From Anaerococcus urinomassiliensis (lineage in GTDB: Bacteria; Bacillota; Clostridia; Tissierellales; Peptoniphilaceae): a stretch of 64,000 nt of DNA. Shown one piece after another: positions 1 through 64,000 of the stretch. The notes beneath the pieces were generated by a model. The model saw only the letters and a program-made list of their open reading frames with translations. It was not told the origin of the DNA and did no database searches. Position numbers and translations under genes: made by a program. Position 1 is the stretch's first letter. Each line of letters opens with the position of its first letter. Where the stretch lies: NCBI RefSeq assembly GCF_900128425.1, contig NZ_LT635782.1:1609776-1673775 (forward strand). The letters run 5' to 3'.

Positions 1-922
1 ATTCTGGAAGTTTGCCATATAGAATTTGTGATACGACCATTACAAAGAATGTTTCTGTAAGCACTGATCCACATAGGTGGGTGTTTGAGCAAAGTGGTAT
101 GACAAAGTCTCTAATCTTAGAATCTAGGGTCTTGGCCTTTGAGGCTGACTTTAGTGCAACTGATAGGGTTGCTGCTGAAGACATGGTACCAAGGGCTGTT
201 AAATATGCCGGTCCGTAGTTTTTGAGTACTTCCATTGGATTTGTTTTTGATATAGCTCCACCAATTAGATATAGCAAGGCAAGCCATATGTAGTGCATAA
301 TGATTACTATAAATATTATCTTGATAAAAACTGGTAATTGCTTATTTATCATCCCTGTATATGAAAGTTCGGCAAAGGTTGTAAATATGTATAGTGGCAA
401 GATTTTGATAATAATCCTATTTACAACTTCCAAAGTAATGTTATTAGTTTCTTTTAACAACTTAATCCAAGTTTCTGACTTTGACCAAACTACTCCAAGT
501 CCTAAGATAACTGATGTTACTAGGGCTGTCATTACTGGCATTAGTGGATCTATGCTAAGTTCAAAGATTGATTCTGGAATTTCCTTTTGCTCGGCTAATT
601 CCGATGCTATATGTAGGTTTGGAATCACTGATCTTCCAACTACAAGTGAGAATAGGGCAGCTCCAACTGATGATATGTAGCAAATGATTAGGGTTATAGT
701 TAACACTCTTCCTGCTTCCTCACTTAGTGATACAATAGCCGGTGTTATGAAGCCCAAGATAATGATTGGCACTGCATAAAATATCAATTGACCCAAAACA
801 GCTTTTATAGTATTTATTATGACTATAACTGACTCGTTACTTATATTTCCAACAATTATTCCTAAAATAATACCAAGAATTAGTTTAAATATTAAACTAT
901 CAAATATTTTTTTCTTGCTCAT
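1..922 (-). CDS. Dicarboxylate/amino acid:cation symporter (C-terminus cut by window edge)
   Basis: Reading the minus strand from the ATG at 922 gives a hydrophobic protein starting MSKKKIFDSLIFKLILGII, with an AGAGGTGA ribosome site just upstream. About 307 residues are visible and the frame is open to the window edge. The family signature is clear: an early GQLIFYAVPIIILGF helix and the serine-rich hairpin stretch TALGTMSSAATLSVAL, followed by NTHLCGSV. These are hallmarks of the DAACS (GltP/SstT) family of Na+ or H+ coupled symporters. The gene begins 13 bases after the desulfidase-type gene, so the two are probably co-transcribed. The pairing of a cysteine-degrading enzyme with an amino-acid symporter suggests cysteine, serine or cystine uptake; the substrate is inferred. 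Confidence 0.88.
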   Translation of the reverse strand, partial: MSKKKIFDSLIFKLILGIILGIIVGNISNESVIVIINTIKAVLGQLIFYAVPIIILGFITPAIVSLSEEAGRVLTITLIICYISSVGAALFSLVVGRSVIPNLHIASELAEQKEIPESIFELSIDPLMPVMTALVTSVILGLGVVWSKSETWIKLLKETNNITLEVVNRIIIKILPLYIFTTFAELSYTGMINKQLPVFIKIIFIVIIMHYIWLALLYLIGGAISKTNPMEVLKNYGPAYLTALGTMSSAATLSVALKSASKAKTLDSKIRDFVIPLCSNTHLCGSVLTETFFVMVVSQILYGKLPE

Positions 923-935
923 AAATTCACCTCTT

Positions 936-2222
936 TTATTTATCTATTATATCTAGCATCACTTTATCAGTTTGGGAGAAACCTAGGTGGGATAACTTAC
1001 CTATATTTATAATGGTTTCTTCTATACTATCACCCACTATGCCTACATTCGCATCAGTCACTACTCCATTTAGGGCAAGATAGGCTGCTATGACAGATTC
1101 TTCTGCACTAGTTGATAGCTTCATCGAGCAAGACTCTTTGGCCCCATCACAGACTATGCCTGTGAGATTAGCAAAGACATTTGTACAAGCACCCTCTATC
1201 TCTTCTTCGCTACCACCTAACATAAAAGCAATTCCTGCACTAGCACCTATTGCCGCTCCTATAGCACAACCACAAAGGCCTGAGAGTTTGCCAGAATATT
1301 CCTTAACATAACGGTTAATAATATGTGCAAAAAATAGTCCTCTTGCAAGACTTTCATCATCCAGATTTTCTCTTTTTGCAACTATGTATATAGGTAAGAC
1401 TACCCCCACTCCTTGGTTACCAGAACCACCGGATGTCATTATAGGAAGGGCTCCGCCGCCCATTCTCATATCAGCCGCAGCTGCAGTGAGTATTCTAGTA
1501 TCAGTAACAAAATTATCTGGCAAAATTTTGGCATCCTTTAGCTCTTTTAGTTTCTTGCCAAGTTTTAGACCATAGCCCTCTAAGCCCTCATTGGCCGCAT
1601 TGAGATTGACCTCAACTCCTTCTAGGACAAAAGAAATATCATCATAGTCCATGTCCCTTACAATTTGTCCAAGCTCTTCAAAGGACATATCTTTGATAGA
1701 AACTTTATCTCCTTTGCCATCATCAACTGGATTATCATATATGACTTCCTCATTTTTGATGATTTTTACAATGTTTGAATGGGAATGGGATAGAACCACC
1801 TTAGCATTATCTTCTCCTGCAAATATTGTAAGTTCTACATAAACATCAGGAACATCGTCAATGTAGTTTACTGTGACCTTCCCATCTTTGACAAAGTCTT
1901 TGGCTCTTTTTATATTACCATCACTTAGCTTTGAAAAAACTAAAAGTGGACTAGTTGTCTTCTCTGTAAAAACACCAAGGCTTGCTGCTAAATCCAAACC
2001 ATGATCTCCAGTGTTTGGGATTTTGACAGCTTTGCCATTTTTAAAGATATTCTTGCTACAAAGCACTTCTATCTTTTCCACATTTGACTTATCAATATAT
2101 TCTGAGCCAACATTAGCCGCATAGGCAACTGCAACGGGTTCAGTGCATCCCACTGCCTTAGTCGAGTCCTCTTTTACAATATTGATAAGTTCTTTATTTA
2201 TCAAATTTTTATCCATACTCAT
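936..2222 (-). CDS. L-cysteine desulfidase / serine dehydratase alpha-like protein (UPF0597, CyuA/YhaM family)
   Basis: This 428-residue protein has the family features: an early GCTEP motif, a central GGSGNQG glycine-rich motif and a late GLCGCAIGAA cysteine pair. In Methanocaldococcus cysteine desulfidase and E. coli CyuA (YhaM), such cysteines hold a [4Fe-4S] cluster used to eliminate sulfide or water from cysteine or serine, giving pyruvate. The ATG at 2222 has a GGAGG ribosome site 4 bases upstream. It is the first gene of a likely two-gene unit with the symporter that follows. A promoter and a perfect cre-like site lie just upstream. The family is sure; cysteine rather than serine as substrate is inferred from the family. 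Confidence 0.88.
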   Translation of the reverse strand: MSMDKNLINKELINIVKEDSTKAVGCTEPVAVAYAANVGSEYIDKSNVEKIEVLCSKNIFKNGKAVKIPNTGDHGLDLAASLGVFTEKTTSPLLVFSKLSDGNIKRAKDFVKDGKVTVNYIDDVPDVYVELTIFAGEDNAKVVLSHSHSNIVKIIKNEEVIYDNPVDDGKGDKVSIKDMSFEELGQIVRDMDYDDISFVLEGVEVNLNAANEGLEGYGLKLGKKLKELKDAKILPDNFVTDTRILTAAAADMRMGGGALPIMTSGGSGNQGVGVVLPIYIVAKRENLDDESLARGLFFAHIINRYVKEYSGKLSGLCGCAIGAAIGASAGIAFMLGGSEEEIEGACTNVFANLTGIVCDGAKESCSMKLSTSAEESVIAAYLALNGVVTDANVGIVGDSIEETIINIGKLSHLGFSQTDKVMLDIIDK

Positions 2223-2236
2223 TATCCTCCAGAAAA

Positions 2237-2265
2237 ATTATAATATAATTTTTTTGATTTTGCAA
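2237..2265 (-). promoter_or_regulatory. Sigma-A type promoter of the desulfidase-symporter unit
   Basis: On the minus strand TTGCAA (2265-2260) and TATAAT (2242-2237) are separated by exactly 17 bases. The predicted start near 2230 leaves a very short leader that still carries GGAGG. A second TATAAT at 2285-2280 has no good -35 and is the alternative. Confidence 0.55.
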
Positions 2266-2274
2266 ACGATTTCA
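2261..2274 (-). promoter_or_regulatory. cre-like catabolite control site overlapping the -35
   Basis: The plus-strand sequence TGCAAACGATTTCA fits the cre consensus TGNAANCGNWNNCA at every defined position. It overlaps the -35 hexamer of the promoter above, where CcpA binding would repress. No CcpA gene is in the window, so the role is inferred. Confidence 0.55.
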
Positions 2275-2311
2275 TTGTTATTATAAAGATATTCGAAGTA
2301 TTATATTTTTC

Positions 2312-2344
2312 TAAAAAAATCAGCCTCCTTAATAAGGAGGCTGG
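2312..2344 (-). terminator. Rho-independent terminator after hcp
   Basis: Minus strand: AGCCTCCTT and AAGGAGGCT form a 9-bp stem with a 3-base loop (2342-2322), followed by a GA and a run of seven T (2319-2313). It lies a few bases past the hcp stop. Confidence 0.85.
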
Positions 2345-2349
2345 TGATT

Positions 2350-3969
2350 TTATGCTGTCATTGTTTTTAGGTCTTCTTCTACAGTAGAAATTGGAGAGAT
2401 TCCAAAGTTTTCTACTAAGAAGTCAACAACTGTTGGTGATAAGAAGGCTGGAAGTGTTGGTCCAAGGTGGATATTTTTCACTCCTAGGCTTAGTAATGCT
2501 AGTAAGACTATTACTGCCTTTTGTTCATACCAAGCTATGTTATATTCTATTGGCAAATCATTAATATCATCAAGACCAAAGGCATCTTTTAGGGCAAGGG
2601 CAATTTGTACTAGAGAGTAAGAGTCGTTACATTGACCAGCATCAAGAACTCTTGGTATTCCGTTAATGTCTCCTAGACCAAGCTTATTGTATCTATATTT
2701 AGCACAACCAGCTGTTAGGATTACATAATCTTCTGGTAGGCCTTGAGCAAATTCTGAGTAGTAGTTTCTTTCTTTGAATCTACCATCACATCCACCCATA
2801 ACTACGAATTTTTTGATGTTTCCAGCCTTAACTTCTTCTACAACCTTATCTGCTAATTGGATAACTTGATTGTGAGCAAATCCACCAACTACTTTTAAAT
2901 CTTCTAGGTTAGTTGGAGCATCACAAGTTTTGGCAAGTTCGATTATTTCAGAGAAGTCTTTTTGACCATTTTCATCAGCTTCAATGTGTTTGCAACCTGG
3001 ATAACCAGCATTGCCTGTAGTAAACATCTTCTCTAGGTAAGTATTGTTTTTCTTTGGTGGTACTATACAGTTTGTTGTCATTAGGATTGGACCGTTGAAT
3101 GATTCAAACTCATCATTTTGGTGCCACCAGCTTGAACCATAGTTACCATGGAAGTGATCATATTGTTTGAATTCTGGGTAGTAGTTTGCAGGAAGCATCT
3201 CTGAGTGGGTGTAGATTTCTACTCCACTATCTTTGGTTTGTTCAAGAAGCATCTTCATATCATGTAGGTCGTGACCAGAAATTAGAATACCTGGTTTATT
3301 TCCTGCTGAGTAGTCAACTTCTGTGATTTCTGGGTTACCGTAAGACTCTGTATTAGCCTTATCAAGTAGGGCCATAGCCTTAACACCGTGTTCACCTGTT
3401 TGCATTACTAGATCAATTAGGCTAGGAACTTCGTTGTCATCCTTGGTAGCTTGTTCTAAAGCTTTTGCTATGAATCTGTCTACTTCAACATCATGGAAGC
3501 CTAGAACATTAGCGTGACGGTTGTAGGCAGCCATACCCTTTAGTCCATATGTACATAGTTCTACTAGAGATCTTTGATCTTCATTTACTATATTTAATAC
3601 ACCAACTTCTATAGCTTTTTTCTCAAGTTCTTCATCCTTATCTGTTGAGAATAGAGCAAAGTCTGATAGGCCTTCCTTGCTATCTAATTTTTCAATTAGA
3701 GAATCTTTTAGGCTGATAGTTTCTTTAACTATCTCCATAATTGCTGGAGTATCGAAGTTTGCATTAGTGATTGTAACAAATAAGTTATTTGAAATCCTAG
3801 TATAAGCTTCTTGGTTGTCATCACCCAATTTGTTAGCAACTTCTGCTAAACCCTTGGTAACATATATTAATAAATCTTGGCTGTTCGCAGTATCTTCTTT
3901 TTTACCGCATACACCTTGAACCGTACATCCTGTATTCTTTGCAGTTTCTTGACATTGATAACAAAACAT
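2350..3969 (-). CDS. hcp: Hydroxylamine reductase / hybrid cluster protein
   Basis: This 539-residue protein opens with [15 protein letters not shown] and a fourth cysteine six residues later (Cys3, Cys6, Cys15, Cys21), the N-terminal iron-sulfur cluster motif of class I/II Hcp. Later cysteines in [24 protein letters not shown] and DAGQCND fit ligands of the hybrid 4Fe-2S-2O cluster. Hcp reduces nitric oxide or hydroxylamine in anaerobes and protects against nitrosative stress. The gene is monocistronic, with its own terminator and a promoter carrying a CRP/FNR-type palindrome. No Hcr-type reductase is adjacent, so the electron donor is not shown. Confidence 0.96.
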
Positions 3970-4015
3970 AATAACCTTCCTTTTTAGTTTTTCTTATCAT
4001 TCTTACTATGTTTCT

Positions 4016-4044
4016 ATTATAAAATCTATTATTGGAAATTTCAG
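4016..4044 (-). promoter_or_regulatory. hcp promoter
   Basis: TATAAT lies at 4021-4016 on the minus strand. The hexamer 17 bases upstream is CTGAAA, a poor -35, as expected for an activator-dependent promoter. The predicted start is near 4009. Confidence 0.5.
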
Positions 4045-4058
4045 TAACATATGTTACT
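4043..4058. promoter_or_regulatory. CRP/FNR-type (HcpR-like) operator upstream of hcp
   Basis: AGTAACATATGTTACT is a perfect 16-base palindrome. Its core GTAAC-ATAT-GTTAC matches the GTAAC-N4-GTTAC motif that I recall being proposed for HcpR, a nitrosative-stress regulator of the CRP/FNR family, in Clostridia. Its centre (4050.5) sits at about -41.5 from the predicted hcp start, the classical class II activator position. The divergent IIA gene starts 62 bases away on the other side and could also be affected. Confidence 0.65.
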
Positions 4059-4120
4059 ATTTCTTAAAAAAACTAAGTTAAGGGTATAATTATAGCAAAT
4101 TTAAAAAATTAGGAGGCAAT

Positions 4121-4639
4121 ATGTCATTATTTGGAAATTTATTTAAAAAAGATAAAGAAAATGAAAATCAAGCAGTTAATGCAAACACTAGCGATAAAAT
4201 TTTAGTACCCATAACAGGAATAGTTTCTAGCGTCAAAGAATGCCAAGACCCTGTTTTTGCAGGAGAAATGGTAGGCAAGGGAAGCTTGATCCTACCTAGT
4301 GAAGGCAAGGTTTATAGCCCTGTTGACGGCGAAATCTCAATGGTAGCTGACTCAAAACACGCCCTAGGAATCACATCAAATACAGGTCTTGAAATTCTAA
4401 TTCACATAGGACTTGACACAGTTGAACTTAATGGCGAACCTTACACTTCTCACGTAAGCCAAGGACAAAAGATAAAGGCTGGAGATTTGTTAATGGAATT
4501 TGATATCGAAAAAATCAAAGCAAGCGGCAAAGCAGTAGAATCACCAGTAATCATCACAAATGCTGACGACAAAGAAATAAATCTACTAGCAAATGGTCAA
4601 ACAAATCACGGCCAAGCATTAATGGAAGTCATCGGCTAA
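4121..4639 (+). CDS. crr: PTS glucose-type IIA component (EIIA-Glc, Crr)
   Basis: This 172-residue soluble protein has the EIIA-Glc fold signature: PITGIVSSVKECQDPVFAGEMVG, then SPVDGEI, and ILIHIGLDTVELNG containing the phospho-accepting His95. The second active-site histidine, His80 (KHALGI), is 15 residues earlier, the same spacing as His75/His90 of E. coli IIA-Glc. It accepts phosphate from HPr and passes it to a IIB domain. It stands alone here, but the GlcNAc-type IIBC protein at 38 kb has no IIA domain, so this could serve it. AGGAGG lies 5 bases before the ATG and a TATAAT at 4085-4090 may be its -10. It begins a four-gene plus-strand run. Confidence 0.95.
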   Translation: MSLFGNLFKKDKENENQAVNANTSDKILVPITGIVSSVKECQDPVFAGEMVGKGSLILPSEGKVYSPVDGEISMVADSKHALGITSNTGLEILIHIGLDTVELNGEPYTSHVSQGQKIKAGDLLMEFDIEKIKASGKAVESPVIITNADDKEINLLANGQTNHGQALMEVIG

Positions 4640-4642
4640 TCT

Positions 4643-5440
4643 ATGAAGCTCATTGGAGTTGATGTCGATGGAACGTTATTAAATAGCGAAAATAAAATTA
4701 CCCCAAGGACACGCCAAGCCCTTATAAGAGCAGGCAAAATGGGCCATAAGATTGTCATAGTTTCGGGTAGGCCAACAAGTGCTGTCAAAGACCTTGCAAA
4801 AGAGCTTGAATTTGACAAGTTTAACGGCCTGCTAGCAAACTATAATGGTGGATCAATAACAGATTTCTCTAGTGGCAAAGTTTTGGCAAATCATAATTTA
4901 GAAAGAAATTTGGCCCTAGAAATCCTAGACCAAAGTCGAGATATGGATATTGATATCATAATACCATATGAAGATATGATATTATCTGACAAAGACCATA
5001 AATTTCTTCAAGCAGAAAGCAAACTACTAGGACTTGAAGCAAAAATAGTAAGTGATATAAGAGATAAACTAGATTTTGATCCAAACAAAATCCTCTTTGC
5101 AGCAGAAATTGCTAAACTTGAAGAAAACATACCATTTCTAAAAGAAAATTTTGGGAATGTAACAAGTCAAGTAAGAAGTCATAGAAATTATTACGAGATA
5201 ATGCCAAAAGGTCTTTCAAAAGGCAATAGCCTACTTGAAATAGCAGAACTTTATAATATTGATCAAGCTGACATCATAGCCTTTGGCGATGAAATGAACG
5301 ACTTCACCATGATAGAAGTAGCAGGAGTTGGAGTAGCCATGGCCAATGCTGTTGATGAAATAAAAGAAATAGCTGATTATGTAACCCTTTCAAACGATGA
5401 AGATGGCATAGGGGACTATCTAGAAAAATATGTCCTATAG
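4643..5440 (+). CDS. Cof-type HAD-IIB sugar phosphatase
   Basis: The 265-residue protein has the HAD motifs in order: DVDGTLLNS with the nucleophilic Asp near the N-terminus, VSGRP (motif II), a lysine in MPKGLSKG, and FGDEMND (motif IV). The long insert between motifs II and III is the type IIB cap typical of Cof/YidA phosphatases, which dephosphorylate sugar phosphates and related small molecules. It starts 3 bases after the IIA stop, so the two are probably co-translated. A second family member lies at 53.8 kb. The substrate cannot be read from sequence. Confidence 0.9.
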   Translation: MKLIGVDVDGTLLNSENKITPRTRQALIRAGKMGHKIVIVSGRPTSAVKDLAKELEFDKFNGLLANYNGGSITDFSSGKVLANHNLERNLALEILDQSRDMDIDIIIPYEDMILSDKDHKFLQAESKLLGLEAKIVSDIRDKLDFDPNKILFAAEIAKLEENIPFLKENFGNVTSQVRSHRNYYEIMPKGLSKGNSLLEIAELYNIDQADIIAFGDEMNDFTMIEVAGVGVAMANAVDEIKEIADYVTLSNDEDGIGDYLEKYVL

Positions 5441-5461
5441 CTAGTTATCGAGGTGATATAA

Positions 5462-6424
5462 TTGTACACTTTAAAAATAGCATCTCTTATAATAATCCTT
5501 CTAGCAATTCTTGTCATGGCAAGCCACTTTGCCCATCTCATCACTTGGATCAACAAGATCTTGGGCAATATGGATTACAATCCAGACATAAAAGAAAATG
5601 CAAACGAACACGCTGGGGAAAATCACTTTGCTAATAGAGATAAGGTATTTGCAATAGTCAACCACTACGCAGATATAATGAATGAAGTTACTATAAAATC
5701 TTTTGATGGGACCAGGCTATCTGGGTCCTATCTTTTTAGTGCAAATAGCAATTTTTGGGTCATCCTAATCCATGGTTATACAGCCAAAAACATAACTATG
5801 TTTACCATAGCAGATAGATATTACAAAAATGGATATTCAATACTTGCACCAGACTTGAGAGGCCATGGCAAAAGTTCCGGCATCTTTACTACATATGGTA
5901 TAAAGGAAAGTAAGGATATAATCTACTGGATAGATTGGATAAGAAAGAAAAATCCAGACGCAAAAATTGTTATCCAAGGCGAATCCATGGGAGCTAGCAC
6001 TGCCATGTATGTGGCAGGGGAAAATCCTACAAATGTTATAACTTGCATCGAAGATTGTGGCTACACAACATACTACGGTATGTACGAACACCAGGTCCAC
6101 AAAAGATTAAGATTCTTATATAAGCCTGCTGCTCTAATAGCAAACTTATTCATAAAAGCTCTCATAGGAGCAGACCTCTTCAAATCAACTGAAGATGCTA
6201 TGAGAAAAACAAAAATCCCAACACTCTTCATCAACGGAGGAAAAGACGACATAGTACCAGTATCTATGTGTCAAAAACTCTACCAGGCTCATAGGGGGCC
6301 AAAGGAAATTTACATAGCAGAAGGCTCAGACCATGCAGAATGCAAACTCTATGACGAGGAGATTTACTACAAGAAAATCTTTGACTTCATAGAATCCACT
6401 AAAGAACATAGAGATATGATATGA
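5462..6424 (+). CDS. Membrane-anchored alpha/beta hydrolase, copy 1
   Basis: The 320-residue protein starts at a TTG (5462) preceded by GAGGTGAT. An N-terminal hydrophobic helix (IASLIIILLAILVMAS) looks like an uncleaved anchor. The hydrolase core follows: VILIHGYTAKN (oxyanion strand), DLRGHGKS, the nucleophile elbow GESMG, a late acidic segment GKDDIVPV, and SDHAECK supplying the histidine. This resembles the family annotated as alpha/beta hydrolase or serine aminopeptidase S33-like, found in many Firmicutes. It is a close tandem paralogue of the next gene, whose ATG overlaps this stop by 4 bases. The substrate is unknown. Confidence 0.88.
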   Translation: MYTLKIASLIIILLAILVMASHFAHLITWINKILGNMDYNPDIKENANEHAGENHFANRDKVFAIVNHYADIMNEVTIKSFDGTRLSGSYLFSANSNFWVILIHGYTAKNITMFTIADRYYKNGYSILAPDLRGHGKSSGIFTTYGIKESKDIIYWIDWIRKKNPDAKIVIQGESMGASTAMYVAGENPTNVITCIEDCGYTTYYGMYEHQVHKRLRFLYKPAALIANLFIKALIGADLFKSTEDAMRKTKIPTLFINGGKDDIVPVSMCQKLYQAHRGPKEIYIAEGSDHAECKLYDEEIYYKKIFDFIESTKEHRDMI

Positions 6425-7359
6425 TAGCAAAAATAATACTTATTTTCTTAATTATAATTTTAATAGCTTTAATAATAGGGGCAAATCATTTAGTAAACAA
6501 AGCCTGTCTTAGGAAATATTATCTGAACGATGACCCCATCAAGATAAATAAAGAAGAAAATTTGGAAGCTAAACAAGAGATAAATAGAAATAAGGCAAAA
6601 CTTGTAGAACTAGAAGATTACTATTTTGATACAATGAGAGATTGCTCGATAAAAAGCTTTGATAATCTAAAACTTTTCGGCAAGTACCTGATAAATAACA
6701 AGAGTAATAACTGGGTCATACTAGTCCACGGGTACACAGCAAATGCCAAAACCATGCTAAGTCTAGCTGATAAATACTACAAAAACGGCTTTTCTATACT
6801 TGCCCATGACCAAAGAGCTCACGGCCAAAGCGAAGGAACTTATACAACATTTGGCATCAAAGAAAAAGAAGATATAAAGGCTTGGATGGACTGGATCAAG
6901 GATATTAACCATGATGCAAAAATTATAGTTCACGGAGAATCAATGGGAGCTGCAAGCACTATGTTTCTAGCAGCTGATAACCCAGAAAATCTACTAGCTT
7001 TCATAGAAGATTGTGGCTACACAAGTTTTTATGACATGCAAATCGACCAACTAAAAGGCGACCTGGGATTTTTAGTATATCCCATTACTTTTATAGCCAA
7101 TATAATAGGAAAAATAAGATTTTCCAGTGATTTTCATAAGTCCAACATAGACTCAATGAAAAACACAAAAATTCCCGGCCTATTTATCCATGGCCAAGCC
7201 GACAGACTAGTCCCTGTCCAAGTGTGCTATAAAGTCTACAAAAATCACCCAGGCAAAAAATCCCTATACACCCCAAAACTAGCCGACCACGCCGAATGTA
7301 AGTTTTATGATCAAGATGAATACTTTGGGAAAATATTTGAGTTTTTGGAAGAATTATAA
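6421..7359 (+). CDS. Membrane-anchored alpha/beta hydrolase, copy 2
   Basis: The 312-residue tandem paralogue of the preceding gene overlaps it by ATGA. It has the same layout: an N-terminal hydrophobic helix (IILIFLIIILIALIIG), VILVHGYTANAK, DQRAHGQS, the nucleophile motif HGESMG, HGQADRLVPV and ADHAECKFYD. The shared architecture and TYTTFGIKE-like segments point to local duplication. It is the last gene of the plus-strand run, and its stop lies 8 bases before the 3' boundary of the group II intron on the opposite strand. The substrate is unknown. Confidence 0.88.
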   Translation: MIAKIILIFLIIILIALIIGANHLVNKACLRKYYLNDDPIKINKEENLEAKQEINRNKAKLVELEDYYFDTMRDCSIKSFDNLKLFGKYLINNKSNNWVILVHGYTANAKTMLSLADKYYKNGFSILAHDQRAHGQSEGTYTTFGIKEKEDIKAWMDWIKDINHDAKIIVHGESMGAASTMFLAADNPENLLAFIEDCGYTSFYDMQIDQLKGDLGFLVYPITFIANIIGKIRFSSDFHKSNIDSMKNTKIPGLFIHGQADRLVPVQVCYKVYKNHPGKKSLYTPKLADHAECKFYDQDEYFGKIFEFLEEL

Positions 7360-7366
7360 ACAATAA

Positions 7367-9206
7367 ATCGAGTAGGAGATAGATGATTAATTCATCTACC
7401 GTCCTCTCACACCACCGTACGTACGGTTCCGTATACGGCGGTTCTACAGTTTAATATGAACTTTATTGTAATAGCTGACTAGGGATATATAGCCCCTTTC
7501 AGCTATTCTTTTGTTGTTAAGAGCTCTGTTTAGTACTGGACTTTTGGCTATTCTCCAATAGGATTTACGTGTATTTGCCCATTGCCAGGCTTGAAATTTT
7601 GCTGTTCCTAATTTTACTAAGTTTGTAAATTTGGTTTTGATTTTTTTCCAGCTTTTCCATGCACACATTCTTATTCTTCTTCTTAACCACTCGTCTAGGT
7701 TTTGAAGATGGTTTCTCATATTTGCCAATTTGAAATATTGTATCCATCCTCTTATGATTTGGTTGATTTTTATTCTTCTTTGCTTATAGCCTAGTGCATT
7801 ACTTCTGTTTGTTACTTCTTTTAGTTTTGTCTTCAGTTTCTTTAGGCTTTCTTTGTGTACTTTTAGTTGGGTTCCGTTGTTATGGTAAAATCCATACCCT
7901 AGATATTTTGTTTGGCTTAATTTTCTTATTGATGTCTTTTCCTCATTTACTTTAAGTTTTAATTTTCCTTCTAACAGCTTTTTGACTATTTTGTGGTATC
8001 TTTCGGCTGCTTTTCTATTTCTTGCAAATATTAGCATGTCGTCTGCATATCTTACAAATTTGTATCCCCATTTTTCAAGTTCTTGGTCAGCTTCGTTTAG
8101 GTAGATGTTTGCTAGTAATGGACTTAAGGGTCCACCTTGTGCTACTCCTTTGTCTGATTTTACTTTTATCCATCTATCATTATTCCTGATTTTAGATATT
8201 TGTGTATTAGGGATATTACGTCTCCATCTTTTATTTCTTCTGATAGGATTTGTATGAGTTTGGATTGGTTTACTGTTTCGAAGTATTTTTCTAGGTCTAA
8301 GTCTACTACCCAGGTGTTTCCTTCTTCTGCTATTTCTTTTATCCTTTTTAGGGCATCATGCGCGCTTCTATTTGGTCTAAATCCATAGCTGTTTTCTGAG
8401 AATTTCTTTTCATAGATTGGGCTTAATTTTTGTGCTATTGCTTGTTGTATTACCCTATCTGTTGTTGTGGGTATGCCTAGATTTCGTTTCTTTCCATTTG
8501 ATTTTGGTATTTGTACCCTTTTTACTGGTTTGGGTTTGTATTTCCTTGCTCTTATTTGTCCTAGTATTTTCTCTTTGTTTTCTTTTAGATATTCTAGAAG
8601 TTCTTCTGTTGTTATTCCATCTATTCCTGCTGTACCTTTATTTGATTTTACTCTCTTAAAGGCTTCGTTTAGGTTGTTTCGATGGAGTATTTTTTTCAAT
8701 TAGTTCATTTTTGGTATTTTCTTTTGAGTTAATCTTTTCATGACTGTGTCCAGCTAATTTATTTTCACTTGCCGAGCTATCTTTGATTAGTCTGGTTGAT
8801 TTTCTACAGTCTTTGTCATGATTAGTTTCTTTCATAAATTTATACTTCCTGTAGTTCTGTCCTTCCTAGTTTTTACTAGTACTATGACTTCTGCTGACTT
8901 CTCACTATTCGTTGTTACTACTGTTTCGCTAGTGAGACCTCCTCGGGTAAGGGCATGTTCTTTCCTCTCATATATCTGCCACATTTACATTTACGTATTC
9001 CGTGTAGTTATTGGACTTTGGCTTGTAATGCAGTCTTATCCTACGTACCTGCCTTATGTAGTTTCTGTTCGTCAGACCAAGAGTTTGCCTAGGGCTTCCT
9101 TCAGATTCCACCTCACGATGGACACCCTTGCCTTTGGCTATGTGTTTCCCACTACCGGGCACACTTAGGACTTTCACCTGTTAGAATATGCTCATGCCGA
9201 GCGCAC
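7367..9206 (-). mobile_element. Group II intron with a broken intron-encoded protein
   Basis: On the minus strand the element opens with GTGCGCTCGGCATGAGC (from 9206), a group II 5' boundary of the GUGYG type. It contains a reverse transcriptase frame and ends with a domain V-like hairpin (ACCGCCGTA pairing TACGGTGGT, about 7400-7440), a domain VI-like hairpin, and CTACTCGAT at 7367. Length is about 1.84 kb. It sits immediately downstream of a rho-independent terminator stem (9211-9245), an insertion preference known for class C introns. Class assignment needs comparison of the ribozyme. The intron lies antisense to the hydrolase genes and in the same sense as the GH2 gene. Confidence 0.85.
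7444..8835 (-). pseudogene. Group II intron reverse transcriptase/maturase, two frameshifts
   Basis: The intact product would be about 463 residues from the ATG at 8835 (AGGAAG upstream). The N-terminus reads MKETNHDKDC to NELIEK; the frame then breaks at a run of seven A (8696-8690) where six A would continue into KILHRNNLNEAF. The RT core follows (GTAGIDGIT, RVQIPKSNGKKRNLGIPT, YGFRPNRSAHDAL, VVDLDLEKYF). A second break at about 8168 stops the frame after MIDG; one missing base restores KVKSDKGVAQGGPLSPLL and the catalytic YADD. The maturase X domain (GWIQYFKLA) completes the C-terminus, with no HNH endonuclease. Both breaks are single-base, so assembly error is possible; as read, the protein is inactive. 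Confidence 0.88.
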
Positions 9207-9209
9207 ATT

Positions 9210-9245
9210 AAAAATCCCAAGATCTCAAAACGATCTTGGGATTTT
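9210..9245 (-). terminator. Terminator of the GH2 gene and intron insertion point
   Basis: AAAATCCCAAGATC (9245-9232) pairs with GATCTTGGGATTTT (9224-9211), a 14-bp stem with a 7-base loop, followed on the minus strand by TTAAT and then the first base of the group II intron. The stem is flanked by T on either strand and could work in both directions. Confidence 0.85.
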
Positions 9246-9259
9246 ATATTTCGAGGTAA

Positions 9260-12200
9260 TCATACTTTAAAATATTTCCTCAAAAGCTTTTTGTATGCAT
9301 TATCAATTTCTTCTTGAATTTTTGCATCTTCTATAACTTTTTTAGCTTCTTTTACATCGTCAGCTAATTTTTCTTTTAACTTGCTATTTTTTTCTATATT
9401 ATTTATTAATTTTTCAAGTTTACTAATGTTTAGTTTATTTTTCTTTGTTTCTAGCTTAGTCGATGCATCTTTTAGGTTAGATATTGCATTTTCTACTTGA
9501 TTCTTGCTTGGAGAATTGTCTCTTAAAACATTTTCTGCTTCTGTTATAGCATTGCTGTAGTTTTTCACAGATTCTTCTGTGTAGTTAACAGTATTCAATT
9601 TTGAAAAAATTTCCTTGTTGGTTTTTACTAGGGTCTCAAGATTGCCCTTGTCAACAACTCCATCTTTTCTTAAGCTAAAGACAGCTCTAGCTAAGTTAGT
9701 TTTTGCTCCGTTTACTTCTTTTTGGCTTGCGTTTTGATTATTAATGACTTTTTTTGCTTCATCTATTGCATTTTTAAGTTTTCCTTTGGAGTCTTTTGTA
9801 TAGCCGTTCATTCTCAAGTATTTATTAGCCTGATTAATAGACTTTTCTAAGCTACTTTTGTCCACCGGATCAATTTTTATGGTAAATGTTCTCCTATTTT
9901 GTCCATTCTCGGATTCTAGGATTATTACTTTGGTCAATTGATCGACATCTACTAAAGTATATGAAGCATTTTCTTTGGTTTTGATTTCTATGTCAGGGCT
10001 TTTGCTATGGCTTAGATACTCATCTGCATTCATTTCTTCTTTTGTCAGTTCGTAGTCATCTATTATTAGGCTTTCAAATTCTGTTGACTCATAGCTTTCT
10101 TTGCTTGAGGATGCCTGTCTGATTTCAAGTTCTGATACGGCCATTGGATTTTCATCATTTCTTAGGCCGATTTTTATAAATGTAGCTTGAGTAGGATTAA
10201 AAGTTAGGTTGTATTTTAATATGCCATCGCTTTGTTCGCTAATTTCTGTTTTTGCATTTACTTCCTTATAGGAGTCTTTGGCTCCCGTTTCTGACATATA
10301 TACGCCAAGTTTTTCAGCTCCTTTATATTGACTATTTTGGGCAAAGTATAGGTCTATTTGACCAATTACTTGTTGTGTCGCGTATTCAAATATCAAATTT
10401 GCATCCTTTTTGCCAGATTCGAAATTTTTGATATTGGTCCATACATTTTCATCAGTTGGAGCTTTGATATCTATTTTACCGTCTACTAAGGCTTCTAATT
10501 TTCCTGAGTTTTTATCTTCTTCTAGGTCATGGGTCATTCTTATAGTATCTTTGGCAATATTTGCTCCTAATTTGACGGTTGGATCTGTGATTCTTATACT
10601 TGATGTTAGGTTGTAAGTTTTGCCAAAAATATTCGCTTTGCCTTTTTTTATAAGAATTCCAGGTCTTGAAACTTCTTCTTGCGTAATATCTTCCCATTGT
10701 ACATTAAAAGCTTGGTCTATTATTTGTCCCTTATTATTAATGGCAAGTCTACTTTTTGCCAAATCTGGTATTACTCCAACTAAGCTTGATGTTGAATGAT
10801 TTAATAGGGCAGATATTTCTTCAACTACTGTCAGTTTTACAGATATTTCGTCATTGTATTCTGTTAACCCTTTAATTTCATAAGAAGCAGGTCTATCAAA
10901 GACACTAGGGTCTATCTCTTGCCAATTAACCTTAGCTGAAACTTCACTACCATCTGCCATTATCGCAGGTATTGTTTCTGGTAAGTTTAATGAGCTACCT
11001 TGTTTTACCATGTAGTTCTTGGATAAATTGTAGTAAACTACACCTTGATAATCACTATCGTCATCACTAGCTTGTGAATTTATTGTTATGGTTTTGCTTA
11101 TATCCCCACTAGATGCCGTAATATTAATTGGGCCTTGATCATGGGTGGATTTTACTATTGCCACTAACCTACCAGCTAAGGCATTTCTATTGCCAGAATC
11201 ATAAGGTTGATGGTCTGCTTGGTGTCCATTATCTAGTCCCATAAGAATTCCATTGCCATCAACATTTACACTTACATTGTCATTTGCAGTAGGAACTATG
11301 TTTCCCTTATCATCTATTAGGTCAATTGTTATATAGGATAAGTCATTGTTGTCAGCTTTGATTGTTTCTCTATCAGCACTTAAATTTATATTTGTAAATT
11401 CTCCTGTTGTTTCCACCTTGTTTCTTCCAACAGTATCACTTACAATTTCATCGCCTCTGTAGCCAACGGCTTCTAGCAAGCCATCTTCGTAATCCAAATT
11501 AAATTCTCCGTATAGGGCTTTGAAATCGTCCTTTCCATCTACTGTTTTATAGGTAAATCCACCAGGGGTATGTTTTTCTACAAATTCTTGCCTACCTATT
11601 AGCCTTTTCTCTCCATTTTCTGGTGTGAAATATAATTCCACTTTGTCTAAATTTGTATAAACTACTATAGGTACATTTTTATCCCCTGATACTGCATCCT
11701 TATTCCAAGCTGGAAGAATGTGCAATGTGTCTACCTTGTCATTCCATTGAGATTGGTAGAAATAGTAGGAATCTTTAGCAAGCCCTGCTGTATCGATTAT
11801 TCCAAAGTATGATGATTTTGATGATGGCCAACTTCCTTGAGCTCCAGGTGTTATTCCATTCCATGGGGTTGGTTCTCCTAGGTAGTCAAAACCAGTCCAT
11901 ACAGCTTCGCCCATGACAAAGTCACGTGTAATAACGTCATACCAAGCTTCTGCTGCTAACGCTCCCCAACCAACTCTAGAATTGTCATATGATGTTAGAA
12001 GCTTATCAGAAGGAGTTTCAGGAGAGTAATTAAATGAACCAGTCCTTGTATAAACACCTCTGGAGTTTACTGATGATGCTGTTTCTGAGCCAAATAAGGT
12101 CCAGTTTGGATAGCTGCTGTGGATAGTATCATATCTATTTCCACCAGCATAATTTAGACCAACAATACCACCTGCATCTGTTATAATATTTGCCTGGTCG

Positions 12201-13729
12201 ACAATATCTCCTGCTAATCCATCCTTTAATTGATTGTCGCCCATTGTTACAAAACGTGTAGGATCAACTTCTTTTGCCCACTTTACTAAATTTTGCATTA
12301 TGGCTGGATATTCACTACGACGAATTCTTGCTGTTCCTTCTATGACTTCATTACCCATGGAGTACATCACTACTGATGGGCTGTTCATATCACGAGCAAC
12401 CATGGCCTTGATGTCGTATTCTGCCCAAGTCATATCTGGCTTTGTCGCAAGCATTTCATTTTCACCTATTTGATTTTCAAAATACTTAGAATAATCATTT
12501 TTATTAAGGTTTTTTGCCATAACCCAACCATCGAAGGCTTCATCTATCAACAACATTCCATGCTTATTAGCTATATCAATGAGCTCTTTACTTGCTGGGT
12601 TGTGGGTTACTCTTATGAGATTTACGCCCATATCTTTTAAAATTTCTACCTGACGTTCAATAGCCCTATAATATTGTCTAGCTCCTAAGGCACCTTGGTC
12701 ATGGTGCATACATACACCCTTGAGCTTTATATTTTCACCATTTAAGAAAAAACCTCTGTCTTTTGAAGTTTCTATCCATCTAAATCCATAGTCAGTATCC
12801 ACAAGATCTACATCTTCACCATTTTCTATGATTTTACTTTCGATTTTGTATAAATTTGGATTGTCAACATCCCAAAGTTTAATATTTGAAGCGATCAAAC
12901 CTTGCTCATCTTCTATAGAAGATTTTGCCGAAATTTTTATGGATTCCTTAGTACTTTCTCCTACTACATTTCCATCAGTATCTAAAAGCCTATGTTCTAA
13001 AGTAACTACTCTTTCATGATCAGATTGGTTTTCTAATTTTGTCTTTATATCCATAGTCACATTGCCAGCATACTCGTCAGCAAGCTTAGGTGTTTCTATT
13101 TTTATACCATTATGGCCAATATGGAGGTCATTAGTCGTAACTAATGTTACAGTTCTTGATATTCCTGAACCAGAATACCATCTACTTGTAGGAATGTCGT
13201 TATCTACGCGGACAGCTATTATATTTTCCCCTTGCTTTAAGTAAGGAGTCAAATCATAGGAAAAGGGTGTATATCCATATGGATGATCACCTAGTTTATG
13301 GCCGTTGATATAGGTTGTTGAGTTCATATAAACAGCATCAAAATTTATGAAGTATCTTTTTGCTTCTTCTAGACTAGGAATATTAAAACTCTTCCTGTAC
13401 CATCCAATGCCCCCTGGCTTGTAGCCTGATTCTGCCTCTGCCGATGTACTATAATCTTGGATTAATGAATAATCGTGTGGAAGGTCGACATTGGTCCAAC
13501 TAGCATCGTTGAAGTTAACATTTTGTGCATTTAATTGCTCGCCTAGTGCAAATTTCCAGTTATCGTTAAAGTTTTGTTCTCTTTTGCCTGAATAATCTGA
13601 TACATAGTATTTTTCTACATCAGATATGATTACGTTTTCATTTTTTGCAAATACTGGTCTAGCAAAGCCTGGTGCTAATAAGCCTAAACTTGTAAGTATT
13701 GCAAGTAGTTTTACGCTTGTTTTTTTCAT
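9260..13729 (-). CDS. Secreted multidomain GH2 beta-galactosidase (BgaA-like)
   Basis: This 1489-residue protein has a signal peptide (KLLAILTSLGLLAPGFARPVFA). The GH2 sugar-binding, Ig-like and TIM-barrel domains follow (residues about 50-620). The acid/base Glu461 is in YSMGNEV and the nucleophile Glu549 in LFGSET; RVTHNPAS and DEAFDGW are further GH2 landmarks. Ig-like and discoidin-like modules follow, and three FIVAR-type three-helix repeats fill the last 200 residues. There is no LPXTG anchor. The layout resembles pneumococcal BgaA, which removes terminal beta-1,4-galactose from host glycans, but the linkage is inferred. Start: ATG at 13729 with GAGG upstream. It shares this context with GH84 and GH85 genes upstream and has a cytoplasmic paralogue at 39.7 kb. 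Confidence 0.93.
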   Translation of the reverse strand: MKKTSVKLLAILTSLGLLAPGFARPVFAKNENVIISDVEKYYVSDYSGKREQNFNDNWKFALGEQLNAQNVNFNDASWTNVDLPHDYSLIQDYSTSAEAESGYKPGGIGWYRKSFNIPSLEEAKRYFINFDAVYMNSTTYINGHKLGDHPYGYTPFSYDLTPYLKQGENIIAVRVDNDIPTSRWYSGSGISRTVTLVTTNDLHIGHNGIKIETPKLADEYAGNVTMDIKTKLENQSDHERVVTLEHRLLDTDGNVVGESTKESIKISAKSSIEDEQGLIASNIKLWDVDNPNLYKIESKIIENGEDVDLVDTDYGFRWIETSKDRGFFLNGENIKLKGVCMHHDQGALGARQYYRAIERQVEILKDMGVNLIRVTHNPASKELIDIANKHGMLLIDEAFDGWVMAKNLNKNDYSKYFENQIGENEMLATKPDMTWAEYDIKAMVARDMNSPSVVMYSMGNEVIEGTARIRRSEYPAIMQNLVKWAKEVDPTRFVTMGDNQLKDGLAGDIVDQANIITDAGGIVGLNYAGGNRYDTIHSSYPNWTLFGSETASSVNSRGVYTRTGSFNYSPETPSDKLLTSYDNSRVGWGALAAEAWYDVITRDFVMGEAVWTGFDYLGEPTPWNGITPGAQGSWPSSKSSYFGIIDTAGLAKDSYYFYQSQWNDKVDTLHILPAWNKDAVSGDKNVPIVVYTNLDKVELYFTPENGEKRLIGRQEFVEKHTPGGFTYKTVDGKDDFKALYGEFNLDYEDGLLEAVGYRGDEIVSDTVGRNKVETTGEFTNINLSADRETIKADNNDLSYITIDLIDDKGNIVPTANDNVSVNVDGNGILMGLDNGHQADHQPYDSGNRNALAGRLVAIVKSTHDQGPINITASSGDISKTITINSQASDDDSDYQGVVYYNLSKNYMVKQGSSLNLPETIPAIMADGSEVSAKVNWQEIDPSVFDRPASYEIKGLTEYNDEISVKLTVVEEISALLNHSTSSLVGVIPDLAKSRLAINNKGQIIDQAFNVQWEDITQEEVSRPGILIKKGKANIFGKTYNLTSSIRITDPTVKLGANIAKDTIRMTHDLEEDKNSGKLEALVDGKIDIKAPTDENVWTNIKNFESGKKDANLIFEYATQQVIGQIDLYFAQNSQYKGAEKLGVYMSETGAKDSYKEVNAKTEISEQSDGILKYNLTFNPTQATFIKIGLRNDENPMAVSELEIRQASSSKESYESTEFESLIIDDYELTKEEMNADEYLSHSKSPDIEIKTKENASYTLVDVDQLTKVIILESENGQNRRTFTIKIDPVDKSSLEKSINQANKYLRMNGYTKDSKGKLKNAIDEAKKVINNQNASQKEVNGAKTNLARAVFSLRKDGVVDKGNLETLVKTNKEIFSKLNTVNYTEESVKNYSNAITEAENVLRDNSPSKNQVENAISNLKDASTKLETKKNKLNISKLEKLINNIEKNSKLKEKLADDVKEAKKVIEDAKIQEEIDNAYKKLLRKYFKV

Positions 13730-13775
13730 AAAATCCTCATAAAATATTTTATCAACTAATTTAAAATTATTTTAG

Positions 13776-13818
13776 ATAAATAGGCCAAGTGAGCTTAGGA
13801 AAGTTCACAATGGCCTAT
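13776..13818 (-). terminator. Probable terminator between GH84 and GH2 genes
   Basis: On the minus strand ATAGGCCAttGTGAAC and GCTCACttGGCCTAT pair around an 8-base loop. The following tract (TTATCTAAAAT) is only moderately T-rich, so termination may be partial. Confidence 0.5.
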
Positions 13819-13822
13819 ATTT

Positions 13823-16800
13823 TTACCTTAAATTAACCAACGCTTTTAACAATTTGCTATATGCACTGTTTACTTGCATTTGAGTTGACTGGTCGTTATT
13901 ATTAATCTTTTCAGCATTAGCTAAAGCTTTTTCAAAATTCGTCCATTTTCTTTGGTCATATTTTGTTTTTTCAAACTTTTTGGCTCTTCTTATTAGCGAT
14001 TGAAGTTTAGATTTATCAACTTTTGCCTTTAATACTAGGCTAGAAGTCGCATTTCTTAGTTTGCTTGTAGCCTCATTCACTTCTACTTGCGATACTTTTT
14101 CATTTTTATAAACACTTTCAGCATTTATCAATGACTCTTTAAATGGAACAACACTTGCACTTGTGTATTCTTCCACCTTTATGGCCCTTGCTATATTTAG
14201 AGCTTTTTCTAGGACTTTCTTATCAGTTTTGGAATTGTTGTCTTTAACAAGTCTAAAGCCAGCAGATACTAGCTTTGTATTAGCCTTGTTGATTTCTTCT
14301 TTGCTAGCTTTTCTATTAGCAAGAACAGCTTTTGCTTCTGATATTGCTTTTTCTAAGTTATCCTTAGAAGTCTTGGTGTAGGTTCCAGCATTAAGTCTAT
14401 TTTCAGCATATTTTATATTTGCTCTTAATTTATTTTTGAATGCTGCATTTAATTCTTGGCCCCAAAGCTCTAGTTCAGTTACGGCAAGGGATTTGTTTTC
14501 TTGTGGAAGCATAACCACTCTTATTGCTCTAGTTTCAACTTCATCAAATGAAATATCATTGGCTTTTGATGTATCAAATGCTTGACCTTTAAGATTTTTA
14601 ACATCTTCCCAGTTTTCTTCTTTGTTGAATGGATGGTCCACTTGTTTATATAAGTGAGCATTATCTGTAATTGGAGGAACTTCATCTGCTTTGTAATATT
14701 GAACTCTTATTTTTGCTGGTTTTTTGGTTCCATTATCTTCAAAGAAGTGAAGACTTAGACCTGATATCTTGTATTTGTCTTCTTTACTATCTCCAAATAA
14801 GATACCTATATATTGGTTGCCTTCTATAGGAGTTCTTTGCCAAGTGGTCCATCTATTGGTTCCATTTGATTCTGGATAGTCAATAATACCATCATTTAAT
14901 GATGAAACTCTATCATTTGATTCTGGCGGATTATTTGTAAATGATGCGAAGGCAAGTGGATAATCACTTCCATCGTCTGTTTTACTTACTATGTTGTTTG
15001 ATTTTTTGTCTATATTTGCAGCTTCTTTTAGTTCATGGTATTTGTAATCATCTTTTTGATCTTCAATCCAATCTCCAAGAGTTTCTACCATAAAGTCTGT
15101 AACTTGCACCCAGTAAGGTCCTTCAGTTAAAGATCTGACTGCTACATATCTAGCCTTGATATCGTCGTCTTTAAAGTTGAATTCTGTTGTAAGTTTAGGA
15201 GTGTTTTGAACAATAGGATCTTTATAGCGTGTCCAATTTACCTTATCATTTGAATATACTATCTCATATTTCTTGAAGTAATCGGACTTGCTTGATCCTC
15301 CCATTACAAGTCTAAACCTACCTAGTGGATATTCATGCTTAAGGTCTAAACCTACATAATCTCCCGCCTTGTACTTATCCCCTGGTGTTTGCCACCATAC
15401 AAAGGTTGAATCATTCTTATCAATCATTTTATCTGGGGTGTATTGTTGATAAGCTGAGTAGTTACTTGTAATTATATTTGAAGCATTTATATTTCTGTTT
15501 TTAAATGGTCCTTCTGTTGCATCTGGATCATAGGCAACATCATTTAAGTAATTCATCATCTTTTCTACGTTTGGACGAATCCTTTTAGAACCTGTTTTAG
15601 TTGGGTATTCTGTTCCTCTAGAGTTGAAAGTATGGGAGTTTGCTTTCTTCCAAAGGTCATTTACTTCTTTATTTTTAGCAATAACATCCTTGCTTTGACC
15701 TTCATTTTTATAGGCTATTATAGTATCTATAGCTGCTATTGCAGTATTGGCAGTGTCCTTCATTGAGTCAAGATATGCGTCTAGCTCTTCTACTACTTCT
15801 TTATGGCTTGCATTTTGCCTATAAGCATCGACATTATCAGCAATTTTTTGATATTCTGCCTTTAATTCTTGACCACTTGTTTGAATTTGATCGATATCTT
15901 TGCTTTCCATAACCTTTTGGAAGGCATCTATATATGGTTTTAATTCCTCAGATTCTTTTAGATAATAGCCAACTTCTTCGGAAGATTGGTTGTGGCGAGC
16001 AAATTCTTTAAGCTCCTTATATGCTGTGGGTTCTACATATTTAAATGAATCTTCCCATGTTTGGTCTGCATCAAAGTCCTGGATATTCCAACCGTAGTTA
16101 GCCAAGGTAAATATAGAATGTTGGGATAGGTGGGCATGTTCCATAGGGTTTGTCACTGCACCAACTATATTATCAACATCATTGTTTAACATCTCCGCAT
16201 GGGATAGGTAGACTCTTCTATAACCACGGCCATTGTCTATATCATTTACTGACCAGTTTAGCCAAAATAGTGGGTCACGTCTTACCTGACCTGGATTTGT
16301 TTGCCTTGTTTTAAAGGTATCAACATCTCTTTTATTGATAGTAGACATTGTTGATGATCCAGTAAAGAAAAACTGAACATTATCTGGGAAATTTTGGTCA
16401 TAGGCATTTAGCTCATAGGCATTCCAGTTCCATGATAGGGTGTAGGAAGTTGGGCAGAAAAGAAGGTCGTATACATCACCCTTTGATATAGCCCAATCAG
16501 ATAGACTTTTCATAACATCTATTACAACCTGGTAAGCTTCGCTACGGCTGGAAGCTATGTTGTTTAAGTTAATATCATCTGCCAAGACTCCAAATTGGCG
16601 CACACCTGCACCATATAATTGCTCAAATTTTTCAATAAGTATTTCTGTGTCTTGGTCGATTGTTTTTCTTGTTATAGGGTTATTCATAAAAGGGTGGATC
16701 ATCCAAACAAATCTGTTTTTGTTTTCGTTACCAGCTTTAGATACTCTTGCTATTTCTTGCAATTGATCTTCTGGGTATAAGTCTCTCCATTGTTTGTTGT

Positions 16801-17470
16801 GGTAAGGATCATCTTTTGGTGCAAATACAAAAATGTTATCCTTAAATTGTCCACCAAATTCCAAGTTAGCTATTCTATCATTCCAGGACCAAGGATTGCC
16901 ATAATATCCTTCTATGACTCCTCTATACTTTGTAGAAGCGTAGTCATTTATAGCTAGGTTTCTAACATTTTTATTTGCCTGACGCAAAATCAAATCAAGG
17001 GTTTCAAGACCATAAAATGAAGCGTCCGTATCTTTACCAACTATGGCTATGGTATTATCTTTTACCAATAGACTATAGGCATCAAATTTGTCAAATATAT
17101 CAGCACTAGCTGCATTTTCCTTTATAAATTGATCTGCTTTATCATCGCTTCCCTTTATCCCAACTAATATGTCAGGATTTTCTGTATCTTCTAAATTATA
17201 AGTAATATCATTATTAGACAATACCTTGTTAGCTTTGGCAATTGTATAATCATCTAGGCCCTCAGCTAATAATAAGTCTGCCCCATTAGCTAAATTAACA
17301 CTCCCACTAGTATAGGAAATGTTTTTAACAATTGGATATATTTCATACTGGCTAGATTCTTCATTAGATAGGTCGCTTGCATATGCATTGCTAGTAGCTT
17401 TTGATAGTGGAATCGCTACTAAAGATGTCAGCAAAATACCTGTGCATATCTTTTTAATAATTTTATTCAT
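13823..17470 (-). CDS. Secreted GH84 beta-N-acetylglucosaminidase (NagH/NagJ-like)
   Basis: The true start is the ATG at 17470, 4 bases after GGAGGG; an in-frame ATG 12 bases upstream overlaps that ribosome site. The 1215-residue protein has a signal peptide ending near NAYA. An N-terminal alpha/beta domain (about 40-180) precedes the GH84 barrel opening with RGVIEGYYGNPW. The catalytic Asp298-Asp299 pair is in VLADDIN, as used for substrate-assisted removal of GlcNAc. A helical region, one clear CBM32/F5-8C domain (NASNIITSNYSAY onward, about 650-790), a second discoidin-like domain and three FIVAR repeats follow. No LPXTG is present. Clostridium perfringens relatives act on mucin, N-glycan or hyaluronan GlcNAc; the exact target is open. 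Confidence 0.93.
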   Translation of the reverse strand: MNKIIKKICTGILLTSLVAIPLSKATSNAYASDLSNEESSQYEIYPIVKNISYTSGSVNLANGADLLLAEGLDDYTIAKANKVLSNNDITYNLEDTENPDILVGIKGSDDKADQFIKENAASADIFDKFDAYSLLVKDNTIAIVGKDTDASFYGLETLDLILRQANKNVRNLAINDYASTKYRGVIEGYYGNPWSWNDRIANLEFGGQFKDNIFVFAPKDDPYHNKQWRDLYPEDQLQEIARVSKAGNENKNRFVWMIHPFMNNPITRKTIDQDTEILIEKFEQLYGAGVRQFGVLADDINLNNIASSRSEAYQVVIDVMKSLSDWAISKGDVYDLLFCPTSYTLSWNWNAYELNAYDQNFPDNVQFFFTGSSTMSTINKRDVDTFKTRQTNPGQVRRDPLFWLNWSVNDIDNGRGYRRVYLSHAEMLNNDVDNIVGAVTNPMEHAHLSQHSIFTLANYGWNIQDFDADQTWEDSFKYVEPTAYKELKEFARHNQSSEEVGYYLKESEELKPYIDAFQKVMESKDIDQIQTSGQELKAEYQKIADNVDAYRQNASHKEVVEELDAYLDSMKDTANTAIAAIDTIIAYKNEGQSKDVIAKNKEVNDLWKKANSHTFNSRGTEYPTKTGSKRIRPNVEKMMNYLNDVAYDPDATEGPFKNRNINASNIITSNYSAYQQYTPDKMIDKNDSTFVWWQTPGDKYKAGDYVGLDLKHEYPLGRFRLVMGGSSKSDYFKKYEIVYSNDKVNWTRYKDPIVQNTPKLTTEFNFKDDDIKARYVAVRSLTEGPYWVQVTDFMVETLGDWIEDQKDDYKYHELKEAANIDKKSNNIVSKTDDGSDYPLAFASFTNNPPESNDRVSSLNDGIIDYPESNGTNRWTTWQRTPIEGNQYIGILFGDSKEDKYKISGLSLHFFEDNGTKKPAKIRVQYYKADEVPPITDNAHLYKQVDHPFNKEENWEDVKNLKGQAFDTSKANDISFDEVETRAIRVVMLPQENKSLAVTELELWGQELNAAFKNKLRANIKYAENRLNAGTYTKTSKDNLEKAISEAKAVLANRKASKEEINKANTKLVSAGFRLVKDNNSKTDKKVLEKALNIARAIKVEEYTSASVVPFKESLINAESVYKNEKVSQVEVNEATSKLRNATSSLVLKAKVDKSKLQSLIRRAKKFEKTKYDQRKWTNFEKALANAEKINNNDQSTQMQVNSAYSKLLKALVNLR

Positions 17471-17659
17471 ATTTCCCTCCATTTTATCCTTTATATGTGG
17501 AGTATTTGTTCGACAAATTTCTTATTTTTCAAAATTTTAAGAAATAAAGCTCCTTTTAAATTAATAGATATCAATCAATCCATCATAAGACTTCCTTCCC
17601 AGAAAGTTTTAGATTTATCCCACTTACTAGTGAGGACCTTCCTGGGAGGATAATCTAAT

Positions 17660-17692
17660 GGTTTATAAAGGATTATCTATCTTGAGATAACC
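17660..17692 (-). terminator. Possible terminator after the GH85 gene
   Basis: Minus strand GGGTTATCT and AGATAATCC can pair (one bulge each side) directly after the GH85 stop. The rest of the 230-base gap to the GH84 start holds a second weak inverted repeat (TCCCAG/CTGGGA, about 17598-17652) and no reading frame. Confidence 0.4.
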
Positions 17693-17700
17693 CTCTATTT

Positions 17701-20700
17701 TTATCTTAAAGCAAACATTGACCTTAATAGTTTGTTATAAGCTTGGTCGACATCTTTTTGACTTGCATTTTTAGCACTTAAAACTTCTTTAGCCTTGTTT
17801 AGATCATTTTTAAAGGTATTTATTTTGTCTTTGTCCTTGAATTTGCTCAAGTCAAATCTATCAGCCTTACTAACTAGGCTTTTAAGTTTTGCTTTATCTG
17901 CTTTACCTCTTACTTCAAGTTTTAGACTAGCTTCTTTTAAATCGTCCATAGCCTTATTGTAAGTTTCCTTATTCACATCTTTTTTTAGAGCTTCTTCGGC
18001 TGCTTTTAGGGCATCTTCATAAGCCTTGATAGATTCTTTGCTATAGTTACCAGCCTTGATGTCTTCTAGTTTGTCTTGGGCTTGTTTAACTTGTTTACCA
18101 AGTTCTTTCTTGTCAAAAGCTTTTTCTCTTTTTAAGCTAAACATAGCTCTTGCTAAGTCCGTACTTATTTTATTTACTTCTGCTTGGTTGGCATCTTCAT
18201 CCTCATATATTTTTTGTGCCTGATCAAGCTTTGTTTTTAGATCTTCTAGACTTTTTTGGGTGTAGTTTCCTTTCAATCTTTCTTCTGCCTGCTTGATTAA
18301 TTTTTCTAATTTTCCCTTATTTGCTTTTGCAACTAGGGATTTTACACCTTGGTCAAGTTTTGTAACCATCTGGTCTACTTGATCTTGGCTATTGGCATTG
18401 TTTACGAGTTTTTTAGCGCCATCAAATATTTTATCTAGATTAGCTTTGCTAGATGGACTTGCATTTTTATATTCATCTGTTTGCAAAATGCCTTCAATTT
18501 CTGCAATTTTTTGTTCCAATCTTTGATAGTTAATAACAGGTTTTACAACTGAGTATTTTGTTTTTATACTTTTATCCTTGTATGTTATTACAAGCTCTCC
18601 ACTCAGCTCTTTTGAACTATCAAAACCTTCTACTGATACGTCTTCGTCTGATAAGGCAAGTTCTAAAGGATTTCCTCTATAGAAATTGACTTTTATTTTT
18701 GCATCCATATCAAGACTTTCACCAATTTCATAAGTTGTCTTGAAATCATTTGGCAATTCAATAGATTTTATAGTGGAAGAAAGCTCCTCTAAAGTTTTTA
18801 CTTCTATTTCTAAGCTAGTTTCTTTGCCAAGATATTTTATTCTTAGTACTTGCTTACCAATAGCATCTGGGTCATAGCCTTCTACTATTACATTTTCATT
18901 TGCTAAGGATATCTCATCCTTGGACCCATTAGAAAATGAAACTTCAAGTATGCCTTCTGATAAGTCAAGATCTTCACCTTTTGCATATATGGTGTTTGGA
19001 GCTTTTTTAATCGCAATGGATTCCATCGCACTTTCACTAGCCTTATAGACAATTGCCATTACTGGAGAAGGATCTTTGCCTCCTTGTTGACTTTGATAGT
19101 AAACTATGCCTTTTTCGCCAGATAGTTTGATATCATTAAAGGTATGGGCTGCTTTTTCCTTTGAATCAAAGCTAGCCAACTCTTTTGTCAAATCCCTATC
19201 CGCAAATAATTTCACTTTAGTGTTTGCTGGAATTTCCGCAAATGTGATGTCATATAAATCATTTCTTGTATTTGTAGCTTTAACATATGGCATTGGTATT
19301 GGAGATGATGCTTTGTCTTCCTTAGTTTCATACATCTTCCAATTGTAAATTCTTGTAGCTCCCCATGGGGTACCATTGTGAGCTTGACTAATATCTAGCC
19401 TGTAGTATTTTGCTTCTACATCATTATCAAAACTAACATCTGTGACATTGAGTTTGTTATTTGTAATAGCTTTTAGTTCTGTCCAAGGATCGTCCGGATT
19501 TACCTTATAAGAAATCTTGAAGTCTTTGGTATTCATAGATCCGCCCTTGCCTGTAGATGGATCGTATGGGTCTTCACCACCTGCACCAGCGTGATCCATA
19601 ACCCATCTTCTTATGGTGCGTGGCTCTGTTAGTTCGATTTCTAGCCAAGAATCATAAGAGTAACTGTTACACCACTTATCAGAGTTTCCTGAAATAGTTC
19701 CACTTAGGGCATTTCGGCCTAGTTCGCCAGAATTTTCTGCATTAACTCCAATGACACTTGCACCTATTACAACATTTTCAGCTTCTTGGGCTATAGTATC
19801 TGTGTCGCTAATGTCCATCTCATAATCTATGCTCGCTGGTGTTTTTGCTGATCTTGTACCGTTTTTACCAACAGCACGTACATAAATTTCTTGTGTATGT
19901 CCTTCGTTTCCTTCAGCTCTTCTTAGTCTATCAAGGTAGATATAATTAGAAGATGAGCTTGTGAGGTGTACTTCTTTTCCTCCGACATTTTGGAAGACTT
20001 CGTAATAAGCAGCATCATCGACCCTATCAAATTTGATGATTGCTTCAGCATTTGTTGCTGTATGGACTATTTTATCCAATACTTCTACATTAGATGGAGC
20101 TTGAATTTCGCTTTCATCGTCAATAATCGCTATCTGACCAAGGTTGAATTTATAATCATTTGAAGTTTCGTCATTGACAAATTGGAGTTTGATTGCGCTA
20201 ATATTTTCTCCTGCCAAAGTGCTTATATCAAATGTCTCTGTTAGCCATCCTTCGCTATCTGTACCCAAATCAAAGTAGGTAAATGACTCTGGAGAATAAT
20301 TTACATCATTAGAAAGTCCAATTCTTACAGTAGAATTTGCTCCGCCCTTATGACTGACTACTAGTTTGCTAGCGTTTGTTAGATTCACATCTGTTGAATA
20401 TAGCATGACATCGTTAGTAGAACCACTTTCTAAATCTCCCTCGAAAGCTATGGAGTTTGGACCATTATAAGCATCGTCAAAGTCAAATCTTGGTGCTATT
20501 TTACTATCGGTAGATGAACGAACCCACCATCTCCATGTTGGCAGAATCTCTTGAACAGATCTTTGATTCCAGGTATCTGTTTTAGAAAGACTTCCGTCTA
20601 TAAAGTATCCTTTACCATGGCCAGTATTGAAGAATGTATTAAAAGGCAAGCTTGTTATTGGTGTGCTATCTCTGACAAACCTAGCCATACCTGACCATCT

Positions 20701-21804
20701 GTTTGAATCATCGGAAGTAGTAGGGTCCCCACCAAAACCTGTCCAGAATTTTCTTTCTTGTTCGTGATAATCTTCTCCGTCTATAGATAAGCCCTGAATA
20801 GAGTCTGGAGTGAATAGTCCTATAGATGTCCTAAGTTTATTGTCACTACCAACTAGCTCATTTCTTCTTATGTTTGTATTGTATGAACCTGCTTGCAGCT
20901 CAAAACCGGCATAAGAATCAAAAGGACTTCTGCCAATTTCATTCATAACCTCTTGGGTTGTATTTAAAGAAGAATTTGACCAATTAAAATTCATAAAGAA
21001 TTCATCCGCAGGGACTTGGCCATCACTTCTAGGCTCTACATATAGGTGGTTAGCTCTAGATACTCCATTGACGTGGTTACGTCCGCCAGAGTTTGCCATG
21101 GCATCATACCAAGAGAGTCTAATATCGTAGTCCAGCTCATTTTTTGCATAATCTTTCATATAATGCATTAGAGCTATCATTTTTTCTGCCTTACCATAAG
21201 TCTCTGAACCAGCTGTTTCTTGGTTTATGAAATATCCATCAAAACCATAATACTTAGCAGCCTTTGCCAAAGTCCTAGCTGATGGGAAGGTGTTTGATCC
21301 TGGTGAATCTTCTGTAATAAAATTCTTAAATCTTTCATTATCCTCTGTAGAAGTTGACCAGTTAAAGAAAAGAGTACCATAAATGGCAACACCGTTTCTG
21401 TGTGCAGCATCTATGACATCTGGGGTAGGAATTGGCCCATCCCAGAAAATCATAGAGTCAACATATTGCCAGAAATCAAATGTGTAGGCCTTAAACTCAG
21501 GTCCACCAACAGTTGTTGTTCCCTCACCTTTCTTGTTCATCAATGATAGAACTTGGATTTTGGCATCTTCACTTGCAAGTGGATTTATAATAGAACCTTG
21601 ACTGCGGTCAACCTTATCTACACTTGATTTGTTGATTTCATTTTCTATACTATCTTCCGGCATCCATTCTTCGTTGCCTATCCAATCAATATCCACTTTT
21701 TGTTTAACTAGACTAGTTCTTGGCAAGTCAGATGCATAAGCATTGCTGGCAAAAGCCACTGCCATAGAAATAGCAAGCGCCCCCTTTAATAATTTATTTT
21801 TCAT
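17701..21804 (-). CDS. Secreted GH85 endo-beta-N-acetylglucosaminidase (EndoD-like)
   Basis: The 1367-residue protein has a signal peptide ending at SNAYA. The GH85 barrel includes FDFWQYVDSMIFWDG, YGTLFFNW and the catalytic YGFDGYFINQE, with Asn194 and Glu196 matching the Asn-x-Glu pair of EndoD. The enzyme cuts between the two core GlcNAc residues of N-glycans, releasing oligosaccharide. After the barrel come a beta-sandwich, a discoidin-like domain (about 680-820), Ig-like modules including two of Big_3 type (starting SIAIKKAPNTIYA and SIELPNDFKTTYE), and about four FIVAR repeats ending AYNKLLRSMFALR. No LPXTG motif is present. A trimming step by the GH2 and GH84 neighbours would assist EndoD-type enzymes, which favour pared-down glycans. 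Confidence 0.93.
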   Translation of the reverse strand: MKNKLLKGALAISMAVAFASNAYASDLPRTSLVKQKVDIDWIGNEEWMPEDSIENEINKSSVDKVDRSQGSIINPLASEDAKIQVLSLMNKKGEGTTTVGGPEFKAYTFDFWQYVDSMIFWDGPIPTPDVIDAAHRNGVAIYGTLFFNWSTSTEDNERFKNFITEDSPGSNTFPSARTLAKAAKYYGFDGYFINQETAGSETYGKAEKMIALMHYMKDYAKNELDYDIRLSWYDAMANSGGRNHVNGVSRANHLYVEPRSDGQVPADEFFMNFNWSNSSLNTTQEVMNEIGRSPFDSYAGFELQAGSYNTNIRRNELVGSDNKLRTSIGLFTPDSIQGLSIDGEDYHEQERKFWTGFGGDPTTSDDSNRWSGMARFVRDSTPITSLPFNTFFNTGHGKGYFIDGSLSKTDTWNQRSVQEILPTWRWWVRSSTDSKIAPRFDFDDAYNGPNSIAFEGDLESGSTNDVMLYSTDVNLTNASKLVVSHKGGANSTVRIGLSNDVNYSPESFTYFDLGTDSEGWLTETFDISTLAGENISAIKLQFVNDETSNDYKFNLGQIAIIDDESEIQAPSNVEVLDKIVHTATNAEAIIKFDRVDDAAYYEVFQNVGGKEVHLTSSSSNYIYLDRLRRAEGNEGHTQEIYVRAVGKNGTRSAKTPASIDYEMDISDTDTIAQEAENVVIGASVIGVNAENSGELGRNALSGTISGNSDKWCNSYSYDSWLEIELTEPRTIRRWVMDHAGAGGEDPYDPSTGKGGSMNTKDFKISYKVNPDDPWTELKAITNNKLNVTDVSFDNDVEAKYYRLDISQAHNGTPWGATRIYNWKMYETKEDKASSPIPMPYVKATNTRNDLYDITFAEIPANTKVKLFADRDLTKELASFDSKEKAAHTFNDIKLSGEKGIVYYQSQQGGKDPSPVMAIVYKASESAMESIAIKKAPNTIYAKGEDLDLSEGILEVSFSNGSKDEISLANENVIVEGYDPDAIGKQVLRIKYLGKETSLEIEVKTLEELSSTIKSIELPNDFKTTYEIGESLDMDAKIKVNFYRGNPLELALSDEDVSVEGFDSSKELSGELVITYKDKSIKTKYSVVKPVINYQRLEQKIAEIEGILQTDEYKNASPSSKANLDKIFDGAKKLVNNANSQDQVDQMVTKLDQGVKSLVAKANKGKLEKLIKQAEERLKGNYTQKSLEDLKTKLDQAQKIYEDEDANQAEVNKISTDLARAMFSLKREKAFDKKELGKQVKQAQDKLEDIKAGNYSKESIKAYEDALKAAEEALKKDVNKETYNKAMDDLKEASLKLEVRGKADKAKLKSLVSKADRFDLSKFKDKDKINTFKNDLNKAKEVLSAKNASQKDVDQAYNKLLRSMFALR

Positions 21805-21833
21805 ATTTTCTCCTAAAAATTACGACTATAAGC

Positions 21834-21868
21834 TTAAAATTCAAGCGAAGCATTGAGCTTGATTCACT
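21834..21868 (-). terminator. Weak terminator-like hairpin after the GA-like gene
   Basis: Minus strand AATCAAGC and GCTTGAAT pair around a 10-base loop and are followed by TTT. The 69-base gap to the GH85 start has no other feature. Confidence 0.35.
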
Positions 21869-21873
21869 TTGAC

Positions 21874-24800
21874 TCAAATTTCAGCCTTATAATCTAAGTT
21901 AAGAATCTTATCGTATTCTATTAGCATTGCTTCTGCTTGTTTTTGAAGTTCTTCTGATTCTACGATAAGTTTTTCTAGTTTTTCTCTTACATTCTTAACT
22001 GTATTCGGATAATTTTCCATTAAAATTTTTGCTGCTGCTGCAGTTATTCTATTATCTCTATAAGCTTCTAATAATTCTTGGCGGATATTGTATAAATCTG
22101 ACCTATAATAGTAGCCAGATTCTATAAATTCAAACCCTATTGGAACATAAATCATGCCATTAGCTTGCATATCCATCTTTATGGCTTGTAGGTAGAAGTC
22201 AAATAAACTTTCAAATGTATTAGCATCTTTTACTTTCGCAATGAAATATTCTTTAGAGAAATCATTCAGATTTTCTAGTTCATTTATACGGTCAATAATA
22301 TATTTTCTTAGGTATTCGATGTCACCATCATTATTTTTTCTAGAAACTACTATTTCTAACGCTTTATCATAGGTGGATTTGATTTGATCTAGTGAGTTTG
22401 CCTTATCAATTTGCTCTTTGAACGATTTTTTCTCTTTAGCTGTTAATGAAGGTAGATTATCAATCATCTTCTTGTACTCATCTTTATTAGCTTTTAGTAA
22501 ATCTTCTTCTGGCAACTTTTCACTACTATCGTTTTTAGCCCTACTTACTATTTCATTTACCTTTGCAATAGTATCTGTAGTAGGTCTATTGATTTCATCT
22601 TTGTAAGATTGTTTTTTATCTTCATTTATTTTTTCTAGTTTATCTATTGTTGACTTAGCGGCTTCTTTAGCTGCTTTTAGATTTTCTGCATCCTTTGCTT
22701 TAGCGGAAGCTACTGTTTCATCAATTACTTCTTTACTATTAGCCTTATCAAGCTGATCTACATAATCCTCTTTTTGTCCATCGCTTAAGTTAGCAAGATT
22801 ATCTATTTCATCTTTTGCTACCACTTTTGCTTTTTCTAAGTCTGATTTTCTTTCATTTAATGCTTTTGCTGATTCGACTGCTTTATCAATTGAGTCTTTG
22901 TCATTTGCTTTATCAACTTCAGCTAGGTAATTGTTCTTTTCTTCTGACGTTAATTTTTCTAGGGCATTGATTTCATTTTTCGCTGCTTCTTTTACTTTTT
23001 CTAGGCTATCATCTTCAGCCTTCCATGCTGCAGCTTCTGCTCTTATAGCATTTATTTTTTCTGAAGCTATATTAAACGCATCTTCGTCATCATCTAATTT
23101 CACTGCCTTGACTTGGTTAAGGAACTCCTCTTTTACTTTTTCATCAGTTAAGTTTTCCAAAGCTTCTATTTCTTCCACAGCAAGAGCTTTATATTCTTCC
23201 AAAATTTTTTCGTCTAAATTTTCATCTACAGGTTCTTGGTCTTGATTTGTTGTTTGAGCATCATAATCAATCAATCTCATAGCTTCTTGATCTTTTGCTT
23301 CTTTGAATTGTTTTTCGTAAGCAGATCTTTGATCTTCTGTCAAGTTTTTATAGCTAGGAAGTTTAGCTATATAACCTTCTCTTAAGCTTTCTAACCATTT
23401 GTTTGACTCTTCATTTTGAATATCTTTATCTTTTGCTTTATCAAGTACTCCATTAAGACCACCATATGATTTTTCTTCATCTAATTGATTTTTGAAATCT
23501 TGTTTTTCCTCTTCAGATAAATTTTCTAGCCCATCTACTACAGATTTTGCAAGCTCTCTTAGCTCTTTTAATTCTTCTTGATCTTCTATAGGTTCTTGAC
23601 CCTCATTTTGAGTTTGAGCTTCATTCCAAATTTCTTGTATAGCGTCTTCTGCACCATCAGCATCTTCATCTACAGCATCTATTTGATCTTTGAATCCTTG
23701 TTTTTGGTCTTCACTAAGATTTTCTAATCCATCAATTAGATCCTTATATATTCCTTTAAAGTCAAATTCTTCTACTGGAGCGTTTTCATTGTTTTCGTTT
23801 TGAGCTTCATCCAAGATTTTTCTAAATTCTTGGCTACCAGAAGCATCGTCAATTTTAGACTTATAATATGCTTTTCTTTCTTCATCAATATATTCTAATT
23901 TGTCTATATTGTTTTGGTAGGTTTCTCTTTCCTCTTTTAGTGGGTCCTCTTCTGGATCGTCTAGCTCTTCCCACACATTGGCTTCCATGACAATGTCTAA
24001 CATTTCATCCATATCCTTGGCAGCATCTATCCTTGCATAATACTCCTTAACAAGATCTTCAGGCATATTTTTCACGGTAGCTACTTCATTTATCTGAGTT
24101 TTTGCCAATTGTCTTTCTTCAGCCAAATCGTCTTCTACAGGTTCCGTATCATTATCTTCTTCTGGCAACTCTTCGCCCAAGGCTAGATATATTTCAGCTT
24201 TTATAGCTTTGATAGCTTCGTCGCTTTCAGCAGAGGCAACTTTTTCAGTAAATTCGCTTAGTTTCATAGGGTCTAATGTTCCAGATGCCATAGCATCAAC
24301 AAGCTTATTTCTTAACTCTTCTTTTTTAGATTCTAGATTGGATTTTCCCTCTTCACTACTTACTTGGTCAGAATCTTTTCCTAAATCTGAAATTTCTAAT
24401 TCTTTATCGTCAGAAGACTTATCATTATTTTTATCGCTTGATTCAGTTAAATCTGCCTCTTCATCAGAGCTTTCATCCTCTCTCTCAAATAGGTCAGCAA
24501 AAAATTGATCTTCTATTTCCTCTAAGTCTTCTTCATTTTGAGCTTGATCAATTTGATCGCTATAATCTTTTTTCAAATCATCCGATAAATCACTTAGGTT
24601 TATATCACTTTTTAGAGATTCTTTAATAATTTTTAATTCATCTTCGTTTGTTGAAGGATCAATTTCGGCCCCATCCCCAGACTCAATATCTTTATTGCTA
24701 TCAGCATCACTTTCTTCTACACCTAACTCATCTTCTTTTAAATCATTATGCGAAACCTTATCTTTACCTTGATTCTCATCAATAGCAACATCACTATTAA

Positions 24801-24906
24801 CTCCTATTTCATCCTCACTCGCAGCATATGAAGTTTGAGTAATAGCAGAAATAGACATAGCTAGAATAATCGCACCAGCTATGATTTTCTTGTTTTTATT
24901 AACCAT
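21874..24906 (-). CDS. Secreted repetitive surface protein with about 13 GA-like three-helix modules
   Basis: The start is the ATG at 24906, 4 bases after GGAGGT; the TTG 12 bases upstream lies on that ribosome site. The 1010-residue product has a signal peptide (AGAIILAMSISAITQTSYA), an acidic stretch, then about 13 degenerate repeats of 45-60 residues around N-L-S/T-x-(E/D)-(E/Q)-K-(E/Q)-x-(Y/F)-x-x-(Q/E)-(I/L/V)-D-x-A. The last one (NLNDFSKEYFIAKVKDANT) most resembles GA modules of albumin-binding proteins such as Finegoldia PAB. A unique 100-residue C-terminal helical region has no LPXTG, LysM or SLH motif. Albumin or other host-protein binding is a family-based guess. A promoter with an operator at +1 precedes it. 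Confidence 0.8.
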   Translation of the reverse strand: MVNKNKKIIAGAIILAMSISAITQTSYAASEDEIGVNSDVAIDENQGKDKVSHNDLKEDELGVEESDADSNKDIESGDGAEIDPSTNEDELKIIKESLKSDINLSDLSDDLKKDYSDQIDQAQNEEDLEEIEDQFFADLFEREDESSDEEADLTESSDKNNDKSSDDKELEISDLGKDSDQVSSEEGKSNLESKKEELRNKLVDAMASGTLDPMKLSEFTEKVASAESDEAIKAIKAEIYLALGEELPEEDNDTEPVEDDLAEERQLAKTQINEVATVKNMPEDLVKEYYARIDAAKDMDEMLDIVMEANVWEELDDPEEDPLKEERETYQNNIDKLEYIDEERKAYYKSKIDDASGSQEFRKILDEAQNENNENAPVEEFDFKGIYKDLIDGLENLSEDQKQGFKDQIDAVDEDADGAEDAIQEIWNEAQTQNEGQEPIEDQEELKELRELAKSVVDGLENLSEEEKQDFKNQLDEEKSYGGLNGVLDKAKDKDIQNEESNKWLESLREGYIAKLPSYKNLTEDQRSAYEKQFKEAKDQEAMRLIDYDAQTTNQDQEPVDENLDEKILEEYKALAVEEIEALENLTDEKVKEEFLNQVKAVKLDDDEDAFNIASEKINAIRAEAAAWKAEDDSLEKVKEAAKNEINALEKLTSEEKNNYLAEVDKANDKDSIDKAVESAKALNERKSDLEKAKVVAKDEIDNLANLSDGQKEDYVDQLDKANSKEVIDETVASAKAKDAENLKAAKEAAKSTIDKLEKINEDKKQSYKDEINRPTTDTIAKVNEIVSRAKNDSSEKLPEEDLLKANKDEYKKMIDNLPSLTAKEKKSFKEQIDKANSLDQIKSTYDKALEIVVSRKNNDGDIEYLRKYIIDRINELENLNDFSKEYFIAKVKDANTFESLFDFYLQAIKMDMQANGMIYVPIGFEFIESGYYYRSDLYNIRQELLEAYRDNRITAAAAKILMENYPNTVKNVREKLEKLIVESEELQKQAEAMLIEYDKILNLDYKAEI

Positions 24907-24920
24907 ATTTACCTCCAAAC

Positions 24921-24934
24921 AATAAACGTTATCA
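24921..24934 (-). promoter_or_regulatory. cre-like / LacI-type operator at +1 of the surface protein gene
   Basis: Plus strand AATAAACGTTATCA matches TGWAANCGNTNWCA except at the first two bases. It spans about +1 to +14 of the predicted transcript, where a bound repressor would block initiation. The core AAACGTTATCA recurs near 34.8 kb and, with one change, at 53.7 kb. Confidence 0.5.
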
Positions 24935-24941
24935 TAAATAA

Positions 24942-24970
24942 ATTATAAAACAAGTACATTTCTAAAGCAA
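24942..24970 (-). promoter_or_regulatory. Promoter of the GA-like surface protein gene
   Basis: TTGCTT (24970-24965) and TATAAT (24947-24942) are 17 bases apart on the minus strand; predicted start near 24935. The rest of the 445-base gap up to 25351 is AT-rich and holds only a weak AAGAGAT/ATCTCTT hairpin near 25264-25287 and the chbG terminator. Confidence 0.6.
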
Positions 24971-25340
24971 ACAATTTTAGTTATATTTTTAACTAAATTT
25001 GCCAATGTTGATTTTCCCAAAAATTTTCAGATTTATTTTTATTTTAATTAATATAAATAATATGTTAATAATCTTTGAACTTATTAATTTACTATTCATA
25101 TAATTTAATTATGATTTTGCTTGTCTTTGTAAATATCCTTATTTTTTTAAGATGAAATATAAATAAAACATTTTTAACAATCTTTAAAAAGATTTTATTT
25201 TCATAATCATACAAGGACAATATCTAATTAATGAAAATGATTACATAAAACTATGATTTCTTCAAAAGAGATTAACAACCATCTCTTAATATAATCATCA
25301 ATAACATATGAAACCAAATATGCCCCAGAAAAATTAAAAT

Positions 25341-25388
25341 AAAAAATCGGATTATTCTTTGTCATAATATATACAAAGAATAATCCGC
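25341..25388 (-). terminator. Strong terminator overlapping the 3' end of chbG
   Basis: Minus strand CGGATTATTCTTTG and CAAAGAATAATCCG form a perfect 14-bp stem (25387-25348) with a 12-base loop, followed by A and a run of T. The stem begins inside the last codons of the deacetylase gene, so coding and termination share sequence. Confidence 0.9.
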
Positions 25389-26152
25389 TCAGTTTTTTTA
25401 AGATCCTTATACGAAATAAGCGCAATATTATTTTTTCTAATAGTTTTTAAAAATTTTTCATCTTTTAATTCAAAAAGGGTCAGAGCTCTTATTGTATTAA
25501 AAGATGAATTTCTGAGTAAATAATGATCTACGTATCCTGGATGACACGCTGTTTCTACTACATTATAATTTTTACAATCTTTAATTAAGCTGTCAAGTTC
25601 CATTTCTTTCCAAAAACCCTTAGCATTTGAAATTTTATCAAAATATTCTACTATTTTATCTGGAGATTTTATATCTTCATCAGCGTTTAAAGTATATCTC
25701 ATTGGAAGATTATATTTTCTTGCCAAGTTAAAAAACACTTCCTTAATTCCAGGTATATTTTGTACATAGTGGTGGGTATCCAGATGAGATGGATCTATAC
25801 CATGTTCTATAAGTTTTTCTATTTGAGAAATCCACTCCTTCTCTACCTCTTCTAGATTAATCTTACTTATTGTTTCATAATCCATATATGAATCTACTTT
25901 TTTAAATTGTCCATTATCATTAACTAAGCTTTTAATATTGCTTGATACGGGATATCCAGTAGTTAATGTAAGATGAGCTCCTATTGGTAATTTAGGATTT
26001 TCTTTAGCAAGTATAATTGCATTATCAAATCCAATCATATTAGCCATCATGCTTGTAGAAGTCAATGCACCTTCTGTAAAACCTTCAATGATTCCAAGAT
26101 TTACTCCTTTACATAAACCAAAATCATCAGCATTTATAATTAATTTTGCCAT
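25352..26152 (-). CDS. chbG: ChbG/YdjC-type carbohydrate deacetylase
   Basis: The 266-residue protein has the YdjC/ChbG signature: IINADDFGLCKGVN (metal-binding Asp), GAHLTLT (His), LDTHHY and ACHPGYVDH. ChbG removes an acetyl group from chitobiose-6-phosphate so that the phospho-glycosidase can act on it, and helps inducer formation in E. coli. The gene starts 2 bases after the phosphatase stop, downstream of a cellobiose/chitobiose-class PTS operon, consistent with that role. A terminator overlaps its last codons. Its length is close to family norm. The exact substrate in this organism is inferred. Confidence 0.88.
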   Translation of the reverse strand: MAKLIINADDFGLCKGVNLGIIEGFTEGALTSTSMMANMIGFDNAIILAKENPKLPIGAHLTLTTGYPVSSNIKSLVNDNGQFKKVDSYMDYETISKINLEEVEKEWISQIEKLIEHGIDPSHLDTHHYVQNIPGIKEVFFNLARKYNLPMRYTLNADEDIKSPDKIVEYFDKISNAKGFWKEMELDSLIKDCKNYNVVETACHPGYVDHYLLRNSSFNTIRALTLFELKDEKFLKTIRKNNIALISYKDLKKTERIILCIYYDKE

Positions 26153-26154
26153 AA

Positions 26155-26751
26155 CTAATCTTTGCCCTTGGCCGGATTGTGAATATCTACATACTTGATT
26201 TCATTATCATCACTAATGTCGAATTCTAGTATGCAACAGTTACCAAAATACTGGGCATCGTCTGTGTTTTTTTCTGCTACCTTGGATAAGTAATATACCC
26301 ATAAGGCCCCACCATGGGATACACATAAGATGTTATTGGTAGCAGAATTTTCTACAATTTCTTGGATTGTATTAGAGAATCGTTCAAGTAGCTCTGCATC
26401 TGATTCTCCACCGAAAGGTACAAAGAAATTCTCATGGGTCATTTGTCCCTCGTGACGCGGTACATTTTGTAAGTCCTCAGGCTCACCTTCCATTTTACCA
26501 AAATTCCATTCTTTAAGGCCCTTCAAAGTTTTTATTGGTAAGTCTGATATAATGCTTGCAGTATCAATAGCTCTTTCAGATGTCGATGAATAAACTTCAT
26601 CAATTTTTATATTATTATCTTCAAAAAACTTTCTAGTAATCTTTGCTTGCTCAATTCCTAGCTCTGTCAAAGGAGAATCACACCATCCTTGGGTTTTTCC
26701 TCTTAAGTTAAATAATGTTTGTCCATGACGGACAAGATATAACTTTCTCAT
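26155..26751 (-). CDS. Histidine phosphatase family protein (phosphoglycerate mutase-like)
   Basis: The 198-residue protein opens with LYLVRHGQTLFN, the phosphohistidine motif of the RHG superfamily. It also carries GWCDSPLTELGIEQA, SSTSERAIDTA, EWNFGKMEGE and the second catalytic histidine in CVSHGG. Size and motifs suit a GpmB/CobC-type phosphatase on small metabolites rather than glycolytic mutase. It has ACTCCC/GGGAGT ribosome site spacing suitable for the ATG at 26751, follows the terminator of the PTS operon, and is coupled to chbG. A role in dephosphorylating sugar phosphates from the PTS is a guess. Confidence 0.88.
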   Translation of the reverse strand: MRKLYLVRHGQTLFNLRGKTQGWCDSPLTELGIEQAKITRKFFEDNNIKIDEVYSSTSERAIDTASIISDLPIKTLKGLKEWNFGKMEGEPEDLQNVPRHEGQMTHENFFVPFGGESDAELLERFSNTIQEIVENSATNNILCVSHGGALWVYYLSKVAEKNTDDAQYFGNCCILEFDISDDNEIKYVDIHNPAKGKD

Positions 26752-26805
26752 TTATAATAACTCCCTAAAATGTGTGTTAGCATAGCTTTATTGAAACTTT
26801 TATTA

Positions 26806-26860
26806 TAAAAAAAGTGATATTTAAGAATATTTAATTATATTCTTATGTATCACTTTTAAC
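26806..26860 (-). terminator. Terminator of the GH1/PTS operon
   Basis: Minus strand AAAAGTGATAcaTAAGAATAT and ATATTCTTAaaTATCACTTTT pair around a short AT loop and run into a tract of seven T. The stem is nearly symmetrical, so it could also stop plus-strand transcripts. Confidence 0.85.
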
Positions 26861-26874
26861 CATTATATTATTAT

Positions 26875-28185
26875 CTATTTTGCTACTTGAGCTTGTTTTT
26901 TAGAAACACGCTCACTTATTTTTATGAACGGCAAATAAAGAACTACACCTATTACAATAGTGATTAATTGTACAATTACAGCTCTAAAATCTCCGCCAGT
27001 AGCTAAAAATCCATTTAATAATGGAGGTGTTGTCCACGGAACTAGAACAGTACATTTATTCATGAATCCAACCGCTGTAGCAAAGTATGCTAAAACTAAT
27101 CCTATAGCTGGCGTTAATACAAAAGGTATTATCATAGGTAAATTGAATACTATAGGAAATCCAAATATAACCGGTTCATTTATGTTAAATATTCCCGGTG
27201 CTATAGCCAGCTTGCTAAGCTCTTTATATTGTTGATTATTCCTATAGAATAAAAATAGAGCTATTAGTAGACATATAGTTGATCCGGTACCACCGAGCAT
27301 TCCAAATGTAGGAACAAATGTAGAGTTAATTATATATGGTATTTCTTTTCCAGCTGCAGCAGCAGCCATATTTTCATTCATATTAACTAACAATAAAGGT
27401 TCAAGAATAGTACCATTTACTACGGTTTGGTGTATGCCAAAAGTAAATAATAAGTTGCCAAAACTATATATTATAACCGTGCCAAGTAATGATGTATTAA
27501 CCTTTCTAAGCGGTTCTTGAATTAATGTTGTAATCAATGTTATTAAATCATTATTAAATACTACATATAGTACAAATGAAACTAATGAAAAAATAATTAT
27601 AGTTAGCATAACAGGAATCATATTATTAAATGATGTGTTAACTTGAGGTGGAACATCTCCACCTAAATTTATTTTCAACTTTTCAATTTTAGCCAACTTT
27701 AAGTATAATTCAGTAGATAATAACCCTACTATAATACCTGCAAACATAGAAGTAGTGCCAAGATTACCAAATGATAAAAAACCTGTAGCACTCACTTCAG
27801 ATCCATCAATGCCTGATATTTTTAATGTTTGTGGCATCATAACTATTAATGAAGCTAATGCAACCATTACACATGTGTATGGGCTTGAATAGCTTTTATT
27901 TCTTGATAATGTAAAGCCAATTATACCACAAAGTATAAATCCCGATACATTTAAAGTTGCATTAGCAATTGAACTAGCCCAATAACCAGCTGTTTGAAGA
28001 CTGGATTCGCTTAGGATTCTGGGAAAAATAACTGAGTTTATAAGTACTGCTAAACCTGCCAGAATGAATAAAGGCATCATAATCGAAAATGCATCTCTAA
28101 GTGATCTTAAATGCACTTCTGCCCCAAACTTCATTGCAGCTTCAGTAAATTTATCTTGAAAGCTTTTATTTTTTGTTTCTGTCAT
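26875..28185 (-). CDS. PTS lactose/cellobiose-class IIC permease
   Basis: The 436-residue membrane protein has ten or so hydrophobic segments and the class signature: FTFGIHQTVVNG, FVPTFGMLGGTGSTICL, GIFNINEPVIFGFPIVFN and a C-terminal VPWTTPPLLNG. This is the CelB/ChbC type that transports and phosphorylates beta-diglucosides or diacetylchitobiose with separate IIA and IIB proteins, both encoded just upstream. Its start overlaps the GH1 gene by 20 bases, implying coupled translation. The adjacent ChbG supports chitobiose or a GlcNAc-containing disaccharide, but this is inferred. Confidence 0.92.
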   Translation of the reverse strand: MTETKNKSFQDKFTEAAMKFGAEVHLRSLRDAFSIMMPLFILAGLAVLINSVIFPRILSESSLQTAGYWASSIANATLNVSGFILCGIIGFTLSRNKSYSSPYTCVMVALASLIVMMPQTLKISGIDGSEVSATGFLSFGNLGTTSMFAGIIVGLLSTELYLKLAKIEKLKINLGGDVPPQVNTSFNNMIPVMLTIIIFSLVSFVLYVVFNNDLITLITTLIQEPLRKVNTSLLGTVIIYSFGNLLFTFGIHQTVVNGTILEPLLLVNMNENMAAAAAGKEIPYIINSTFVPTFGMLGGTGSTICLLIALFLFYRNNQQYKELSKLAIAPGIFNINEPVIFGFPIVFNLPMIIPFVLTPAIGLVLAYFATAVGFMNKCTVLVPWTTPPLLNGFLATGGDFRAVIVQLITIVIGVVLYLPFIKISERVSKKQAQVAK

Positions 28186-29533
28186 ATTTTATCTCCTCTA
28201 AAATATTTTGACTATATACTTTTTTAAAATACTCGAAACTTTTTTTCTTAATTCTTCTTAAATCTTTTAAATCATGGTTATCTCTATTAACATAGATCGC
28301 ACCATATCTTTTTTCTACGTCTCCTGATGAAGAAGGAATATCTATAAGCCCCCAACCTAAATATCCAATACAATCTACACCATTTTTCATAGCCTTTTTC
28401 ATTTCATTTATATGACTATCATGGTAATTAATTCTCTCTTCATCCTTAATATATTCATCATCGGGTAACTCTTCTCTAAGCCCTATACCATTTTCAATTA
28501 TAAAAACAGGTATATTTGAGTCAGCATATATATTCTCCATTGATATTCTTATCCCTATAGGATCTATTTCCCAATTCCATTCGCTTCTATCTAAAAACTC
28601 ATTATCAATAATTTGATTCAATGATAAAGTATTAAATTCACTACCATTGCTCTTTACAGTTTGTGATTGATAGTAACTAAAAGACATGAAATCACTATAT
28701 AGCTTGTCTAACTCCTCAGAATCTTGTTTAGTTAAATCAAGTGCTATATTATTTTTATTTATATAATTTAAGAAAAATTTAGGATAATTTCGGCCACTAA
28801 AAATATCTATAAAAAGTTTATTTAAAAATCTATCGTATTGATTTGCTATCAGCACATCATCTGGTCTTGAAGATGCAGGATAAAACGGTGAATATGCGAG
28901 CATTCCGCCAATTTGTAAATCTTTATAATTATCATGAACATAGTTTGCTATTTCTGCATGAGCAAGTAATGTATAATTTTGAATATTATATATATTTTCT
29001 AAGGTATGATCCTTTTTACTACCTGCGATTACAAATCCCATATCCATCGAATAAAGATTATGTTCATTAAAAGTAATCCAATATTTCACTTTTTCGTGAA
29101 ATCTGTCAACCATTAATGTACCGTATTTAACAAACTCATCTTTTACATGTCTACTTGAAAAGCCATCATATTTTTCATATAAAGTTAAAGGCATATCAAA
29201 GTGATAAAGGCAAATCATTGGTTCTATATTATATTCAATTAACTTGTCTATTAAATTTTCATAAAATTTTATACCTTCCTCATTTATTTTCCCTTCTCCT
29301 TCTGGAAAGATTCTAGACCACGAAATTTGAAATCTATAGCAATTAATTCCCATTTCAGCCATGAGCTTGATATCTTCTTCATATCTATGATATTCATCAA
29401 TAGCTACTTTCCAATCACTTTTATTTCTGCTAGCTTCTCTTATATCGTAAACAGATGGACCTTTACCTCCCTCATTATACGCACCTTCAGTTTGCATTGA
29501 CGAGGTTGAATTCCCCCATAAAAATTTATTCAT
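28166..29533 (-). CDS. GH1 6-phospho-beta-glycosidase
   Basis: The 455-residue cytoplasmic protein has GH1 landmarks: WGNSTSSMQTEGAY, YRFQISWSRIFPEG, the acid/base glutamate in TFNEHN and the nucleophile in FIIENGIG. Length is standard for the phospho-beta-glucosidase branch (BglA/BglH). It would hydrolyse the phosphorylated disaccharide delivered by the PTS. It lies between IIB (12 bases upstream) and IIC (20-base overlap). The second, paralogous PTS module at 46-51 kb carries a GH4 enzyme in the same role. The phosphate-binding loop was not checked in detail, so the 6-phospho assignment rests on context as well. Confidence 0.9.
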   Translation of the reverse strand: MNKFLWGNSTSSMQTEGAYNEGGKGPSVYDIREASRNKSDWKVAIDEYHRYEEDIKLMAEMGINCYRFQISWSRIFPEGEGKINEEGIKFYENLIDKLIEYNIEPMICLYHFDMPLTLYEKYDGFSSRHVKDEFVKYGTLMVDRFHEKVKYWITFNEHNLYSMDMGFVIAGSKKDHTLENIYNIQNYTLLAHAEIANYVHDNYKDLQIGGMLAYSPFYPASSRPDDVLIANQYDRFLNKLFIDIFSGRNYPKFFLNYINKNNIALDLTKQDSEELDKLYSDFMSFSYYQSQTVKSNGSEFNTLSLNQIIDNEFLDRSEWNWEIDPIGIRISMENIYADSNIPVFIIENGIGLREELPDDEYIKDEERINYHDSHINEMKKAMKNGVDCIGYLGWGLIDIPSSSGDVEKRYGAIYVNRDNHDLKDLRRIKKKSFEYFKKVYSQNILEEIKYDRNKK

Positions 29534-29545
29534 AACGTACCCTTA

Positions 29546-29860
29546 CTATAATGTTTCTAATATTATATCAGCCATTTTTTTAACACCTGTTGACGTTGGT
29601 GAATATGCATCAAACGGTAATTGAGCTATTTTCTTTCCATTTTCTTCTGCTTTTATACTATATTCATTAAATAGCATTCTCACTTGAGGGCTAACTAAAA
29701 TCATTTCATATTCAGTATTCTGAAATACTTCTGATGCATTTGCAACAGTTGTAGCGTTAATCTCTATATCTTGATTGTTATTTTTCATATATTCAGAAAC
29801 TTTTTTAGCCATCAAAGAACTACTCATACCAGCATTACAAATCAACATAACTTTTTGCAT
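29546..29860 (-). CDS. PTS lactose/cellobiose-class IIB
   Basis: The 104-residue protein begins [18 protein letters not shown], with the phospho-accepting Cys early in the P-loop-like CNAGMSSS motif of CelA/ChbB. YSPTSTGVKKMADIILE is the usual C-terminal helix. Its ATG overlaps the IIA stop by one base. The paralogue at 46.2 kb is recognisably similar along its whole length. Confidence 0.93.
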   Translation of the reverse strand: MQKVMLICNAGMSSSLMAKKVSEYMKNNNQDIEINATTVANASEVFQNTEYEMILVSPQVRMLFNEYSIKAEENGKKIAQLPFDAYSPTSTGVKKMADIILETL

Positions 29861-30189
29861 TATTTACCCTCATTTTCTTTCATTTTCTTATACATTGTTA
29901 CTAATCTCTTGGCGTTATCCATTGCCATAGTTGCCATTGTTAAGTGGTCTTGGGCGTGGATAAATATAACATTTATTTCGTTTTTTTCGCCGTTTGCTTC
30001 GCTTGTTAGCATATCCGTTTGGATTTGATGACAAGCTAAAAATTCTTCGTTTGCTTTTTCAAGCAATTCTTCAGACTTTTCAAAATCATATTTTTCTGCT
30101 GCATCCATAGCTTCTGTGGACAGCGACCTGGATTCCCCAGCATGAACTATGATTTGAAAGGCTATCTCATACATTTCTTGGTTATTCAT
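29860..30189 (-). CDS. PTS lactose/cellobiose-class IIA
   Basis: The 109-residue all-helical protein has IIVHAGESRSLSTEA and, near the C-terminus, FIHAQDHLTMATMA, whose histidines provide the phospho-accepting site and trimer core of LacF/ChbA-type IIA. It passes phosphate to the IIB immediately downstream. It starts 2 bases after the regulator gene. It is paralogous to the protein at 46.5 kb. Confidence 0.93.
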   Translation of the reverse strand: MNNQEMYEIAFQIIVHAGESRSLSTEAMDAAEKYDFEKSEELLEKANEEFLACHQIQTDMLTSEANGEKNEINVIFIHAQDHLTMATMAMDNAKRLVTMYKKMKENEGK

Positions 30190-30191
30190 AG

Positions 30192-32066
30192 CTATTCCCC
30201 CTTGATAAAAATATTCATAAATTCTGTTGTATTTTCTGCTTTCTTAGCCTTTGATATAGCCTGGTCATTGATCAAAAAGTCTCCCAGTTTATCGTAGTAT
30301 AAGGACATATCTCCTATTTCTTTGCCCACGAACAAGGAATATATGAGGCCAACTTTATCTTTATTCCAGTCTACCTCGTTTTTAGGTATGAGTATTATGG
30401 AAAAGCTCTCGGCATCTACTTGTTGGAGTATGTGTGGCAAGGCAACATCTGTTACTAGAGCAGTTGATCCCAAGTCTTCTCTTTGCTTGTATTGACCTAT
30501 GATATCTTCTTTTTCTAGACCAATTATTGGGCTAGCTATGTCTGCTAGTAAATCTAGGGCTTGGTCCATATCTTTTAGGTCAACATCTCTTAGCAGAACA
30601 GAATTTCTAAAGATTTTGCTTATCTCTTCTAATCCTCCTCCTTTCATTGCGCTTTCGATATTTTTGATATCTTTTTGTTTAAATAGTATATCTACATATA
30701 CTATTGGTGTTGATGTTTGAACATCTAGCTTTATTGATGAAACGATAAAGTCATAATCGTCCAATCGATATTCGTCGATTTTTGATATATCGGTTAGCTC
30801 AAGTTTGTTAATTTGATTTGAAAATTTTGTCTTAAGCTGACTTTTCATTATTTGAGCACTAGAATTGCCACTGCCACATACTACTAGGATGTCTTTTTTT
30901 AGGTCTGAATTATTACCCATGGCTGTCATCACATGAAGGGCAATATAGCCTATTTCATCTTCAGATAGTTTTGTATCATAGTTTTCAGTTATGACATTTG
31001 ATGCTATGGTTGCTATGAAAAATGCCACTTGATTTTCTTTGATATCATCAAGGATTGGATTTTTCATATCAAATCCATATTTTATTCTCTCTAGTAGAGG
31101 TCCTAAGTGGGCACTTAGGGAAAAATAGAGATCTATGTTGGACCTAAAGTCGTATTTGGTCACTTCATATATGGTATCTATCATCTCTTGGGCAAGAGCT
31201 GATACTTCTGTCGATAGCTTCTCATGCTTTGTGATAGTGTTTTTTGCTACCAGTTGCATGGCGATGTAGACTAGCTCTTGGTAGGGGATCTCCATATCAA
31301 GTTTAGAATTTAAGTTATCTACTATTAGATTAGCTATTTCGAATTCCTCGTAGGATACAATCTTTTTTTGAAGTTCCTGTGGGTGTTCGATAATCTTGTT
31401 ATCTCTTATCCTAAGTATAGAAATATAGATATGGATTACTAGATTTTTAAAGTTAACATAAGGCATATAAAATGATGGACCATAGTCTATATCTGCTATT
31501 ATTTCTTGAATTTGGTTGAAAATCTCATTATTTTCGTAGATGCTTGGATCTATACCAACTTCATTTTTTATAGCTTGACGAATGTTTTTTTCTTCACCTT
31601 CAACTTTCATCCCATAGTAGGGTTTTGATTCTAGGCTTAGATTGTACTTGCTCAAAATGACCTTAATTTGCGCAATATCTTTTTGGGTTTGAGATAAACT
31701 AATGTAAAATGTATCTGCTATTTCTTGTTGTTTGATATATGAGTTTGAAAATAGAAACAAACGTATAATGCTTTCAATTCTCGCCTCCTTATCCACACTG
31801 TCTTGGACAAAGTAGGCGTGCTTATACCAGTCGTCTTTCAAGAATTTTTTAAATTTTTCTTCATCATTGATTTCAAATCTATAGCCACAACCTGTACATG
31901 ATTCTATAAATGCTCCACTATCTTTTATGTGGGTGTTTAATATAGAAATCTCTTTTTGTATGGTCTTGCTGCTTAGTTGAAGCTTATCAGCAATTTCTTC
32001 AGATGTGTGGTAGTCATAATCTTTTGTCAAAAAATCAAATATTTGCTTTAGTCTAGTCTCAATCAT
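30192..32066 (-). CDS. PRD-containing transcriptional activator with IIB and IIA domains (LicR/MtlR type)
   Basis: The 624-residue protein begins with a DeoR-like helix-turn-helix (TSEEIADKLQLSSKTIQKEI), a second HTH (KQQEIADTFYISLSQTQKDI), and two PTS regulation domains (about 180-390) containing conserved histidines (YGPSFYM..., LSAHLGPLLERIKYG, GYIALHVM). A IIB-like domain follows (VVCGSGNSSAQ, about 397) and a C-terminal IIA domain whose histidine is in VALPHILQQVD. Such proteins activate PTS operons when phosphorylated through HPr and not by their own IIB. It is the first gene of the operon it probably controls. A paralogue (626 residues) heads the module at 49-51 kb. Confidence 0.93.
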   Translation of the reverse strand: MIETRLKQIFDFLTKDYDYHTSEEIADKLQLSSKTIQKEISILNTHIKDSGAFIESCTGCGYRFEINDEEKFKKFLKDDWYKHAYFVQDSVDKEARIESIIRLFLFSNSYIKQQEIADTFYISLSQTQKDIAQIKVILSKYNLSLESKPYYGMKVEGEEKNIRQAIKNEVGIDPSIYENNEIFNQIQEIIADIDYGPSFYMPYVNFKNLVIHIYISILRIRDNKIIEHPQELQKKIVSYEEFEIANLIVDNLNSKLDMEIPYQELVYIAMQLVAKNTITKHEKLSTEVSALAQEMIDTIYEVTKYDFRSNIDLYFSLSAHLGPLLERIKYGFDMKNPILDDIKENQVAFFIATIASNVITENYDTKLSEDEIGYIALHVMTAMGNNSDLKKDILVVCGSGNSSAQIMKSQLKTKFSNQINKLELTDISKIDEYRLDDYDFIVSSIKLDVQTSTPIVYVDILFKQKDIKNIESAMKGGGLEEISKIFRNSVLLRDVDLKDMDQALDLLADIASPIIGLEKEDIIGQYKQREDLGSTALVTDVALPHILQQVDAESFSIILIPKNEVDWNKDKVGLIYSLFVGKEIGDMSLYYDKLGDFLINDQAISKAKKAENTTEFMNIFIKGE

Positions 32067-32091
32067 TTCATCACCTGTCTATATTATATAA

Positions 32092-32105
32092 GGAAAACGA
32101 TAACG
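32092..32105 (-). promoter_or_regulatory. cre-like site in the leader of the GH1/PTS operon
   Basis: GGAAAACGATAACG fits TGWAANCGNTNWCA at 12 of 14 positions. It lies 26-39 bases upstream of the regulator ATG. TATAAT boxes at 32166-32171 and near 32079 are candidate -10 elements; the first would place the site inside the leader as a roadblock. Confidence 0.45.
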
Positions 32106-32191
32106 CTTCTACACACTAAATTTCCTTAGCTAGTTTTATCTATGTGTGAGGAGTTTTTAATACTAATTATAACAGCAAATTTAATCGAAAT

Positions 32192-32238
32192 AAAAAACGA
32201 GGATGTATAGCTTTATTTATAAAGCTAATCCTCGCTTA
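32192..32238 (-). terminator. Terminator after the CoA-transferase gene
   Basis: Minus strand GCGAGGAT-TAGCTTTAT and ATAAAGCTA-ATCCTCG pair around a short loop with a small bulge, followed by six T. It isolates the CoA-transferase unit from the PTS operon. Confidence 0.85.
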
Positions 32239-32251
32239 GTCTATTTATTTT

Positions 32252-33586
32252 TTACCAAATTTGTAGTTCTTCTGCCTTTTTAGTCAATTCTTCCCTAAAG
32301 TCTGGATGAGCTATGGCAATTAGAGCCTTTGCCCTTTCACCAATGGTTAACCCTGTCAAATCAGCCACTCCATATTCTGTTACTACATAGTTAGTGTCGT
32401 TTCTAGATGTTGTAACTGCTTGGTTGATTGCTAGATGTGGTACTATCTTTGAGTAAGTCTTTTCATTTCCATTTTCATCCCTTTTGGTATATGTTGAATG
32501 CATAGCCAAGAAGGACTTGCCACCCTTTGATCTTTGGGCTCCATTTACAGTCTCTGATTGACCACCTGTACCAGAAAATGGTAATCCGTTCACAGTCTCT
32601 GAGGCTGCTTGACCATATAGGTCTATTTCAAGAGCTGCGTTTATAGATACAAACTTGTTGTTTAGTCCAATAGTGTATGGGTCATTAGTAAATGTAGATG
32701 ATTTAAATAAAACTGCTGGGTTGTTATCTATATAATCGTAGAGTCTTTGGCTACCTAATGTAAATGACGCTACAGAATATCCATTCAATAATCCCTTTTG
32801 TGAGTTGTCCACAGCCCCACATTCTATAAGGTCTATCATAGTTTCTGTAAACATCTCTGTGTGGATACCCAAATGTTTCTTGCTTTTAAGCTCGTGGGCT
32901 ACTGCATTTGGTATATTGCCCACACCCAGTTGGATTGTTGATCCATCTTCTATATATTCTGCAATGTATTTACCAATTTTTGCATCTATTTCTCCATAAG
33001 GAGCTATTTTCGCAATTGGAATCGGATGATTTGCTTCAACTATAGCATCAACCCTAGAAACGTGAACATGATTATCTCCAAAGGTTCTTGGGAAATTTGG
33101 ATTTACTTCAACAAGGGTCAATGCACCTTCGTTAATCAGATCCATCTCGTAGACATTTGAGACAGATGTTGAGAAATATCCGTGTTCATCCATTGGAGAT
33201 ACTGTTAGAATAACTACCGGTCTTCTGTTTTCTTTTTTGATCCTCTTTAGAGTTTTTCCAAGTATTGTAGTAGATCTTTGTGGAACGGGACTTACTAGTT
33301 TTTCTTGGTAAGATTTTCTAAGACCAGCTGACATAAACCAGGCGTGGTGGTCAAGGATACCCTTCATTTCTTGGTCATGAAAATAGTCATAATCTCTAAG
33401 GGGTAAGCAAGTTATCAAGACACAATCCTTAACTCCAGTCTCCTTTAAGTGTTGAAGATTGGACATAATTTCAATTGGTTCTGCTGTTGCCTGTGCTGAG
33501 AAAATATAGTCACCATCTTTGATTAAATCAAGAGCCTTAGCAGCTGTCTTTACCTTTTGATTATAATTTGTTTTATTATCTGTCAT
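32252..33586 (-). CDS. Acetyl-CoA hydrolase/CoA-transferase family (butyryl- or 4-hydroxybutyrate-CoA type)
   Basis: The 444-residue protein has the two-domain class I CoA-transferase layout: FSAQATAEP at the N-terminus, VSPMDEHGYFSTSVSN, GSTIQLGVGNIPNAV, INAALEIDLYGQAASETVNG followed by LPFSGTGGQ, and a C-terminal YVVTEYGVADLTG. The LPFSGTGGQ and EYGVADL motifs are typical of butyryl-CoA:acetate and 4-hydroxybutyrate CoA-transferases. The reaction moves CoA between acetyl-CoA or butyryl-CoA and a free carboxylate. It follows the MFS transporter gene by 18 bases, so an imported carboxylate may be its substrate. Which acid is used is not visible. Confidence 0.88.
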   Translation of the reverse strand: MTDNKTNYNQKVKTAAKALDLIKDGDYIFSAQATAEPIEIMSNLQHLKETGVKDCVLITCLPLRDYDYFHDQEMKGILDHHAWFMSAGLRKSYQEKLVSPVPQRSTTILGKTLKRIKKENRRPVVILTVSPMDEHGYFSTSVSNVYEMDLINEGALTLVEVNPNFPRTFGDNHVHVSRVDAIVEANHPIPIAKIAPYGEIDAKIGKYIAEYIEDGSTIQLGVGNIPNAVAHELKSKKHLGIHTEMFTETMIDLIECGAVDNSQKGLLNGYSVASFTLGSQRLYDYIDNNPAVLFKSSTFTNDPYTIGLNNKFVSINAALEIDLYGQAASETVNGLPFSGTGGQSETVNGAQRSKGGKSFLAMHSTYTKRDENGNEKTYSKIVPHLAINQAVTTSRNDTNYVVTEYGVADLTGLTIGERAKALIAIAHPDFREELTKKAEELQIW

Positions 33587-33604
33587 ATCTATCTCCTTTA
33601 ATAA

Positions 33605-34798
33605 TTATTTATCTTTGCTTGTTTCTGGTAGTAAGAATCCACCTATTACAAAAGTTAGTGAAAGTATCACTGCTATATACACTGAAAGTTCATTGGAACC
33701 AGTTCTATCTTGAAGTATTCCAAAAATATAGAATACTATAGTTTCAATTATATATGACAACGCCCAAAAAATTCCCATAATGGTGGTAAGTCTTGCAGGT
33801 GTCATATTGGGTAGTTCTTGTGGAATCATCATAAGAGACGTCATTGGCAAGAACATAAAAACACCTACAAGAAGTGCAGCTATTATTGCAAGTGTTGGAC
33901 TTGTAGTCTTTACCATAAAGAATGCACTTAAGGTCATTATAAGCCCACAAACAATGATAACTGGTTTTCTTTTTTTATAAACTTTAGATAGCCATATAGC
34001 TAGCAAAGTTCCTATAATGCCACCTATACCTGAAAGAGCACTAAGTTTTGCTGATGATATGGCCGCTGATTCAGTTTGTGGGAACAGTTGTAATAGTGAC
34101 AAGTATAAAATTAACACACCAGAGTAAGAAAGTGGCAAGAGCAGAGTTATCTTATCTTTAAAAGCTTCAGAAAAAGAAACTTTTTTCTTTTCTCCCTTAC
34201 TATTTTCATTAATATCAAAGTCATCTCCAAACACCAACCATAACACAAACAAAACTGCACTAATTGTTAGGAAAAATGTCATTGACCTTTGCCATGTACC
34301 AAACTTCTCAATTACTGGAGCAACTATCAGCAAAGCAAGAACTGCTCCAAAGTTATAAGCTACGCTATTTAAAGCATTGACAGTTGGTCTTTTTTCCGAT
34401 GAAAAAAAATGGATAAATACTGGTGAAAAATATATTACAAATACTGCTCCACCAAATCCCATTATAAATCTACCAAGCAAAAACATTTGATAGTTCTTCG
34501 CCAATACTGCTAGTAGCGACCCTCCAAATATCAAGAAAGAGCCTAAAGCTATTGATTTTTTAGGATAAAGTTTGTTTAATATAGCTGCTGCTGAAAAGTT
34601 GCCTATGATTTTAGCGATTGTTACGGCATTAGAAACAAATGATGCACTAGCTCCACTATCGACACCAAAATAATTTGCTATATCAGGTGTCAAAGTAGAT
34701 CCTGCTATCCAATTGACTGCAAAGAATGCATATGTAAAGAATAAAATAGTTTCAATTACATAAGATCTTTTAGAATCTTTAATAGAAACCTCACTCAT
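33605..34798 (-). CDS. MFS transporter (carboxylate or related anion)
   Basis: The start is the ATG at 34798 (MSEVSIKDSK), with GGAGGA 5 bases upstream; an in-frame ATG four codons earlier lies on that ribosome site. The 397-residue protein has about 12 hydrophobic helices and MFS features such as GRFIMGFGGAVFVIY after helix 4 and KVYKKRKP between helices. It forms an operon with the CoA-transferase. The layout (LysR regulator, transporter, CoA-transferase) suggests uptake and activation of an organic acid, an inference from context only. A well-placed promoter, a LysR-type palindrome and a cre-like site precede it. Confidence 0.85.
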   Translation of the reverse strand: MSEVSIKDSKRSYVIETILFFTYAFFAVNWIAGSTLTPDIANYFGVDSGASASFVSNAVTIAKIIGNFSAAAILNKLYPKKSIALGSFLIFGGSLLAVLAKNYQMFLLGRFIMGFGGAVFVIYFSPVFIHFFSSEKRPTVNALNSVAYNFGAVLALLIVAPVIEKFGTWQRSMTFFLTISAVLFVLWLVFGDDFDINENSKGEKKKVSFSEAFKDKITLLLPLSYSGVLILYLSLLQLFPQTESAAISSAKLSALSGIGGIIGTLLAIWLSKVYKKRKPVIIVCGLIMTLSAFFMVKTTSPTLAIIAALLVGVFMFLPMTSLMMIPQELPNMTPARLTTIMGIFWALSYIIETIVFYIFGILQDRTGSNELSVYIAVILSLTFVIGGFLLPETSKDK

Positions 34799-34815
34799 AT
34801 AATCCTCCATAGTTT

Positions 34816-34829
34816 TGATAACGTTTTTT
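34816..34829 (-). promoter_or_regulatory. cre-like site downstream of the MFS promoter
   Basis: The minus strand reads AAAAAACGTTATCA, matching TGWAANCGNTNWCA except at the first two bases. It lies at about +28 to +41 from the predicted start, a roadblock position, and shares AAACGTTATCA with the surface protein operator. Confidence 0.5.
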
Positions 34830-34862
34830 CTAAATATAGTTAGCTAACTTCTATTTACCTAT

Positions 34863-34891
34863 ATTATAAGTAGAAAGCATAAAATATACAA
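34863..34891 (-). promoter_or_regulatory. Promoter of the MFS/CoA-transferase operon
   Basis: TTGTAT (34891-34886) and TATAAT (34868-34863) are separated by exactly 17 bases on the minus strand. The predicted start is near 34856. Confidence 0.65.
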
Positions 34892-34911
34892 TATGCTAGC
34901 CATATCAATAT

Positions 34912-34926
34912 TTCATAAGCTATGAA
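34912..34926. promoter_or_regulatory. Probable LysR-type operator
   Basis: TTCATA-AGC-TATGAA is an inverted repeat with perfect 6-base arms. Its centre is about 63 bases upstream of the predicted MFS start, matching the usual -65 recognition site of LysR regulators, one of which is encoded directly upstream. Confidence 0.5.
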
Positions 34927-34990
34927 TTATATTCATACATATGTTTTTTTCTATAGATATAACTTTGTATTAAACGTAGCGGAATCGTTT

Positions 34991-35863
34991 TTATGATGAG
35001 CATATACTTATGAATTTTTGCATTTCTTTAGTTAGAAAATCTTCTTTTAGATATATTAGTGTGAGTGCCCAAGGAAATATCGGATTTTTTAGTCTGATAA
35101 GTTTTACTCTTGAAGAAAAATATTTAGTTACTAGAGGCTTTGGCATGATGGTAACTCCTACGTTAGCAGCAACCATCTCCAAAATCATATCCCATTCGTA
35201 ATTTTTGAATATAATATTAGGCTCAAAATTAGCTTTTTTACAATAATCTTCGAAAACCTGATAGTATTGATAGTCTTCTGATATCTGAAGAAATCTTTCA
35301 TCTTTTAATAAGGAAAATTCAATCTCTTCCAAATGGCTAAATCGATGCCTTTGGCTGACTACAAGAACAGCCTCTGACTCATAGACTATATTTTTGACAA
35401 ATCTATCATCATCAAAGGGTTCTATGACAACTCCCAAGTCCAGCTTATGATCTAGTAACATTTCTGGCAAATACTTAGAAGTTTCATTTTTAATCTCTAA
35501 ATCTATATCTGAATATTTGTTCTTAAATATAGAAATCTTTTCAAAAAAATATATAGAACCAGCAGTAGGAGGAAGTCCAAGTGATAGCTTTCCTCCTAAA
35601 TTTTGAACTTCTTGTAAAAATTCATATTCTTTTTTGTCATAATATTCTGTAACATCAAGGGCAAATTCATAAAGCAATTCCCCTTCTCTTGTAAGAATAA
35701 ATTCTCCCTTGTCGATCCTTACAAGTTTTGCATCAAGCTCTTTTTCAAGACTTGACACAGCCTTGCTTACAGTTGATTGGCTTACAAATAAAGTCTCACT
35801 AGCTCTGGTATAGTTTTTTAGCTTTACCAGCTCGATAAAATATCTTAAGTGCTTATCTAACAT
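34991..35863 (-). CDS. LysR-family transcriptional regulator
   Basis: The 290-residue protein has an N-terminal winged helix (YTRASETLFVSQSTVSKAVS, about residues 18-37) and a periplasmic-binding-like effector domain starting GGKLSLGLPPTAGSIY. It is transcribed toward the MFS/CoA-transferase operon, with a palindrome in the intervening 190 bases. It overlaps the preceding hydrolase frame by 11 bases, so it may be co-transcribed with that broken gene. Control of the transporter operon in response to an organic acid is inferred from position. Confidence 0.9.
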   Translation of the reverse strand: MLDKHLRYFIELVKLKNYTRASETLFVSQSTVSKAVSSLEKELDAKLVRIDKGEFILTREGELLYEFALDVTEYYDKKEYEFLQEVQNLGGKLSLGLPPTAGSIYFFEKISIFKNKYSDIDLEIKNETSKYLPEMLLDHKLDLGVVIEPFDDDRFVKNIVYESEAVLVVSQRHRFSHLEEIEFSLLKDERFLQISEDYQYYQVFEDYCKKANFEPNIIFKNYEWDMILEMVAANVGVTIMPKPLVTKYFSSRVKLIRLKNPIFPWALTLIYLKEDFLTKEMQKFISICSS

Positions 35864-36735
35864 TCTTATCTACAATCTTATCAATATGACCGTAAAAATC
35901 TTCTGGGCAGTCATTAAAGGCCATGTGGCCTGCTTCGTCTATGGCTATGAAGTCTAGGTCGTTTAGGAAATATATGGCAGAGTTTTGGCCTATCACAAAT
36001 GGAACAACTTGGTCTTTTTTGCCGTGAATCCATGTTGTTGGACAGGTGATTTTTTCTATAGATCCATCTCCACCTTCATTTGTTATATTAAATTGGCAAA
36101 GAGCCACGCTTATGTCCGTAAAACATCTTTCTTTGAAAAATTCGTCCATGTATATTTCATACATATCTTTGCTCGGCGTTTTTATACTATATATGCTAGC
36201 ATCCCACATTTGTTTAGTTGCAATCTTATCTTTGCTTTTGATGAGATTTTCTACAAAAATCATTGATGGATGACCTGTTACTTCTTCGTAAGTTCTGGCA
36301 AATTTTCCATCTATTGGGATAAAATTCTCATCTACCATTGGCAAATAGAATCCTTTAACACCAACAGAGGCTATGAGAACAAGTTCAGCTACTTTGTCTG
36401 GATAGTTGCTAGCAAGTTTTAGTCCAACCCCACCTCCTGCAGAGTGACCCACTATTATGGCATTTTCTAATTCTAATTCATCCATAAATTCTTTGACATC
36501 TTTGGCCCAATCTCCCATTTTTTTTGTGAGGATTATTGTATGTAGACTCTCCAAAACCAGCCAGATCTACTGCATAAAATTTGGCCTTATCCTCATATTT
36601 TTGCATGAATTCGTGGTAAATAGTAGATGAACATTGGTTGCCGTGGATTAGCAAGATTTTTTTATCCCCACTTCCACAATTCCTATAGGCTATTGTTTCA
36701 CCTGATGCTATTGATACTTTTTTTAGCTCGTACAA
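35853..36735 (-). pseudogene. Alpha/beta hydrolase split by a one-base frameshift
   Basis: A TTG start at 36735 behind AGGAGG gives MYELKKVSIASGETIAY, the oxyanion strand ILLIHGNQCSS and DLAGFGEST. At a run of eight A (36526-36519) the frame breaks; with seven A the protein continues as HKKMGDWAKDVKEFMDELE into the nucleophile elbow VGHSAGGG, HGKKDQVVPF and DEAGHMAFND. The restored protein would be about 293 residues, a normal length for this family. Everything else is intact, so the break may be recent, a slippage-switched state, or a read error. The gene leads into lysR with an 11-base overlap. Confidence 0.85.
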
Positions 36736-36835
36736 AATTTCCTCCTATGTTTTACTGTATTATATTAATAAAATACTTAATCATCTTATTATCTTGATAC
36801 CCTTATAAGAGACTAATTAATGATAATTTTTATAG

Positions 36836-36873
36836 AAAAAAGGGCCTGCCACAGATTTTGTGACAAACCCCAT
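36836..36873 (-). terminator. Terminator after nagA
   Basis: Minus strand GGGTTTGTCACA pairs with TGTGGCAGGCCC (three G-T pairs) around a 5-base loop and is followed by six T. Confidence 0.8.
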
Positions 36874-36876
36874 TTA

Positions 36877-38049
36877 TTAAAACCTATATTTTTCGTAATC
36901 TTCTAAGTTGCTCTTACCAGCTATAATAGTATCTAATATATCAAAATCTTTGTTTATGATATTAAGATCTGCATCAAAGCCAACTTTAATCTTGCCTTTC
37001 TTGTGGTCAAGACCAAGTCTTTTAGCTGGATTTACAGCACTCATGGTCACTATATCTTCCATAGTCGCACCAGTAAATGCCATAATGTTTTTTATCGACC
37101 CTGGAAAAGTCATTGGTTTTCCAGGTAGTCTATTTTCCCCATGGTAGTTGGTATAGGCAAAACCATCTTCAAATCTAATCTTTTTGCCCATCCACTCGTA
37201 CTCACCATTTGGCAAGCCTTTTAGAATCAATGCATCTGTAGCTATGACCATCTTTTCTGGACCCTTCATAGCAAAGGCTAGTTTCCGGGCTTTTGGATTG
37301 ATTGATAAGCCATCGCATCCAACCATTTCTGCATATATATAATCATTTGTAAGAGCCTCTCCAACAATTCCTATATCCCTATGGTGAAAGCCTCTCATGG
37401 CATTGAATAGATGAGTTACTTGACGTAGGCCGTGATTATAAGCTTCTACCATATCTTCTTCCTTGGCGTCGGTATGACCAGCTGATGGAATGATATTTTT
37501 ATCAAGCAAATATTCTATCAATTCCATGGACCCATCTAGCTCTGGGGCTAGGGTGACAATGGAAATATTATCTGCAGATTTTTCTATAAATTCTCCCATC
37601 AAATCAAGGTCAGGGTCTATGGCTAGACTCTCATCCATTGCCCCTCCCTTTTCCTTGCTAACAAAGGGACCTTCAAGGTGGATGCCAAGGATTTTGGCAC
37701 CCTTATCGTTTTGATCTTCTATATATGCTTTAAGTTTTTCTATGGCAGCAAAGGTCTTTTCCTTGCTACTTAGGCCAAGGGTTGCCACCATTGATGTTAT
37801 CCCTTCGCTGGCTTGTAATACTTGGAGTCTTTCGTATTTTTCTTTATCATCTTCAAGATAGTCAACTCCATAGCCACCGTGGTTATGGATATCTATAAAG
37901 CCAGGAATCATGATGTTTTCATTATCAACATCTTCTAAAGTTTTTATAGATTTAATTGTTCCATTTTCTACAGTTACTTCTTGATTCTCAAGGATTTCTT
38001 CGCCAGTATAAAGTTTCTTAACCTTGTAGGTCTGACATTTGGCTAGCAT
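36877..38049 (-). CDS. nagA: N-acetylglucosamine-6-phosphate deacetylase
   Basis: The 390-residue amidohydrolase has IPGFIDIHNHGGYG (metal-binding HxH), GIHLEGPF with the catalytic-site Glu, SAGHTDA, THLFNAMRGFHHRD and a late IATDALILKG supplying the catalytic Asp. NagA removes acetate from GlcNAc-6-phosphate to give glucosamine-6-phosphate. Its ATG lies 32 bases inside the 3' end of the PTS gene, behind AAAGGA, so translation is coupled to the GlcNAc transporter. No nagB lies nearby. Confidence 0.95.
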   Translation of the reverse strand: MLAKCQTYKVKKLYTGEEILENQEVTVENGTIKSIKTLEDVDNENIMIPGFIDIHNHGGYGVDYLEDDKEKYERLQVLQASEGITSMVATLGLSSKEKTFAAIEKLKAYIEDQNDKGAKILGIHLEGPFVSKEKGGAMDESLAIDPDLDLMGEFIEKSADNISIVTLAPELDGSMELIEYLLDKNIIPSAGHTDAKEEDMVEAYNHGLRQVTHLFNAMRGFHHRDIGIVGEALTNDYIYAEMVGCDGLSINPKARKLAFAMKGPEKMVIATDALILKGLPNGEYEWMGKKIRFEDGFAYTNYHGENRLPGKPMTFPGSIKNIMAFTGATMEDIVTMSAVNPAKRLGLDHKKGKIKVGFDADLNIINKDFDILDTIIAGKSNLEDYEKYRF

Positions 38050-39499
38050 CTGTTGTTCCTTTCGGTACTATTTTTTCTTCCTTTAATAGTGGTGCAATTT
38101 CATTTGCCAATTGTTCAACTTCTAGGCCAACTACAAGGTGAACATTGTTATTTGACATCTTCATAACTTCGATTATGCCAATTTCTTTTAGTTTCTCTAC
38201 ATTTACCTTTGATGGATCTTTTAGTTTTAATCTAAGTCTTGTAATACAATTCTCAAATTCTACAATATTTTCTGCTCCACCTATATATTCTAGAACTAGC
38301 CTTGCTTTTTCTGATAGTTTTATTTCAGTATTCACATTTTGTATGGTCTTATCTTCCCTACCTGGTGTCTTTATATTTCTTTTTTCAATGACAAATTTAA
38401 ATGTGAAATAGTAAAGTGCAAAGATAAGTAATCCAACTGGTATTACTAAAAGTGGCTTGGTTCCTTTGTTAAATTGCAAGATGTAGTCAATGATACCCGA
38501 GCCTCCAACACCTACCATTTTTGAACCAATGATATTCATAATAACTGTTCCAAGTCCAGTATAAAAAGCATGCATTACAAATAACAGTGGAGATACAAAC
38601 ATAAATGAGAACTCAACTGGTTCTGTAATACCTGTCAAAAATGCAGTAAATCCTGCTCCTAAAAGTAGGCCCTTAACCCTGTTCTTGTTTTCTGGATAAG
38701 AAGCCTTATACATAGCCAAAGCTGCCCCTGGAAGTCCAAACATCATCATTGGGAACATTCCACTTACGAAAGTACCTGCTGTAGGGTCACCTGCAAAAAA
38801 TCTTGGGATTTCACCTGTTACACTTGCAAATTCTGCAAGACTTGATGGTAATTGCATTTGAATGTAGATATTTATGATGTGGTGTAGGCCAGTTGGTATC
38901 AAAAGTCTATTCAAAAATGCAAATAAGAATGGTCCTGCTTTCATATTGCCCATAGCTTGGCCAAGGGATAATATAGCCTTATCCAAAGCTGGGAATATGA
39001 ATGAGAATATTAAAGCTGTTATGATTGCAAAAAACGAACTCATTATAATAACAAGCCTACGACCTGAGAAGAACTCTAGTCCCTTTGGCAAGGTCTTGTC
39101 CTTGTATTTCTCGTAGGAAATCCCTGCTATAAGTCCTGCCACTATACCTACAAAAATATTGCTTTCTATAGTAGGAATAGCCGCTCTACCAAAAGAGTTA
39201 AGGTCTGTATCCCCCACTGGTCTTAGTGTTCTAACCAAGATATTAAAAGCAATAACAGCACCTATACCACTTGCTATATGCTTATCTTTTGTAATTCCTC
39301 CTGCTACAGAAACTGCAAATATTAGAGGCAATATTGCAAATATTGTCCATGCCGCTTCTTTTAAAAATGGAATATTTAGCAAGTCTCCATCAGCTAGCCT
39401 ATTAAGGATAGCCGCTGCTGGTAGGGCAGAAATACCCAGTAGCATTGATCTACCAAAAACCTGCAGCTTATCGCTAAATTTGTTCAATGATTTGTTCAT
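38018..39499 (-). CDS. PTS GlcNAc/glucose-class IICB (NagE-like, no IIA)
   Basis: The 493-residue protein starts with a IIC domain of the glucose class (SMLLGISALPAAAILNRL, IPTGLHHIINIY, FAGDPTAGTFVSGMFPMMMFGLPGAALAMYKA spread over about 10 helices). It ends in a IIB domain whose phospho-accepting cysteine is in FENCITRLRLKL. IIA is absent, so phosphate must come from a separate protein such as that at 4.1 kb. Overlap with nagA makes GlcNAc the likely substrate. The 160-base upstream gap holds an inverted repeat (GCCTTG/CAAGGC, about 39523-39562) and no clear promoter. Confidence 0.9.
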   Translation of the reverse strand: MNKSLNKFSDKLQVFGRSMLLGISALPAAAILNRLADGDLLNIPFLKEAAWTIFAILPLIFAVSVAGGITKDKHIASGIGAVIAFNILVRTLRPVGDTDLNSFGRAAIPTIESNIFVGIVAGLIAGISYEKYKDKTLPKGLEFFSGRRLVIIMSSFFAIITALIFSFIFPALDKAILSLGQAMGNMKAGPFLFAFLNRLLIPTGLHHIINIYIQMQLPSSLAEFASVTGEIPRFFAGDPTAGTFVSGMFPMMMFGLPGAALAMYKASYPENKNRVKGLLLGAGFTAFLTGITEPVEFSFMFVSPLLFVMHAFYTGLGTVIMNIIGSKMVGVGGSGIIDYILQFNKGTKPLLVIPVGLLIFALYYFTFKFVIEKRNIKTPGREDKTIQNVNTEIKLSEKARLVLEYIGGAENIVEFENCITRLRLKLKDPSKVNVEKLKEIGIIEVMKMSNNNVHLVVGLEVEQLANEIAPLLKEEKIVPKGTTDASQMSDLQG

Positions 39500-39658
39500 A
39501 GCTCACTCCTTATATTTTATGTGCCTTGATTTTATGTGAAAGGCATCACTTTACCAAGGCTACACGTTAACAACTTTCGCAAAATTCCTTTATCTTTATT
39601 TATACCCTTTTTTGCATAATAATAATTTTAATATTTTCCTATACATCTTTACTGGAAA

Positions 39659-42600
39659 TTATTCCTTGTCTATAGTTAGGGTTCTCATATTTTTATTATC
39701 TTCTGAAACAAGAATCAATTTCCCACTTTCCTTTATATAATTAAAGGAAATATTGTCCTTGGATACTACATCTATGGACTTTATTTGACCATCGAATTTT
39801 ATATCGTCTGCATATAAAGAATCTTTGCCATTTATGATAATCTTCTCTATTTCTAAGGATGGACTAATTTCAGAGATGTATTTTAGGGATAAGATTTTTA
39901 TTTGCTCATCTTTAAGATTTTCACCGACAATCTTGACATAGGTTGCCAGTAAATGTTCGAATTTGTAGACTAGCCAAGAATCTCTTTTTTCTATCCTATA
40001 ATCCCTTACTTTTTCCCACTTATCTTCTGTACCATATTCTGACACATATATTTGATAGCAATCTTTGTTTCCACCTATGAATTCTATCTGACCTATAGTT
40101 TGTTGGTTGTCGTAGGCATAGTAGATAAAATCATCATTTATTTCCTTTTCCATGGTGAAATTTTCTATATAAGTATCTGGATAATAATCTTCTTTTCTTA
40201 TCCTAATTTTGGACTTGCCTTGGTAGGTCTTATCTTTAAATTTCAAATAATAAGCCTTGGATAGGTAGCCTTCTTTCTCTATCTCATCTTCTCTTATATC
40301 ATCCCAAGTAACTTCTAAGCCACTAGCGATAATCTTCCCATCTTTTCTAATTAATGGAACTTGCTTTGGCAACTTTGGTATTTCACTTGGGAGAATCGCT
40401 GTGTTTATATTTAATATATCAATTATATCGTCTATGAAATTTACATAAACTGTAATTATATCTTGATTTTCTAAGCTACCGTTTATGATTAATCCACCCT
40501 CACAGATAGATTTATCTTGCCAAGAAACTTTCAGGTCTTTTTTATCTTTATAGCTATAAATCTTATCAACTAAATTTAATTCGTCATTGGAACTGATATT
40601 ATAGTATTTTTGATACTTATAAGTTTTACTTGTTGTAGTTTTTGGAATATCAATCTCTATCTCATCTCCAATAAGCCCATCTGCTGATACTTTTATGGAT
40701 AGTTTATTTATATTATTTGATTTTGTTATGGCAAGAAGTTTACCTCCATAGGCTTTTTTCTTATTTGCCATAAAGCTTGTCATATCATAAGGACATCCAT
40801 TATCGAGTCTAAGGCTAGTGTGGGCATCCGATAGTTCAACTTTGATTTCTTTATCTTTATTAGTGATTAGATTGTTATCCTTATCCAAGATAGAAATCAT
40901 AAAGTAGTTTATAGCTTGCATGCCATTAGATTTATTATCCAATTCTACCTTTAATTTATAAGGTTTTTTGGTCGTAGATACGACAGATCTTCCTATGGTA
41001 TCTTCTATAAGTTTGCCATTTTCATCGTAGGCTTTGGCAAATATTGTTCCATCTTCATAAGGAAGGTACCATGTCATATAAAGCGACTTATGTCCTCTTT
41101 CTCCAACTACAGTTTGGTAGGAGCGACCTGCCTTAGTAGTGTGCTTTTCAAAAGTCTTGCTACCCAGTGATTCTTCTTCTCCCTTTGTATTTTTGAAGAA
41201 TAACTCAACACTTTTTGCATTGGAATAGATATCTACCCTGACTTTTCCATCCATTATTTTTACTTGATCTTTGTTCCAGGATGGAAGAATGTGAAGGACA
41301 TCTTCCTTTGACCACTGGGACATGTAGAAATAATATCTGTCTTTTGGGATACCAGCTATATCTATAATGCCAAAATATGACGATTTAGGTGCAGGCCAGC
41401 CAAATATATCACCCCTTATCATTCCATTCCAAGGAGTTGGCTCGCCTAGGTAGTCAAAGCCTGTCCAAATGGCCTCTCCTATGACAAAGTCACGGCTGAT
41501 AACCCTGTACCAGGCTTCACTTGACAAGGATCCCCAGCCTACCTTTGACTCATCATAAGATGTAAGCTCAAATCCCTTAGTTTCGTTATTTTCAGTTATA
41601 TCATAGACTGATCTTGAATTGATGGCTGATGATGATTCAGATACCCACAAGCACCAATCCTTATGGTCCTCATGCATTTGATCAATCCTCTCATCTTCTC
41701 CATAATTGATGCCAACCAAGCCATTGTTGGCTGTGATATTATCTTCTATATCAACGAAAATAGGGTTATCCCAATCTCTTAGTACATTATCACCTATAGT
41801 TATTAATCTTTTTTGATCTATTTCCCTTAAGCTTTTGATTAGAAAGTCTCCTATACGAGGATAATCACTTGCTCCAATCCATGAGGTGCCACCCAAAATT
41901 TCATTTCCCAGCGAATACATAAATATAGATGGGTCATTGTAGTCTCTGTGTATAGTCATCTTTAGGTCGTACTCTGCCCATGTCATATTTTCATGGGACA
42001 TATACAAAGCATCATCGGATATTTTCTTATCAAAGTATAGGGAATAATCATTGTAGTCGTTGTTCTTTGGCAATACCCAACCATCAAATATTTCCTCTAT
42101 GACCAAAAATCCCATCTTATTGCACAAGTCAATTAAATTCCTAGAGCCAGGATTGTGGGTAATCCTTATAGCATTGGCGCCCATTTTCTTTAGAAGGCTT
42201 AGCTGCCTATATATAGATTCTTTGTAGTCACAAGCGCCCAATGCTCCCTGGTCGTGGTGCATACATACTGCCTTAAGCTTTGTCGCCTTGCCATTTAGGA
42301 AAAATCCTAGGTCCGGATTCTTGTCAAAGTATGAGAATCCATAGTCAATGGTTTTTTCGTATATGCACTTATTAGAAGAAGTAATTTCTAGCTCTATTTC
42401 ATACAAGTTTGGCTTATCAACATCCCATAATTTGGGATATTCTATAGCTATGCTCTCGTTTATACAAAGACTTGCGTTTTTATTGATGGATATATTCCTT
42501 TCATCAAGGCCAATAATATCTTTGCTTACCTTATCCTTGACCCTAAGCATTGTCTTTATATTAATTTCTCTGTCTGTAGTGTTTCTTAGCTTGTAGCGAT

Positions 42601-43156
42601 AAGTTAGATTAATATCATCTTTTCTTAAATCAGAGTAATCGACTTTAAAGCTAAATGGTTCTACAAAAACATTATCATAATTTAGTAGATACAAAGATCT
42701 ATATATGCCAGATCCTGAGTACCAACGACTGCTTGGTATGTGACTCTCGACTCTAATTGCTAGCAAGTTTTCCCTATCTTCGTATAGGTAGGGGCTAATG
42801 TCAATTATAAATGGGGAATATCCGTAGTGATGTTCTCCTATAAATTTGCCATTTATATAAATATAGGCATCAGAATATATGCCATCGAAGTAAACGAAAG
42901 TATTTTTGATATCATCTATCCTAAAAAACTTCCTATACCAGCCTATGCCTCCAAGTTTGTAGGCTGACTGTGCTTCTCCTGCCTTGGAGTAGGGCTGATC
43001 AATAGAAAAATCATGGGGCAAGTCTATGTCTTGCCAATTTGAATGATCGAAGTTTGGTTTTTCCGCTCCAATTATTGGTCCAAAGGAAAACTTCCAATTA
43101 TCATCAAATTTTATAAGTCCTTTATTATTAATATATTGTGTTGTTTCTATGTACAT
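39659..43156 (-). CDS. Intracellular GH2 beta-galactosidase
   Basis: The 1165-residue protein lacks a signal peptide. It is a paralogue of the secreted enzyme at 9.3 kb: LPHDFSIDQPYS, GGIGWYRK, SSRWYSGSGIYR, the acid/base glutamate near 419 in YSLGNE and the nucleophile near 507 in WVSESSS are shared in order. After the barrel come Ig-like modules, including IPKLPKQVPLIRKDG, and a short discoidin-like region; FIVAR repeats are missing. It is the last gene of the glycan operon, 45 bases after GH92, with a hairpin between. It would release galactose from imported glycan fragments; the linkage is unknown. Cytoplasmic use of Ig-like modules is slightly unusual. Confidence 0.9.
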   Translation of the reverse strand: MYIETTQYINNKGLIKFDDNWKFSFGPIIGAEKPNFDHSNWQDIDLPHDFSIDQPYSKAGEAQSAYKLGGIGWYRKFFRIDDIKNTFVYFDGIYSDAYIYINGKFIGEHHYGYSPFIIDISPYLYEDRENLLAIRVESHIPSSRWYSGSGIYRSLYLLNYDNVFVEPFSFKVDYSDLRKDDINLTYRYKLRNTTDREINIKTMLRVKDKVSKDIIGLDERNISINKNASLCINESIAIEYPKLWDVDKPNLYEIELEITSSNKCIYEKTIDYGFSYFDKNPDLGFFLNGKATKLKAVCMHHDQGALGACDYKESIYRQLSLLKKMGANAIRITHNPGSRNLIDLCNKMGFLVIEEIFDGWVLPKNNDYNDYSLYFDKKISDDALYMSHENMTWAEYDLKMTIHRDYNDPSIFMYSLGNEILGGTSWIGASDYPRIGDFLIKSLREIDQKRLITIGDNVLRDWDNPIFVDIEDNITANNGLVGINYGEDERIDQMHEDHKDWCLWVSESSSAINSRSVYDITENNETKGFELTSYDESKVGWGSLSSEAWYRVISRDFVIGEAIWTGFDYLGEPTPWNGMIRGDIFGWPAPKSSYFGIIDIAGIPKDRYYFYMSQWSKEDVLHILPSWNKDQVKIMDGKVRVDIYSNAKSVELFFKNTKGEEESLGSKTFEKHTTKAGRSYQTVVGERGHKSLYMTWYLPYEDGTIFAKAYDENGKLIEDTIGRSVVSTTKKPYKLKVELDNKSNGMQAINYFMISILDKDNNLITNKDKEIKVELSDAHTSLRLDNGCPYDMTSFMANKKKAYGGKLLAITKSNNINKLSIKVSADGLIGDEIEIDIPKTTTSKTYKYQKYYNISSNDELNLVDKIYSYKDKKDLKVSWQDKSICEGGLIINGSLENQDIITVYVNFIDDIIDILNINTAILPSEIPKLPKQVPLIRKDGKIIASGLEVTWDDIREDEIEKEGYLSKAYYLKFKDKTYQGKSKIRIRKEDYYPDTYIENFTMEKEINDDFIYYAYDNQQTIGQIEFIGGNKDCYQIYVSEYGTEDKWEKVRDYRIEKRDSWLVYKFEHLLATYVKIVGENLKDEQIKILSLKYISEISPSLEIEKIIINGKDSLYADDIKFDGQIKSIDVVSKDNISFNYIKESGKLILVSEDNKNMRTLTIDKE

Positions 43157-43171
43157 ATTTGTATCCTATAC

Positions 43172-43198
43172 AAATAAAATCTCGGAAAAACCGAGATT
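43172..43198 (-). terminator. Intercistronic hairpin between GH92 and GH2
   Basis: Minus strand AATCTCGG-TTTTT-CCGAGATT, an 8-bp stem with a 5-base loop, is followed by TTATTTG. It almost fills the 45-base gap, leaving no room for a promoter, so it probably attenuates rather than ends transcription. Confidence 0.6.
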
Positions 43199-43201
43199 CT
43201 A

Positions 43202-45322
43202 TTATTTTCCTATTATGTTTAGTCTATAAACAATTTCTTTGGCATTTATAAAGTCTTCGTGGGAAATTTTTCTCTCATCTATGACTTTGCCATCTATTTT
43301 TATAGTGTCTACAAACTTCTTATGATGGTAGTTCTCATCTACTAGTATCTTAAGTGTATTGCCATTAGCAAGCTTTATGCTGACCTTATCAAATAAGCCA
43401 ATTCCTAGCATATATTCGCTTGTACCAGGACATACTGGATAGATACCTAGGGCGGAAAGAATGTACCAAGCACTCATAGAACCATTGTCCTCATCACCTG
43501 GATAGCCCTTAAAGTCGTATCTGAAATAGTTTAATAGGAGATTTTTCACCAGATATTTACTTAGATCAGGCCTATCTACAAAGTGGTAGAGGTATGGTAG
43601 GTGAAAACTAGGTTGGTTGGATATACCGACTTGACCAAAATGTGCTGTCTCAACTTCTAGCATCTCGTGAATAACACAATCGTAATGACCTATATTGAAG
43701 TTAGAATCAGCATTTACAAGCTCATCTAGCCTTTCTTTGAAAGCTTCTTTTGATCCAAAGAGTTCTACTAGTTTATCAAAATCGTGGTACATATTGTAAG
43801 AATTTTGATAAGCTCCACCCTCGGTGTAAGGTGATCCCCAATCGTATGGATCGAAGTTTTCTTTGAATTTGCCATTTTTATCTTTTTCTACTAAAAACTT
43901 AGTATCTGGATCAAAAAGATTGGTCCAATTGTGGGAATAATTTAGATACTTTTCTGCCAAATCATCATAGCCAAGCTTTTTAGCAGCTACTCCTATAGAA
44001 AAATCAGACAAGCAGTTGTCTAGGGTTTGGTTTACTGATTCGTGTTTGTCAGATGAAATATATCCATTTTCTCTAAATTCATAAGCACCATATCTGCCAT
44101 AGTGAGGGTCGTCAGATTCTTTTTCTGAAGAATCTATCATAGCTTTTAGTAAGTCATCGGCCAAGTCACTTCCAATGTCCTTTGTTATAGCATCAGCTAT
44201 CACACTATCAACAAGGGTTCCTGGCATTAGCCCTCTCTCATCTGGAGATAGCCACTTAGGAAGAAATCCTGTTTCCTTATAAGAGTTATATACTCCCTCC
44301 AATATATCTTCGTAGTCCTTTGTAGCAACAAGGCTTAAAAGTGGGAATAAGGTCTTTTGACCATCCCAAAAACCAATATTGGTGTATAGCTTCCCAGTTC
44401 TCACTTCTTTTGCTAGGGTGTTGTAGTGGACTTCATTGCCATCTCTGTCTATTTCATAGAATTTTGTTGGAAATAGGAAAGACCTATAGACACAATGATA
44501 GAACATTGATACTTGGTCTTTTCTATCATAGACCTCGTATTGGTCATATTGGCTAGGCTCTCTAGTAAGCTCTACATCAAATATACCAAGGTAGTCCTCC
44601 CACTTGCTAGCTGCAGATCCTATCATATCGTATATATCATCGCAAGCTTTCTCATAATTATAGGTCGCTTGGCCTTCTGATATAAAAGAGCTAGCAAGTT
44701 TTAAGTTGACTTCTCTTGCTTTTGTTTTTATATAAAAATACCCTTCAATATTTTCTAGTTCAAAGTCACAGTCTAGGCGAATTTCCACATACATGGTAAA
44801 ATCTTCATCCTCACAACCAGAATAGTTGATGACTTCGCCAACAATCTTTCCATCTTTTTGACTAAAATCTATGCCAGGACCTGATATTTTGAAGGAAACT
44901 TCGCTATCTGCCTTAAAGTTTATAATAGCTGCTTCTTCATCCGCTGTTATTATAGCTTCTTCTCCTGACTCATAGATTATCTTATTAACTATTGGTCTAA
45001 AAGTAGATTTTTTAGTATCATAGTAAACCTTTTGATACTCAGTATCCAAGTCCTTTGAAAATGGCAAGATTGTCATATAAGAGAAATCTTCCATCCAAGG
45101 ACTTGGTTGGTGAGTTAACCTGAATCCTTGGAATTCTCTCTCATTTGGATTGAAAAACCAAGAACTCCTACCATCTGTTTGGACTGCAAAATAGTTTAGG
45201 CCATGAGGGGTGCCTAACAATGGAAGAGTGTTACCGTTAGAAAATTCTCTAAGACTATCAGTTCCAATTCTAGTATCTGTAAATTTCTTATTTGCTAAAA
45301 TTTCATTAATTATTGAATTCAT
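43202..45322 (-). CDS. Intracellular GH92 alpha-mannosidase
   Basis: The 706-residue protein lacks a signal peptide and carries GH92 landmarks: TRIGTDS, NIGFWDGQKTLFPLL, YTEGGAYQ, IHEMLE and GDEDNGSMSAWY. From memory, the characterised enzyme BT3990 uses Glu533 as acid, His584-Glu585 for alpha-1,2 specificity and Asp642/Asp644 as base. Here Glu501, His552-Glu553 and Asp610/Asp612 have identical spacing, so an active, perhaps alpha-1,2-specific, calcium-dependent mannosidase is likely. It lies in a glycan operon 8 bases after the ATPase chimera. Cytoplasmic location means mannosylated oligosaccharides must be imported. Confidence 0.92.
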   Translation of the reverse strand: MNSIINEILANKKFTDTRIGTDSLREFSNGNTLPLLGTPHGLNYFAVQTDGRSSWFFNPNEREFQGFRLTHQPSPWMEDFSYMTILPFSKDLDTEYQKVYYDTKKSTFRPIVNKIIYESGEEAIITADEEAAIINFKADSEVSFKISGPGIDFSQKDGKIVGEVINYSGCEDEDFTMYVEIRLDCDFELENIEGYFYIKTKAREVNLKLASSFISEGQATYNYEKACDDIYDMIGSAASKWEDYLGIFDVELTREPSQYDQYEVYDRKDQVSMFYHCVYRSFLFPTKFYEIDRDGNEVHYNTLAKEVRTGKLYTNIGFWDGQKTLFPLLSLVATKDYEDILEGVYNSYKETGFLPKWLSPDERGLMPGTLVDSVIADAITKDIGSDLADDLLKAMIDSSEKESDDPHYGRYGAYEFRENGYISSDKHESVNQTLDNCLSDFSIGVAAKKLGYDDLAEKYLNYSHNWTNLFDPDTKFLVEKDKNGKFKENFDPYDWGSPYTEGGAYQNSYNMYHDFDKLVELFGSKEAFKERLDELVNADSNFNIGHYDCVIHEMLEVETAHFGQVGISNQPSFHLPYLYHFVDRPDLSKYLVKNLLLNYFRYDFKGYPGDEDNGSMSAWYILSALGIYPVCPGTSEYMLGIGLFDKVSIKLANGNTLKILVDENYHHKKFVDTIKIDGKVIDERKISHEDFINAKEIVYRLNIIGK

Positions 45323-45330
45323 TAGTTCCC

Positions 45331-46179
45331 CTATATATCACTATAAGTAACATTTGTCTTTTTTATCTCATATGGATCAAGACTTATCTCTATAAGACTT
45401 CCACCCTTTGGCAAGTCGCCATAAGTTTGGTAGCCGCTTGAGTTAGCATACGCAAGGTGGACACCATATTTTACTGCATCAAAGTTATTGTCATGGTCGT
45501 GGCCAACTACAATGCCCCATGTTTCACCATTTAAGACCATATTGGCAAAAAGGCCAGTATTTATAAACGGCGCTGCCATAGTCATAGCCTCTACTTGGTC
45601 GTGAGTTACATATATTGTAGTGTTGTCCAATTGCTTGGAAATATTTGATATCTCAGACCTTGTTTGAACCCTTAGCTTAGCATCAAGGTTACTTAATGGC
45701 TCGTCCATGAGAAAGACTTTTGGGTTTCTAGAAATTGCACGTCCTAGGGCTACCCTTTGCCTTTGTCCACCAGATAGTTCTTTTGGAAGTCTATCACGGT
45801 AATCTTCTAGGCCGATGACCTTGGAAGTTTTATCTACCCTTTCGTCAATTTCTTTTTGTGGGATTTTTTGCATTTTTAGACCAAAACCCATATTTTCGGC
45901 TACTGTCATCTGTGGATATAGGGCATAGTTTTGAAATACCATCGCTATATCCCTATCCTTAGGGTGGACATCATTCATAAGTTCGTCATCAAAATAAAGT
46001 TTGCCAGCTGTGATATCCTCAAGTCCTGCTATCATGCGAAGAAGAGTAGACTTTCCACAGCCTGATGGACCAACTAATACTATGAATTCACCCTCGTTTA
46101 TAGTCAGGTTGAAGTCTTTAATAACATGGGTCCCTGGAATATAATCTTTGTAAATATGTTCTAATCGTATTTCTCTCAT
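45331..46179 (-). CDS. Chimera: MsmK/UgpC-type sugar ABC ATPase fused to a metallophosphoesterase C-terminus
   Basis: The ATG at 46179 follows AGGAAGGA; an earlier in-frame start lies inside the IIB gene. The ATPase half is complete through the H-loop: GPSGCGKST (Walker A), [20 protein letters not shown] (Walker B), [13 protein letters not shown]. The next residues (APFINTGLF onward, after about 45573) do not match the expected regulatory domain. They match the end of calcineurin-like phosphoesterases: [30 protein letters not shown]. The product has 282 residues against about 370 for MsmK. An in-frame deletion joining two genes explains this. It is the only ABC-type gene in the operon; whether it still energises an ABC importer is doubtful. 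Confidence 0.88.
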
Positions 46180-46192
46180 AGCATCCTTCCTA

Positions 46193-46507
46193 TCAGATTG
46201 CATCTTCTATCAAATCAGCTAGTTTTTCAATTCCTGTTTTTATAGGAGAATAGCAATCAGCTGGAATTTGTAAAATCTCTCTATTGTTTTTATCGGCTAA
46301 ATCTTTTAGCTTATCAAAATGAAGTTTCATCTGTGGGCTGACTAGGTAAAGGTCATATGATCCATCCTCTATAGATTTGTCAGCCTTCATCACTGTTGTG
46401 GCATCGACTTCTATATCCTTGCCATTATCCTTAAAATAAGCGCTAGTCTTATCAGACATCAGTGATGAACTCATTCCTGCATTACAAATTATTAAAGCTT
46501 TCTTCAA
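46193..46507 (-). CDS. PTS lactose/cellobiose-class IIB, second module
   Basis: The 104-residue protein begins [18 protein letters not shown], with the phospho-accepting cysteine in the CNAGMSSS motif. [11 protein letters not shown] and [16 protein letters not shown] align with its paralogue at 29.5 kb. Its start overlaps IIA by 4 bases. The ATPase chimera begins 13 bases after its stop. Confidence 0.93.
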
Positions 46508-46836
46508 TTATCCTCACCTCCTTGGATTTTTTTATAGACTCTAATAAGTTTTTCAGCAAATTCAATGGCCATGCTTGCCATGGAAAAATGGTCTTGGGCA
46601 TGGACTAAAAATATATTTATATCTCCGCCTTCTCCGCTAGCCTCCTTATTCATAAATGAAGTTTGAATATTGTGGGCTTCTACGAGTTTTTCGCGAGCTT
46701 GTTTTAGTTTTTCTTCAGCAGACTTAAAATCATAGTCATCAGCTAGATTTGATGCTTCACTTGCATAAGCTCTGGCATCTCCAGCCAGAATAATCATGCT
46801 AAAGATATCTTCATATTGTTTTTCATCTAAAGCCAT
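46504..46836 (-). CDS. PTS lactose/cellobiose-class IIA, second module
   Basis: The 110-residue helical protein has FSMIILAGDARAYASEA and the active FLVHAQDHFSMASMA segment. At the first site the usual histidine (VHAG) is replaced by LAGD, while the phospho-accepting histidine region is intact. It starts 13 bases after the IIC gene, and its ATG has GGAG upstream. Confidence 0.92.
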   Translation of the reverse strand: MALDEKQYEDIFSMIILAGDARAYASEASNLADDYDFKSAEEKLKQAREKLVEAHNIQTSFMNKEASGEGGDINIFLVHAQDHFSMASMAIEFAEKLIRVYKKIQGGEDN

Positions 46837-46849
46837 AATGGCTACTCCT

Positions 46850-48034
46850 TTAATTATTATTTTCTTTGATTAGCTTAAGGGCAAAAGGACTGTATATCAA
46901 AGTGGCAAGACCTATAATTATTACTTGGGTAAGTATGGATTTTAGGGATAAATTCATCAAAAATCCTTGGACGAAAAATGGCAAACCACCAACTGGCTGT
47001 ATTATCGCCTTTCCTATGTATCCATATTTGAAGGCTAGACTTACGAGTATTGCCACAAGGGATGGACCTATTACAAAGGGTAGGAAAAAATCTTTGTTTT
47101 TTGTAAGTGGTATGCCAAAGACTATATTTTCATTAATCCCCAAAAGAGCTGGTTTTATGCTCATTTGCCCCAGTTCATAGAAAGGATTTCCTTTCTTTAA
47201 TAAAAGTATAATTATAAGTCCAATAGTTAGGCCTGATCCTGATAGTAGCAAGAAGTTACTTAGAAAAGTCTCTGTAAATATATGATTAAGTTCAAGACCT
47301 CTGGACCAATTTATTATGTTTTCGTTGATATTTCTTATGGCCAGGGGAAGTATAAAGGGATCTACTATAGAATCTCCATGAACTCCCAGCCACCAATATA
47401 TTTGTATAATAAAAACCAAAATCCCAAGTACTATAGGCTGGTCAAAGATATTTAAAACTGGATTTACTATGACAAATATGGCAGATGCCAGGGACATAGC
47501 AAATATTTTTACCGATAAATATGCTAGCATGCTATAAATGAGGCCAATAATTATGAGGGCCAATACTTCTACGAGCTTTTCTTTTGCCCCAAAAGGGATT
47601 TTCTCTCCAAAAATTTGATCTAGATAAGTTTCAATTTTTTTTGCAGACTTTATATTGATAGGCACAAATATTAGACTTAAAATTATTCCCATTGTCCCCA
47701 GCTTACTTAGGTCAAATTCACTAATGCCAAATAGGAGGGCTATCATGGCAAGTAAATTTATTAGTAGGTATTTGTTTGCTTCATTTCCCAAAATTTTGTT
47801 TATCTCAGCATTCAAATTTATGATAAAGACAATCCCTATTAGACCGACACTTATGCTAGTTAAATCCACCAAGTAATTCTTAGCTACTAAGGCTAGGATG
47901 GATCCAACTACAGTAAGAGCAAGGAGGTTTTTTGCCACCCCTTTGATAGCCTGCAAGTAAGGATTCATCTCCACTTTGCCTGCAAGCTCTAGGAGTTTGC
48001 CTTCAACTTTTGGACTAATAATCTCCTTTTTCAT
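46850..48034 (-). CDS. PTS lactose/cellobiose-class IIC, second module
   Basis: The 394-residue protein has about ten hydrophobic helices and class motifs in shortened form: IYWWLGVHGDSIVDP, LLLSGSGLTIGLI, LLGINENIVFGIPL and GGLPFFVQGF. It is about 40 residues shorter than its counterpart at 26.9 kb and clearly diverged, suggesting a different sugar. Its start shares bases with the GH4 stop. The operon context suggests a galactose-, mannose- or hexosamine-containing disaccharide; this is inference. Confidence 0.88.
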   Translation of the reverse strand: MKKEIISPKVEGKLLELAGKVEMNPYLQAIKGVAKNLLALTVVGSILALVAKNYLVDLTSISVGLIGIVFIINLNAEINKILGNEANKYLLINLLAMIALLFGISEFDLSKLGTMGIILSLIFVPINIKSAKKIETYLDQIFGEKIPFGAKEKLVEVLALIIIGLIYSMLAYLSVKIFAMSLASAIFVIVNPVLNIFDQPIVLGILVFIIQIYWWLGVHGDSIVDPFILPLAIRNINENIINWSRGLELNHIFTETFLSNFLLLSGSGLTIGLIIILLLKKGNPFYELGQMSIKPALLGINENIVFGIPLTKNKDFFLPFVIGPSLVAILVSLAFKYGYIGKAIIQPVGGLPFFVQGFLMNLSLKSILTQVIIIGLATLIYSPFALKLIKENNN

Positions 48035-49344
48035 TATTTTAGCTCTGGCCAGTAGCCTTCATTTGCTATTATTAGCTCATCCAAAACTTTTTTCGCAACA
48101 TCAGCATTTGGAACTGATTGGTTCAAAGAGAAGGCTTGAAGGGCTTTGTAGTATGAGTGTTCAAAGAATGCATCTACCAAGAGTTTTTCTGCTGCAACTT
48201 GAGCTTCCATAAGTCCCTTATGGAAATCTGGTATATCTTCCCTCAAGCTGATTGGCTCTGCTCCCCTGGCATTGACATAGCAAGGCACTTCTACAACTGC
48301 ATCATCTCTGAGATTTGGAATAGCACCCTTGTTTGGAACTATTAGCATAAATCTGTCGTTCTTGTCATGGAGGATACTTGCAGCAATGTCTACTATATAT
48401 TGGCCATGGGAAGTAGAGTCGTAGTCTATTTCTTCTAGGTCTGGGTTATTTCTTATAGCCTTTGATACTTCTTTGATTTTCTTGTATCTACCATCCATTA
48501 TTTGATTGGCACGGGTATAATTTATGTCTGCTGACTCTACAATCATATTTGGGAATAGGTAATATTCTAGGTAGTTATTTGGCAATCTATCAGGGAACAT
48601 TTCCACAAGGTGGCTGTATGATATCCATGTCTTTGCCCAATCTGGATCTTCTTCAGAAACGTCAAATCCCTCATTTATAATCTTTTGGATAATCTCCGGC
48701 ATTACATCTCTTTGTAATTTTGTATCATAGATTTCTTTGTACCAGCCAAAGTGGTTGAGTCCATAATATGTTTGGATCCAATTTTTTCTATCATAGTCAA
48801 AAGACTTGCAAATCATATCTTCTATGCCTATTGTCATATCACAAGCATTGATGATCTTGGCATCTGGGAATTTTCTTCTTACAGATTCTGATATGACCGA
48901 TTCAGGATTGGTGTAGTTTAGTATCCATGCATCAGGTGCGTATTCTTGGATGTAGCCTACAAGTTCTAAGAATCCACCCATAGACCTTAAGGCATAGGCA
49001 AAGCCACCAAGACCACAAGTTTCTTGGCCAACTAGACCGTATTTAAGTGGGATTTTCTCATCCTTTTCACGCATGTCGATTTTGCCAACTCTGATTTGGC
49101 TAAACACGAAGTCGATGCCAGTAAAGGCTTCTTTTGGATCTTCAGTTTTTATAATCTTTACATCATAGCCTCGTTTTTTTATTACAAAATCTATGATAAG
49201 GGCCATATCGTCGTTGCGGGCTTTGTCATTGTCGTAAAGTCTGATTTCAGATACATCCAAATCATCGTGGTTTAGTATTGATAAGATTATGCCAGGTGTG
49301 TAACCACTACCTGCACCAGCTATAGCAATTTTAAGTTTGTCCAT
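48034..49344 (-). CDS. GH4 family 6-phospho-glycosidase
   Basis: The ATG at 49344 (MDKLKIAIAGAG) has AAGGAT 5 bases upstream; a possible earlier start is internal to the regulator gene. The 436-residue protein has the NAD-binding GAGSGYTPG, LNYTNPE, a metal-binding Cys168 in NACDMTIG and His198 in GLNHFGW, as in GH4 enzymes, which need NAD+ and Mn2+. GH4 accepts alpha- or beta-linked phospho-glycosides by a redox mechanism. CDMTIG differs from the common CNMPIG or CNVPIG, so the substrate group is uncertain. It replaces GH1 in the otherwise similar second PTS module. Confidence 0.9.
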   Translation of the reverse strand: MDKLKIAIAGAGSGYTPGIILSILNHDDLDVSEIRLYDNDKARNDDMALIIDFVIKKRGYDVKIIKTEDPKEAFTGIDFVFSQIRVGKIDMREKDEKIPLKYGLVGQETCGLGGFAYALRSMGGFLELVGYIQEYAPDAWILNYTNPESVISESVRRKFPDAKIINACDMTIGIEDMICKSFDYDRKNWIQTYYGLNHFGWYKEIYDTKLQRDVMPEIIQKIINEGFDVSEEDPDWAKTWISYSHLVEMFPDRLPNNYLEYYLFPNMIVESADINYTRANQIMDGRYKKIKEVSKAIRNNPDLEEIDYDSTSHGQYIVDIAASILHDKNDRFMLIVPNKGAIPNLRDDAVVEVPCYVNARGAEPISLREDIPDFHKGLMEAQVAAEKLLVDAFFEHSYYKALQAFSLNQSVPNADVAKKVLDELIIANEGYWPELK

Positions 49345-49346
49345 AA

Positions 49347-51227
49347 TTATCCTTTCATAAATATTTCGCAAAATTCTAGCATATTTTTACTTTGTATAGC
49401 TTCGTCAACTAACTTTTCTTCTCCTAAAAACCTCCCCAATTTTTTATAGTATAGTTTCAAGTCTTCTTCACTATTGCCGACTATCAAGGAATACATAATT
49501 TGAATCTTTTCACCATTTTTCCACTTAATTGGCTTATCACTTATAATAATCACAGAAAAAGTATGGCTATCAGCTTGTTCCATCATATGGGGTATAGAAA
49601 TTTTCCCAATGCCGGTCGAGTTAAGCTCTTCTCTTTTTATCAACTGATTTTTTACATGAGACTTATCAAGTCCTGTTTTTTGGCTAATAGTTTTGGCCAG
49701 CAAGTCTATAGCACTGTCAAAATCATCTATCTGATCTGTGTGAATGAATATAGAGTTTTCAAAAATACTATAAATTTCTGCTAGTTCTTCCTGGTCAAAG
49801 GCCTTGTTGATATTCATATAATCTCTTTGTTTTAAAAGTATATCTACATAGACAATAGGAATGTCTGTTTCTATATTGAGGTCAACTGTGGAAATTATAA
49901 TATCATAAGCTTCTACAGATTCATTGTTAATCTTCGTAATATCTAATGTATCTAGTTTGTTGTAGGATCCTTGGAACTTATCTTCAATCTGAGCCTTTAG
50001 TAACCTAGCACTCGCGTTGCCAGACCCACAAACTATCAAAATGTTCTTCTTCGGAGATGATTTATCTTCCATTGATGCTAAAAGATGGAGGGCTATATAG
50101 CCAATCTCATCTTCTTTGATTATGGTATTGTATTTGTTATTGATAACACTTATGCCAATAGTTGCCAGATGGTAGGCTATTCCTCTAGATTTGATATCAT
50201 CTAGAATAGGATTTTTCATCTCAAAACCATATTTCATACGCTCAAGCAAGGCCGCCAAGTGCTGGCTTAGGGAAAGATACAAATCTATATCCCCTCTAAA
50301 GTCATATTTGCTTACCATATATATTTCTTCTAGCATATTTTCAGTAAGCTCTGTTATCTCAAGAGAAATCTTTTCTATATCACCAATCCTATTTTTGCTT
50401 ATAAGGTGCATGGCAATGTAGTGGATTTCATCTTGGGGAATAATTATATCGAGCCTTTGATTTAGCTCTTCTACAATCTTTTTGGCAAATTCGAATTCAT
50501 CGTATAGTATTACTTTGTTTTCAAGAGCGTTGGACAGATTTATAGTAATGCCCTGGTTAATCCTTAGTATGGCAATATATATGTGGATGATGAGGTTTTT
50601 GACCTCGACATAGGGCATATTAAATACTGGGTTGAAGTTTAGCTCTTCTACGACTTCTTCTATGGTATTTAAGATCTTTCTATCCTTGTCTATGTCAAAG
50701 ATGTATGATTCTTCCCCTATTTCATTTTTTATGGCAATTCTTATGTCTTTTTCATCGCCTATGATTTTCATACCATAGTGGGGTTTACTTGCTAGAGACA
50801 AGTTGTATTTTTCTAGTATCTTTTTTGTTTTCTTGATGTCTTTGTTTACTTGAGATAAGCTTAGGTGAAATTTCTCTGCTATATCCTGCTGCCTGATATA
50901 AGTATCTGAGAAGAGGAATAGCTTGATGATATTTTCTATCCTAAAATCTACCGAGCTATTGATTGAGTGATAGTAAGCGTATCTTCGCCAATCATTTATC
51001 AAAAACTCTGTGAAAGACTTCTCATCTACCACTTTAAATTTGTAACCCTTGCCCTTGGTCGACTTGATCTTTGCACCATTTTCTTTGATTATCCTGTTCA
51101 GATATGCTATTTCCTTTTTGACCGTACTAGGAGAAATCTCTAGGGCTGATCCTATTTCTTCAGATGTATGGTAGGAATCATCAGCAGACAAGTAATCAAA
51201 TATTTCTTTTTGTCTAGTTTCAATCAT
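49347..51227 (-). CDS. PRD-containing transcriptional activator with IIB and IIA domains, second module
   Basis: The 626-residue paralogue of the regulator at 30.2 kb has HTH segments (TSEEIGSALEISPSTVKKEI and RQQDIAEKFHLSLSQVNKDI), two PRDs (LSQHLAALLERMKYG, GYIALHLLASME), a IIB-like domain with VCGSGNASARLL and a IIA domain with ISIPHMMEQADSHT. It overlaps the upstream GH123-like gene by 4 bases and the GH4 gene follows at once. It lies in the middle of the operon, not first. It probably activates the promoter upstream of the DUF624 gene. Confidence 0.93.
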   Translation of the reverse strand: MIETRQKEIFDYLSADDSYHTSEEIGSALEISPSTVKKEIAYLNRIIKENGAKIKSTKGKGYKFKVVDEKSFTEFLINDWRRYAYYHSINSSVDFRIENIIKLFLFSDTYIRQQDIAEKFHLSLSQVNKDIKKTKKILEKYNLSLASKPHYGMKIIGDEKDIRIAIKNEIGEESYIFDIDKDRKILNTIEEVVEELNFNPVFNMPYVEVKNLIIHIYIAILRINQGITINLSNALENKVILYDEFEFAKKIVEELNQRLDIIIPQDEIHYIAMHLISKNRIGDIEKISLEITELTENMLEEIYMVSKYDFRGDIDLYLSLSQHLAALLERMKYGFEMKNPILDDIKSRGIAYHLATIGISVINNKYNTIIKEDEIGYIALHLLASMEDKSSPKKNILIVCGSGNASARLLKAQIEDKFQGSYNKLDTLDITKINNESVEAYDIIISTVDLNIETDIPIVYVDILLKQRDYMNINKAFDQEELAEIYSIFENSIFIHTDQIDDFDSAIDLLAKTISQKTGLDKSHVKNQLIKREELNSTGIGKISIPHMMEQADSHTFSVIIISDKPIKWKNGEKIQIMYSLIVGNSEEDLKLYYKKLGRFLGEEKLVDEAIQSKNMLEFCEIFMKG

Positions 51228-52915
51228 ATCTCTAGTTTCTTACTATATTCATAAATAGAATTGTAAATATCTATGACTTCGTCATATAGGTCGTCTCTGA
51301 CCTTTTCGTCAGCTTCTTTTGTCCCCATAGAAGTACTTATATAAGCTTTTGGACTCATAGTTTTGATTTTTGATATAAATTCTTTTTTGTCATCTTCGTT
51401 CAAATTTTCTATTAGATAGTTAATCTTACCTATCATAGACCTTGCATATCTTAAATGTTCAAATCTTGGTGATGTGCGTGGTTTTTTGACTTTTTGATCT
51501 AATTCTTCAGGATAGATCAAAAATGCATCTCCTGCTTCCCGCCACCAGTGGCTGGTATCTGCTAGGGGTTCTTTGACCCAAGCATCGAGGGCCCATCTCA
51601 AATATCCATTAGCATTTATAGAATTTGCATAAAGTATAGTCCAATCACTTTCAATTGGCATAGATCTGGCAAAAGAATTTGGATACATACCTGTGCAAGT
51701 ATAGATTGTCGTAAGTTTGTCCCCACGTTTGTCTATATAGGCCTTGTTTTCATCGTTAATATCTACAAAGCCAAAGGATATATCATCAAGTCTATCGTAT
51801 ATGTCTACATAACCTGGTTTATATCCCAATTGACTGGCGATTTTTAGAGTCTTGCCGTCCTTGTTTTTATGTTTGGATAAAACTTTTAGCACAGCATCTA
51901 ATATGTCTGGACTTCTCTCGTCTACTGCTATATAGGTGATGTCAAAGTATCCTTTAGAATCCAAATGGTCTATAAAGATATCCAAGAAATAATCCCAATA
52001 TTCTTCCCATTCTTTACTTCCTGGCTTGAGCCCTAAAACCAATCCCTCATCTTTTCTGTCATTTTCATACCAATCAGCCAAGGAAAAGGCCATAATTTGC
52101 TCATCTACTCCCTCAGCAATAGCCAAGTCTACGTAAGTGTCAAAATAGGTAAAGTCATAAGTAACTTCCCCATCTTTGGTAATTTCTCTTACCATGGATG
52201 GATATTTGTCATAGGTCTGCTGGTACCAAGGGTCATCTACAATGGTTGTAGTGATGGACGTGCCACCAATAGACTTATAAACTCTTAGGTGTTCTCTTAA
52301 TATGTCTAGATGTTTTTCTTTGAAAAGTTCGTCATCGCAAATCCCATAGTATCTAGCTACTGTAAAAGGATACTGCCAGAGGTTTATGGCGAAGTCATTT
52401 TTATCGGCTTCTAGGTCTATTACTTCAACTTCTATTGGTAGACTAAGATTAGTTCCTTTAATACTTATGTCGCCCTTATAAAATCCTGCTTTAGCATCTG
52501 ATTTTATAAAGATATAAAATCCTCGCAAGTTATTTTCTTCAAGGTCTGTTTTCTTAGTATAGTCCAATATATCTGGGATATTTTCCTTTGGAAAATCTGG
52601 CAAAACTCCCCATTCATAGCCAACACCTACAGAACATAGGGTATCCTTGGTAAATCTAATCTCTATATTTTTCTCTTTTATAGTATTTGACCCACAGATC
52701 AAATCGCTTACTTCTATTTCAATAGCAATAGGAGTAGTTGACTTGTTTAGTACTACATATTGGCCCATGTAATAGTCGTTTTTGTAAAGGAATTTCTTCC
52801 TATCTTCAAAGTCAAAATCTTTTTCTTTATACTTATAGAAGTCTCTTTTCAAATAATGCTTGCCAAAGTTTCCCTCAAAGAATAGCAAATTGTCGTTTTC
52901 AATATAGTTAGTCAT
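51224..52915 (-). CDS. GH123-like / DUF4091 glycosidase, intracellular
   Basis: The 563-residue protein has no signal peptide. An N-terminal beta-rich domain (about 40-165) is followed by a TIM-barrel-like domain with INLWQYPFTVARYYG, FDTYVDLAIAEGVDEQIM, and an adjacent acid pair Asp332-Glu333 in YIAVDERSPD. GH123 beta-N-acetylgalactosaminidases use such a neighbouring Asp-Glu pair (Asp344-Glu345 in the C. perfringens enzyme, from memory) for substrate-assisted cleavage. DWTILYANSINANGYLRWALDAW and DAFLIYP are typical of the DUF4091 C-terminus. The gene is coupled to the regulator and 1 base from the DUF624 gene. Removal of GalNAc from imported glycans is a reasonable proposal. Confidence 0.75.
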   Translation of the reverse strand: MTNYIENDNLLFFEGNFGKHYLKRDFYKYKEKDFDFEDRKKFLYKNDYYMGQYVVLNKSTTPIAIEIEVSDLICGSNTIKEKNIEIRFTKDTLCSVGVGYEWGVLPDFPKENIPDILDYTKKTDLEENNLRGFYIFIKSDAKAGFYKGDISIKGTNLSLPIEVEVIDLEADKNDFAINLWQYPFTVARYYGICDDELFKEKHLDILREHLRVYKSIGGTSITTTIVDDPWYQQTYDKYPSMVREITKDGEVTYDFTYFDTYVDLAIAEGVDEQIMAFSLADWYENDRKDEGLVLGLKPGSKEWEEYWDYFLDIFIDHLDSKGYFDITYIAVDERSPDILDAVLKVLSKHKNKDGKTLKIASQLGYKPGYVDIYDRLDDISFGFVDINDENKAYIDKRGDKLTTIYTCTGMYPNSFARSMPIESDWTILYANSINANGYLRWALDAWVKEPLADTSHWWREAGDAFLIYPEELDQKVKKPRTSPRFEHLRYARSMIGKINYLIENLNEDDKKEFISKIKTMSPKAYISTSMGTKEADEKVRDDLYDEVIDIYNSIYEYSKKLEI

Positions 52916-52916
52916 A

Positions 52917-53579
52917 TTATTCTGACCTTCTTTCTACGTTAAAAATCATATTTGTAATGGATCTCTTAGCTAAAATATTCTTGTAATAATAGTAGGTAAA
53001 TTCCAAAACTATGCCTGGAAATAATATCAAAATAAGGATAAATGCAAATTTGTATAGGGCATAGCCAACAATGCCTATAACTATAGTCATTAATAGAAAA
53101 TCTACAATATTTACAATAATTATTGAAACAGAATTTTTAATAAGTTCTTTTTTGGACAAATCATACTTGGTATCCAAAAAAGAAGACAGTAGTAGTGTGT
53201 GAATATAAATAAAATATAAAATAACACCGATGTAAAAAGCACCAGTATGAATAGGAGTGTCAATCATATAAAAATATATGATATCGACAAAGCCAATAAC
53301 AATAAGGGCAGTCGTACCTATAGAGCGAAGATAGGTCCTTTTAAAATTAACTTTAAAATTGGCAAGATAAGTTTTGAAAATCCTTACTTTTTCCCTGTAT
53401 GTAACTTGGTACATCTTATCTATGACTTGGTAGGATGTTTCCAAAGATCCTATGTGGCTTAAGAAAAACAGGCCAATTACAAGGCTTAGAAGGTGCAAGA
53501 TTGATATTGCCATAAAATAATATAATCTTTCAATAAATACGCTGACTTTAACTCGGCTTTTAAATCTTTGAGCAAGCAC
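52917..53579 (-). CDS. DUF624 (YesL-type) membrane protein
   Basis: A GTG at 53579 stands 7 bases after AAAGGTGG, giving about 220 residues starting MLAQRFKSRVKVSVF; an earlier TTG lies on the ribosome site itself. Five or six hydrophobic helices are seen (ISILHLLSLVIGLFFLSHIG, TALIVIGFVDIIYFYMI and others). DUF624 proteins often sit in glycan or pectin utilisation operons with ABC or PTS systems and have no established biochemical role. It is the first gene of the ten-gene glycan operon. Confidence 0.8.
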   Translation of the reverse strand: MLAQRFKSRVKVSVFIERLYYFMAISILHLLSLVIGLFFLSHIGSLETSYQVIDKMYQVTYREKVRIFKTYLANFKVNFKRTYLRSIGTTALIVIGFVDIIYFYMIDTPIHTGAFYIGVILYFIYIHTLLLSSFLDTKYDLSKKELIKNSVSIIIVNIVDFLLMTIVIGIVGYALYKFAFILILILFPGIVLEFTYYYYKNILAKRSITNMIFNVERRSE

Positions 53580-53650
53580 AATAAGACCACCTTTCAAAAT
53601 ACAGTATCTTTAGCTCTTAGTTTGCAAAATTTAGGTATTTTCTCAATTTG

Positions 53651-53656
53651 ATTATA
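53651..53656 (-). promoter_or_regulatory. Candidate -10 for the glycan operon
   Basis: TATAAT on the minus strand with TAGAAC 17 bases upstream, a weak -35 as expected for a regulator-dependent promoter. A second TATAAT at 53708-53703, with TTGAAA 15 bases upstream, is an alternative. Confidence 0.4.
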
Positions 53657-53714
53657 ATATATAGGATGAAAAAGTTCTACCTACTATTTTCTACTTGCTA
53701 AGATTATAAGATGG

Positions 53715-53728
53715 ACATAACGTTTTCA
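53715..53728. promoter_or_regulatory. cre-like site between the divergent glycan operon and phosphatase genes
   Basis: The minus strand reads TGAAAACGTTATGT, 12 of 14 positions of TGWAANCGNTNWCA. It shares AAACGTTAT with the sites at 24.9 and 34.8 kb and lies next to a palindromic TTTTCAATTTGAAAA (53723-53737). Confidence 0.45.
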
Positions 53729-53768
53729 ATTTGAAAATTTTACTAAAATTTTACAATTTTATAGAAAT

Positions 53769-53798
53769 TTGAAAAGTTGCTAATTTTTTGTATATTAT
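53769..53798 (+). promoter_or_regulatory. Promoter of the HAD/phosphofructokinase pair
   Basis: TTGAAA (53769-53774) and TATTAT (53793-53798) are 18 bases apart; AAAGGAGGG follows before the ATG. Confidence 0.5.
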
Positions 53799-53823
53799 CT
53801 ATTGAAAGATAAAAGGAGGGATT

Positions 53824-54645
53824 ATGGCAAAAATTATCGCACTTGACATTGATGGAACACTTCTAAATAGCCAAGGTGAGATTACAGATAGAACCAAAAA
53901 ATCTCTGGAAGATGCTCTCAAAGAAGGAAATATAGTAGTTATCGCTTCGGGTAGGGATCCAAAGGGTGTTTTCCAATATGCACAAATGCTTAAACTAGAT
54001 GAATACGACGGTCTACTTTCTAACTACAATGGCGCTAGAATCACAAATTATGGAAGTATGGAAATGATAATAAACCACACTTTGGACCTAGCTGATATGA
54101 AAGAGCTTTTGGAATTTTCTGAAGACCTTGATGATATGAATTACACCATATACTATGATGGAAAATGTTACACCAATTCTATGGATACTTACCGCTTAGA
54201 AGACACTCAGAAGAAAAACGATATGGAATTAATCTATGATCCAGACCTTAGCTATAATGTAGACTTTACGCCAAATAATGTTTTATTTGCCTGCCATCCT
54301 GACAAAATATCTGAGCCACTAAATAAAATCCACAATAAATTTTCTGACAAATTCACCCTTGTAAAGTCTACTCCATACTATTATGAAGTTATGCCAAAGG
54401 GAGTCAGCAAGGGCGAGAGCCTAAAGGAAATTGCCAAATACTACGACATTGCTATGGAAGATGTTATAGCCTTCGGTGATGAGGACAATGATTTGTCCAT
54501 GATTGAAGCTGCAGGAACTGGAGTTGTCATGGCAAACGGTTCAAAAGCCATGCTTGCAGTAGCTGATTATGTGACCTTGTCAAATGATGAAGATGGAATA
54601 GCTGATTACTTAGAAAAATTTGTCTTAAAGAAAGAGGAAAATTAA
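53824..54645 (+). CDS. Cof-type HAD-IIB sugar phosphatase, second copy
   Basis: The 273-residue protein has DIDGTLLNS (motif I), ASGRD (motif II), MPKGVSKG (motif III lysine) and FGDEDNDLSM (motif IV) with a IIB cap between. It is clearly related to the gene at 4.6 kb, with matching endings (YVTLSNDEDGI). AAAGGAGGG precedes the ATG. Its stop overlaps the start of the phosphofructokinase gene by one base, so it may balance the sugar-phosphate pool feeding that step. The substrate is unknown. Confidence 0.9.
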   Translation: MAKIIALDIDGTLLNSQGEITDRTKKSLEDALKEGNIVVIASGRDPKGVFQYAQMLKLDEYDGLLSNYNGARITNYGSMEMIINHTLDLADMKELLEFSEDLDDMNYTIYYDGKCYTNSMDTYRLEDTQKKNDMELIYDPDLSYNVDFTPNNVLFACHPDKISEPLNKIHNKFSDKFTLVKSTPYYYEVMPKGVSKGESLKEIAKYYDIAMEDVIAFGDEDNDLSMIEAAGTGVVMANGSKAMLAVADYVTLSNDEDGIADYLEKFVLKKEEN

Positions 54646-55865
54646 TGAATGCCATAATTGCCCAATCCGGTGGACCAACAAGCGTTATAAATTCATCCCT
54701 TGCTGGAGCCATTTCTGCCTTTATCGAAAATAATTTTGACCATATCTACCTTTCCTTAAATGGAATCGAAGGTATTATTTCAGGAAATTACAGGGAAGTT
54801 GATAAGGATAACTTTATAAGAAATAAAATAAGCGAAAAACTTTTGGCTCGCCCTTCATCAATCCTTGGTTCTTGTAGGTTCAAGCTTTCAGATGATATGG
54901 ACGATGAGAATTACAAACAAATCTTCCAAACCCTAGAAGAACTTGAAATAACAAGCCTGGTTTACATAGGCGGCAATGACTCTATGGATACAGTTATGAA
55001 GCTAAATTCCTACATGGTTTCTAACAATATTTCTGGCATAAATGTGATTGGTTGCCCAAAGACTATAGATAACGACCTCTGTCAGATGGACCACTCCCCT
55101 GGATTTGGATCTGCAGCAAAGTTCATCAACCATAGTCTCTTAACCTTAAGAACTGATGTAGATATCTATAATCTCAAATCCGTTACCTTTGTGGAAATCA
55201 TGGGAAGAAATGCCGGTTGGCTTGCAGCCTCATCTCTTCTTTCCAACCACCAAGCAGGAAAAGATGTTGTCAACCTATTGTATCTTCCAGAAGATAATAA
55301 GTCCTTAGATGAAGTAATAGAAGAAATCAAAAAGGCTCTAGAGAGTGAAAACAACCTCATAGTTGCTCTTGCAGAAGGCTTCAGAGATAGGGAAAGACTT
55401 CTCGATAAGCCTATGTTTTCAAATACCGATGATGGTTTTGACCACAAAATAGTAGCAGGAGTTGGCGAAAGACTTGCTGATATCATAAGAAGTGAACTAG
55501 AAATTAAATCTCGTGCAGTAGAATTATCCATACTTCAAAGGACAAATACCACAATCAGTAAAACCGATGCCAAAGAAGCCTACGAGCTTGGCTATAAGGC
55601 TGCAAAGCTATCAAAAGACAAAACAAATCTCATTCCAATACTAGTAAGAGAAGATTCCGATCAATACAAGGTCACATATACAGAAGTTAGACCAGAGAAA
55701 ATAGCAAACCTAGAAAAGAAAATCCCACAAGAATGGATCGAGGATAAAAATATCCTTAATGAAAAAATAGTAAACTACGCCTTGCCATTAATAGAAGGTG
55801 AAGTTAATCAAAAATACCAAAACGGCTTGCCAGTTTTTGTAAAACTTAAAGATTTCATTAAGTAA
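54645..55865 (+). CDS. pfp: Pyrophosphate-dependent 6-phosphofructokinase
   Basis: The 406-residue protein begins with the nucleotide-fold AIIAQSGGPTSVIN. Diagnostic residues favour PPi as donor: YIGGNDSMDT has Asp112 where ATP enzymes have Gly, and CPKTIDNDL has Lys139 where ATP enzymes have Gly. EIMGRNAGWLAA and a late RTNTTISKTDAKEA complete the active site. It makes fructose-1,6-bisphosphate reversibly from fructose-6-phosphate, the entry point for amino sugars processed by NagA. Translation is coupled to the upstream phosphatase. Confidence 0.9.
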   Translation: MNAIIAQSGGPTSVINSSLAGAISAFIENNFDHIYLSLNGIEGIISGNYREVDKDNFIRNKISEKLLARPSSILGSCRFKLSDDMDDENYKQIFQTLEELEITSLVYIGGNDSMDTVMKLNSYMVSNNISGINVIGCPKTIDNDLCQMDHSPGFGSAAKFINHSLLTLRTDVDIYNLKSVTFVEIMGRNAGWLAASSLLSNHQAGKDVVNLLYLPEDNKSLDEVIEEIKKALESENNLIVALAEGFRDRERLLDKPMFSNTDDGFDHKIVAGVGERLADIIRSELEIKSRAVELSILQRTNTTISKTDAKEAYELGYKAAKLSKDKTNLIPILVREDSDQYKVTYTEVRPEKIANLEKKIPQEWIEDKNILNEKIVNYALPLIEGEVNQKYQNGLPVFVKLKDFIK

Positions 55866-55899
55866 AACTATCCTTTTTATATACTTAGATAAGGCGGTT

Positions 55900-55939
55900 G
55901 ATAAAGTAGGTGACAAGTAGCAATTTTACCTACTTTGTC
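55900..55939 (+). terminator. Hairpin after the phosphofructokinase gene
   Basis: GATAAAGTAGGT pairs with ACCTACTTTGTC around a 16-base loop. The T tract that follows is poor, so this is a probable but not certain terminator. Confidence 0.5.
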
Positions 55940-56171
55940 GATAGTCTTATATATTAGCATAACATATTGAATATTTAACTGCTTCACCTTCACAAATTAG
56001 GTTATTTAATATTACATTTTTATCTGTTTATTATCTTTCTTTATAAATTGTCGTTCTAAATTTCATGGTATAGATATCTAATTTGGAACAATAGTCTTTT
56101 TATATTTTATACTAGAGCTTTTTTCTTAATACTTCCTATTATTATTACTTAACTCATATTATCTTAAACTG

Positions 56172-56439
56172 CTAAATCAGAATATTAGTATTTTCACTAA
56201 TATATTCACTTATTGTATAATTCGTGAAGTCTTTAATATTTAGATTTTTCAGATTTTAAAACATGGTATCATTTTTACGTGTTGCTTATATCCTAAGCAT
56301 TTGCTTCTGATTAAATTTTCACCAGTAAATAGTTGCTTGTCTACGCTTGTGAAATTTAAATATTCGCTATAATAATCCTTGTTAGTTGTTGTTTTTATTT
56401 CAATACCATATTTTGTTTTCTGCCAATAAAATGCCTCCT
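56172..56439 (-). pseudogene. Decayed small gene of unknown family
   Basis: Behind AGGAGG (56439-56434) a TTG opens a frame that closes after nine codons. A neighbouring frame runs 57 codons (QKTKYGIEIKTTTNKDYYSE onward) to a stop at 56249, and a third frame continues with NLKNLNIKDFTNYTISEY to a stop at 56172. Three linked open stretches with coding-like composition suggest one gene broken by two frameshifts. I do not recognise the family. The remainder of the 55940-56591 interval is AT-rich with no feature I can support. Confidence 0.4.
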
Positions 56440-56591
56440 AATAGCTTAATCAAATTTTAATTAATAAAATATATTGCTTACTTTTTAGGAATCATATGAA
56501 TCATCAATTTATAGTAATTAAAATACATACCTACTTTATAAGTTAAATATAAGTAGAATTTTCAAAATTTTTATTAAATGGACTGATTATA

Positions 56592-57371
56592 TTATCTAAT
56601 TGAAAATATTATCTCCTTTGCATAATTTTCTAAATAATATTTATAATTAATTTGATTATCTCCTATTATATCTACAATTGCTGAGCCAATAATTATTCCA
56701 TCAGAAATCGTAGATTTTATTTTAGCATCTTCACAAGTTCTAATACCGAATCCTATAGCTGTTGGTATGTCTCTAATTGATTTTACGCGATGTATTAATT
56801 CTTCTATTTCAGTAATACTATTTGATGAATTTCCAGTCTTAGTTCCACCAGCAATATAAATAAATCCATCACTAAGATTAGTTTTTGCTAATATTTCACT
56901 ATCTGACATATACGGATTAATAACACTAATAAATGAAATCGATGAATTTTCAAGATATTGTCTGCGTTCAGTATACCTATCATCGAATAAATCAGGTATA
57001 ATCATCCCATCAATTCCAATATCTTCGAACTTTTTTATAATGTCAAAAAATCCATATTCAGCAAGCACAGACAAATATGCCATTATGAGGATAGGAATAG
57101 ACAATTGGCTTTTAATTTCTATAATCAAATCAAAAATAGTTTCATAAGGAAAATTGTTTTTTAAAGCACGCTCATGAGCTTTTTTAACTGATGAACCATC
57201 AAGTGGTGTATTTATAGAAGGTAGACCCAGTTCAATAAGACTGGCCCCACTACATTCTAAAGTTTTTGCTATGTCAATCGTTGAATCATAATCAGGATCA
57301 GCTAACATTATAAAAGGAATAAAGACCTTCTTTGAAAATGCTTTTATAATTTTTTCGCTAGTTTTCTTCAT
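56592..57371 (-). CDS. TrpA-like TIM-barrel aldolase in a PTS operon
   Basis: The 259-residue protein aligns with tryptophan synthase alpha: VFIPFIMLADPDYDSTIDIA, SLIELGLP with Glu47 (equivalent of catalytic Glu49), PLDG with Asp58 (equivalent of Asp60), ILIMAYLSVLAEYGF, GIDGMIIPDL, and phosphate-binding GFGIRT and IIIGSAIV. Two conserved loops differ: PFSDPxADGP reads PSINTPLDGSS and the SRAGVTG loop reads AGGTKTGNS. No trpB or other tryptophan gene is nearby. It is the last gene of an ascorbate-type PTS operon, 8 bases after IIC. I infer a retro-aldol enzyme on an imported sugar phosphate rather than a tryptophan enzyme. Confidence 0.8.
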   Translation of the reverse strand: MKKTSEKIIKAFSKKVFIPFIMLADPDYDSTIDIAKTLECSGASLIELGLPSINTPLDGSSVKKAHERALKNNFPYETIFDLIIEIKSQLSIPILIMAYLSVLAEYGFFDIIKKFEDIGIDGMIIPDLFDDRYTERRQYLENSSISFISVINPYMSDSEILAKTNLSDGFIYIAGGTKTGNSSNSITEIEELIHRVKSIRDIPTAIGFGIRTCEDAKIKSTISDGIIIGSAIVDIIGDNQINYKYYLENYAKEIIFSIR

Positions 57372-57379
57372 CCTATCAC

Positions 57380-58654
57380 CTAAAATATTAATTTAAGGAT
57401 ATAACCTAGTAGAGGGCCATAGAAGCAGTAATCAGTCTCTGATAATATTCTCATTATAGGTTCGTATGACCCTACCATAGGCAATAGAAGTGCCTGACCG
57501 AAAATAAGTAATAATCCATTTATAGCAGATCCAATTATCGCTCCTCTTCTGCCTCCTGTAGCATTACCAAAAATAGCTGTAACAGCGCCAGTGTAAAAAG
57601 TAGGTATTAATGCTGGAAAAACAGGAACTGGATACTTCATAAGGCCTAGTATCCACATACCTATTAAGCCACTAACTAAACTTACTAAAAACCCTAGAAT
57701 TACAGAATTTGCATAATTTGGAAATAGTAGCGGAATATCTAACCCTGGTTTCGCATCTGGAATAATTTTGTTAGCTATCCCATGGAATGATTCAATGATT
57801 TCACTTAGCATCATACGCACACCAGTAATTGTAACAGTAATCCAAGCTCCAAAAAGTATACCATTTAATAGTGAGAAAATAAATATGTCTTGGCCAGCAG
57901 AAACATTTTCAGTTACCCAGCTTGGACCTGCAACAAGCGCTAAGGTAAAGAACAAGAAGAACATTACTACTGCCAACGATACCGTCATTTCTCTTAGAAA
58001 AGATACTTTTTTTGGTAACTCTATATCCTCAAGATCCTTCGATCTATCACCTAATCTTAAACCTAATTCTGATGCTAACAATATACCTATTGAAGATGAG
58101 TGACCAAGTGTAAAGCCTTCTCCACCCTTAACATATTTCATGTATGCATCAACATAGGCGCAGGTGAATGTCATATAAGCACCCAACAAAATTCCACCAA
58201 TAATTATAATTGCTGTGAATGATAATGATGTGTTGTATTTTAATAATGCCGCTATTAATCCAGAAAAGAAAAAAGCAACGTGAGCTGAAAGGTGAACATA
58301 TTTGAATTTTGTAAATCTAGCTAAAATTACGTTCATTAAAAAGCCAAGAGCGAATATCAAGCTCATTTCAGCACCTATGCCTGATAATGATTCTCCAACG
58401 GCTGCGTTTACATCAGCTGATTGTAAAGGTATACCAAATATTTTCCCAAAAATTGGCTGAAGTGGTAAAAGAGCAGAGCCTAGGTTCTTTCCTGATACGT
58501 CAATAAGTGTAAAACCAATCATTCCTTTAATAGCAGAACTAATAATCTTTTCTATAGGTTTTTTTTGAACAGCTTGTCCAAGAATAATTACTAAACCAAT
58601 AATGATTACAGGTTGACTTAAGAAGTTATTTATGAAATACATTAATCCTTGCAC
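57380..58654 (-). CDS. PTS ascorbate-class IIC (UlaA/SgaT family)
   Basis: The 424-residue permease has about 11 helices and family motifs: FLSQPVIIIGLVIILGQAVQKK at the N-terminus, KGMIGFTLIDVSG, VHLSAHVAFFFSG, GGEGFTLGHSSSIG and FGNATGGRRGAIIGS. UlaA-class permeases move L-ascorbate and, in other subgroups, other polar acids or sugars. It is flanked by its IIB (1 base upstream) and the TrpA-like gene. None of the usual ascorbate catabolic genes (lactonase, decarboxylase, epimerases) is present, so the substrate is probably different. Confidence 0.9.
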   Translation of the reverse strand: MQGLMYFINNFLSQPVIIIGLVIILGQAVQKKPIEKIISSAIKGMIGFTLIDVSGKNLGSALLPLQPIFGKIFGIPLQSADVNAAVGESLSGIGAEMSLIFALGFLMNVILARFTKFKYVHLSAHVAFFFSGLIAALLKYNTSLSFTAIIIIGGILLGAYMTFTCAYVDAYMKYVKGGEGFTLGHSSSIGILLASELGLRLGDRSKDLEDIELPKKVSFLREMTVSLAVVMFFLFFTLALVAGPSWVTENVSAGQDIFIFSLLNGILFGAWITVTITGVRMMLSEIIESFHGIANKIIPDAKPGLDIPLLFPNYANSVILGFLVSLVSGLIGMWILGLMKYPVPVFPALIPTFYTGAVTAIFGNATGGRRGAIIGSAINGLLLIFGQALLLPMVGSYEPIMRILSETDYCFYGPLLGYILKLIF

Positions 58655-58655
58655 A

Positions 58656-58937
58656 TTATCCCTCCAATTCTTTTATTTTATTTACTATCACATCTCTGAG
58701 TTCTTGCTTGTTTGTGAGATTAGAAACTTTTACTATTTTGTCCTCATAACCACTTAAAGCTTCTGAAAAATCAGAAGTTGGTATGATAATATCATAATCT
58801 TTTGGACTAAGTGATGTTATATCTGAGTTTTCTACACTTGCATCTATACCTTCAGCATCAACAATTTGTTGAGCGTAAAGTTTTGTCATTAAACTACTTC
58901 CTACACCACTAGCACATACAGCAATAATTTTGTACAT
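58656..58937 (-). CDS. PTS ascorbate/galactitol-class IIB
   Basis: The 93-residue protein begins YKIIAVCASGVGSSLMTKLYA, with the phospho-accepting Cys8 in the CxSGVGSS loop. It partners the IIC just downstream. It starts 9 bases after the IIA stop, behind AGGAGG. Confidence 0.92.
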   Translation of the reverse strand: MYKIIAVCASGVGSSLMTKLYAQQIVDAEGIDASVENSDITSLSPKDYDIIIPTSDFSEALSGYEDKIVKVSNLTNKQELRDVIVNKIKELEG

Positions 58938-58946
58938 AAATTCCTC

Positions 58947-59387
58947 CTAATTATTTAAAATCTTAAATATTTCTTCTTGATTATTTGAGTTTATCAGTAA
59001 TTCTCTATTATCATCTGAAGATAAAATCTCCATCAGATTTTGTAACAATCCGATATGAGATTCACTATCTTTGGCACAAAGACCAATTAACATCTTTACA
59101 GGATCATTATCTTTGTTTCCGAAGTTAATAGGATTTGAAAGACTTACAACGCAAGCACCAACCTTGTTAACCCCACATTCAGGTCTTGCATGCGGCATGG
59201 CAAGACCTGGAGCTATTACAATATAAGGGCCGTGCTCATTAAAAATCTCCACCATAGCATCAGTGTAAGTTGATTTTACCAAACCATTGTCCTCCATCAA
59301 GACACCCACAGCTCTAATAGCAGATTCTGGGTTTGTAGCATCAATATTTGTCTTTATATATTCTTTCTTAAAAAACTCTTTCTTCAT
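58947..59387 (-). CDS. PTS fructose/mannitol/ascorbate-class IIA
   Basis: The 146-residue protein has GPYIVIAPGLAMPHARPECGVN, in which His is the phosphorylation site of the PTS EIIA type-2 fold, and a C-terminal NLMEILSSDDN. It follows the regulator gene by 9 bases and donates phosphate to the IIB downstream. Confidence 0.93.
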   Translation of the reverse strand: MKKEFFKKEYIKTNIDATNPESAIRAVGVLMEDNGLVKSTYTDAMVEIFNEHGPYIVIAPGLAMPHARPECGVNKVGACVVSLSNPINFGNKDNDPVKMLIGLCAKDSESHIGLLQNLMEILSSDDNRELLINSNNQEEIFKILNN

Positions 59388-59396
59388 GTTATCCTT

Positions 59397-61304
59397 TCAT
59401 TTTTTATAATATAATTTTATAAGACTAGCAGCTTCTTTCTCACTTCTAACTTTAAACAATTTATTTCTAAAAATTCTGTCTGAAAACATATATGATAATT
59501 CGAATAGTGCCCTGCTGTGTTCATCTTTAGTATTTGCCGCCAGCATACATACAAAATAGATTTGTTCACCTTGATAATAGCAATTAGAATCTGTAATGAT
59601 TGCAAGAGAAAAAGCAGTTCTTATTACCCCATCATTTGCACCAGCATGTGGTAAGATTAAATTTTCTCCAATAATAATATTTTTGCTTTCTAGTTTAATA
59701 TTAGAAATTACTTTTTCTTTGTAAGTTTCCGTAATATATCCAGCTTCTATGAGTTGTTTAGATGATAAATTTATTATATCTTCTAAGTTATCGAAATTTG
59801 AAACTATATTTATAAAATTTTCGTTCAAATAATAATCTATACTTGGTAGAAACTTAAGATTAGGATAAAGTTTATTATTATTTATCTCTAAATAATTATT
59901 TTTAAAATTTCTATTACCTTTACTAATTAGAGAAGAATGGGCGGATTTTTGTAATTTATTCTTTATTTTGTAAATAGAATAATCTTCTAAATTAGGATTA
60001 ACTTTTATGATATTTGCCCCCTTTAACCAGATTTCTTCTGTTGAGATAATTATATCAATGGTTTCAATTTTGTAATTTTGTAAATTGTATATTGAGCAAG
60101 ATGTGATAGTTCTAAAATTAAATGCACCAATAAGTTTAGCTTTAATTAATTCACTAATTCCAACACCGTAGTTACATACTACAACACAATTCATATCTCT
60201 AATCTTATCTCTTATTAATCTTTCGTAAGACATATAAAAATATAAGTTTATAAAATTTAACTCAGAATCACTTATCGGTCTATTGTAATAAGAACTGGCT
60301 AAATTGCGAATTATTTTATCGCTGTGCTGTAGAAAGCTATATTCATTGTCTTCGTTGATATAAAATACATTGAAAGGGTGATGAAATGCATAATTTTCAT
60401 TTCTTTCAAGGTGTTGATAAAGACTTTCAAAAAGCTGGAAGTCTGAAGTGAAAGGTAAACCCGTTTCAAGTGAAACTCCTTCAATAATATCATTTGCTAA
60501 TATTTGAATAGGAATTAAATTATTAGTATCAGAAATATTAAAAACAAAATCTAAAGACTCTAAGAATGTATTTAGTTGATCAATTTCAGCTTTATTTAAA
60601 GCTATGTCTAAATCATTAAAAACCTTATAAGCAATATCGTGAGCCCAGTTATTCATTAATTTATTATTGATATATAAATCATTATCTTTAGTAGATATAA
60701 AAATGGTGAGTAATAAATACCACTTAAGCTTAAATCTTGAATATTCGAATATATTTATGCTATTTTCGTTCTCAAATTCTCCAATTATATTAATCAAAAT
60801 CTGGTGCATTTCGTCATAATTTATTCCAAATATTGACTGATATTGAAGATATGAGTTTATAAATATATTCAACAAGTGCGGATATGAATTTATCATATCT
60901 AAAAATAACAATTTAATTTCTAATTTCTGATCTAATATTTCTACGCCTCGACCAGGAGTAACGGATAGTATAATATCATTACTTTTTAGTTTTAAAGAAA
61001 GGTCTTTTATATCGTTTAGAACAGTAGACCTTGAAACATAAAGCATATTTGCTAAATCCTCTAATTTTATTGCCCTTATATTATTAAAGAATAATATAAA
61101 CGCTTCAGATATCAACCTTTCATTTTTTGATAGAGAATAATTCTGGTAGTTCATATCCATAAAAATCAAGTCTAAATCTTGATTTCTAGAGTATAGTATA
61201 TTATTGTCTAAATATAATGTTTCAAAATCATTGCTGCTCAAGAAATGATTTATTGCTGAAATGTCATTAATAACTGTTCTATAGCTAACTTTGTACCTAT
61301 TCAT
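59397..61304 (-). CDS. PRD-containing regulator of the ascorbate-class PTS operon (start probably upstream at 61373)
   Basis: From the first ATG (61304) 635 residues are read: an HTH half (VSYRTVINDISAI), a second HTH (LEDLANMLYVSRSTVLNDIK), two PRDs, a IIB-like domain with VVVCNYGVGISEL and a IIA domain with LILPHAGANDG. Upstream codons in frame give a missing first helix (RRFDILKNIVINDELELSEI), and the frame reaches an AGAGGTGA ribosome site where the only well-placed codon is ATA (61373). True length is therefore about 658. It probably activates its own operon through the TTTCAC repeats just upstream. Confidence 0.88.
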   Translation of the reverse strand: MNRYKVSYRTVINDISAINHFLSSNDFETLYLDNNILYSRNQDLDLIFMDMNYQNYSLSKNERLISEAFILFFNNIRAIKLEDLANMLYVSRSTVLNDIKDLSLKLKSNDIILSVTPGRGVEILDQKLEIKLLFLDMINSYPHLLNIFINSYLQYQSIFGINYDEMHQILINIIGEFENENSINIFEYSRFKLKWYLLLTIFISTKDNDLYINNKLMNNWAHDIAYKVFNDLDIALNKAEIDQLNTFLESLDFVFNISDTNNLIPIQILANDIIEGVSLETGLPFTSDFQLFESLYQHLERNENYAFHHPFNVFYINEDNEYSFLQHSDKIIRNLASSYYNRPISDSELNFINLYFYMSYERLIRDKIRDMNCVVVCNYGVGISELIKAKLIGAFNFRTITSCSIYNLQNYKIETIDIIISTEEIWLKGANIIKVNPNLEDYSIYKIKNKLQKSAHSSLISKGNRNFKNNYLEINNNKLYPNLKFLPSIDYYLNENFINIVSNFDNLEDIINLSSKQLIEAGYITETYKEKVISNIKLESKNIIIGENLILPHAGANDGVIRTAFSLAIITDSNCYYQGEQIYFVCMLAANTKDEHSRALFELSYMFSDRIFRNKLFKVRSEKEAASLIKLYYKK

Positions 61305-61426
61305 AATCTCTGATAATTCTAATTCATCATTAATAACGATGTTTTTTAAAATATCAAATCTTCTTGAGTTTATATAATCACCTCTACTTTCAATATAAGT
61401 TTATAATAAGATAAAGTTTATAACAA

Positions 61427-61452
61427 GTGGAAATGTTTTCACGCTAGTGAAA
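61427..61452. promoter_or_regulatory. Inverted repeat upstream of the ascorbate-class PTS operon
   Basis: TTTCAC-GCTA-GTGAAA (61437-61452) is a perfect inverted repeat, and a further imperfect GTGGAAA arm lies at 61427-61433. It is about 50 bases upstream of TATTAT/TATAAA boxes near 61400-61408, a position suited to an activator site for the PRD regulator. Confidence 0.5.
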
Positions 61453-61543
61453 TGATTTGCACTATTCTGTGATTTGTTGATTTGTTTTTTAATTAAGCAG
61501 TTTTATATTTTATGATTTATAATTTCTGATAAAGACCATATAA

Positions 61544-62837
61544 TTGTGTAAAAAAAGGCCATTTGAAACCCAAACTAGTGCAATGTTTTTAACCAACAAA
61601 AACAACTAGGAGCAATCAAATGACCCAATTACCCTTTACAATTAATCAAGAAGAAATACAAAATTTAGTTAATGCATCTGTAGATAATAAAATTGCTAAA
61701 TCTATATTAACAAAAGGTTTTAATGAACTTATGAAAAAAGAGAGGGTTTGATACTTAAAAACGAAGCTTACCAAAGGTATCCTAATAGAAGTACTTATCA
61801 TTATGGCTACTATGAACGTTACTATACAATAAAAATAAGAACATTAACTTTAAGAGTGCCTAGAACAAGAGATGGCAATTGCTCAACAGAAGTTTTTGAA
61901 AGATATCAGCGAAATGAAAAAGCTCTACTCTCAACAATTCTAGAAAGGTATGTACAGGTAGTATCAACAAGAAAAAGTATACAAGATAATAGAAAATATG
62001 CGTGGTAAAATATACTCCAAATGCTTTGTATTATATTTAACTAAAGATCTTGACTAAGAAGTGAAACTATGTAGAAGCAGTGACCTAAGCACAATAAAAT
62101 ATCCTATATAATTGTAGATGTAATATAAATAGAAGTTAGAGAAAACAATCGAGTAGTATCAGAAGATTGTCATAATGCAATAGGAATAAATGAAAAAGAA
62201 AATATAGAAATCATAGGCTTCGACCTAAGTTATAGTGAAAGTGAATATTCATGGATAAATTTCTTTTAATATTTAAAAGCCATAGAACTATCTGGACTTA
62301 AAATGGTAATATCAGATGCTCACAAAGGTCTAGTAAAAGCAATAAAGGAAACATTCGTAAATGTAATATGGCAAAGATGTCAGGTACATTTCTTAAGAAA
62401 TATCCTATCAAAAGCACCAAAGAAAAACACTGAAGACTTTAGAACTGATATAAAAGCACTATTTGAAATCCAGGATATAAACATAGCAAGAAAAATGAAA
62501 GACGAGATATTCTTAAAATACGAAAGCGAAAAGAAATTCCAAAACTCTTTAAACACCTTAGATGAAGGATTTGAAGATGCCTTTGCATATTTAGCTAATG
62601 ATGTAATTCATAGTAGACTTAGGTCAACCAATTGCTTAGAAAGATTAAATCAAGAAGTTAGAAGACGAGAAAAAGTCGTTAGGATATTCCCTAATGAAGA
62701 TTAAGCTATGCGTTTAATAACTAGCCAGTCGGCTTTGGGAGACCAATCCTCATTGATATCAATGAGGACCTCCTAACATCTTCTAAAATGTATATTAGAA
62801 TGAAATAGTAAATATTGTGCTAGTTTAATTTACACAA
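61544..62837 (+). mobile_element. IS256-family insertion sequence remnant
   Basis: The element is bounded by TTGTGTAAA (61544-61552) and its inverse TTTACACAA (62829-62837), 1294 bases apart, with a second shared block AAACTAG-(TG/CA)-CAA inside each end. A broken IS256-type transposase fills it. The flanks show no clear target duplication. It separates the PTS operon promoter from a gene remnant on the right. Confidence 0.7.
61620..62704 (+). pseudogene. IS256-family (mutator-type) transposase, degraded
   Basis: Pieces in order: a start at 61620 with MTQLPFTINQEEIQNLV to KKERV and a stop; a frame from 61748 with YQRYPNRSTYHYGYYERYYT and RVPRTRDGNCSTE ending at 62008; a gap of disrupted frames containing IIGFDLSYSESEYSW; and a frame from 62303 with MVISDAHKGLVKAIKETF, WQRCQVHFLRNIL and RLRSTNCLERLNQEVRRR. 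VISDAHKGL and WQRCQVHF are typical of the IS256 catalytic region. The stretch with the first catalytic Asp is corrupted. Several stops and frameshifts make it non-functional. Confidence 0.85.
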
Positions 62838-62871
62838 TATTATGGACTTGACTAGAACACCCTTATGCAAG

Positions 62872-62976
62872 AGTATTCTTTGAATAAAGAACAATTTTCT
62901 GACCTTGTTCAGTATAGAAAAAACTATGAAAATTATTATGGAAAAGAAGTGGAGATGGTCTGTAAATAATTTTGTG
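62872..62976 (+). pseudogene. Probable 3' remnant of a gene cut by the IS element
   Basis: The frame MQEYSLNKEQFSDLVQYRKN ends at 62976 after 34 codons. It lacks a ribosome site and starts 35 bases after the IS end, but a good plus-strand terminator follows at once. I read it as the tail of a displaced gene; the family is not recognised. Confidence 0.35.
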
Positions 62977-63007
62977 TATCAACCTAAATTCTGATATATG
63001 ATATGTA

Positions 63008-63044
63008 CCCTCTTTACTGGTCACCCTAGTAAGGAGGGATTTTT
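63008..63044 (+). terminator. Rho-independent terminator
   Basis: CCCTCTTTACTGG and CCTAGTAAGGAGGG pair (one bulge) around TCAC and are followed by ATTTTTAT on the plus strand. Confidence 0.8.
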
Positions 63045-63074
63045 ATACACAAAATGTTTCAAAGCTTCTAGGCA

Positions 63075-63422
63075 TTATTTTCTTACAGAATAATTAACAA
63101 CAACTATTCCTAAAATCGTAATTATTCCAAACAACACCCATGCTCCCATAAGAATATCATTATAAAGCTTAATATTCTTAACAAAAAAACTAGACAAAAA
63201 GGCAATAACTAAAGGTATACTCATTATAAAAGTCATTTTTTTGACTTTAGATAGATATCCTTTTCTTATTAGCTCTTCTTTCTTGTCTTCTTCCATAGTA
63301 TTAAATCCTGCTATAATATTTCCATTTGTCTTATCTATCATATATGAAGAAAATAATGTTAAAATAATCGGTATCAATAAAACTATTTTAACAGTAATAT
63401 CTTTGGGATCCGCTAAATTCAT
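63075..63422 (-). CDS. Small DUF3784-type membrane protein
   Basis: The ATG at 63422 gives MNLADPKDITVKIVLLIPII; a TTG seven codons earlier is less likely, since the GAAGGG site lies between. The 115-residue protein has three hydrophobic helices and the segment IAGFNTMEEDKKEELIRKGYL, which resembles the GYNT...KEEKEKYD motif of DUF3784 proteins. No function is known for that family. A broken small gene ends just upstream on the same strand. Confidence 0.65.
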   Translation of the reverse strand: MNLADPKDITVKIVLLIPIILTLFSSYMIDKTNGNIIAGFNTMEEDKKEELIRKGYLSKVKKMTFIMSIPLVIAFLSSFFVKNIKLYNDILMGAWVLFGIITILGIVVVNYSVRK

Positions 63423-63429
63423 ATGTAAA

Positions 63430-63626
63430 TCACTGCCCTTCAAAAGTCAAAATATTATTTCCGTTTAAAATAGAAAATATCATTGTATACTCATTATACT
63501 CCTCAGGTTTTAAATCAGTAAGTATCTTTCTTCATGCATATTTCCAGAGTCTATAATTACATTTGGTTCTGTATACTTTTTTATATTATTCTCCTTGAAT
63601 TTATTTAATACATATACTAGACTACG
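63430..63626 (-). pseudogene. Frameshifted small gene upstream of the DUF3784-type gene
   Basis: One frame reads SLVYVLNKFKENNIKKYTEP and continues to NMHEER; the adjoining frame continues KILTDLKPEEYNEYTMIFSI to LTFEGQ and a stop at 63430. The two join if one base is changed near 63530. Upstream of 63626 the frame is closed, so this is at most the last 65 residues of a protein I do not recognise. It would end 8 bases before the next start, as in an operon. From 63627 to 63798 the sequence is AT-rich with no feature. Confidence 0.45.
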
Positions 63627-63798
63627 TTAATCAACATTTTTATATTATTAATAATTACAAAACATATTAATCCCCCATTCTCCGAATCGATTATAATGAT
63701 TAATAAATAAGAATCTATAATTTAAAGGTAACAAATCATTATTCAGTAATACAATTACACAAATAGCTAATTCATAAATCATAACCAAAAATTGTAAA

Positions 63799-64000
63799 TG
63801 TCAACCGAAAATTGGTCCACAGTTATTATCGAAAAGTGGTCCACATATAGTAAAGATATTGACCACACTTGTCCTTTCCCCTAGGGGAAAGACTTTTTAC
63901 ATATATTTCATATATTCTTTGACCACTCCATTGTATCTTCCATCATATAAGATTTTTCTCTAGACATATCCATAATATGGGCCCTATGAGCAAGTCTATC
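63799..64000 (-). mobile_element. End of an IS21-family element (continues past the window)
   Basis: The boundary TGTCAACCGAAAATTGG begins at 63799. Two terminal repeats sharing GAAAA-x-TGGTCCACA lie at about 63807-63822 and 63830-63845, as in the multiple end repeats bound by IS21-type transposase. An istB-type gene end follows inside. Confidence 0.8.
63908..64000 (-). CDS. istB: IS21-family helper ATPase IstB, C-terminal end only
   Basis: The minus-strand frame is open from the window edge to a stop at 63908 and reads DRLAHRAHIMDMSREKSYMM, then EDTMEWSKNI. This matches the ending of IstB proteins (DRL.H.AH...M...SYR). IstB is the AAA+ helper that activates the IstA transposase. Only about 30 residues are inside the window; integrity of the rest cannot be judged. 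Confidence 0.75.
   Translation of the reverse strand, partial: DRLAHRAHIMDMSREKSYMMEDTMEWSKNI

Follow-up and report, generated by a model that had tools for sequence, protein, structure and literature searches.

A stand-alone TrpA relative as the only enzyme of an UlaA-type PTS operon suggests reuse for cleaving an imported compound

The window analysed here, a stretch of 64,000 nucleotides from Anaerococcus urinomassiliensis, carries a five-gene operon on the minus strand at positions 56592–61304, in which a gene for a TrpA-like protein stands last, behind a regulator and genes for PTS components IIA, IIB and an UlaA-type IIC (Table 1). The open reading frames and their order are confirmed, in agreement with the initial annotation. 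The genes are tightly packed, with gaps of 8, 1, 9 and 9 bases for TrpA-like/IIC, IIC/IIB, IIB/IIA and IIA/regulator, respectively. Cys8 of EIIB (in VCASGVGSS) and His66 of EIIA (in MPHARPE) are presumably the phosphorylation sites. A promoter scan gave sites at chance level (46 versus 38.9, s.d. 6.5), and the terminator scan, likewise at chance level, found none.

Table 1 Genes of the operon in the window
Feature	Position	Strand	Basis and remarks
TrpA-like protein, 259 aa	56592..57371	-	Profile matches, alignment; Lys178 = E. coli position 182, Arg211 = position 215
PTS EIIC, UlaA/GAT family, 424 aa, GTG start	57380..58654	-	Profile matches, residue alignment
PTS EIIB, 93 aa	58656..58937	-	ORF, Pfam
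PTS EIIA (EIIA_2), 146 aa	58947..59387	-	ORF, Pfam
Regulator, HTH_11 and C-terminal EIIA_2 domain	59397..61304	-	Pfam, ORF reading

The regulator had been annotated as a PRD protein, with the locus reaching to 61373. Pfam detects the HTH_11 and EIIA_2 domains but no PRD in it at E ≤ 1; among four relatives scanned, PRD lies above the cut-off in three and 0.2 bits below it in the fourth. The frame stays open above the ATG at 61304, but this part contains no ATG, GTG or TTG start codon; the codon at 61373 is ATA, with an AGAGGTG stretch ahead of it. The start of the regulator is uncertain and, judged from the reading frame, may lie upstream, as far as the ATA codon.

The terminal gene product belongs to the TrpA family, with 182.8 bits against Pfam Trp_syntA (PF00290) and 159.4 bits against NCBIfam trpA (TIGR00262), above the cut-off of 102.35. 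In the alignment, Glu47 and Asp58 correspond to the catalytic Glu49 and Asp60 of the E. coli protein, and both phosphate motifs, GFG and GS, are intact, whereas loops 2 and 6 are altered; the alignment thus agrees with the annotated picture of a retained catalytic core and rewritten substrate loops. When its sequence was searched against the PDB, the top match was LBCATS-a (41 log units), and plant BX1 was the second-ranked protein type (30–31).

The surrounding tryptophan pathway is missing. In this genome, which is 99.7% complete, there is one TrpA; the best TrpB match reaches 24 bits against a cut-off of 392, and IGPS gives no match at E ≤ 0.001. In control searches, TrpB was matched in 14 of 14 genomes (above the cut-off in 13) and IGPS in all 14. 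The annotated absence of trpB and other trp genes therefore extends to the genome as regards a second trpA, a TrpB above the cut-off and IGPS. The absence of IGPS argues against an endogenous supply of IGP.

The initial annotation proposed looking for this gene order in other genomes, and an operon with TrpA last, directly behind IIC, recurs in six further loci: a Jeotgalibaca plasmid, found only through its IIC, and G716, G975, G1009, G1043 and G1092. The common order in all seven is regulator(-IIA)-IIB-IIC-TrpA, and no further enzyme gene stands between the regulator and TrpA; in the six other loci, TrpA begins anywhere from a 1-base overlap with IIC to 3 bases beyond its end. The count of seven is exclusive of P0002 and P0003, the nearest relatives of the window protein. 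No trpB lies within 3.5 kb of TrpA in any of the seven, in the DNA available at each, whereas 165 of 166 ordinary TrpA records from four sets do have one. Five of six operon-bearing genomes tested (the window genome and four of the five others) have no TrpB above the cut-off; G716 carries a lone TrpB. Split reading frames in two of the loci, L135 (regulator and IIC) and L249 (IIC), could reflect decay or sequencing errors.

PTS-linked TrpAs fall into two groups, with the window protein in group 1, and residues were counted, in E. coli TrpA numbering, over 197 ordinary TrpAs, 3 group-1 and 93 group-2 proteins. Glu49, Tyr102 and Tyr175 are invariant throughout; Asp60, Thr183, Phe212, Gly213 and Gly234 are retained in all of group 1 and in at least 91 of group 2. 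With the fold family indicated by the profiles, these catalytic, pocket and phosphate-site residues are what the PTS-linked proteins share with TrpA. They differ in lying in a PTS operon instead of a trp operon, without TrpB or, in the window genome, IGPS, and in a set of substitutions (Val182 to Lys, Ser215 to Lys or Arg, Ala59 to Leu or Met, and loss of Asn104). Lys182 is found in 3/3 and 88/93 proteins of groups 1 and 2 and in none of the ordinary TrpAs, and Lys or Arg at 215 in the same numbers versus at least 2 of 197. Asn104, which every ordinary TrpA carries, is replaced in 3/3 and at least 92/93. By these counts, Lys182, Lys/Arg215 and the loss of Asn104 are new features common to PTS-linked TrpAs, although Lys182, missing from five group-2 proteins, is not strictly required. 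Group-2 proteins are shorter than TrpA, most having 225–252 residues.

No further member of group 1 was found in the class (391 genomes) or phylum (398 genomes) sample, in viral contigs, or in genome contigs, where the best 80 of 260 loci were confirmed and the best identity was 39%; plasmids gave no TrpA more than 60% identical to the window protein. The search in the family of G716 took in G716 alone. In a Lachnospiraceae sample, assigned to this family from the 100% match of the G440 TrpA to Pseudobutyrivibrio sp. YE44, 0 of 220 genomes had a clear group-2 TrpA (best E 2.7e-51), although one group-2 protein bears the name of a Lachnospiraceae isolate. Open-licence articles, searched at the level of listings, yielded no description of a PTS-linked TrpA.

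In the TrpA tree, the PTS-linked proteins separate from 63 ordinary TrpAs with branch support of 98/98. Grouping with housekeeping TrpAs, which the initial annotation took as evidence against its reading, is thus not seen in the best tree, while an AU test does not reject a separate origin in which group 1 sits next to four TrpAs from Lactobacillaceae (p = 0.367). The window and Jeotgalibaca proteins are 68% identical in IIC but 25–28% in TrpA, which raised the question of whether TrpA had been recruited twice independently. Groups 1 and 2 fall on one side of the starred branch, so a single origin is favoured on the tree and two recruitments less so. In the IIC tree, unlike the TrpA tree, the window groups with the Lactobacillales loci, and G716 falls outside them (support 95/93; p = 0.081 for the alternative); together with the unrejected placement of group 1, this means that IIC and TrpA may have swapped partners.

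The transporter is of the EIIC-GAT/UlaA family, as in the UlaABC ascorbate PTS, which likewise has separate IIB and IIA proteins. With 398.9 bits, the window IIC exceeds the cut-off of 380 for NF006919, the curated UlaA model, and is 27% identical to E. coli UlaA and 54–68% identical to the IICs of the other operon loci. The annotated UlaA type therefore stands, but the ascorbate contacts are for the most part replaced. Of the eleven ascorbate contacts named in the part of PMC6048161 available to us, His135, His194, Asp314 and Ile358 are kept, whereas six are replaced: Thr86, Tyr87, Ile136 (to Val), Gln139 (Phe here), Gln195 and Met410, the alignment being less sure near 410. The same six are replaced in the four other IICs that cover all of these positions, and Phe362, as a seventh, has become Tyr in the window protein. 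Arg288 is retained as well. The kept residues also occur in paralogues with other partner genes. The annotated lack of known ascorbate genes holds for the operon, which has no ulaD, ulaE, ulaF or ulaG and whose regulator is of the PRD or HTH/EIIA type and not UlaR.

Related UlaA-type operons give partial support to the annotated reading of the last gene as encoding a cleaving enzyme. The slot after IIC holds a class II aldolase or transketolase in three of four examined: ketose-bisphosphate-family class II aldolases close two operons of the same genus, and a split transketolase closes one from the same order. These three (G025, G035 and G133) share the regulator-IIB-IIC scaffold and a terminal slot for one C–C bond enzyme, but the slot enzyme is from an unrelated family and their IICs are just 32–37% identical to that of the window. 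The fourth, the second UlaA-type operon of the window genome itself, ends in a SIS-domain protein, which is not a C–C lyase.

In seven loci, a TrpA relative is the one enzyme encoded by an uptake operon of sugar type, which suggests that it has been reused to split an imported compound. We hold with moderate confidence that this is a PTS uptake-and-cleavage operon, in which a stand-alone TrpA-type lyase cleaves a PTS-made phosphate ester, probably to glyceraldehyde 3-phosphate. The regulator would sense the phosphorylation state of the PTS, and IIA, IIB and IIC would bring the compound into the cell in phosphorylated form. Without TrpB, the TrpA-like protein would then cleave a C–C bond of the phosphate ester, using Glu47 and Asp58 for the acid–base chemistry of TrpA. 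The products would most likely be D-glyceraldehyde 3-phosphate, which would enter glycolysis, and a second fragment. We infer the direction and type of the reaction and this product. A broader proposal, which we regard as rather doubtful, is an undescribed catabolic route in which a TrpA-derived lyase family, distributed across Bacillota and Coriobacteriia, cleaves a PTS-phosphorylated compound whose planar, carbanion-stabilising ring bears a glycerol tail, as the retained aromatic pocket and Phe139 of IIC hint. Lys182 would form or hold the reactive intermediate, making the TrpA barrel a general aldolase that releases glyceraldehyde 3-phosphate.

An unlikely alternative is that the enzyme keeps the TrpA fold and phosphate site and performs another reaction on the imported phosphate: isomerisation, epimerisation or decarboxylation, like UlaD, UlaE and UlaF. 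The E. coli ula operon has a decarboxylase and two epimerases behind its PTS genes, loops 2 and 6, which shape the site, are altered, and the second UlaA-type operon of the window genome has a SIS-domain protein in last place. Against this, the Glu49/Asp60 pair and Thr183, which serve C–C cleavage in TrpA (accessible parts of PMC12930369 and PMC9512447), are kept almost without exception. Moreover, one enzyme must suffice in each of the seven operons, and cleavage to central metabolites fits this better than isomerisation does. An ascorbate system with UlaD–G replaced by one lyase would account for the curated model match and the kept His135, His194, Asp314 and Arg288, and is made very improbable by the replaced contacts and by the paralogues that share the kept residues.

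It is improbable that the protein is a stand-alone IGP lyase like maize BX1, freeing indole from an imported indolyl-glycerol or similar aromatic. The retained aromatic positions (Phe22, as Phe or Tyr, Tyr102, Tyr175 and Phe212) and the rank of BX1 in the PDB search fit such an activity, and the lone TrpB of G716 could use the indole; the other genomes tested have no TrpB above the cut-off, the window genome has no IGPS, and we know of no indolyl-glycerol-like PTS substrate. Hardly credible is the chance arrival of an ordinary trpA, now decaying, beside a PTS operon. The gene has a lower G+C content (28.7%) than the window (33.9%), is the only TrpA gene in a genome without the remaining pathway, lies downstream of Mutator-type transposase gene remnants and is absent from other genomes of the genus, but recurrence in six other loci already disfavours this account, as do the open frame, the catalytic residues kept in all groups and the distinct position in the TrpA tree.

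Maize BX1 and other plant IGP lyases are TrpA homologues that work without TrpB, as the window protein would; BX1, however, acts on the IGP of its own pathway, and the window genome has no IGP source. The available part of PMC12930369 indicates that an altered loop 6 matters for the stand-alone activity of BX1-type lyases, and the phosphate-linked Arg that it places in loop 6 of BX1 is lost here, its position being taken from our alignment.

TrpA is among the best-studied biosynthetic enzymes, and a coherent TrpA family at work in PTS catabolism would offer a natural experiment in how a subunit that relies on an allosteric partner can turn into an independent enzyme with a new substrate. The operon, with its regulator and single enzyme, offers a handle on a nutrient of anaerobic and lactic-type bacteria. 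In public sources, PTS-linked TrpA-like proteins carry the name tryptophan synthase alpha, so that a tryptophan gene is attributed to genomes that lack the pathway.

The operon proposed in the initial annotation (regulator, IIA, IIB, UlaA-type IIC and TrpA homologue) is confirmed in that order, with all five genes on the minus strand and intergenic gaps of 9, 9, 1 and 8 bases from the regulator to the TrpA homologue. The IIC scores above the cut-off of the curated UlaA model (398.9 against 380), as does the TrpA homologue for the curated trpA model (159.4 against 102.35 bits). Above 61304 the frame of the regulator (61305-61400, -) has no standard start codon, and a Shine-Dalgarno-like AGAGGTG precedes an ATA at 61373. 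Just upstream of the operon lies a Mutator-family transposase gene in two pieces (Pfam Transposase_mut, 61748-62704, +). Convergent with the operon, a Cof-type HAD phosphatase is directly followed by a diphosphate-dependent phosphofructokinase-type gene (53824-55865, +; NF010675, 374.7 bits, cut-off 273). A GH123-type glycoside hydrolase (Pfam GH123_cat) occupies 51224-52915 (-).

Genes of the TrpA-terminated PTS operon in the window
Gene	Position	Strand	Basis
Regulator	59397-61304	-	ORF
IIA	58947-59387	-	ORF
IIB	58656-58937	-	ORF
IIC	57380-58654	-	ORF + curated UlaA model
TrpA homologue	56592-57371	-	ORF + curated trpA model

This operon type is real and recurrent and, as far as our searches of an open-licence literature library go, undescribed. 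Among the listed matches from 5.8 billion proteins, close relatives of the window protein comprise only P0002 (58%) and P0003 (57%), which together with it form group 1; the next-best matches, approximately 40% identical, are TrpAs with ordinary loops, one of them named Enterococcus cecorum. A tblastn search of plasmids with the window IIC gave a hit in Jeotgalibaca sp. MA1X17-3 (66%, covering 93% of the query), whose plasmid shows the same order: HTH protein, PRD-IIA protein, IIB, IIC and, named 'tryptophan synthase subunit alpha', the 233-residue P0235. Among the best 120 of 1096 matches, P0235 has 91 relatives at E ≤ 7.7e-26, and the next match comes only at 1.2e-18; P0235 and its relatives above this gap constitute group 2, with source names that include Carnobacterium, Enterococcus gilvus, Jeotgalibaca caeni, Alkalibacterium, Virgibacillus, Paraliobacillus, Cerasibacillus, a Lachnospiraceae isolate, Atopobium and Lancefieldella. 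A group-2 TrpA is carried by G716, from the phylum sample, and by 4 of 295 order-sample genomes (G975, G1009, G1043 and G1092; E ≤ 6.1e-85, next best 1.0e-51). We take the order sample to be Lactobacillales because the TrpA of G796 is nearest that of Enterococcus raffinosus (47%) and that of G1141 is nearly equal to the E. cecorum-named one. The gene order, a search for which was proposed alongside the initial annotation, recurs with TrpA last at six further loci (these five genomes and the plasmid), each with regulator, IIB and IIC ahead of it, so that the operon is present at 7/7 loci of group-1 and group-2 TrpAs with readable surroundings (the window for group 1, the other six for group 2). 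IIA is a separate gene in the window and G716 and a domain at the regulator end elsewhere. The plasmid has split frames in the regulator and the 5′ part of IIC, and the IIC of G1009 is split into two pieces.

For the window genome, the reading of the TrpA homologue as an ordinary tryptophan gene is ruled out. This genome (2.19 Mb, 99.7% complete) contains a single TrpA, and genome-wide searches found no IGPS and no TrpB over the cut-off (best 24 versus 392 bits); the TrpA, TrpB and IGPS searches gave matches in 14/14 control genomes. Of the 130 genomes sampled from the family, nine contain a TrpA at E ≤ 0.001, the window genome being the sole one of its genus and the other eight TrpAs being at most 37% identical. 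TrpB over the cut-off is likewise absent from G975, G1009, G1043 and G1092, each of which shows one TrpA at E ≤ 1e-36, a limit beyond which a weaker second copy could go unseen. G716 has one TrpB, on a contig other than that of its PTS-linked TrpA (L260 9162-10370, +; 58% identical to E. raffinosus TrpB); no further trp gene was recognised across the surrounding 19.5 kb. No trpB lies within 3.5 kb of the PTS-linked TrpA at any of the seven loci, of which G1009 covers only approximately 1 kb on one side. Within that distance of ordinary TrpAs, trpB is found in 80/80 genome_contigs, 30/30 class/phylum, 30/30 Lachnospiraceae and 25/26 Lactobacillales records (together 166 records and, judged by the last 150 residues, 157 distinct proteins). 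It is also found at six of eight TrpA loci in the family to which the window belongs and in 38 of 52 additional records; of the 14 records without it, 13 are 1.1-kb stretches.

A TrpA phylogeny, also suggested initially as a check, was built without the loop-6 columns and places all 63 ordinary TrpAs on one side of a branch (98/98), opposite group 1 (3 rows, 100/95) and group 2 (23 rows, 100/99). A topology that sets group 1 next to four Lactobacillaceae TrpAs is also compatible with the data (not rejected, p 0.367). The IICs of all TrpA operons are joined in a 12-row tree (100/100), within which the window groups with the Lactobacillales loci to the exclusion of G716 (95/93); the alternative arrangement is likewise not rejected (p 0.081).

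Residues were compared, in E. coli numbering, across 197 ordinary, 3 group-1 and 93 group-2 proteins. The catalytic pair, Glu49 and Asp60 according to PMC12930369, is retained as initially claimed: Glu49 is present in all proteins, as are Tyr102 and Tyr175, and Asp60 in 3/3 and 92/93 (ordinary, 42 Asp and 155 Glu). That paper describes loops 2 and 6 as those required to close and reports a gain in stand-alone activity when TrpA is given loop 6 from BX1, which is a stand-alone enzyme. Thr183, hydrogen-bonded to Asp60 according to PMC9512447, is kept in 92/93 group-2 proteins. Group 2 also retains Phe212 (92/93), Gly213 (91/93) and Gly234 (93/93), and position 22 remains aromatic. Asn104, which we take to be a TrpB-contacting residue, is invariant in the 197 ordinary TrpAs and is Ser/Ala or mainly Glu in the PTS-linked ones, where Ala59 is replaced by Leu (3/3) or mainly Met (70/93) and the Arg at the position corresponding to E. 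coli 186 (191/197 ordinary) is absent. New basic residues adjoin, in sequence, the phosphate-binding glycines: Lys182 (3/3 and 88/93; ordinary, 188 Val, 5 Ile, 3 Thr and 1 Leu) and Lys/Arg215 (3/3 and 88/93; ordinary, 158 Ser and at least 2 Arg).

As a proposal, cleavage by the TrpA-like protein of a phosphate ester made by the PTS is the best-supported reading, suggested by these residues and by analogy. PTS phosphorylation would place phosphate on a terminal carbon of the imported compound, and TrpA chemistry would cut the bond two carbons from the phosphorylated one, freeing glyceraldehyde 3-phosphate; a sugar with a C6 phosphate, cut at C3-C4, would present a three-carbon tail identical to that of IGP. 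Lys182 might interact with a negatively charged group on the substrate or intermediate, or engage in a Schiff base, although an essential Schiff base there is counter-indicated in the five group-2 proteins that lack this lysine.

Four other UlaA-type operons were examined for the position after IIC. The nearest to hand are those of G025, G035 and G133. Those of G025 and G035, of the window's genus, end in a class II aldolase (ketose-bisphosphate aldolase model over cut-off), and that of G133, of the window's order, in a split transketolase, whereas the window operon has the TrpA-like protein there; by analogy with these endings, it is most likely the C–C bond enzyme of this slot. The second UlaA-type operon of the window genome comprises regulator, IIA, IIB, IIC and a SIS-domain protein (L167, G000:C10:1750000-1769900, 8751-13341, -). 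The operons of G025 and G035 (L263, L264) carry a small ORF of 94-99 residues between IIC and aldolase; that of L264 (94 residues) matches EAD11 below threshold and PWP3A-B_C near the cut-off level.

Ascorbate is an unlikely substrate of the window IIC, judging from E. coli UlaA, for which PMC6048161 names eleven residues in contact with ascorbate and another two residues. Relative to that protein, the window IIC and its relatives have six of these contact positions substituted (Thr86, Tyr87, Ile136 to Val, Gln139 to Phe, Gln195 to Ser and Met410 to Glu), whereas His135, His194, Asp314, Ile358 and Arg288 are kept and Phe362 is Tyr in the window IIC.
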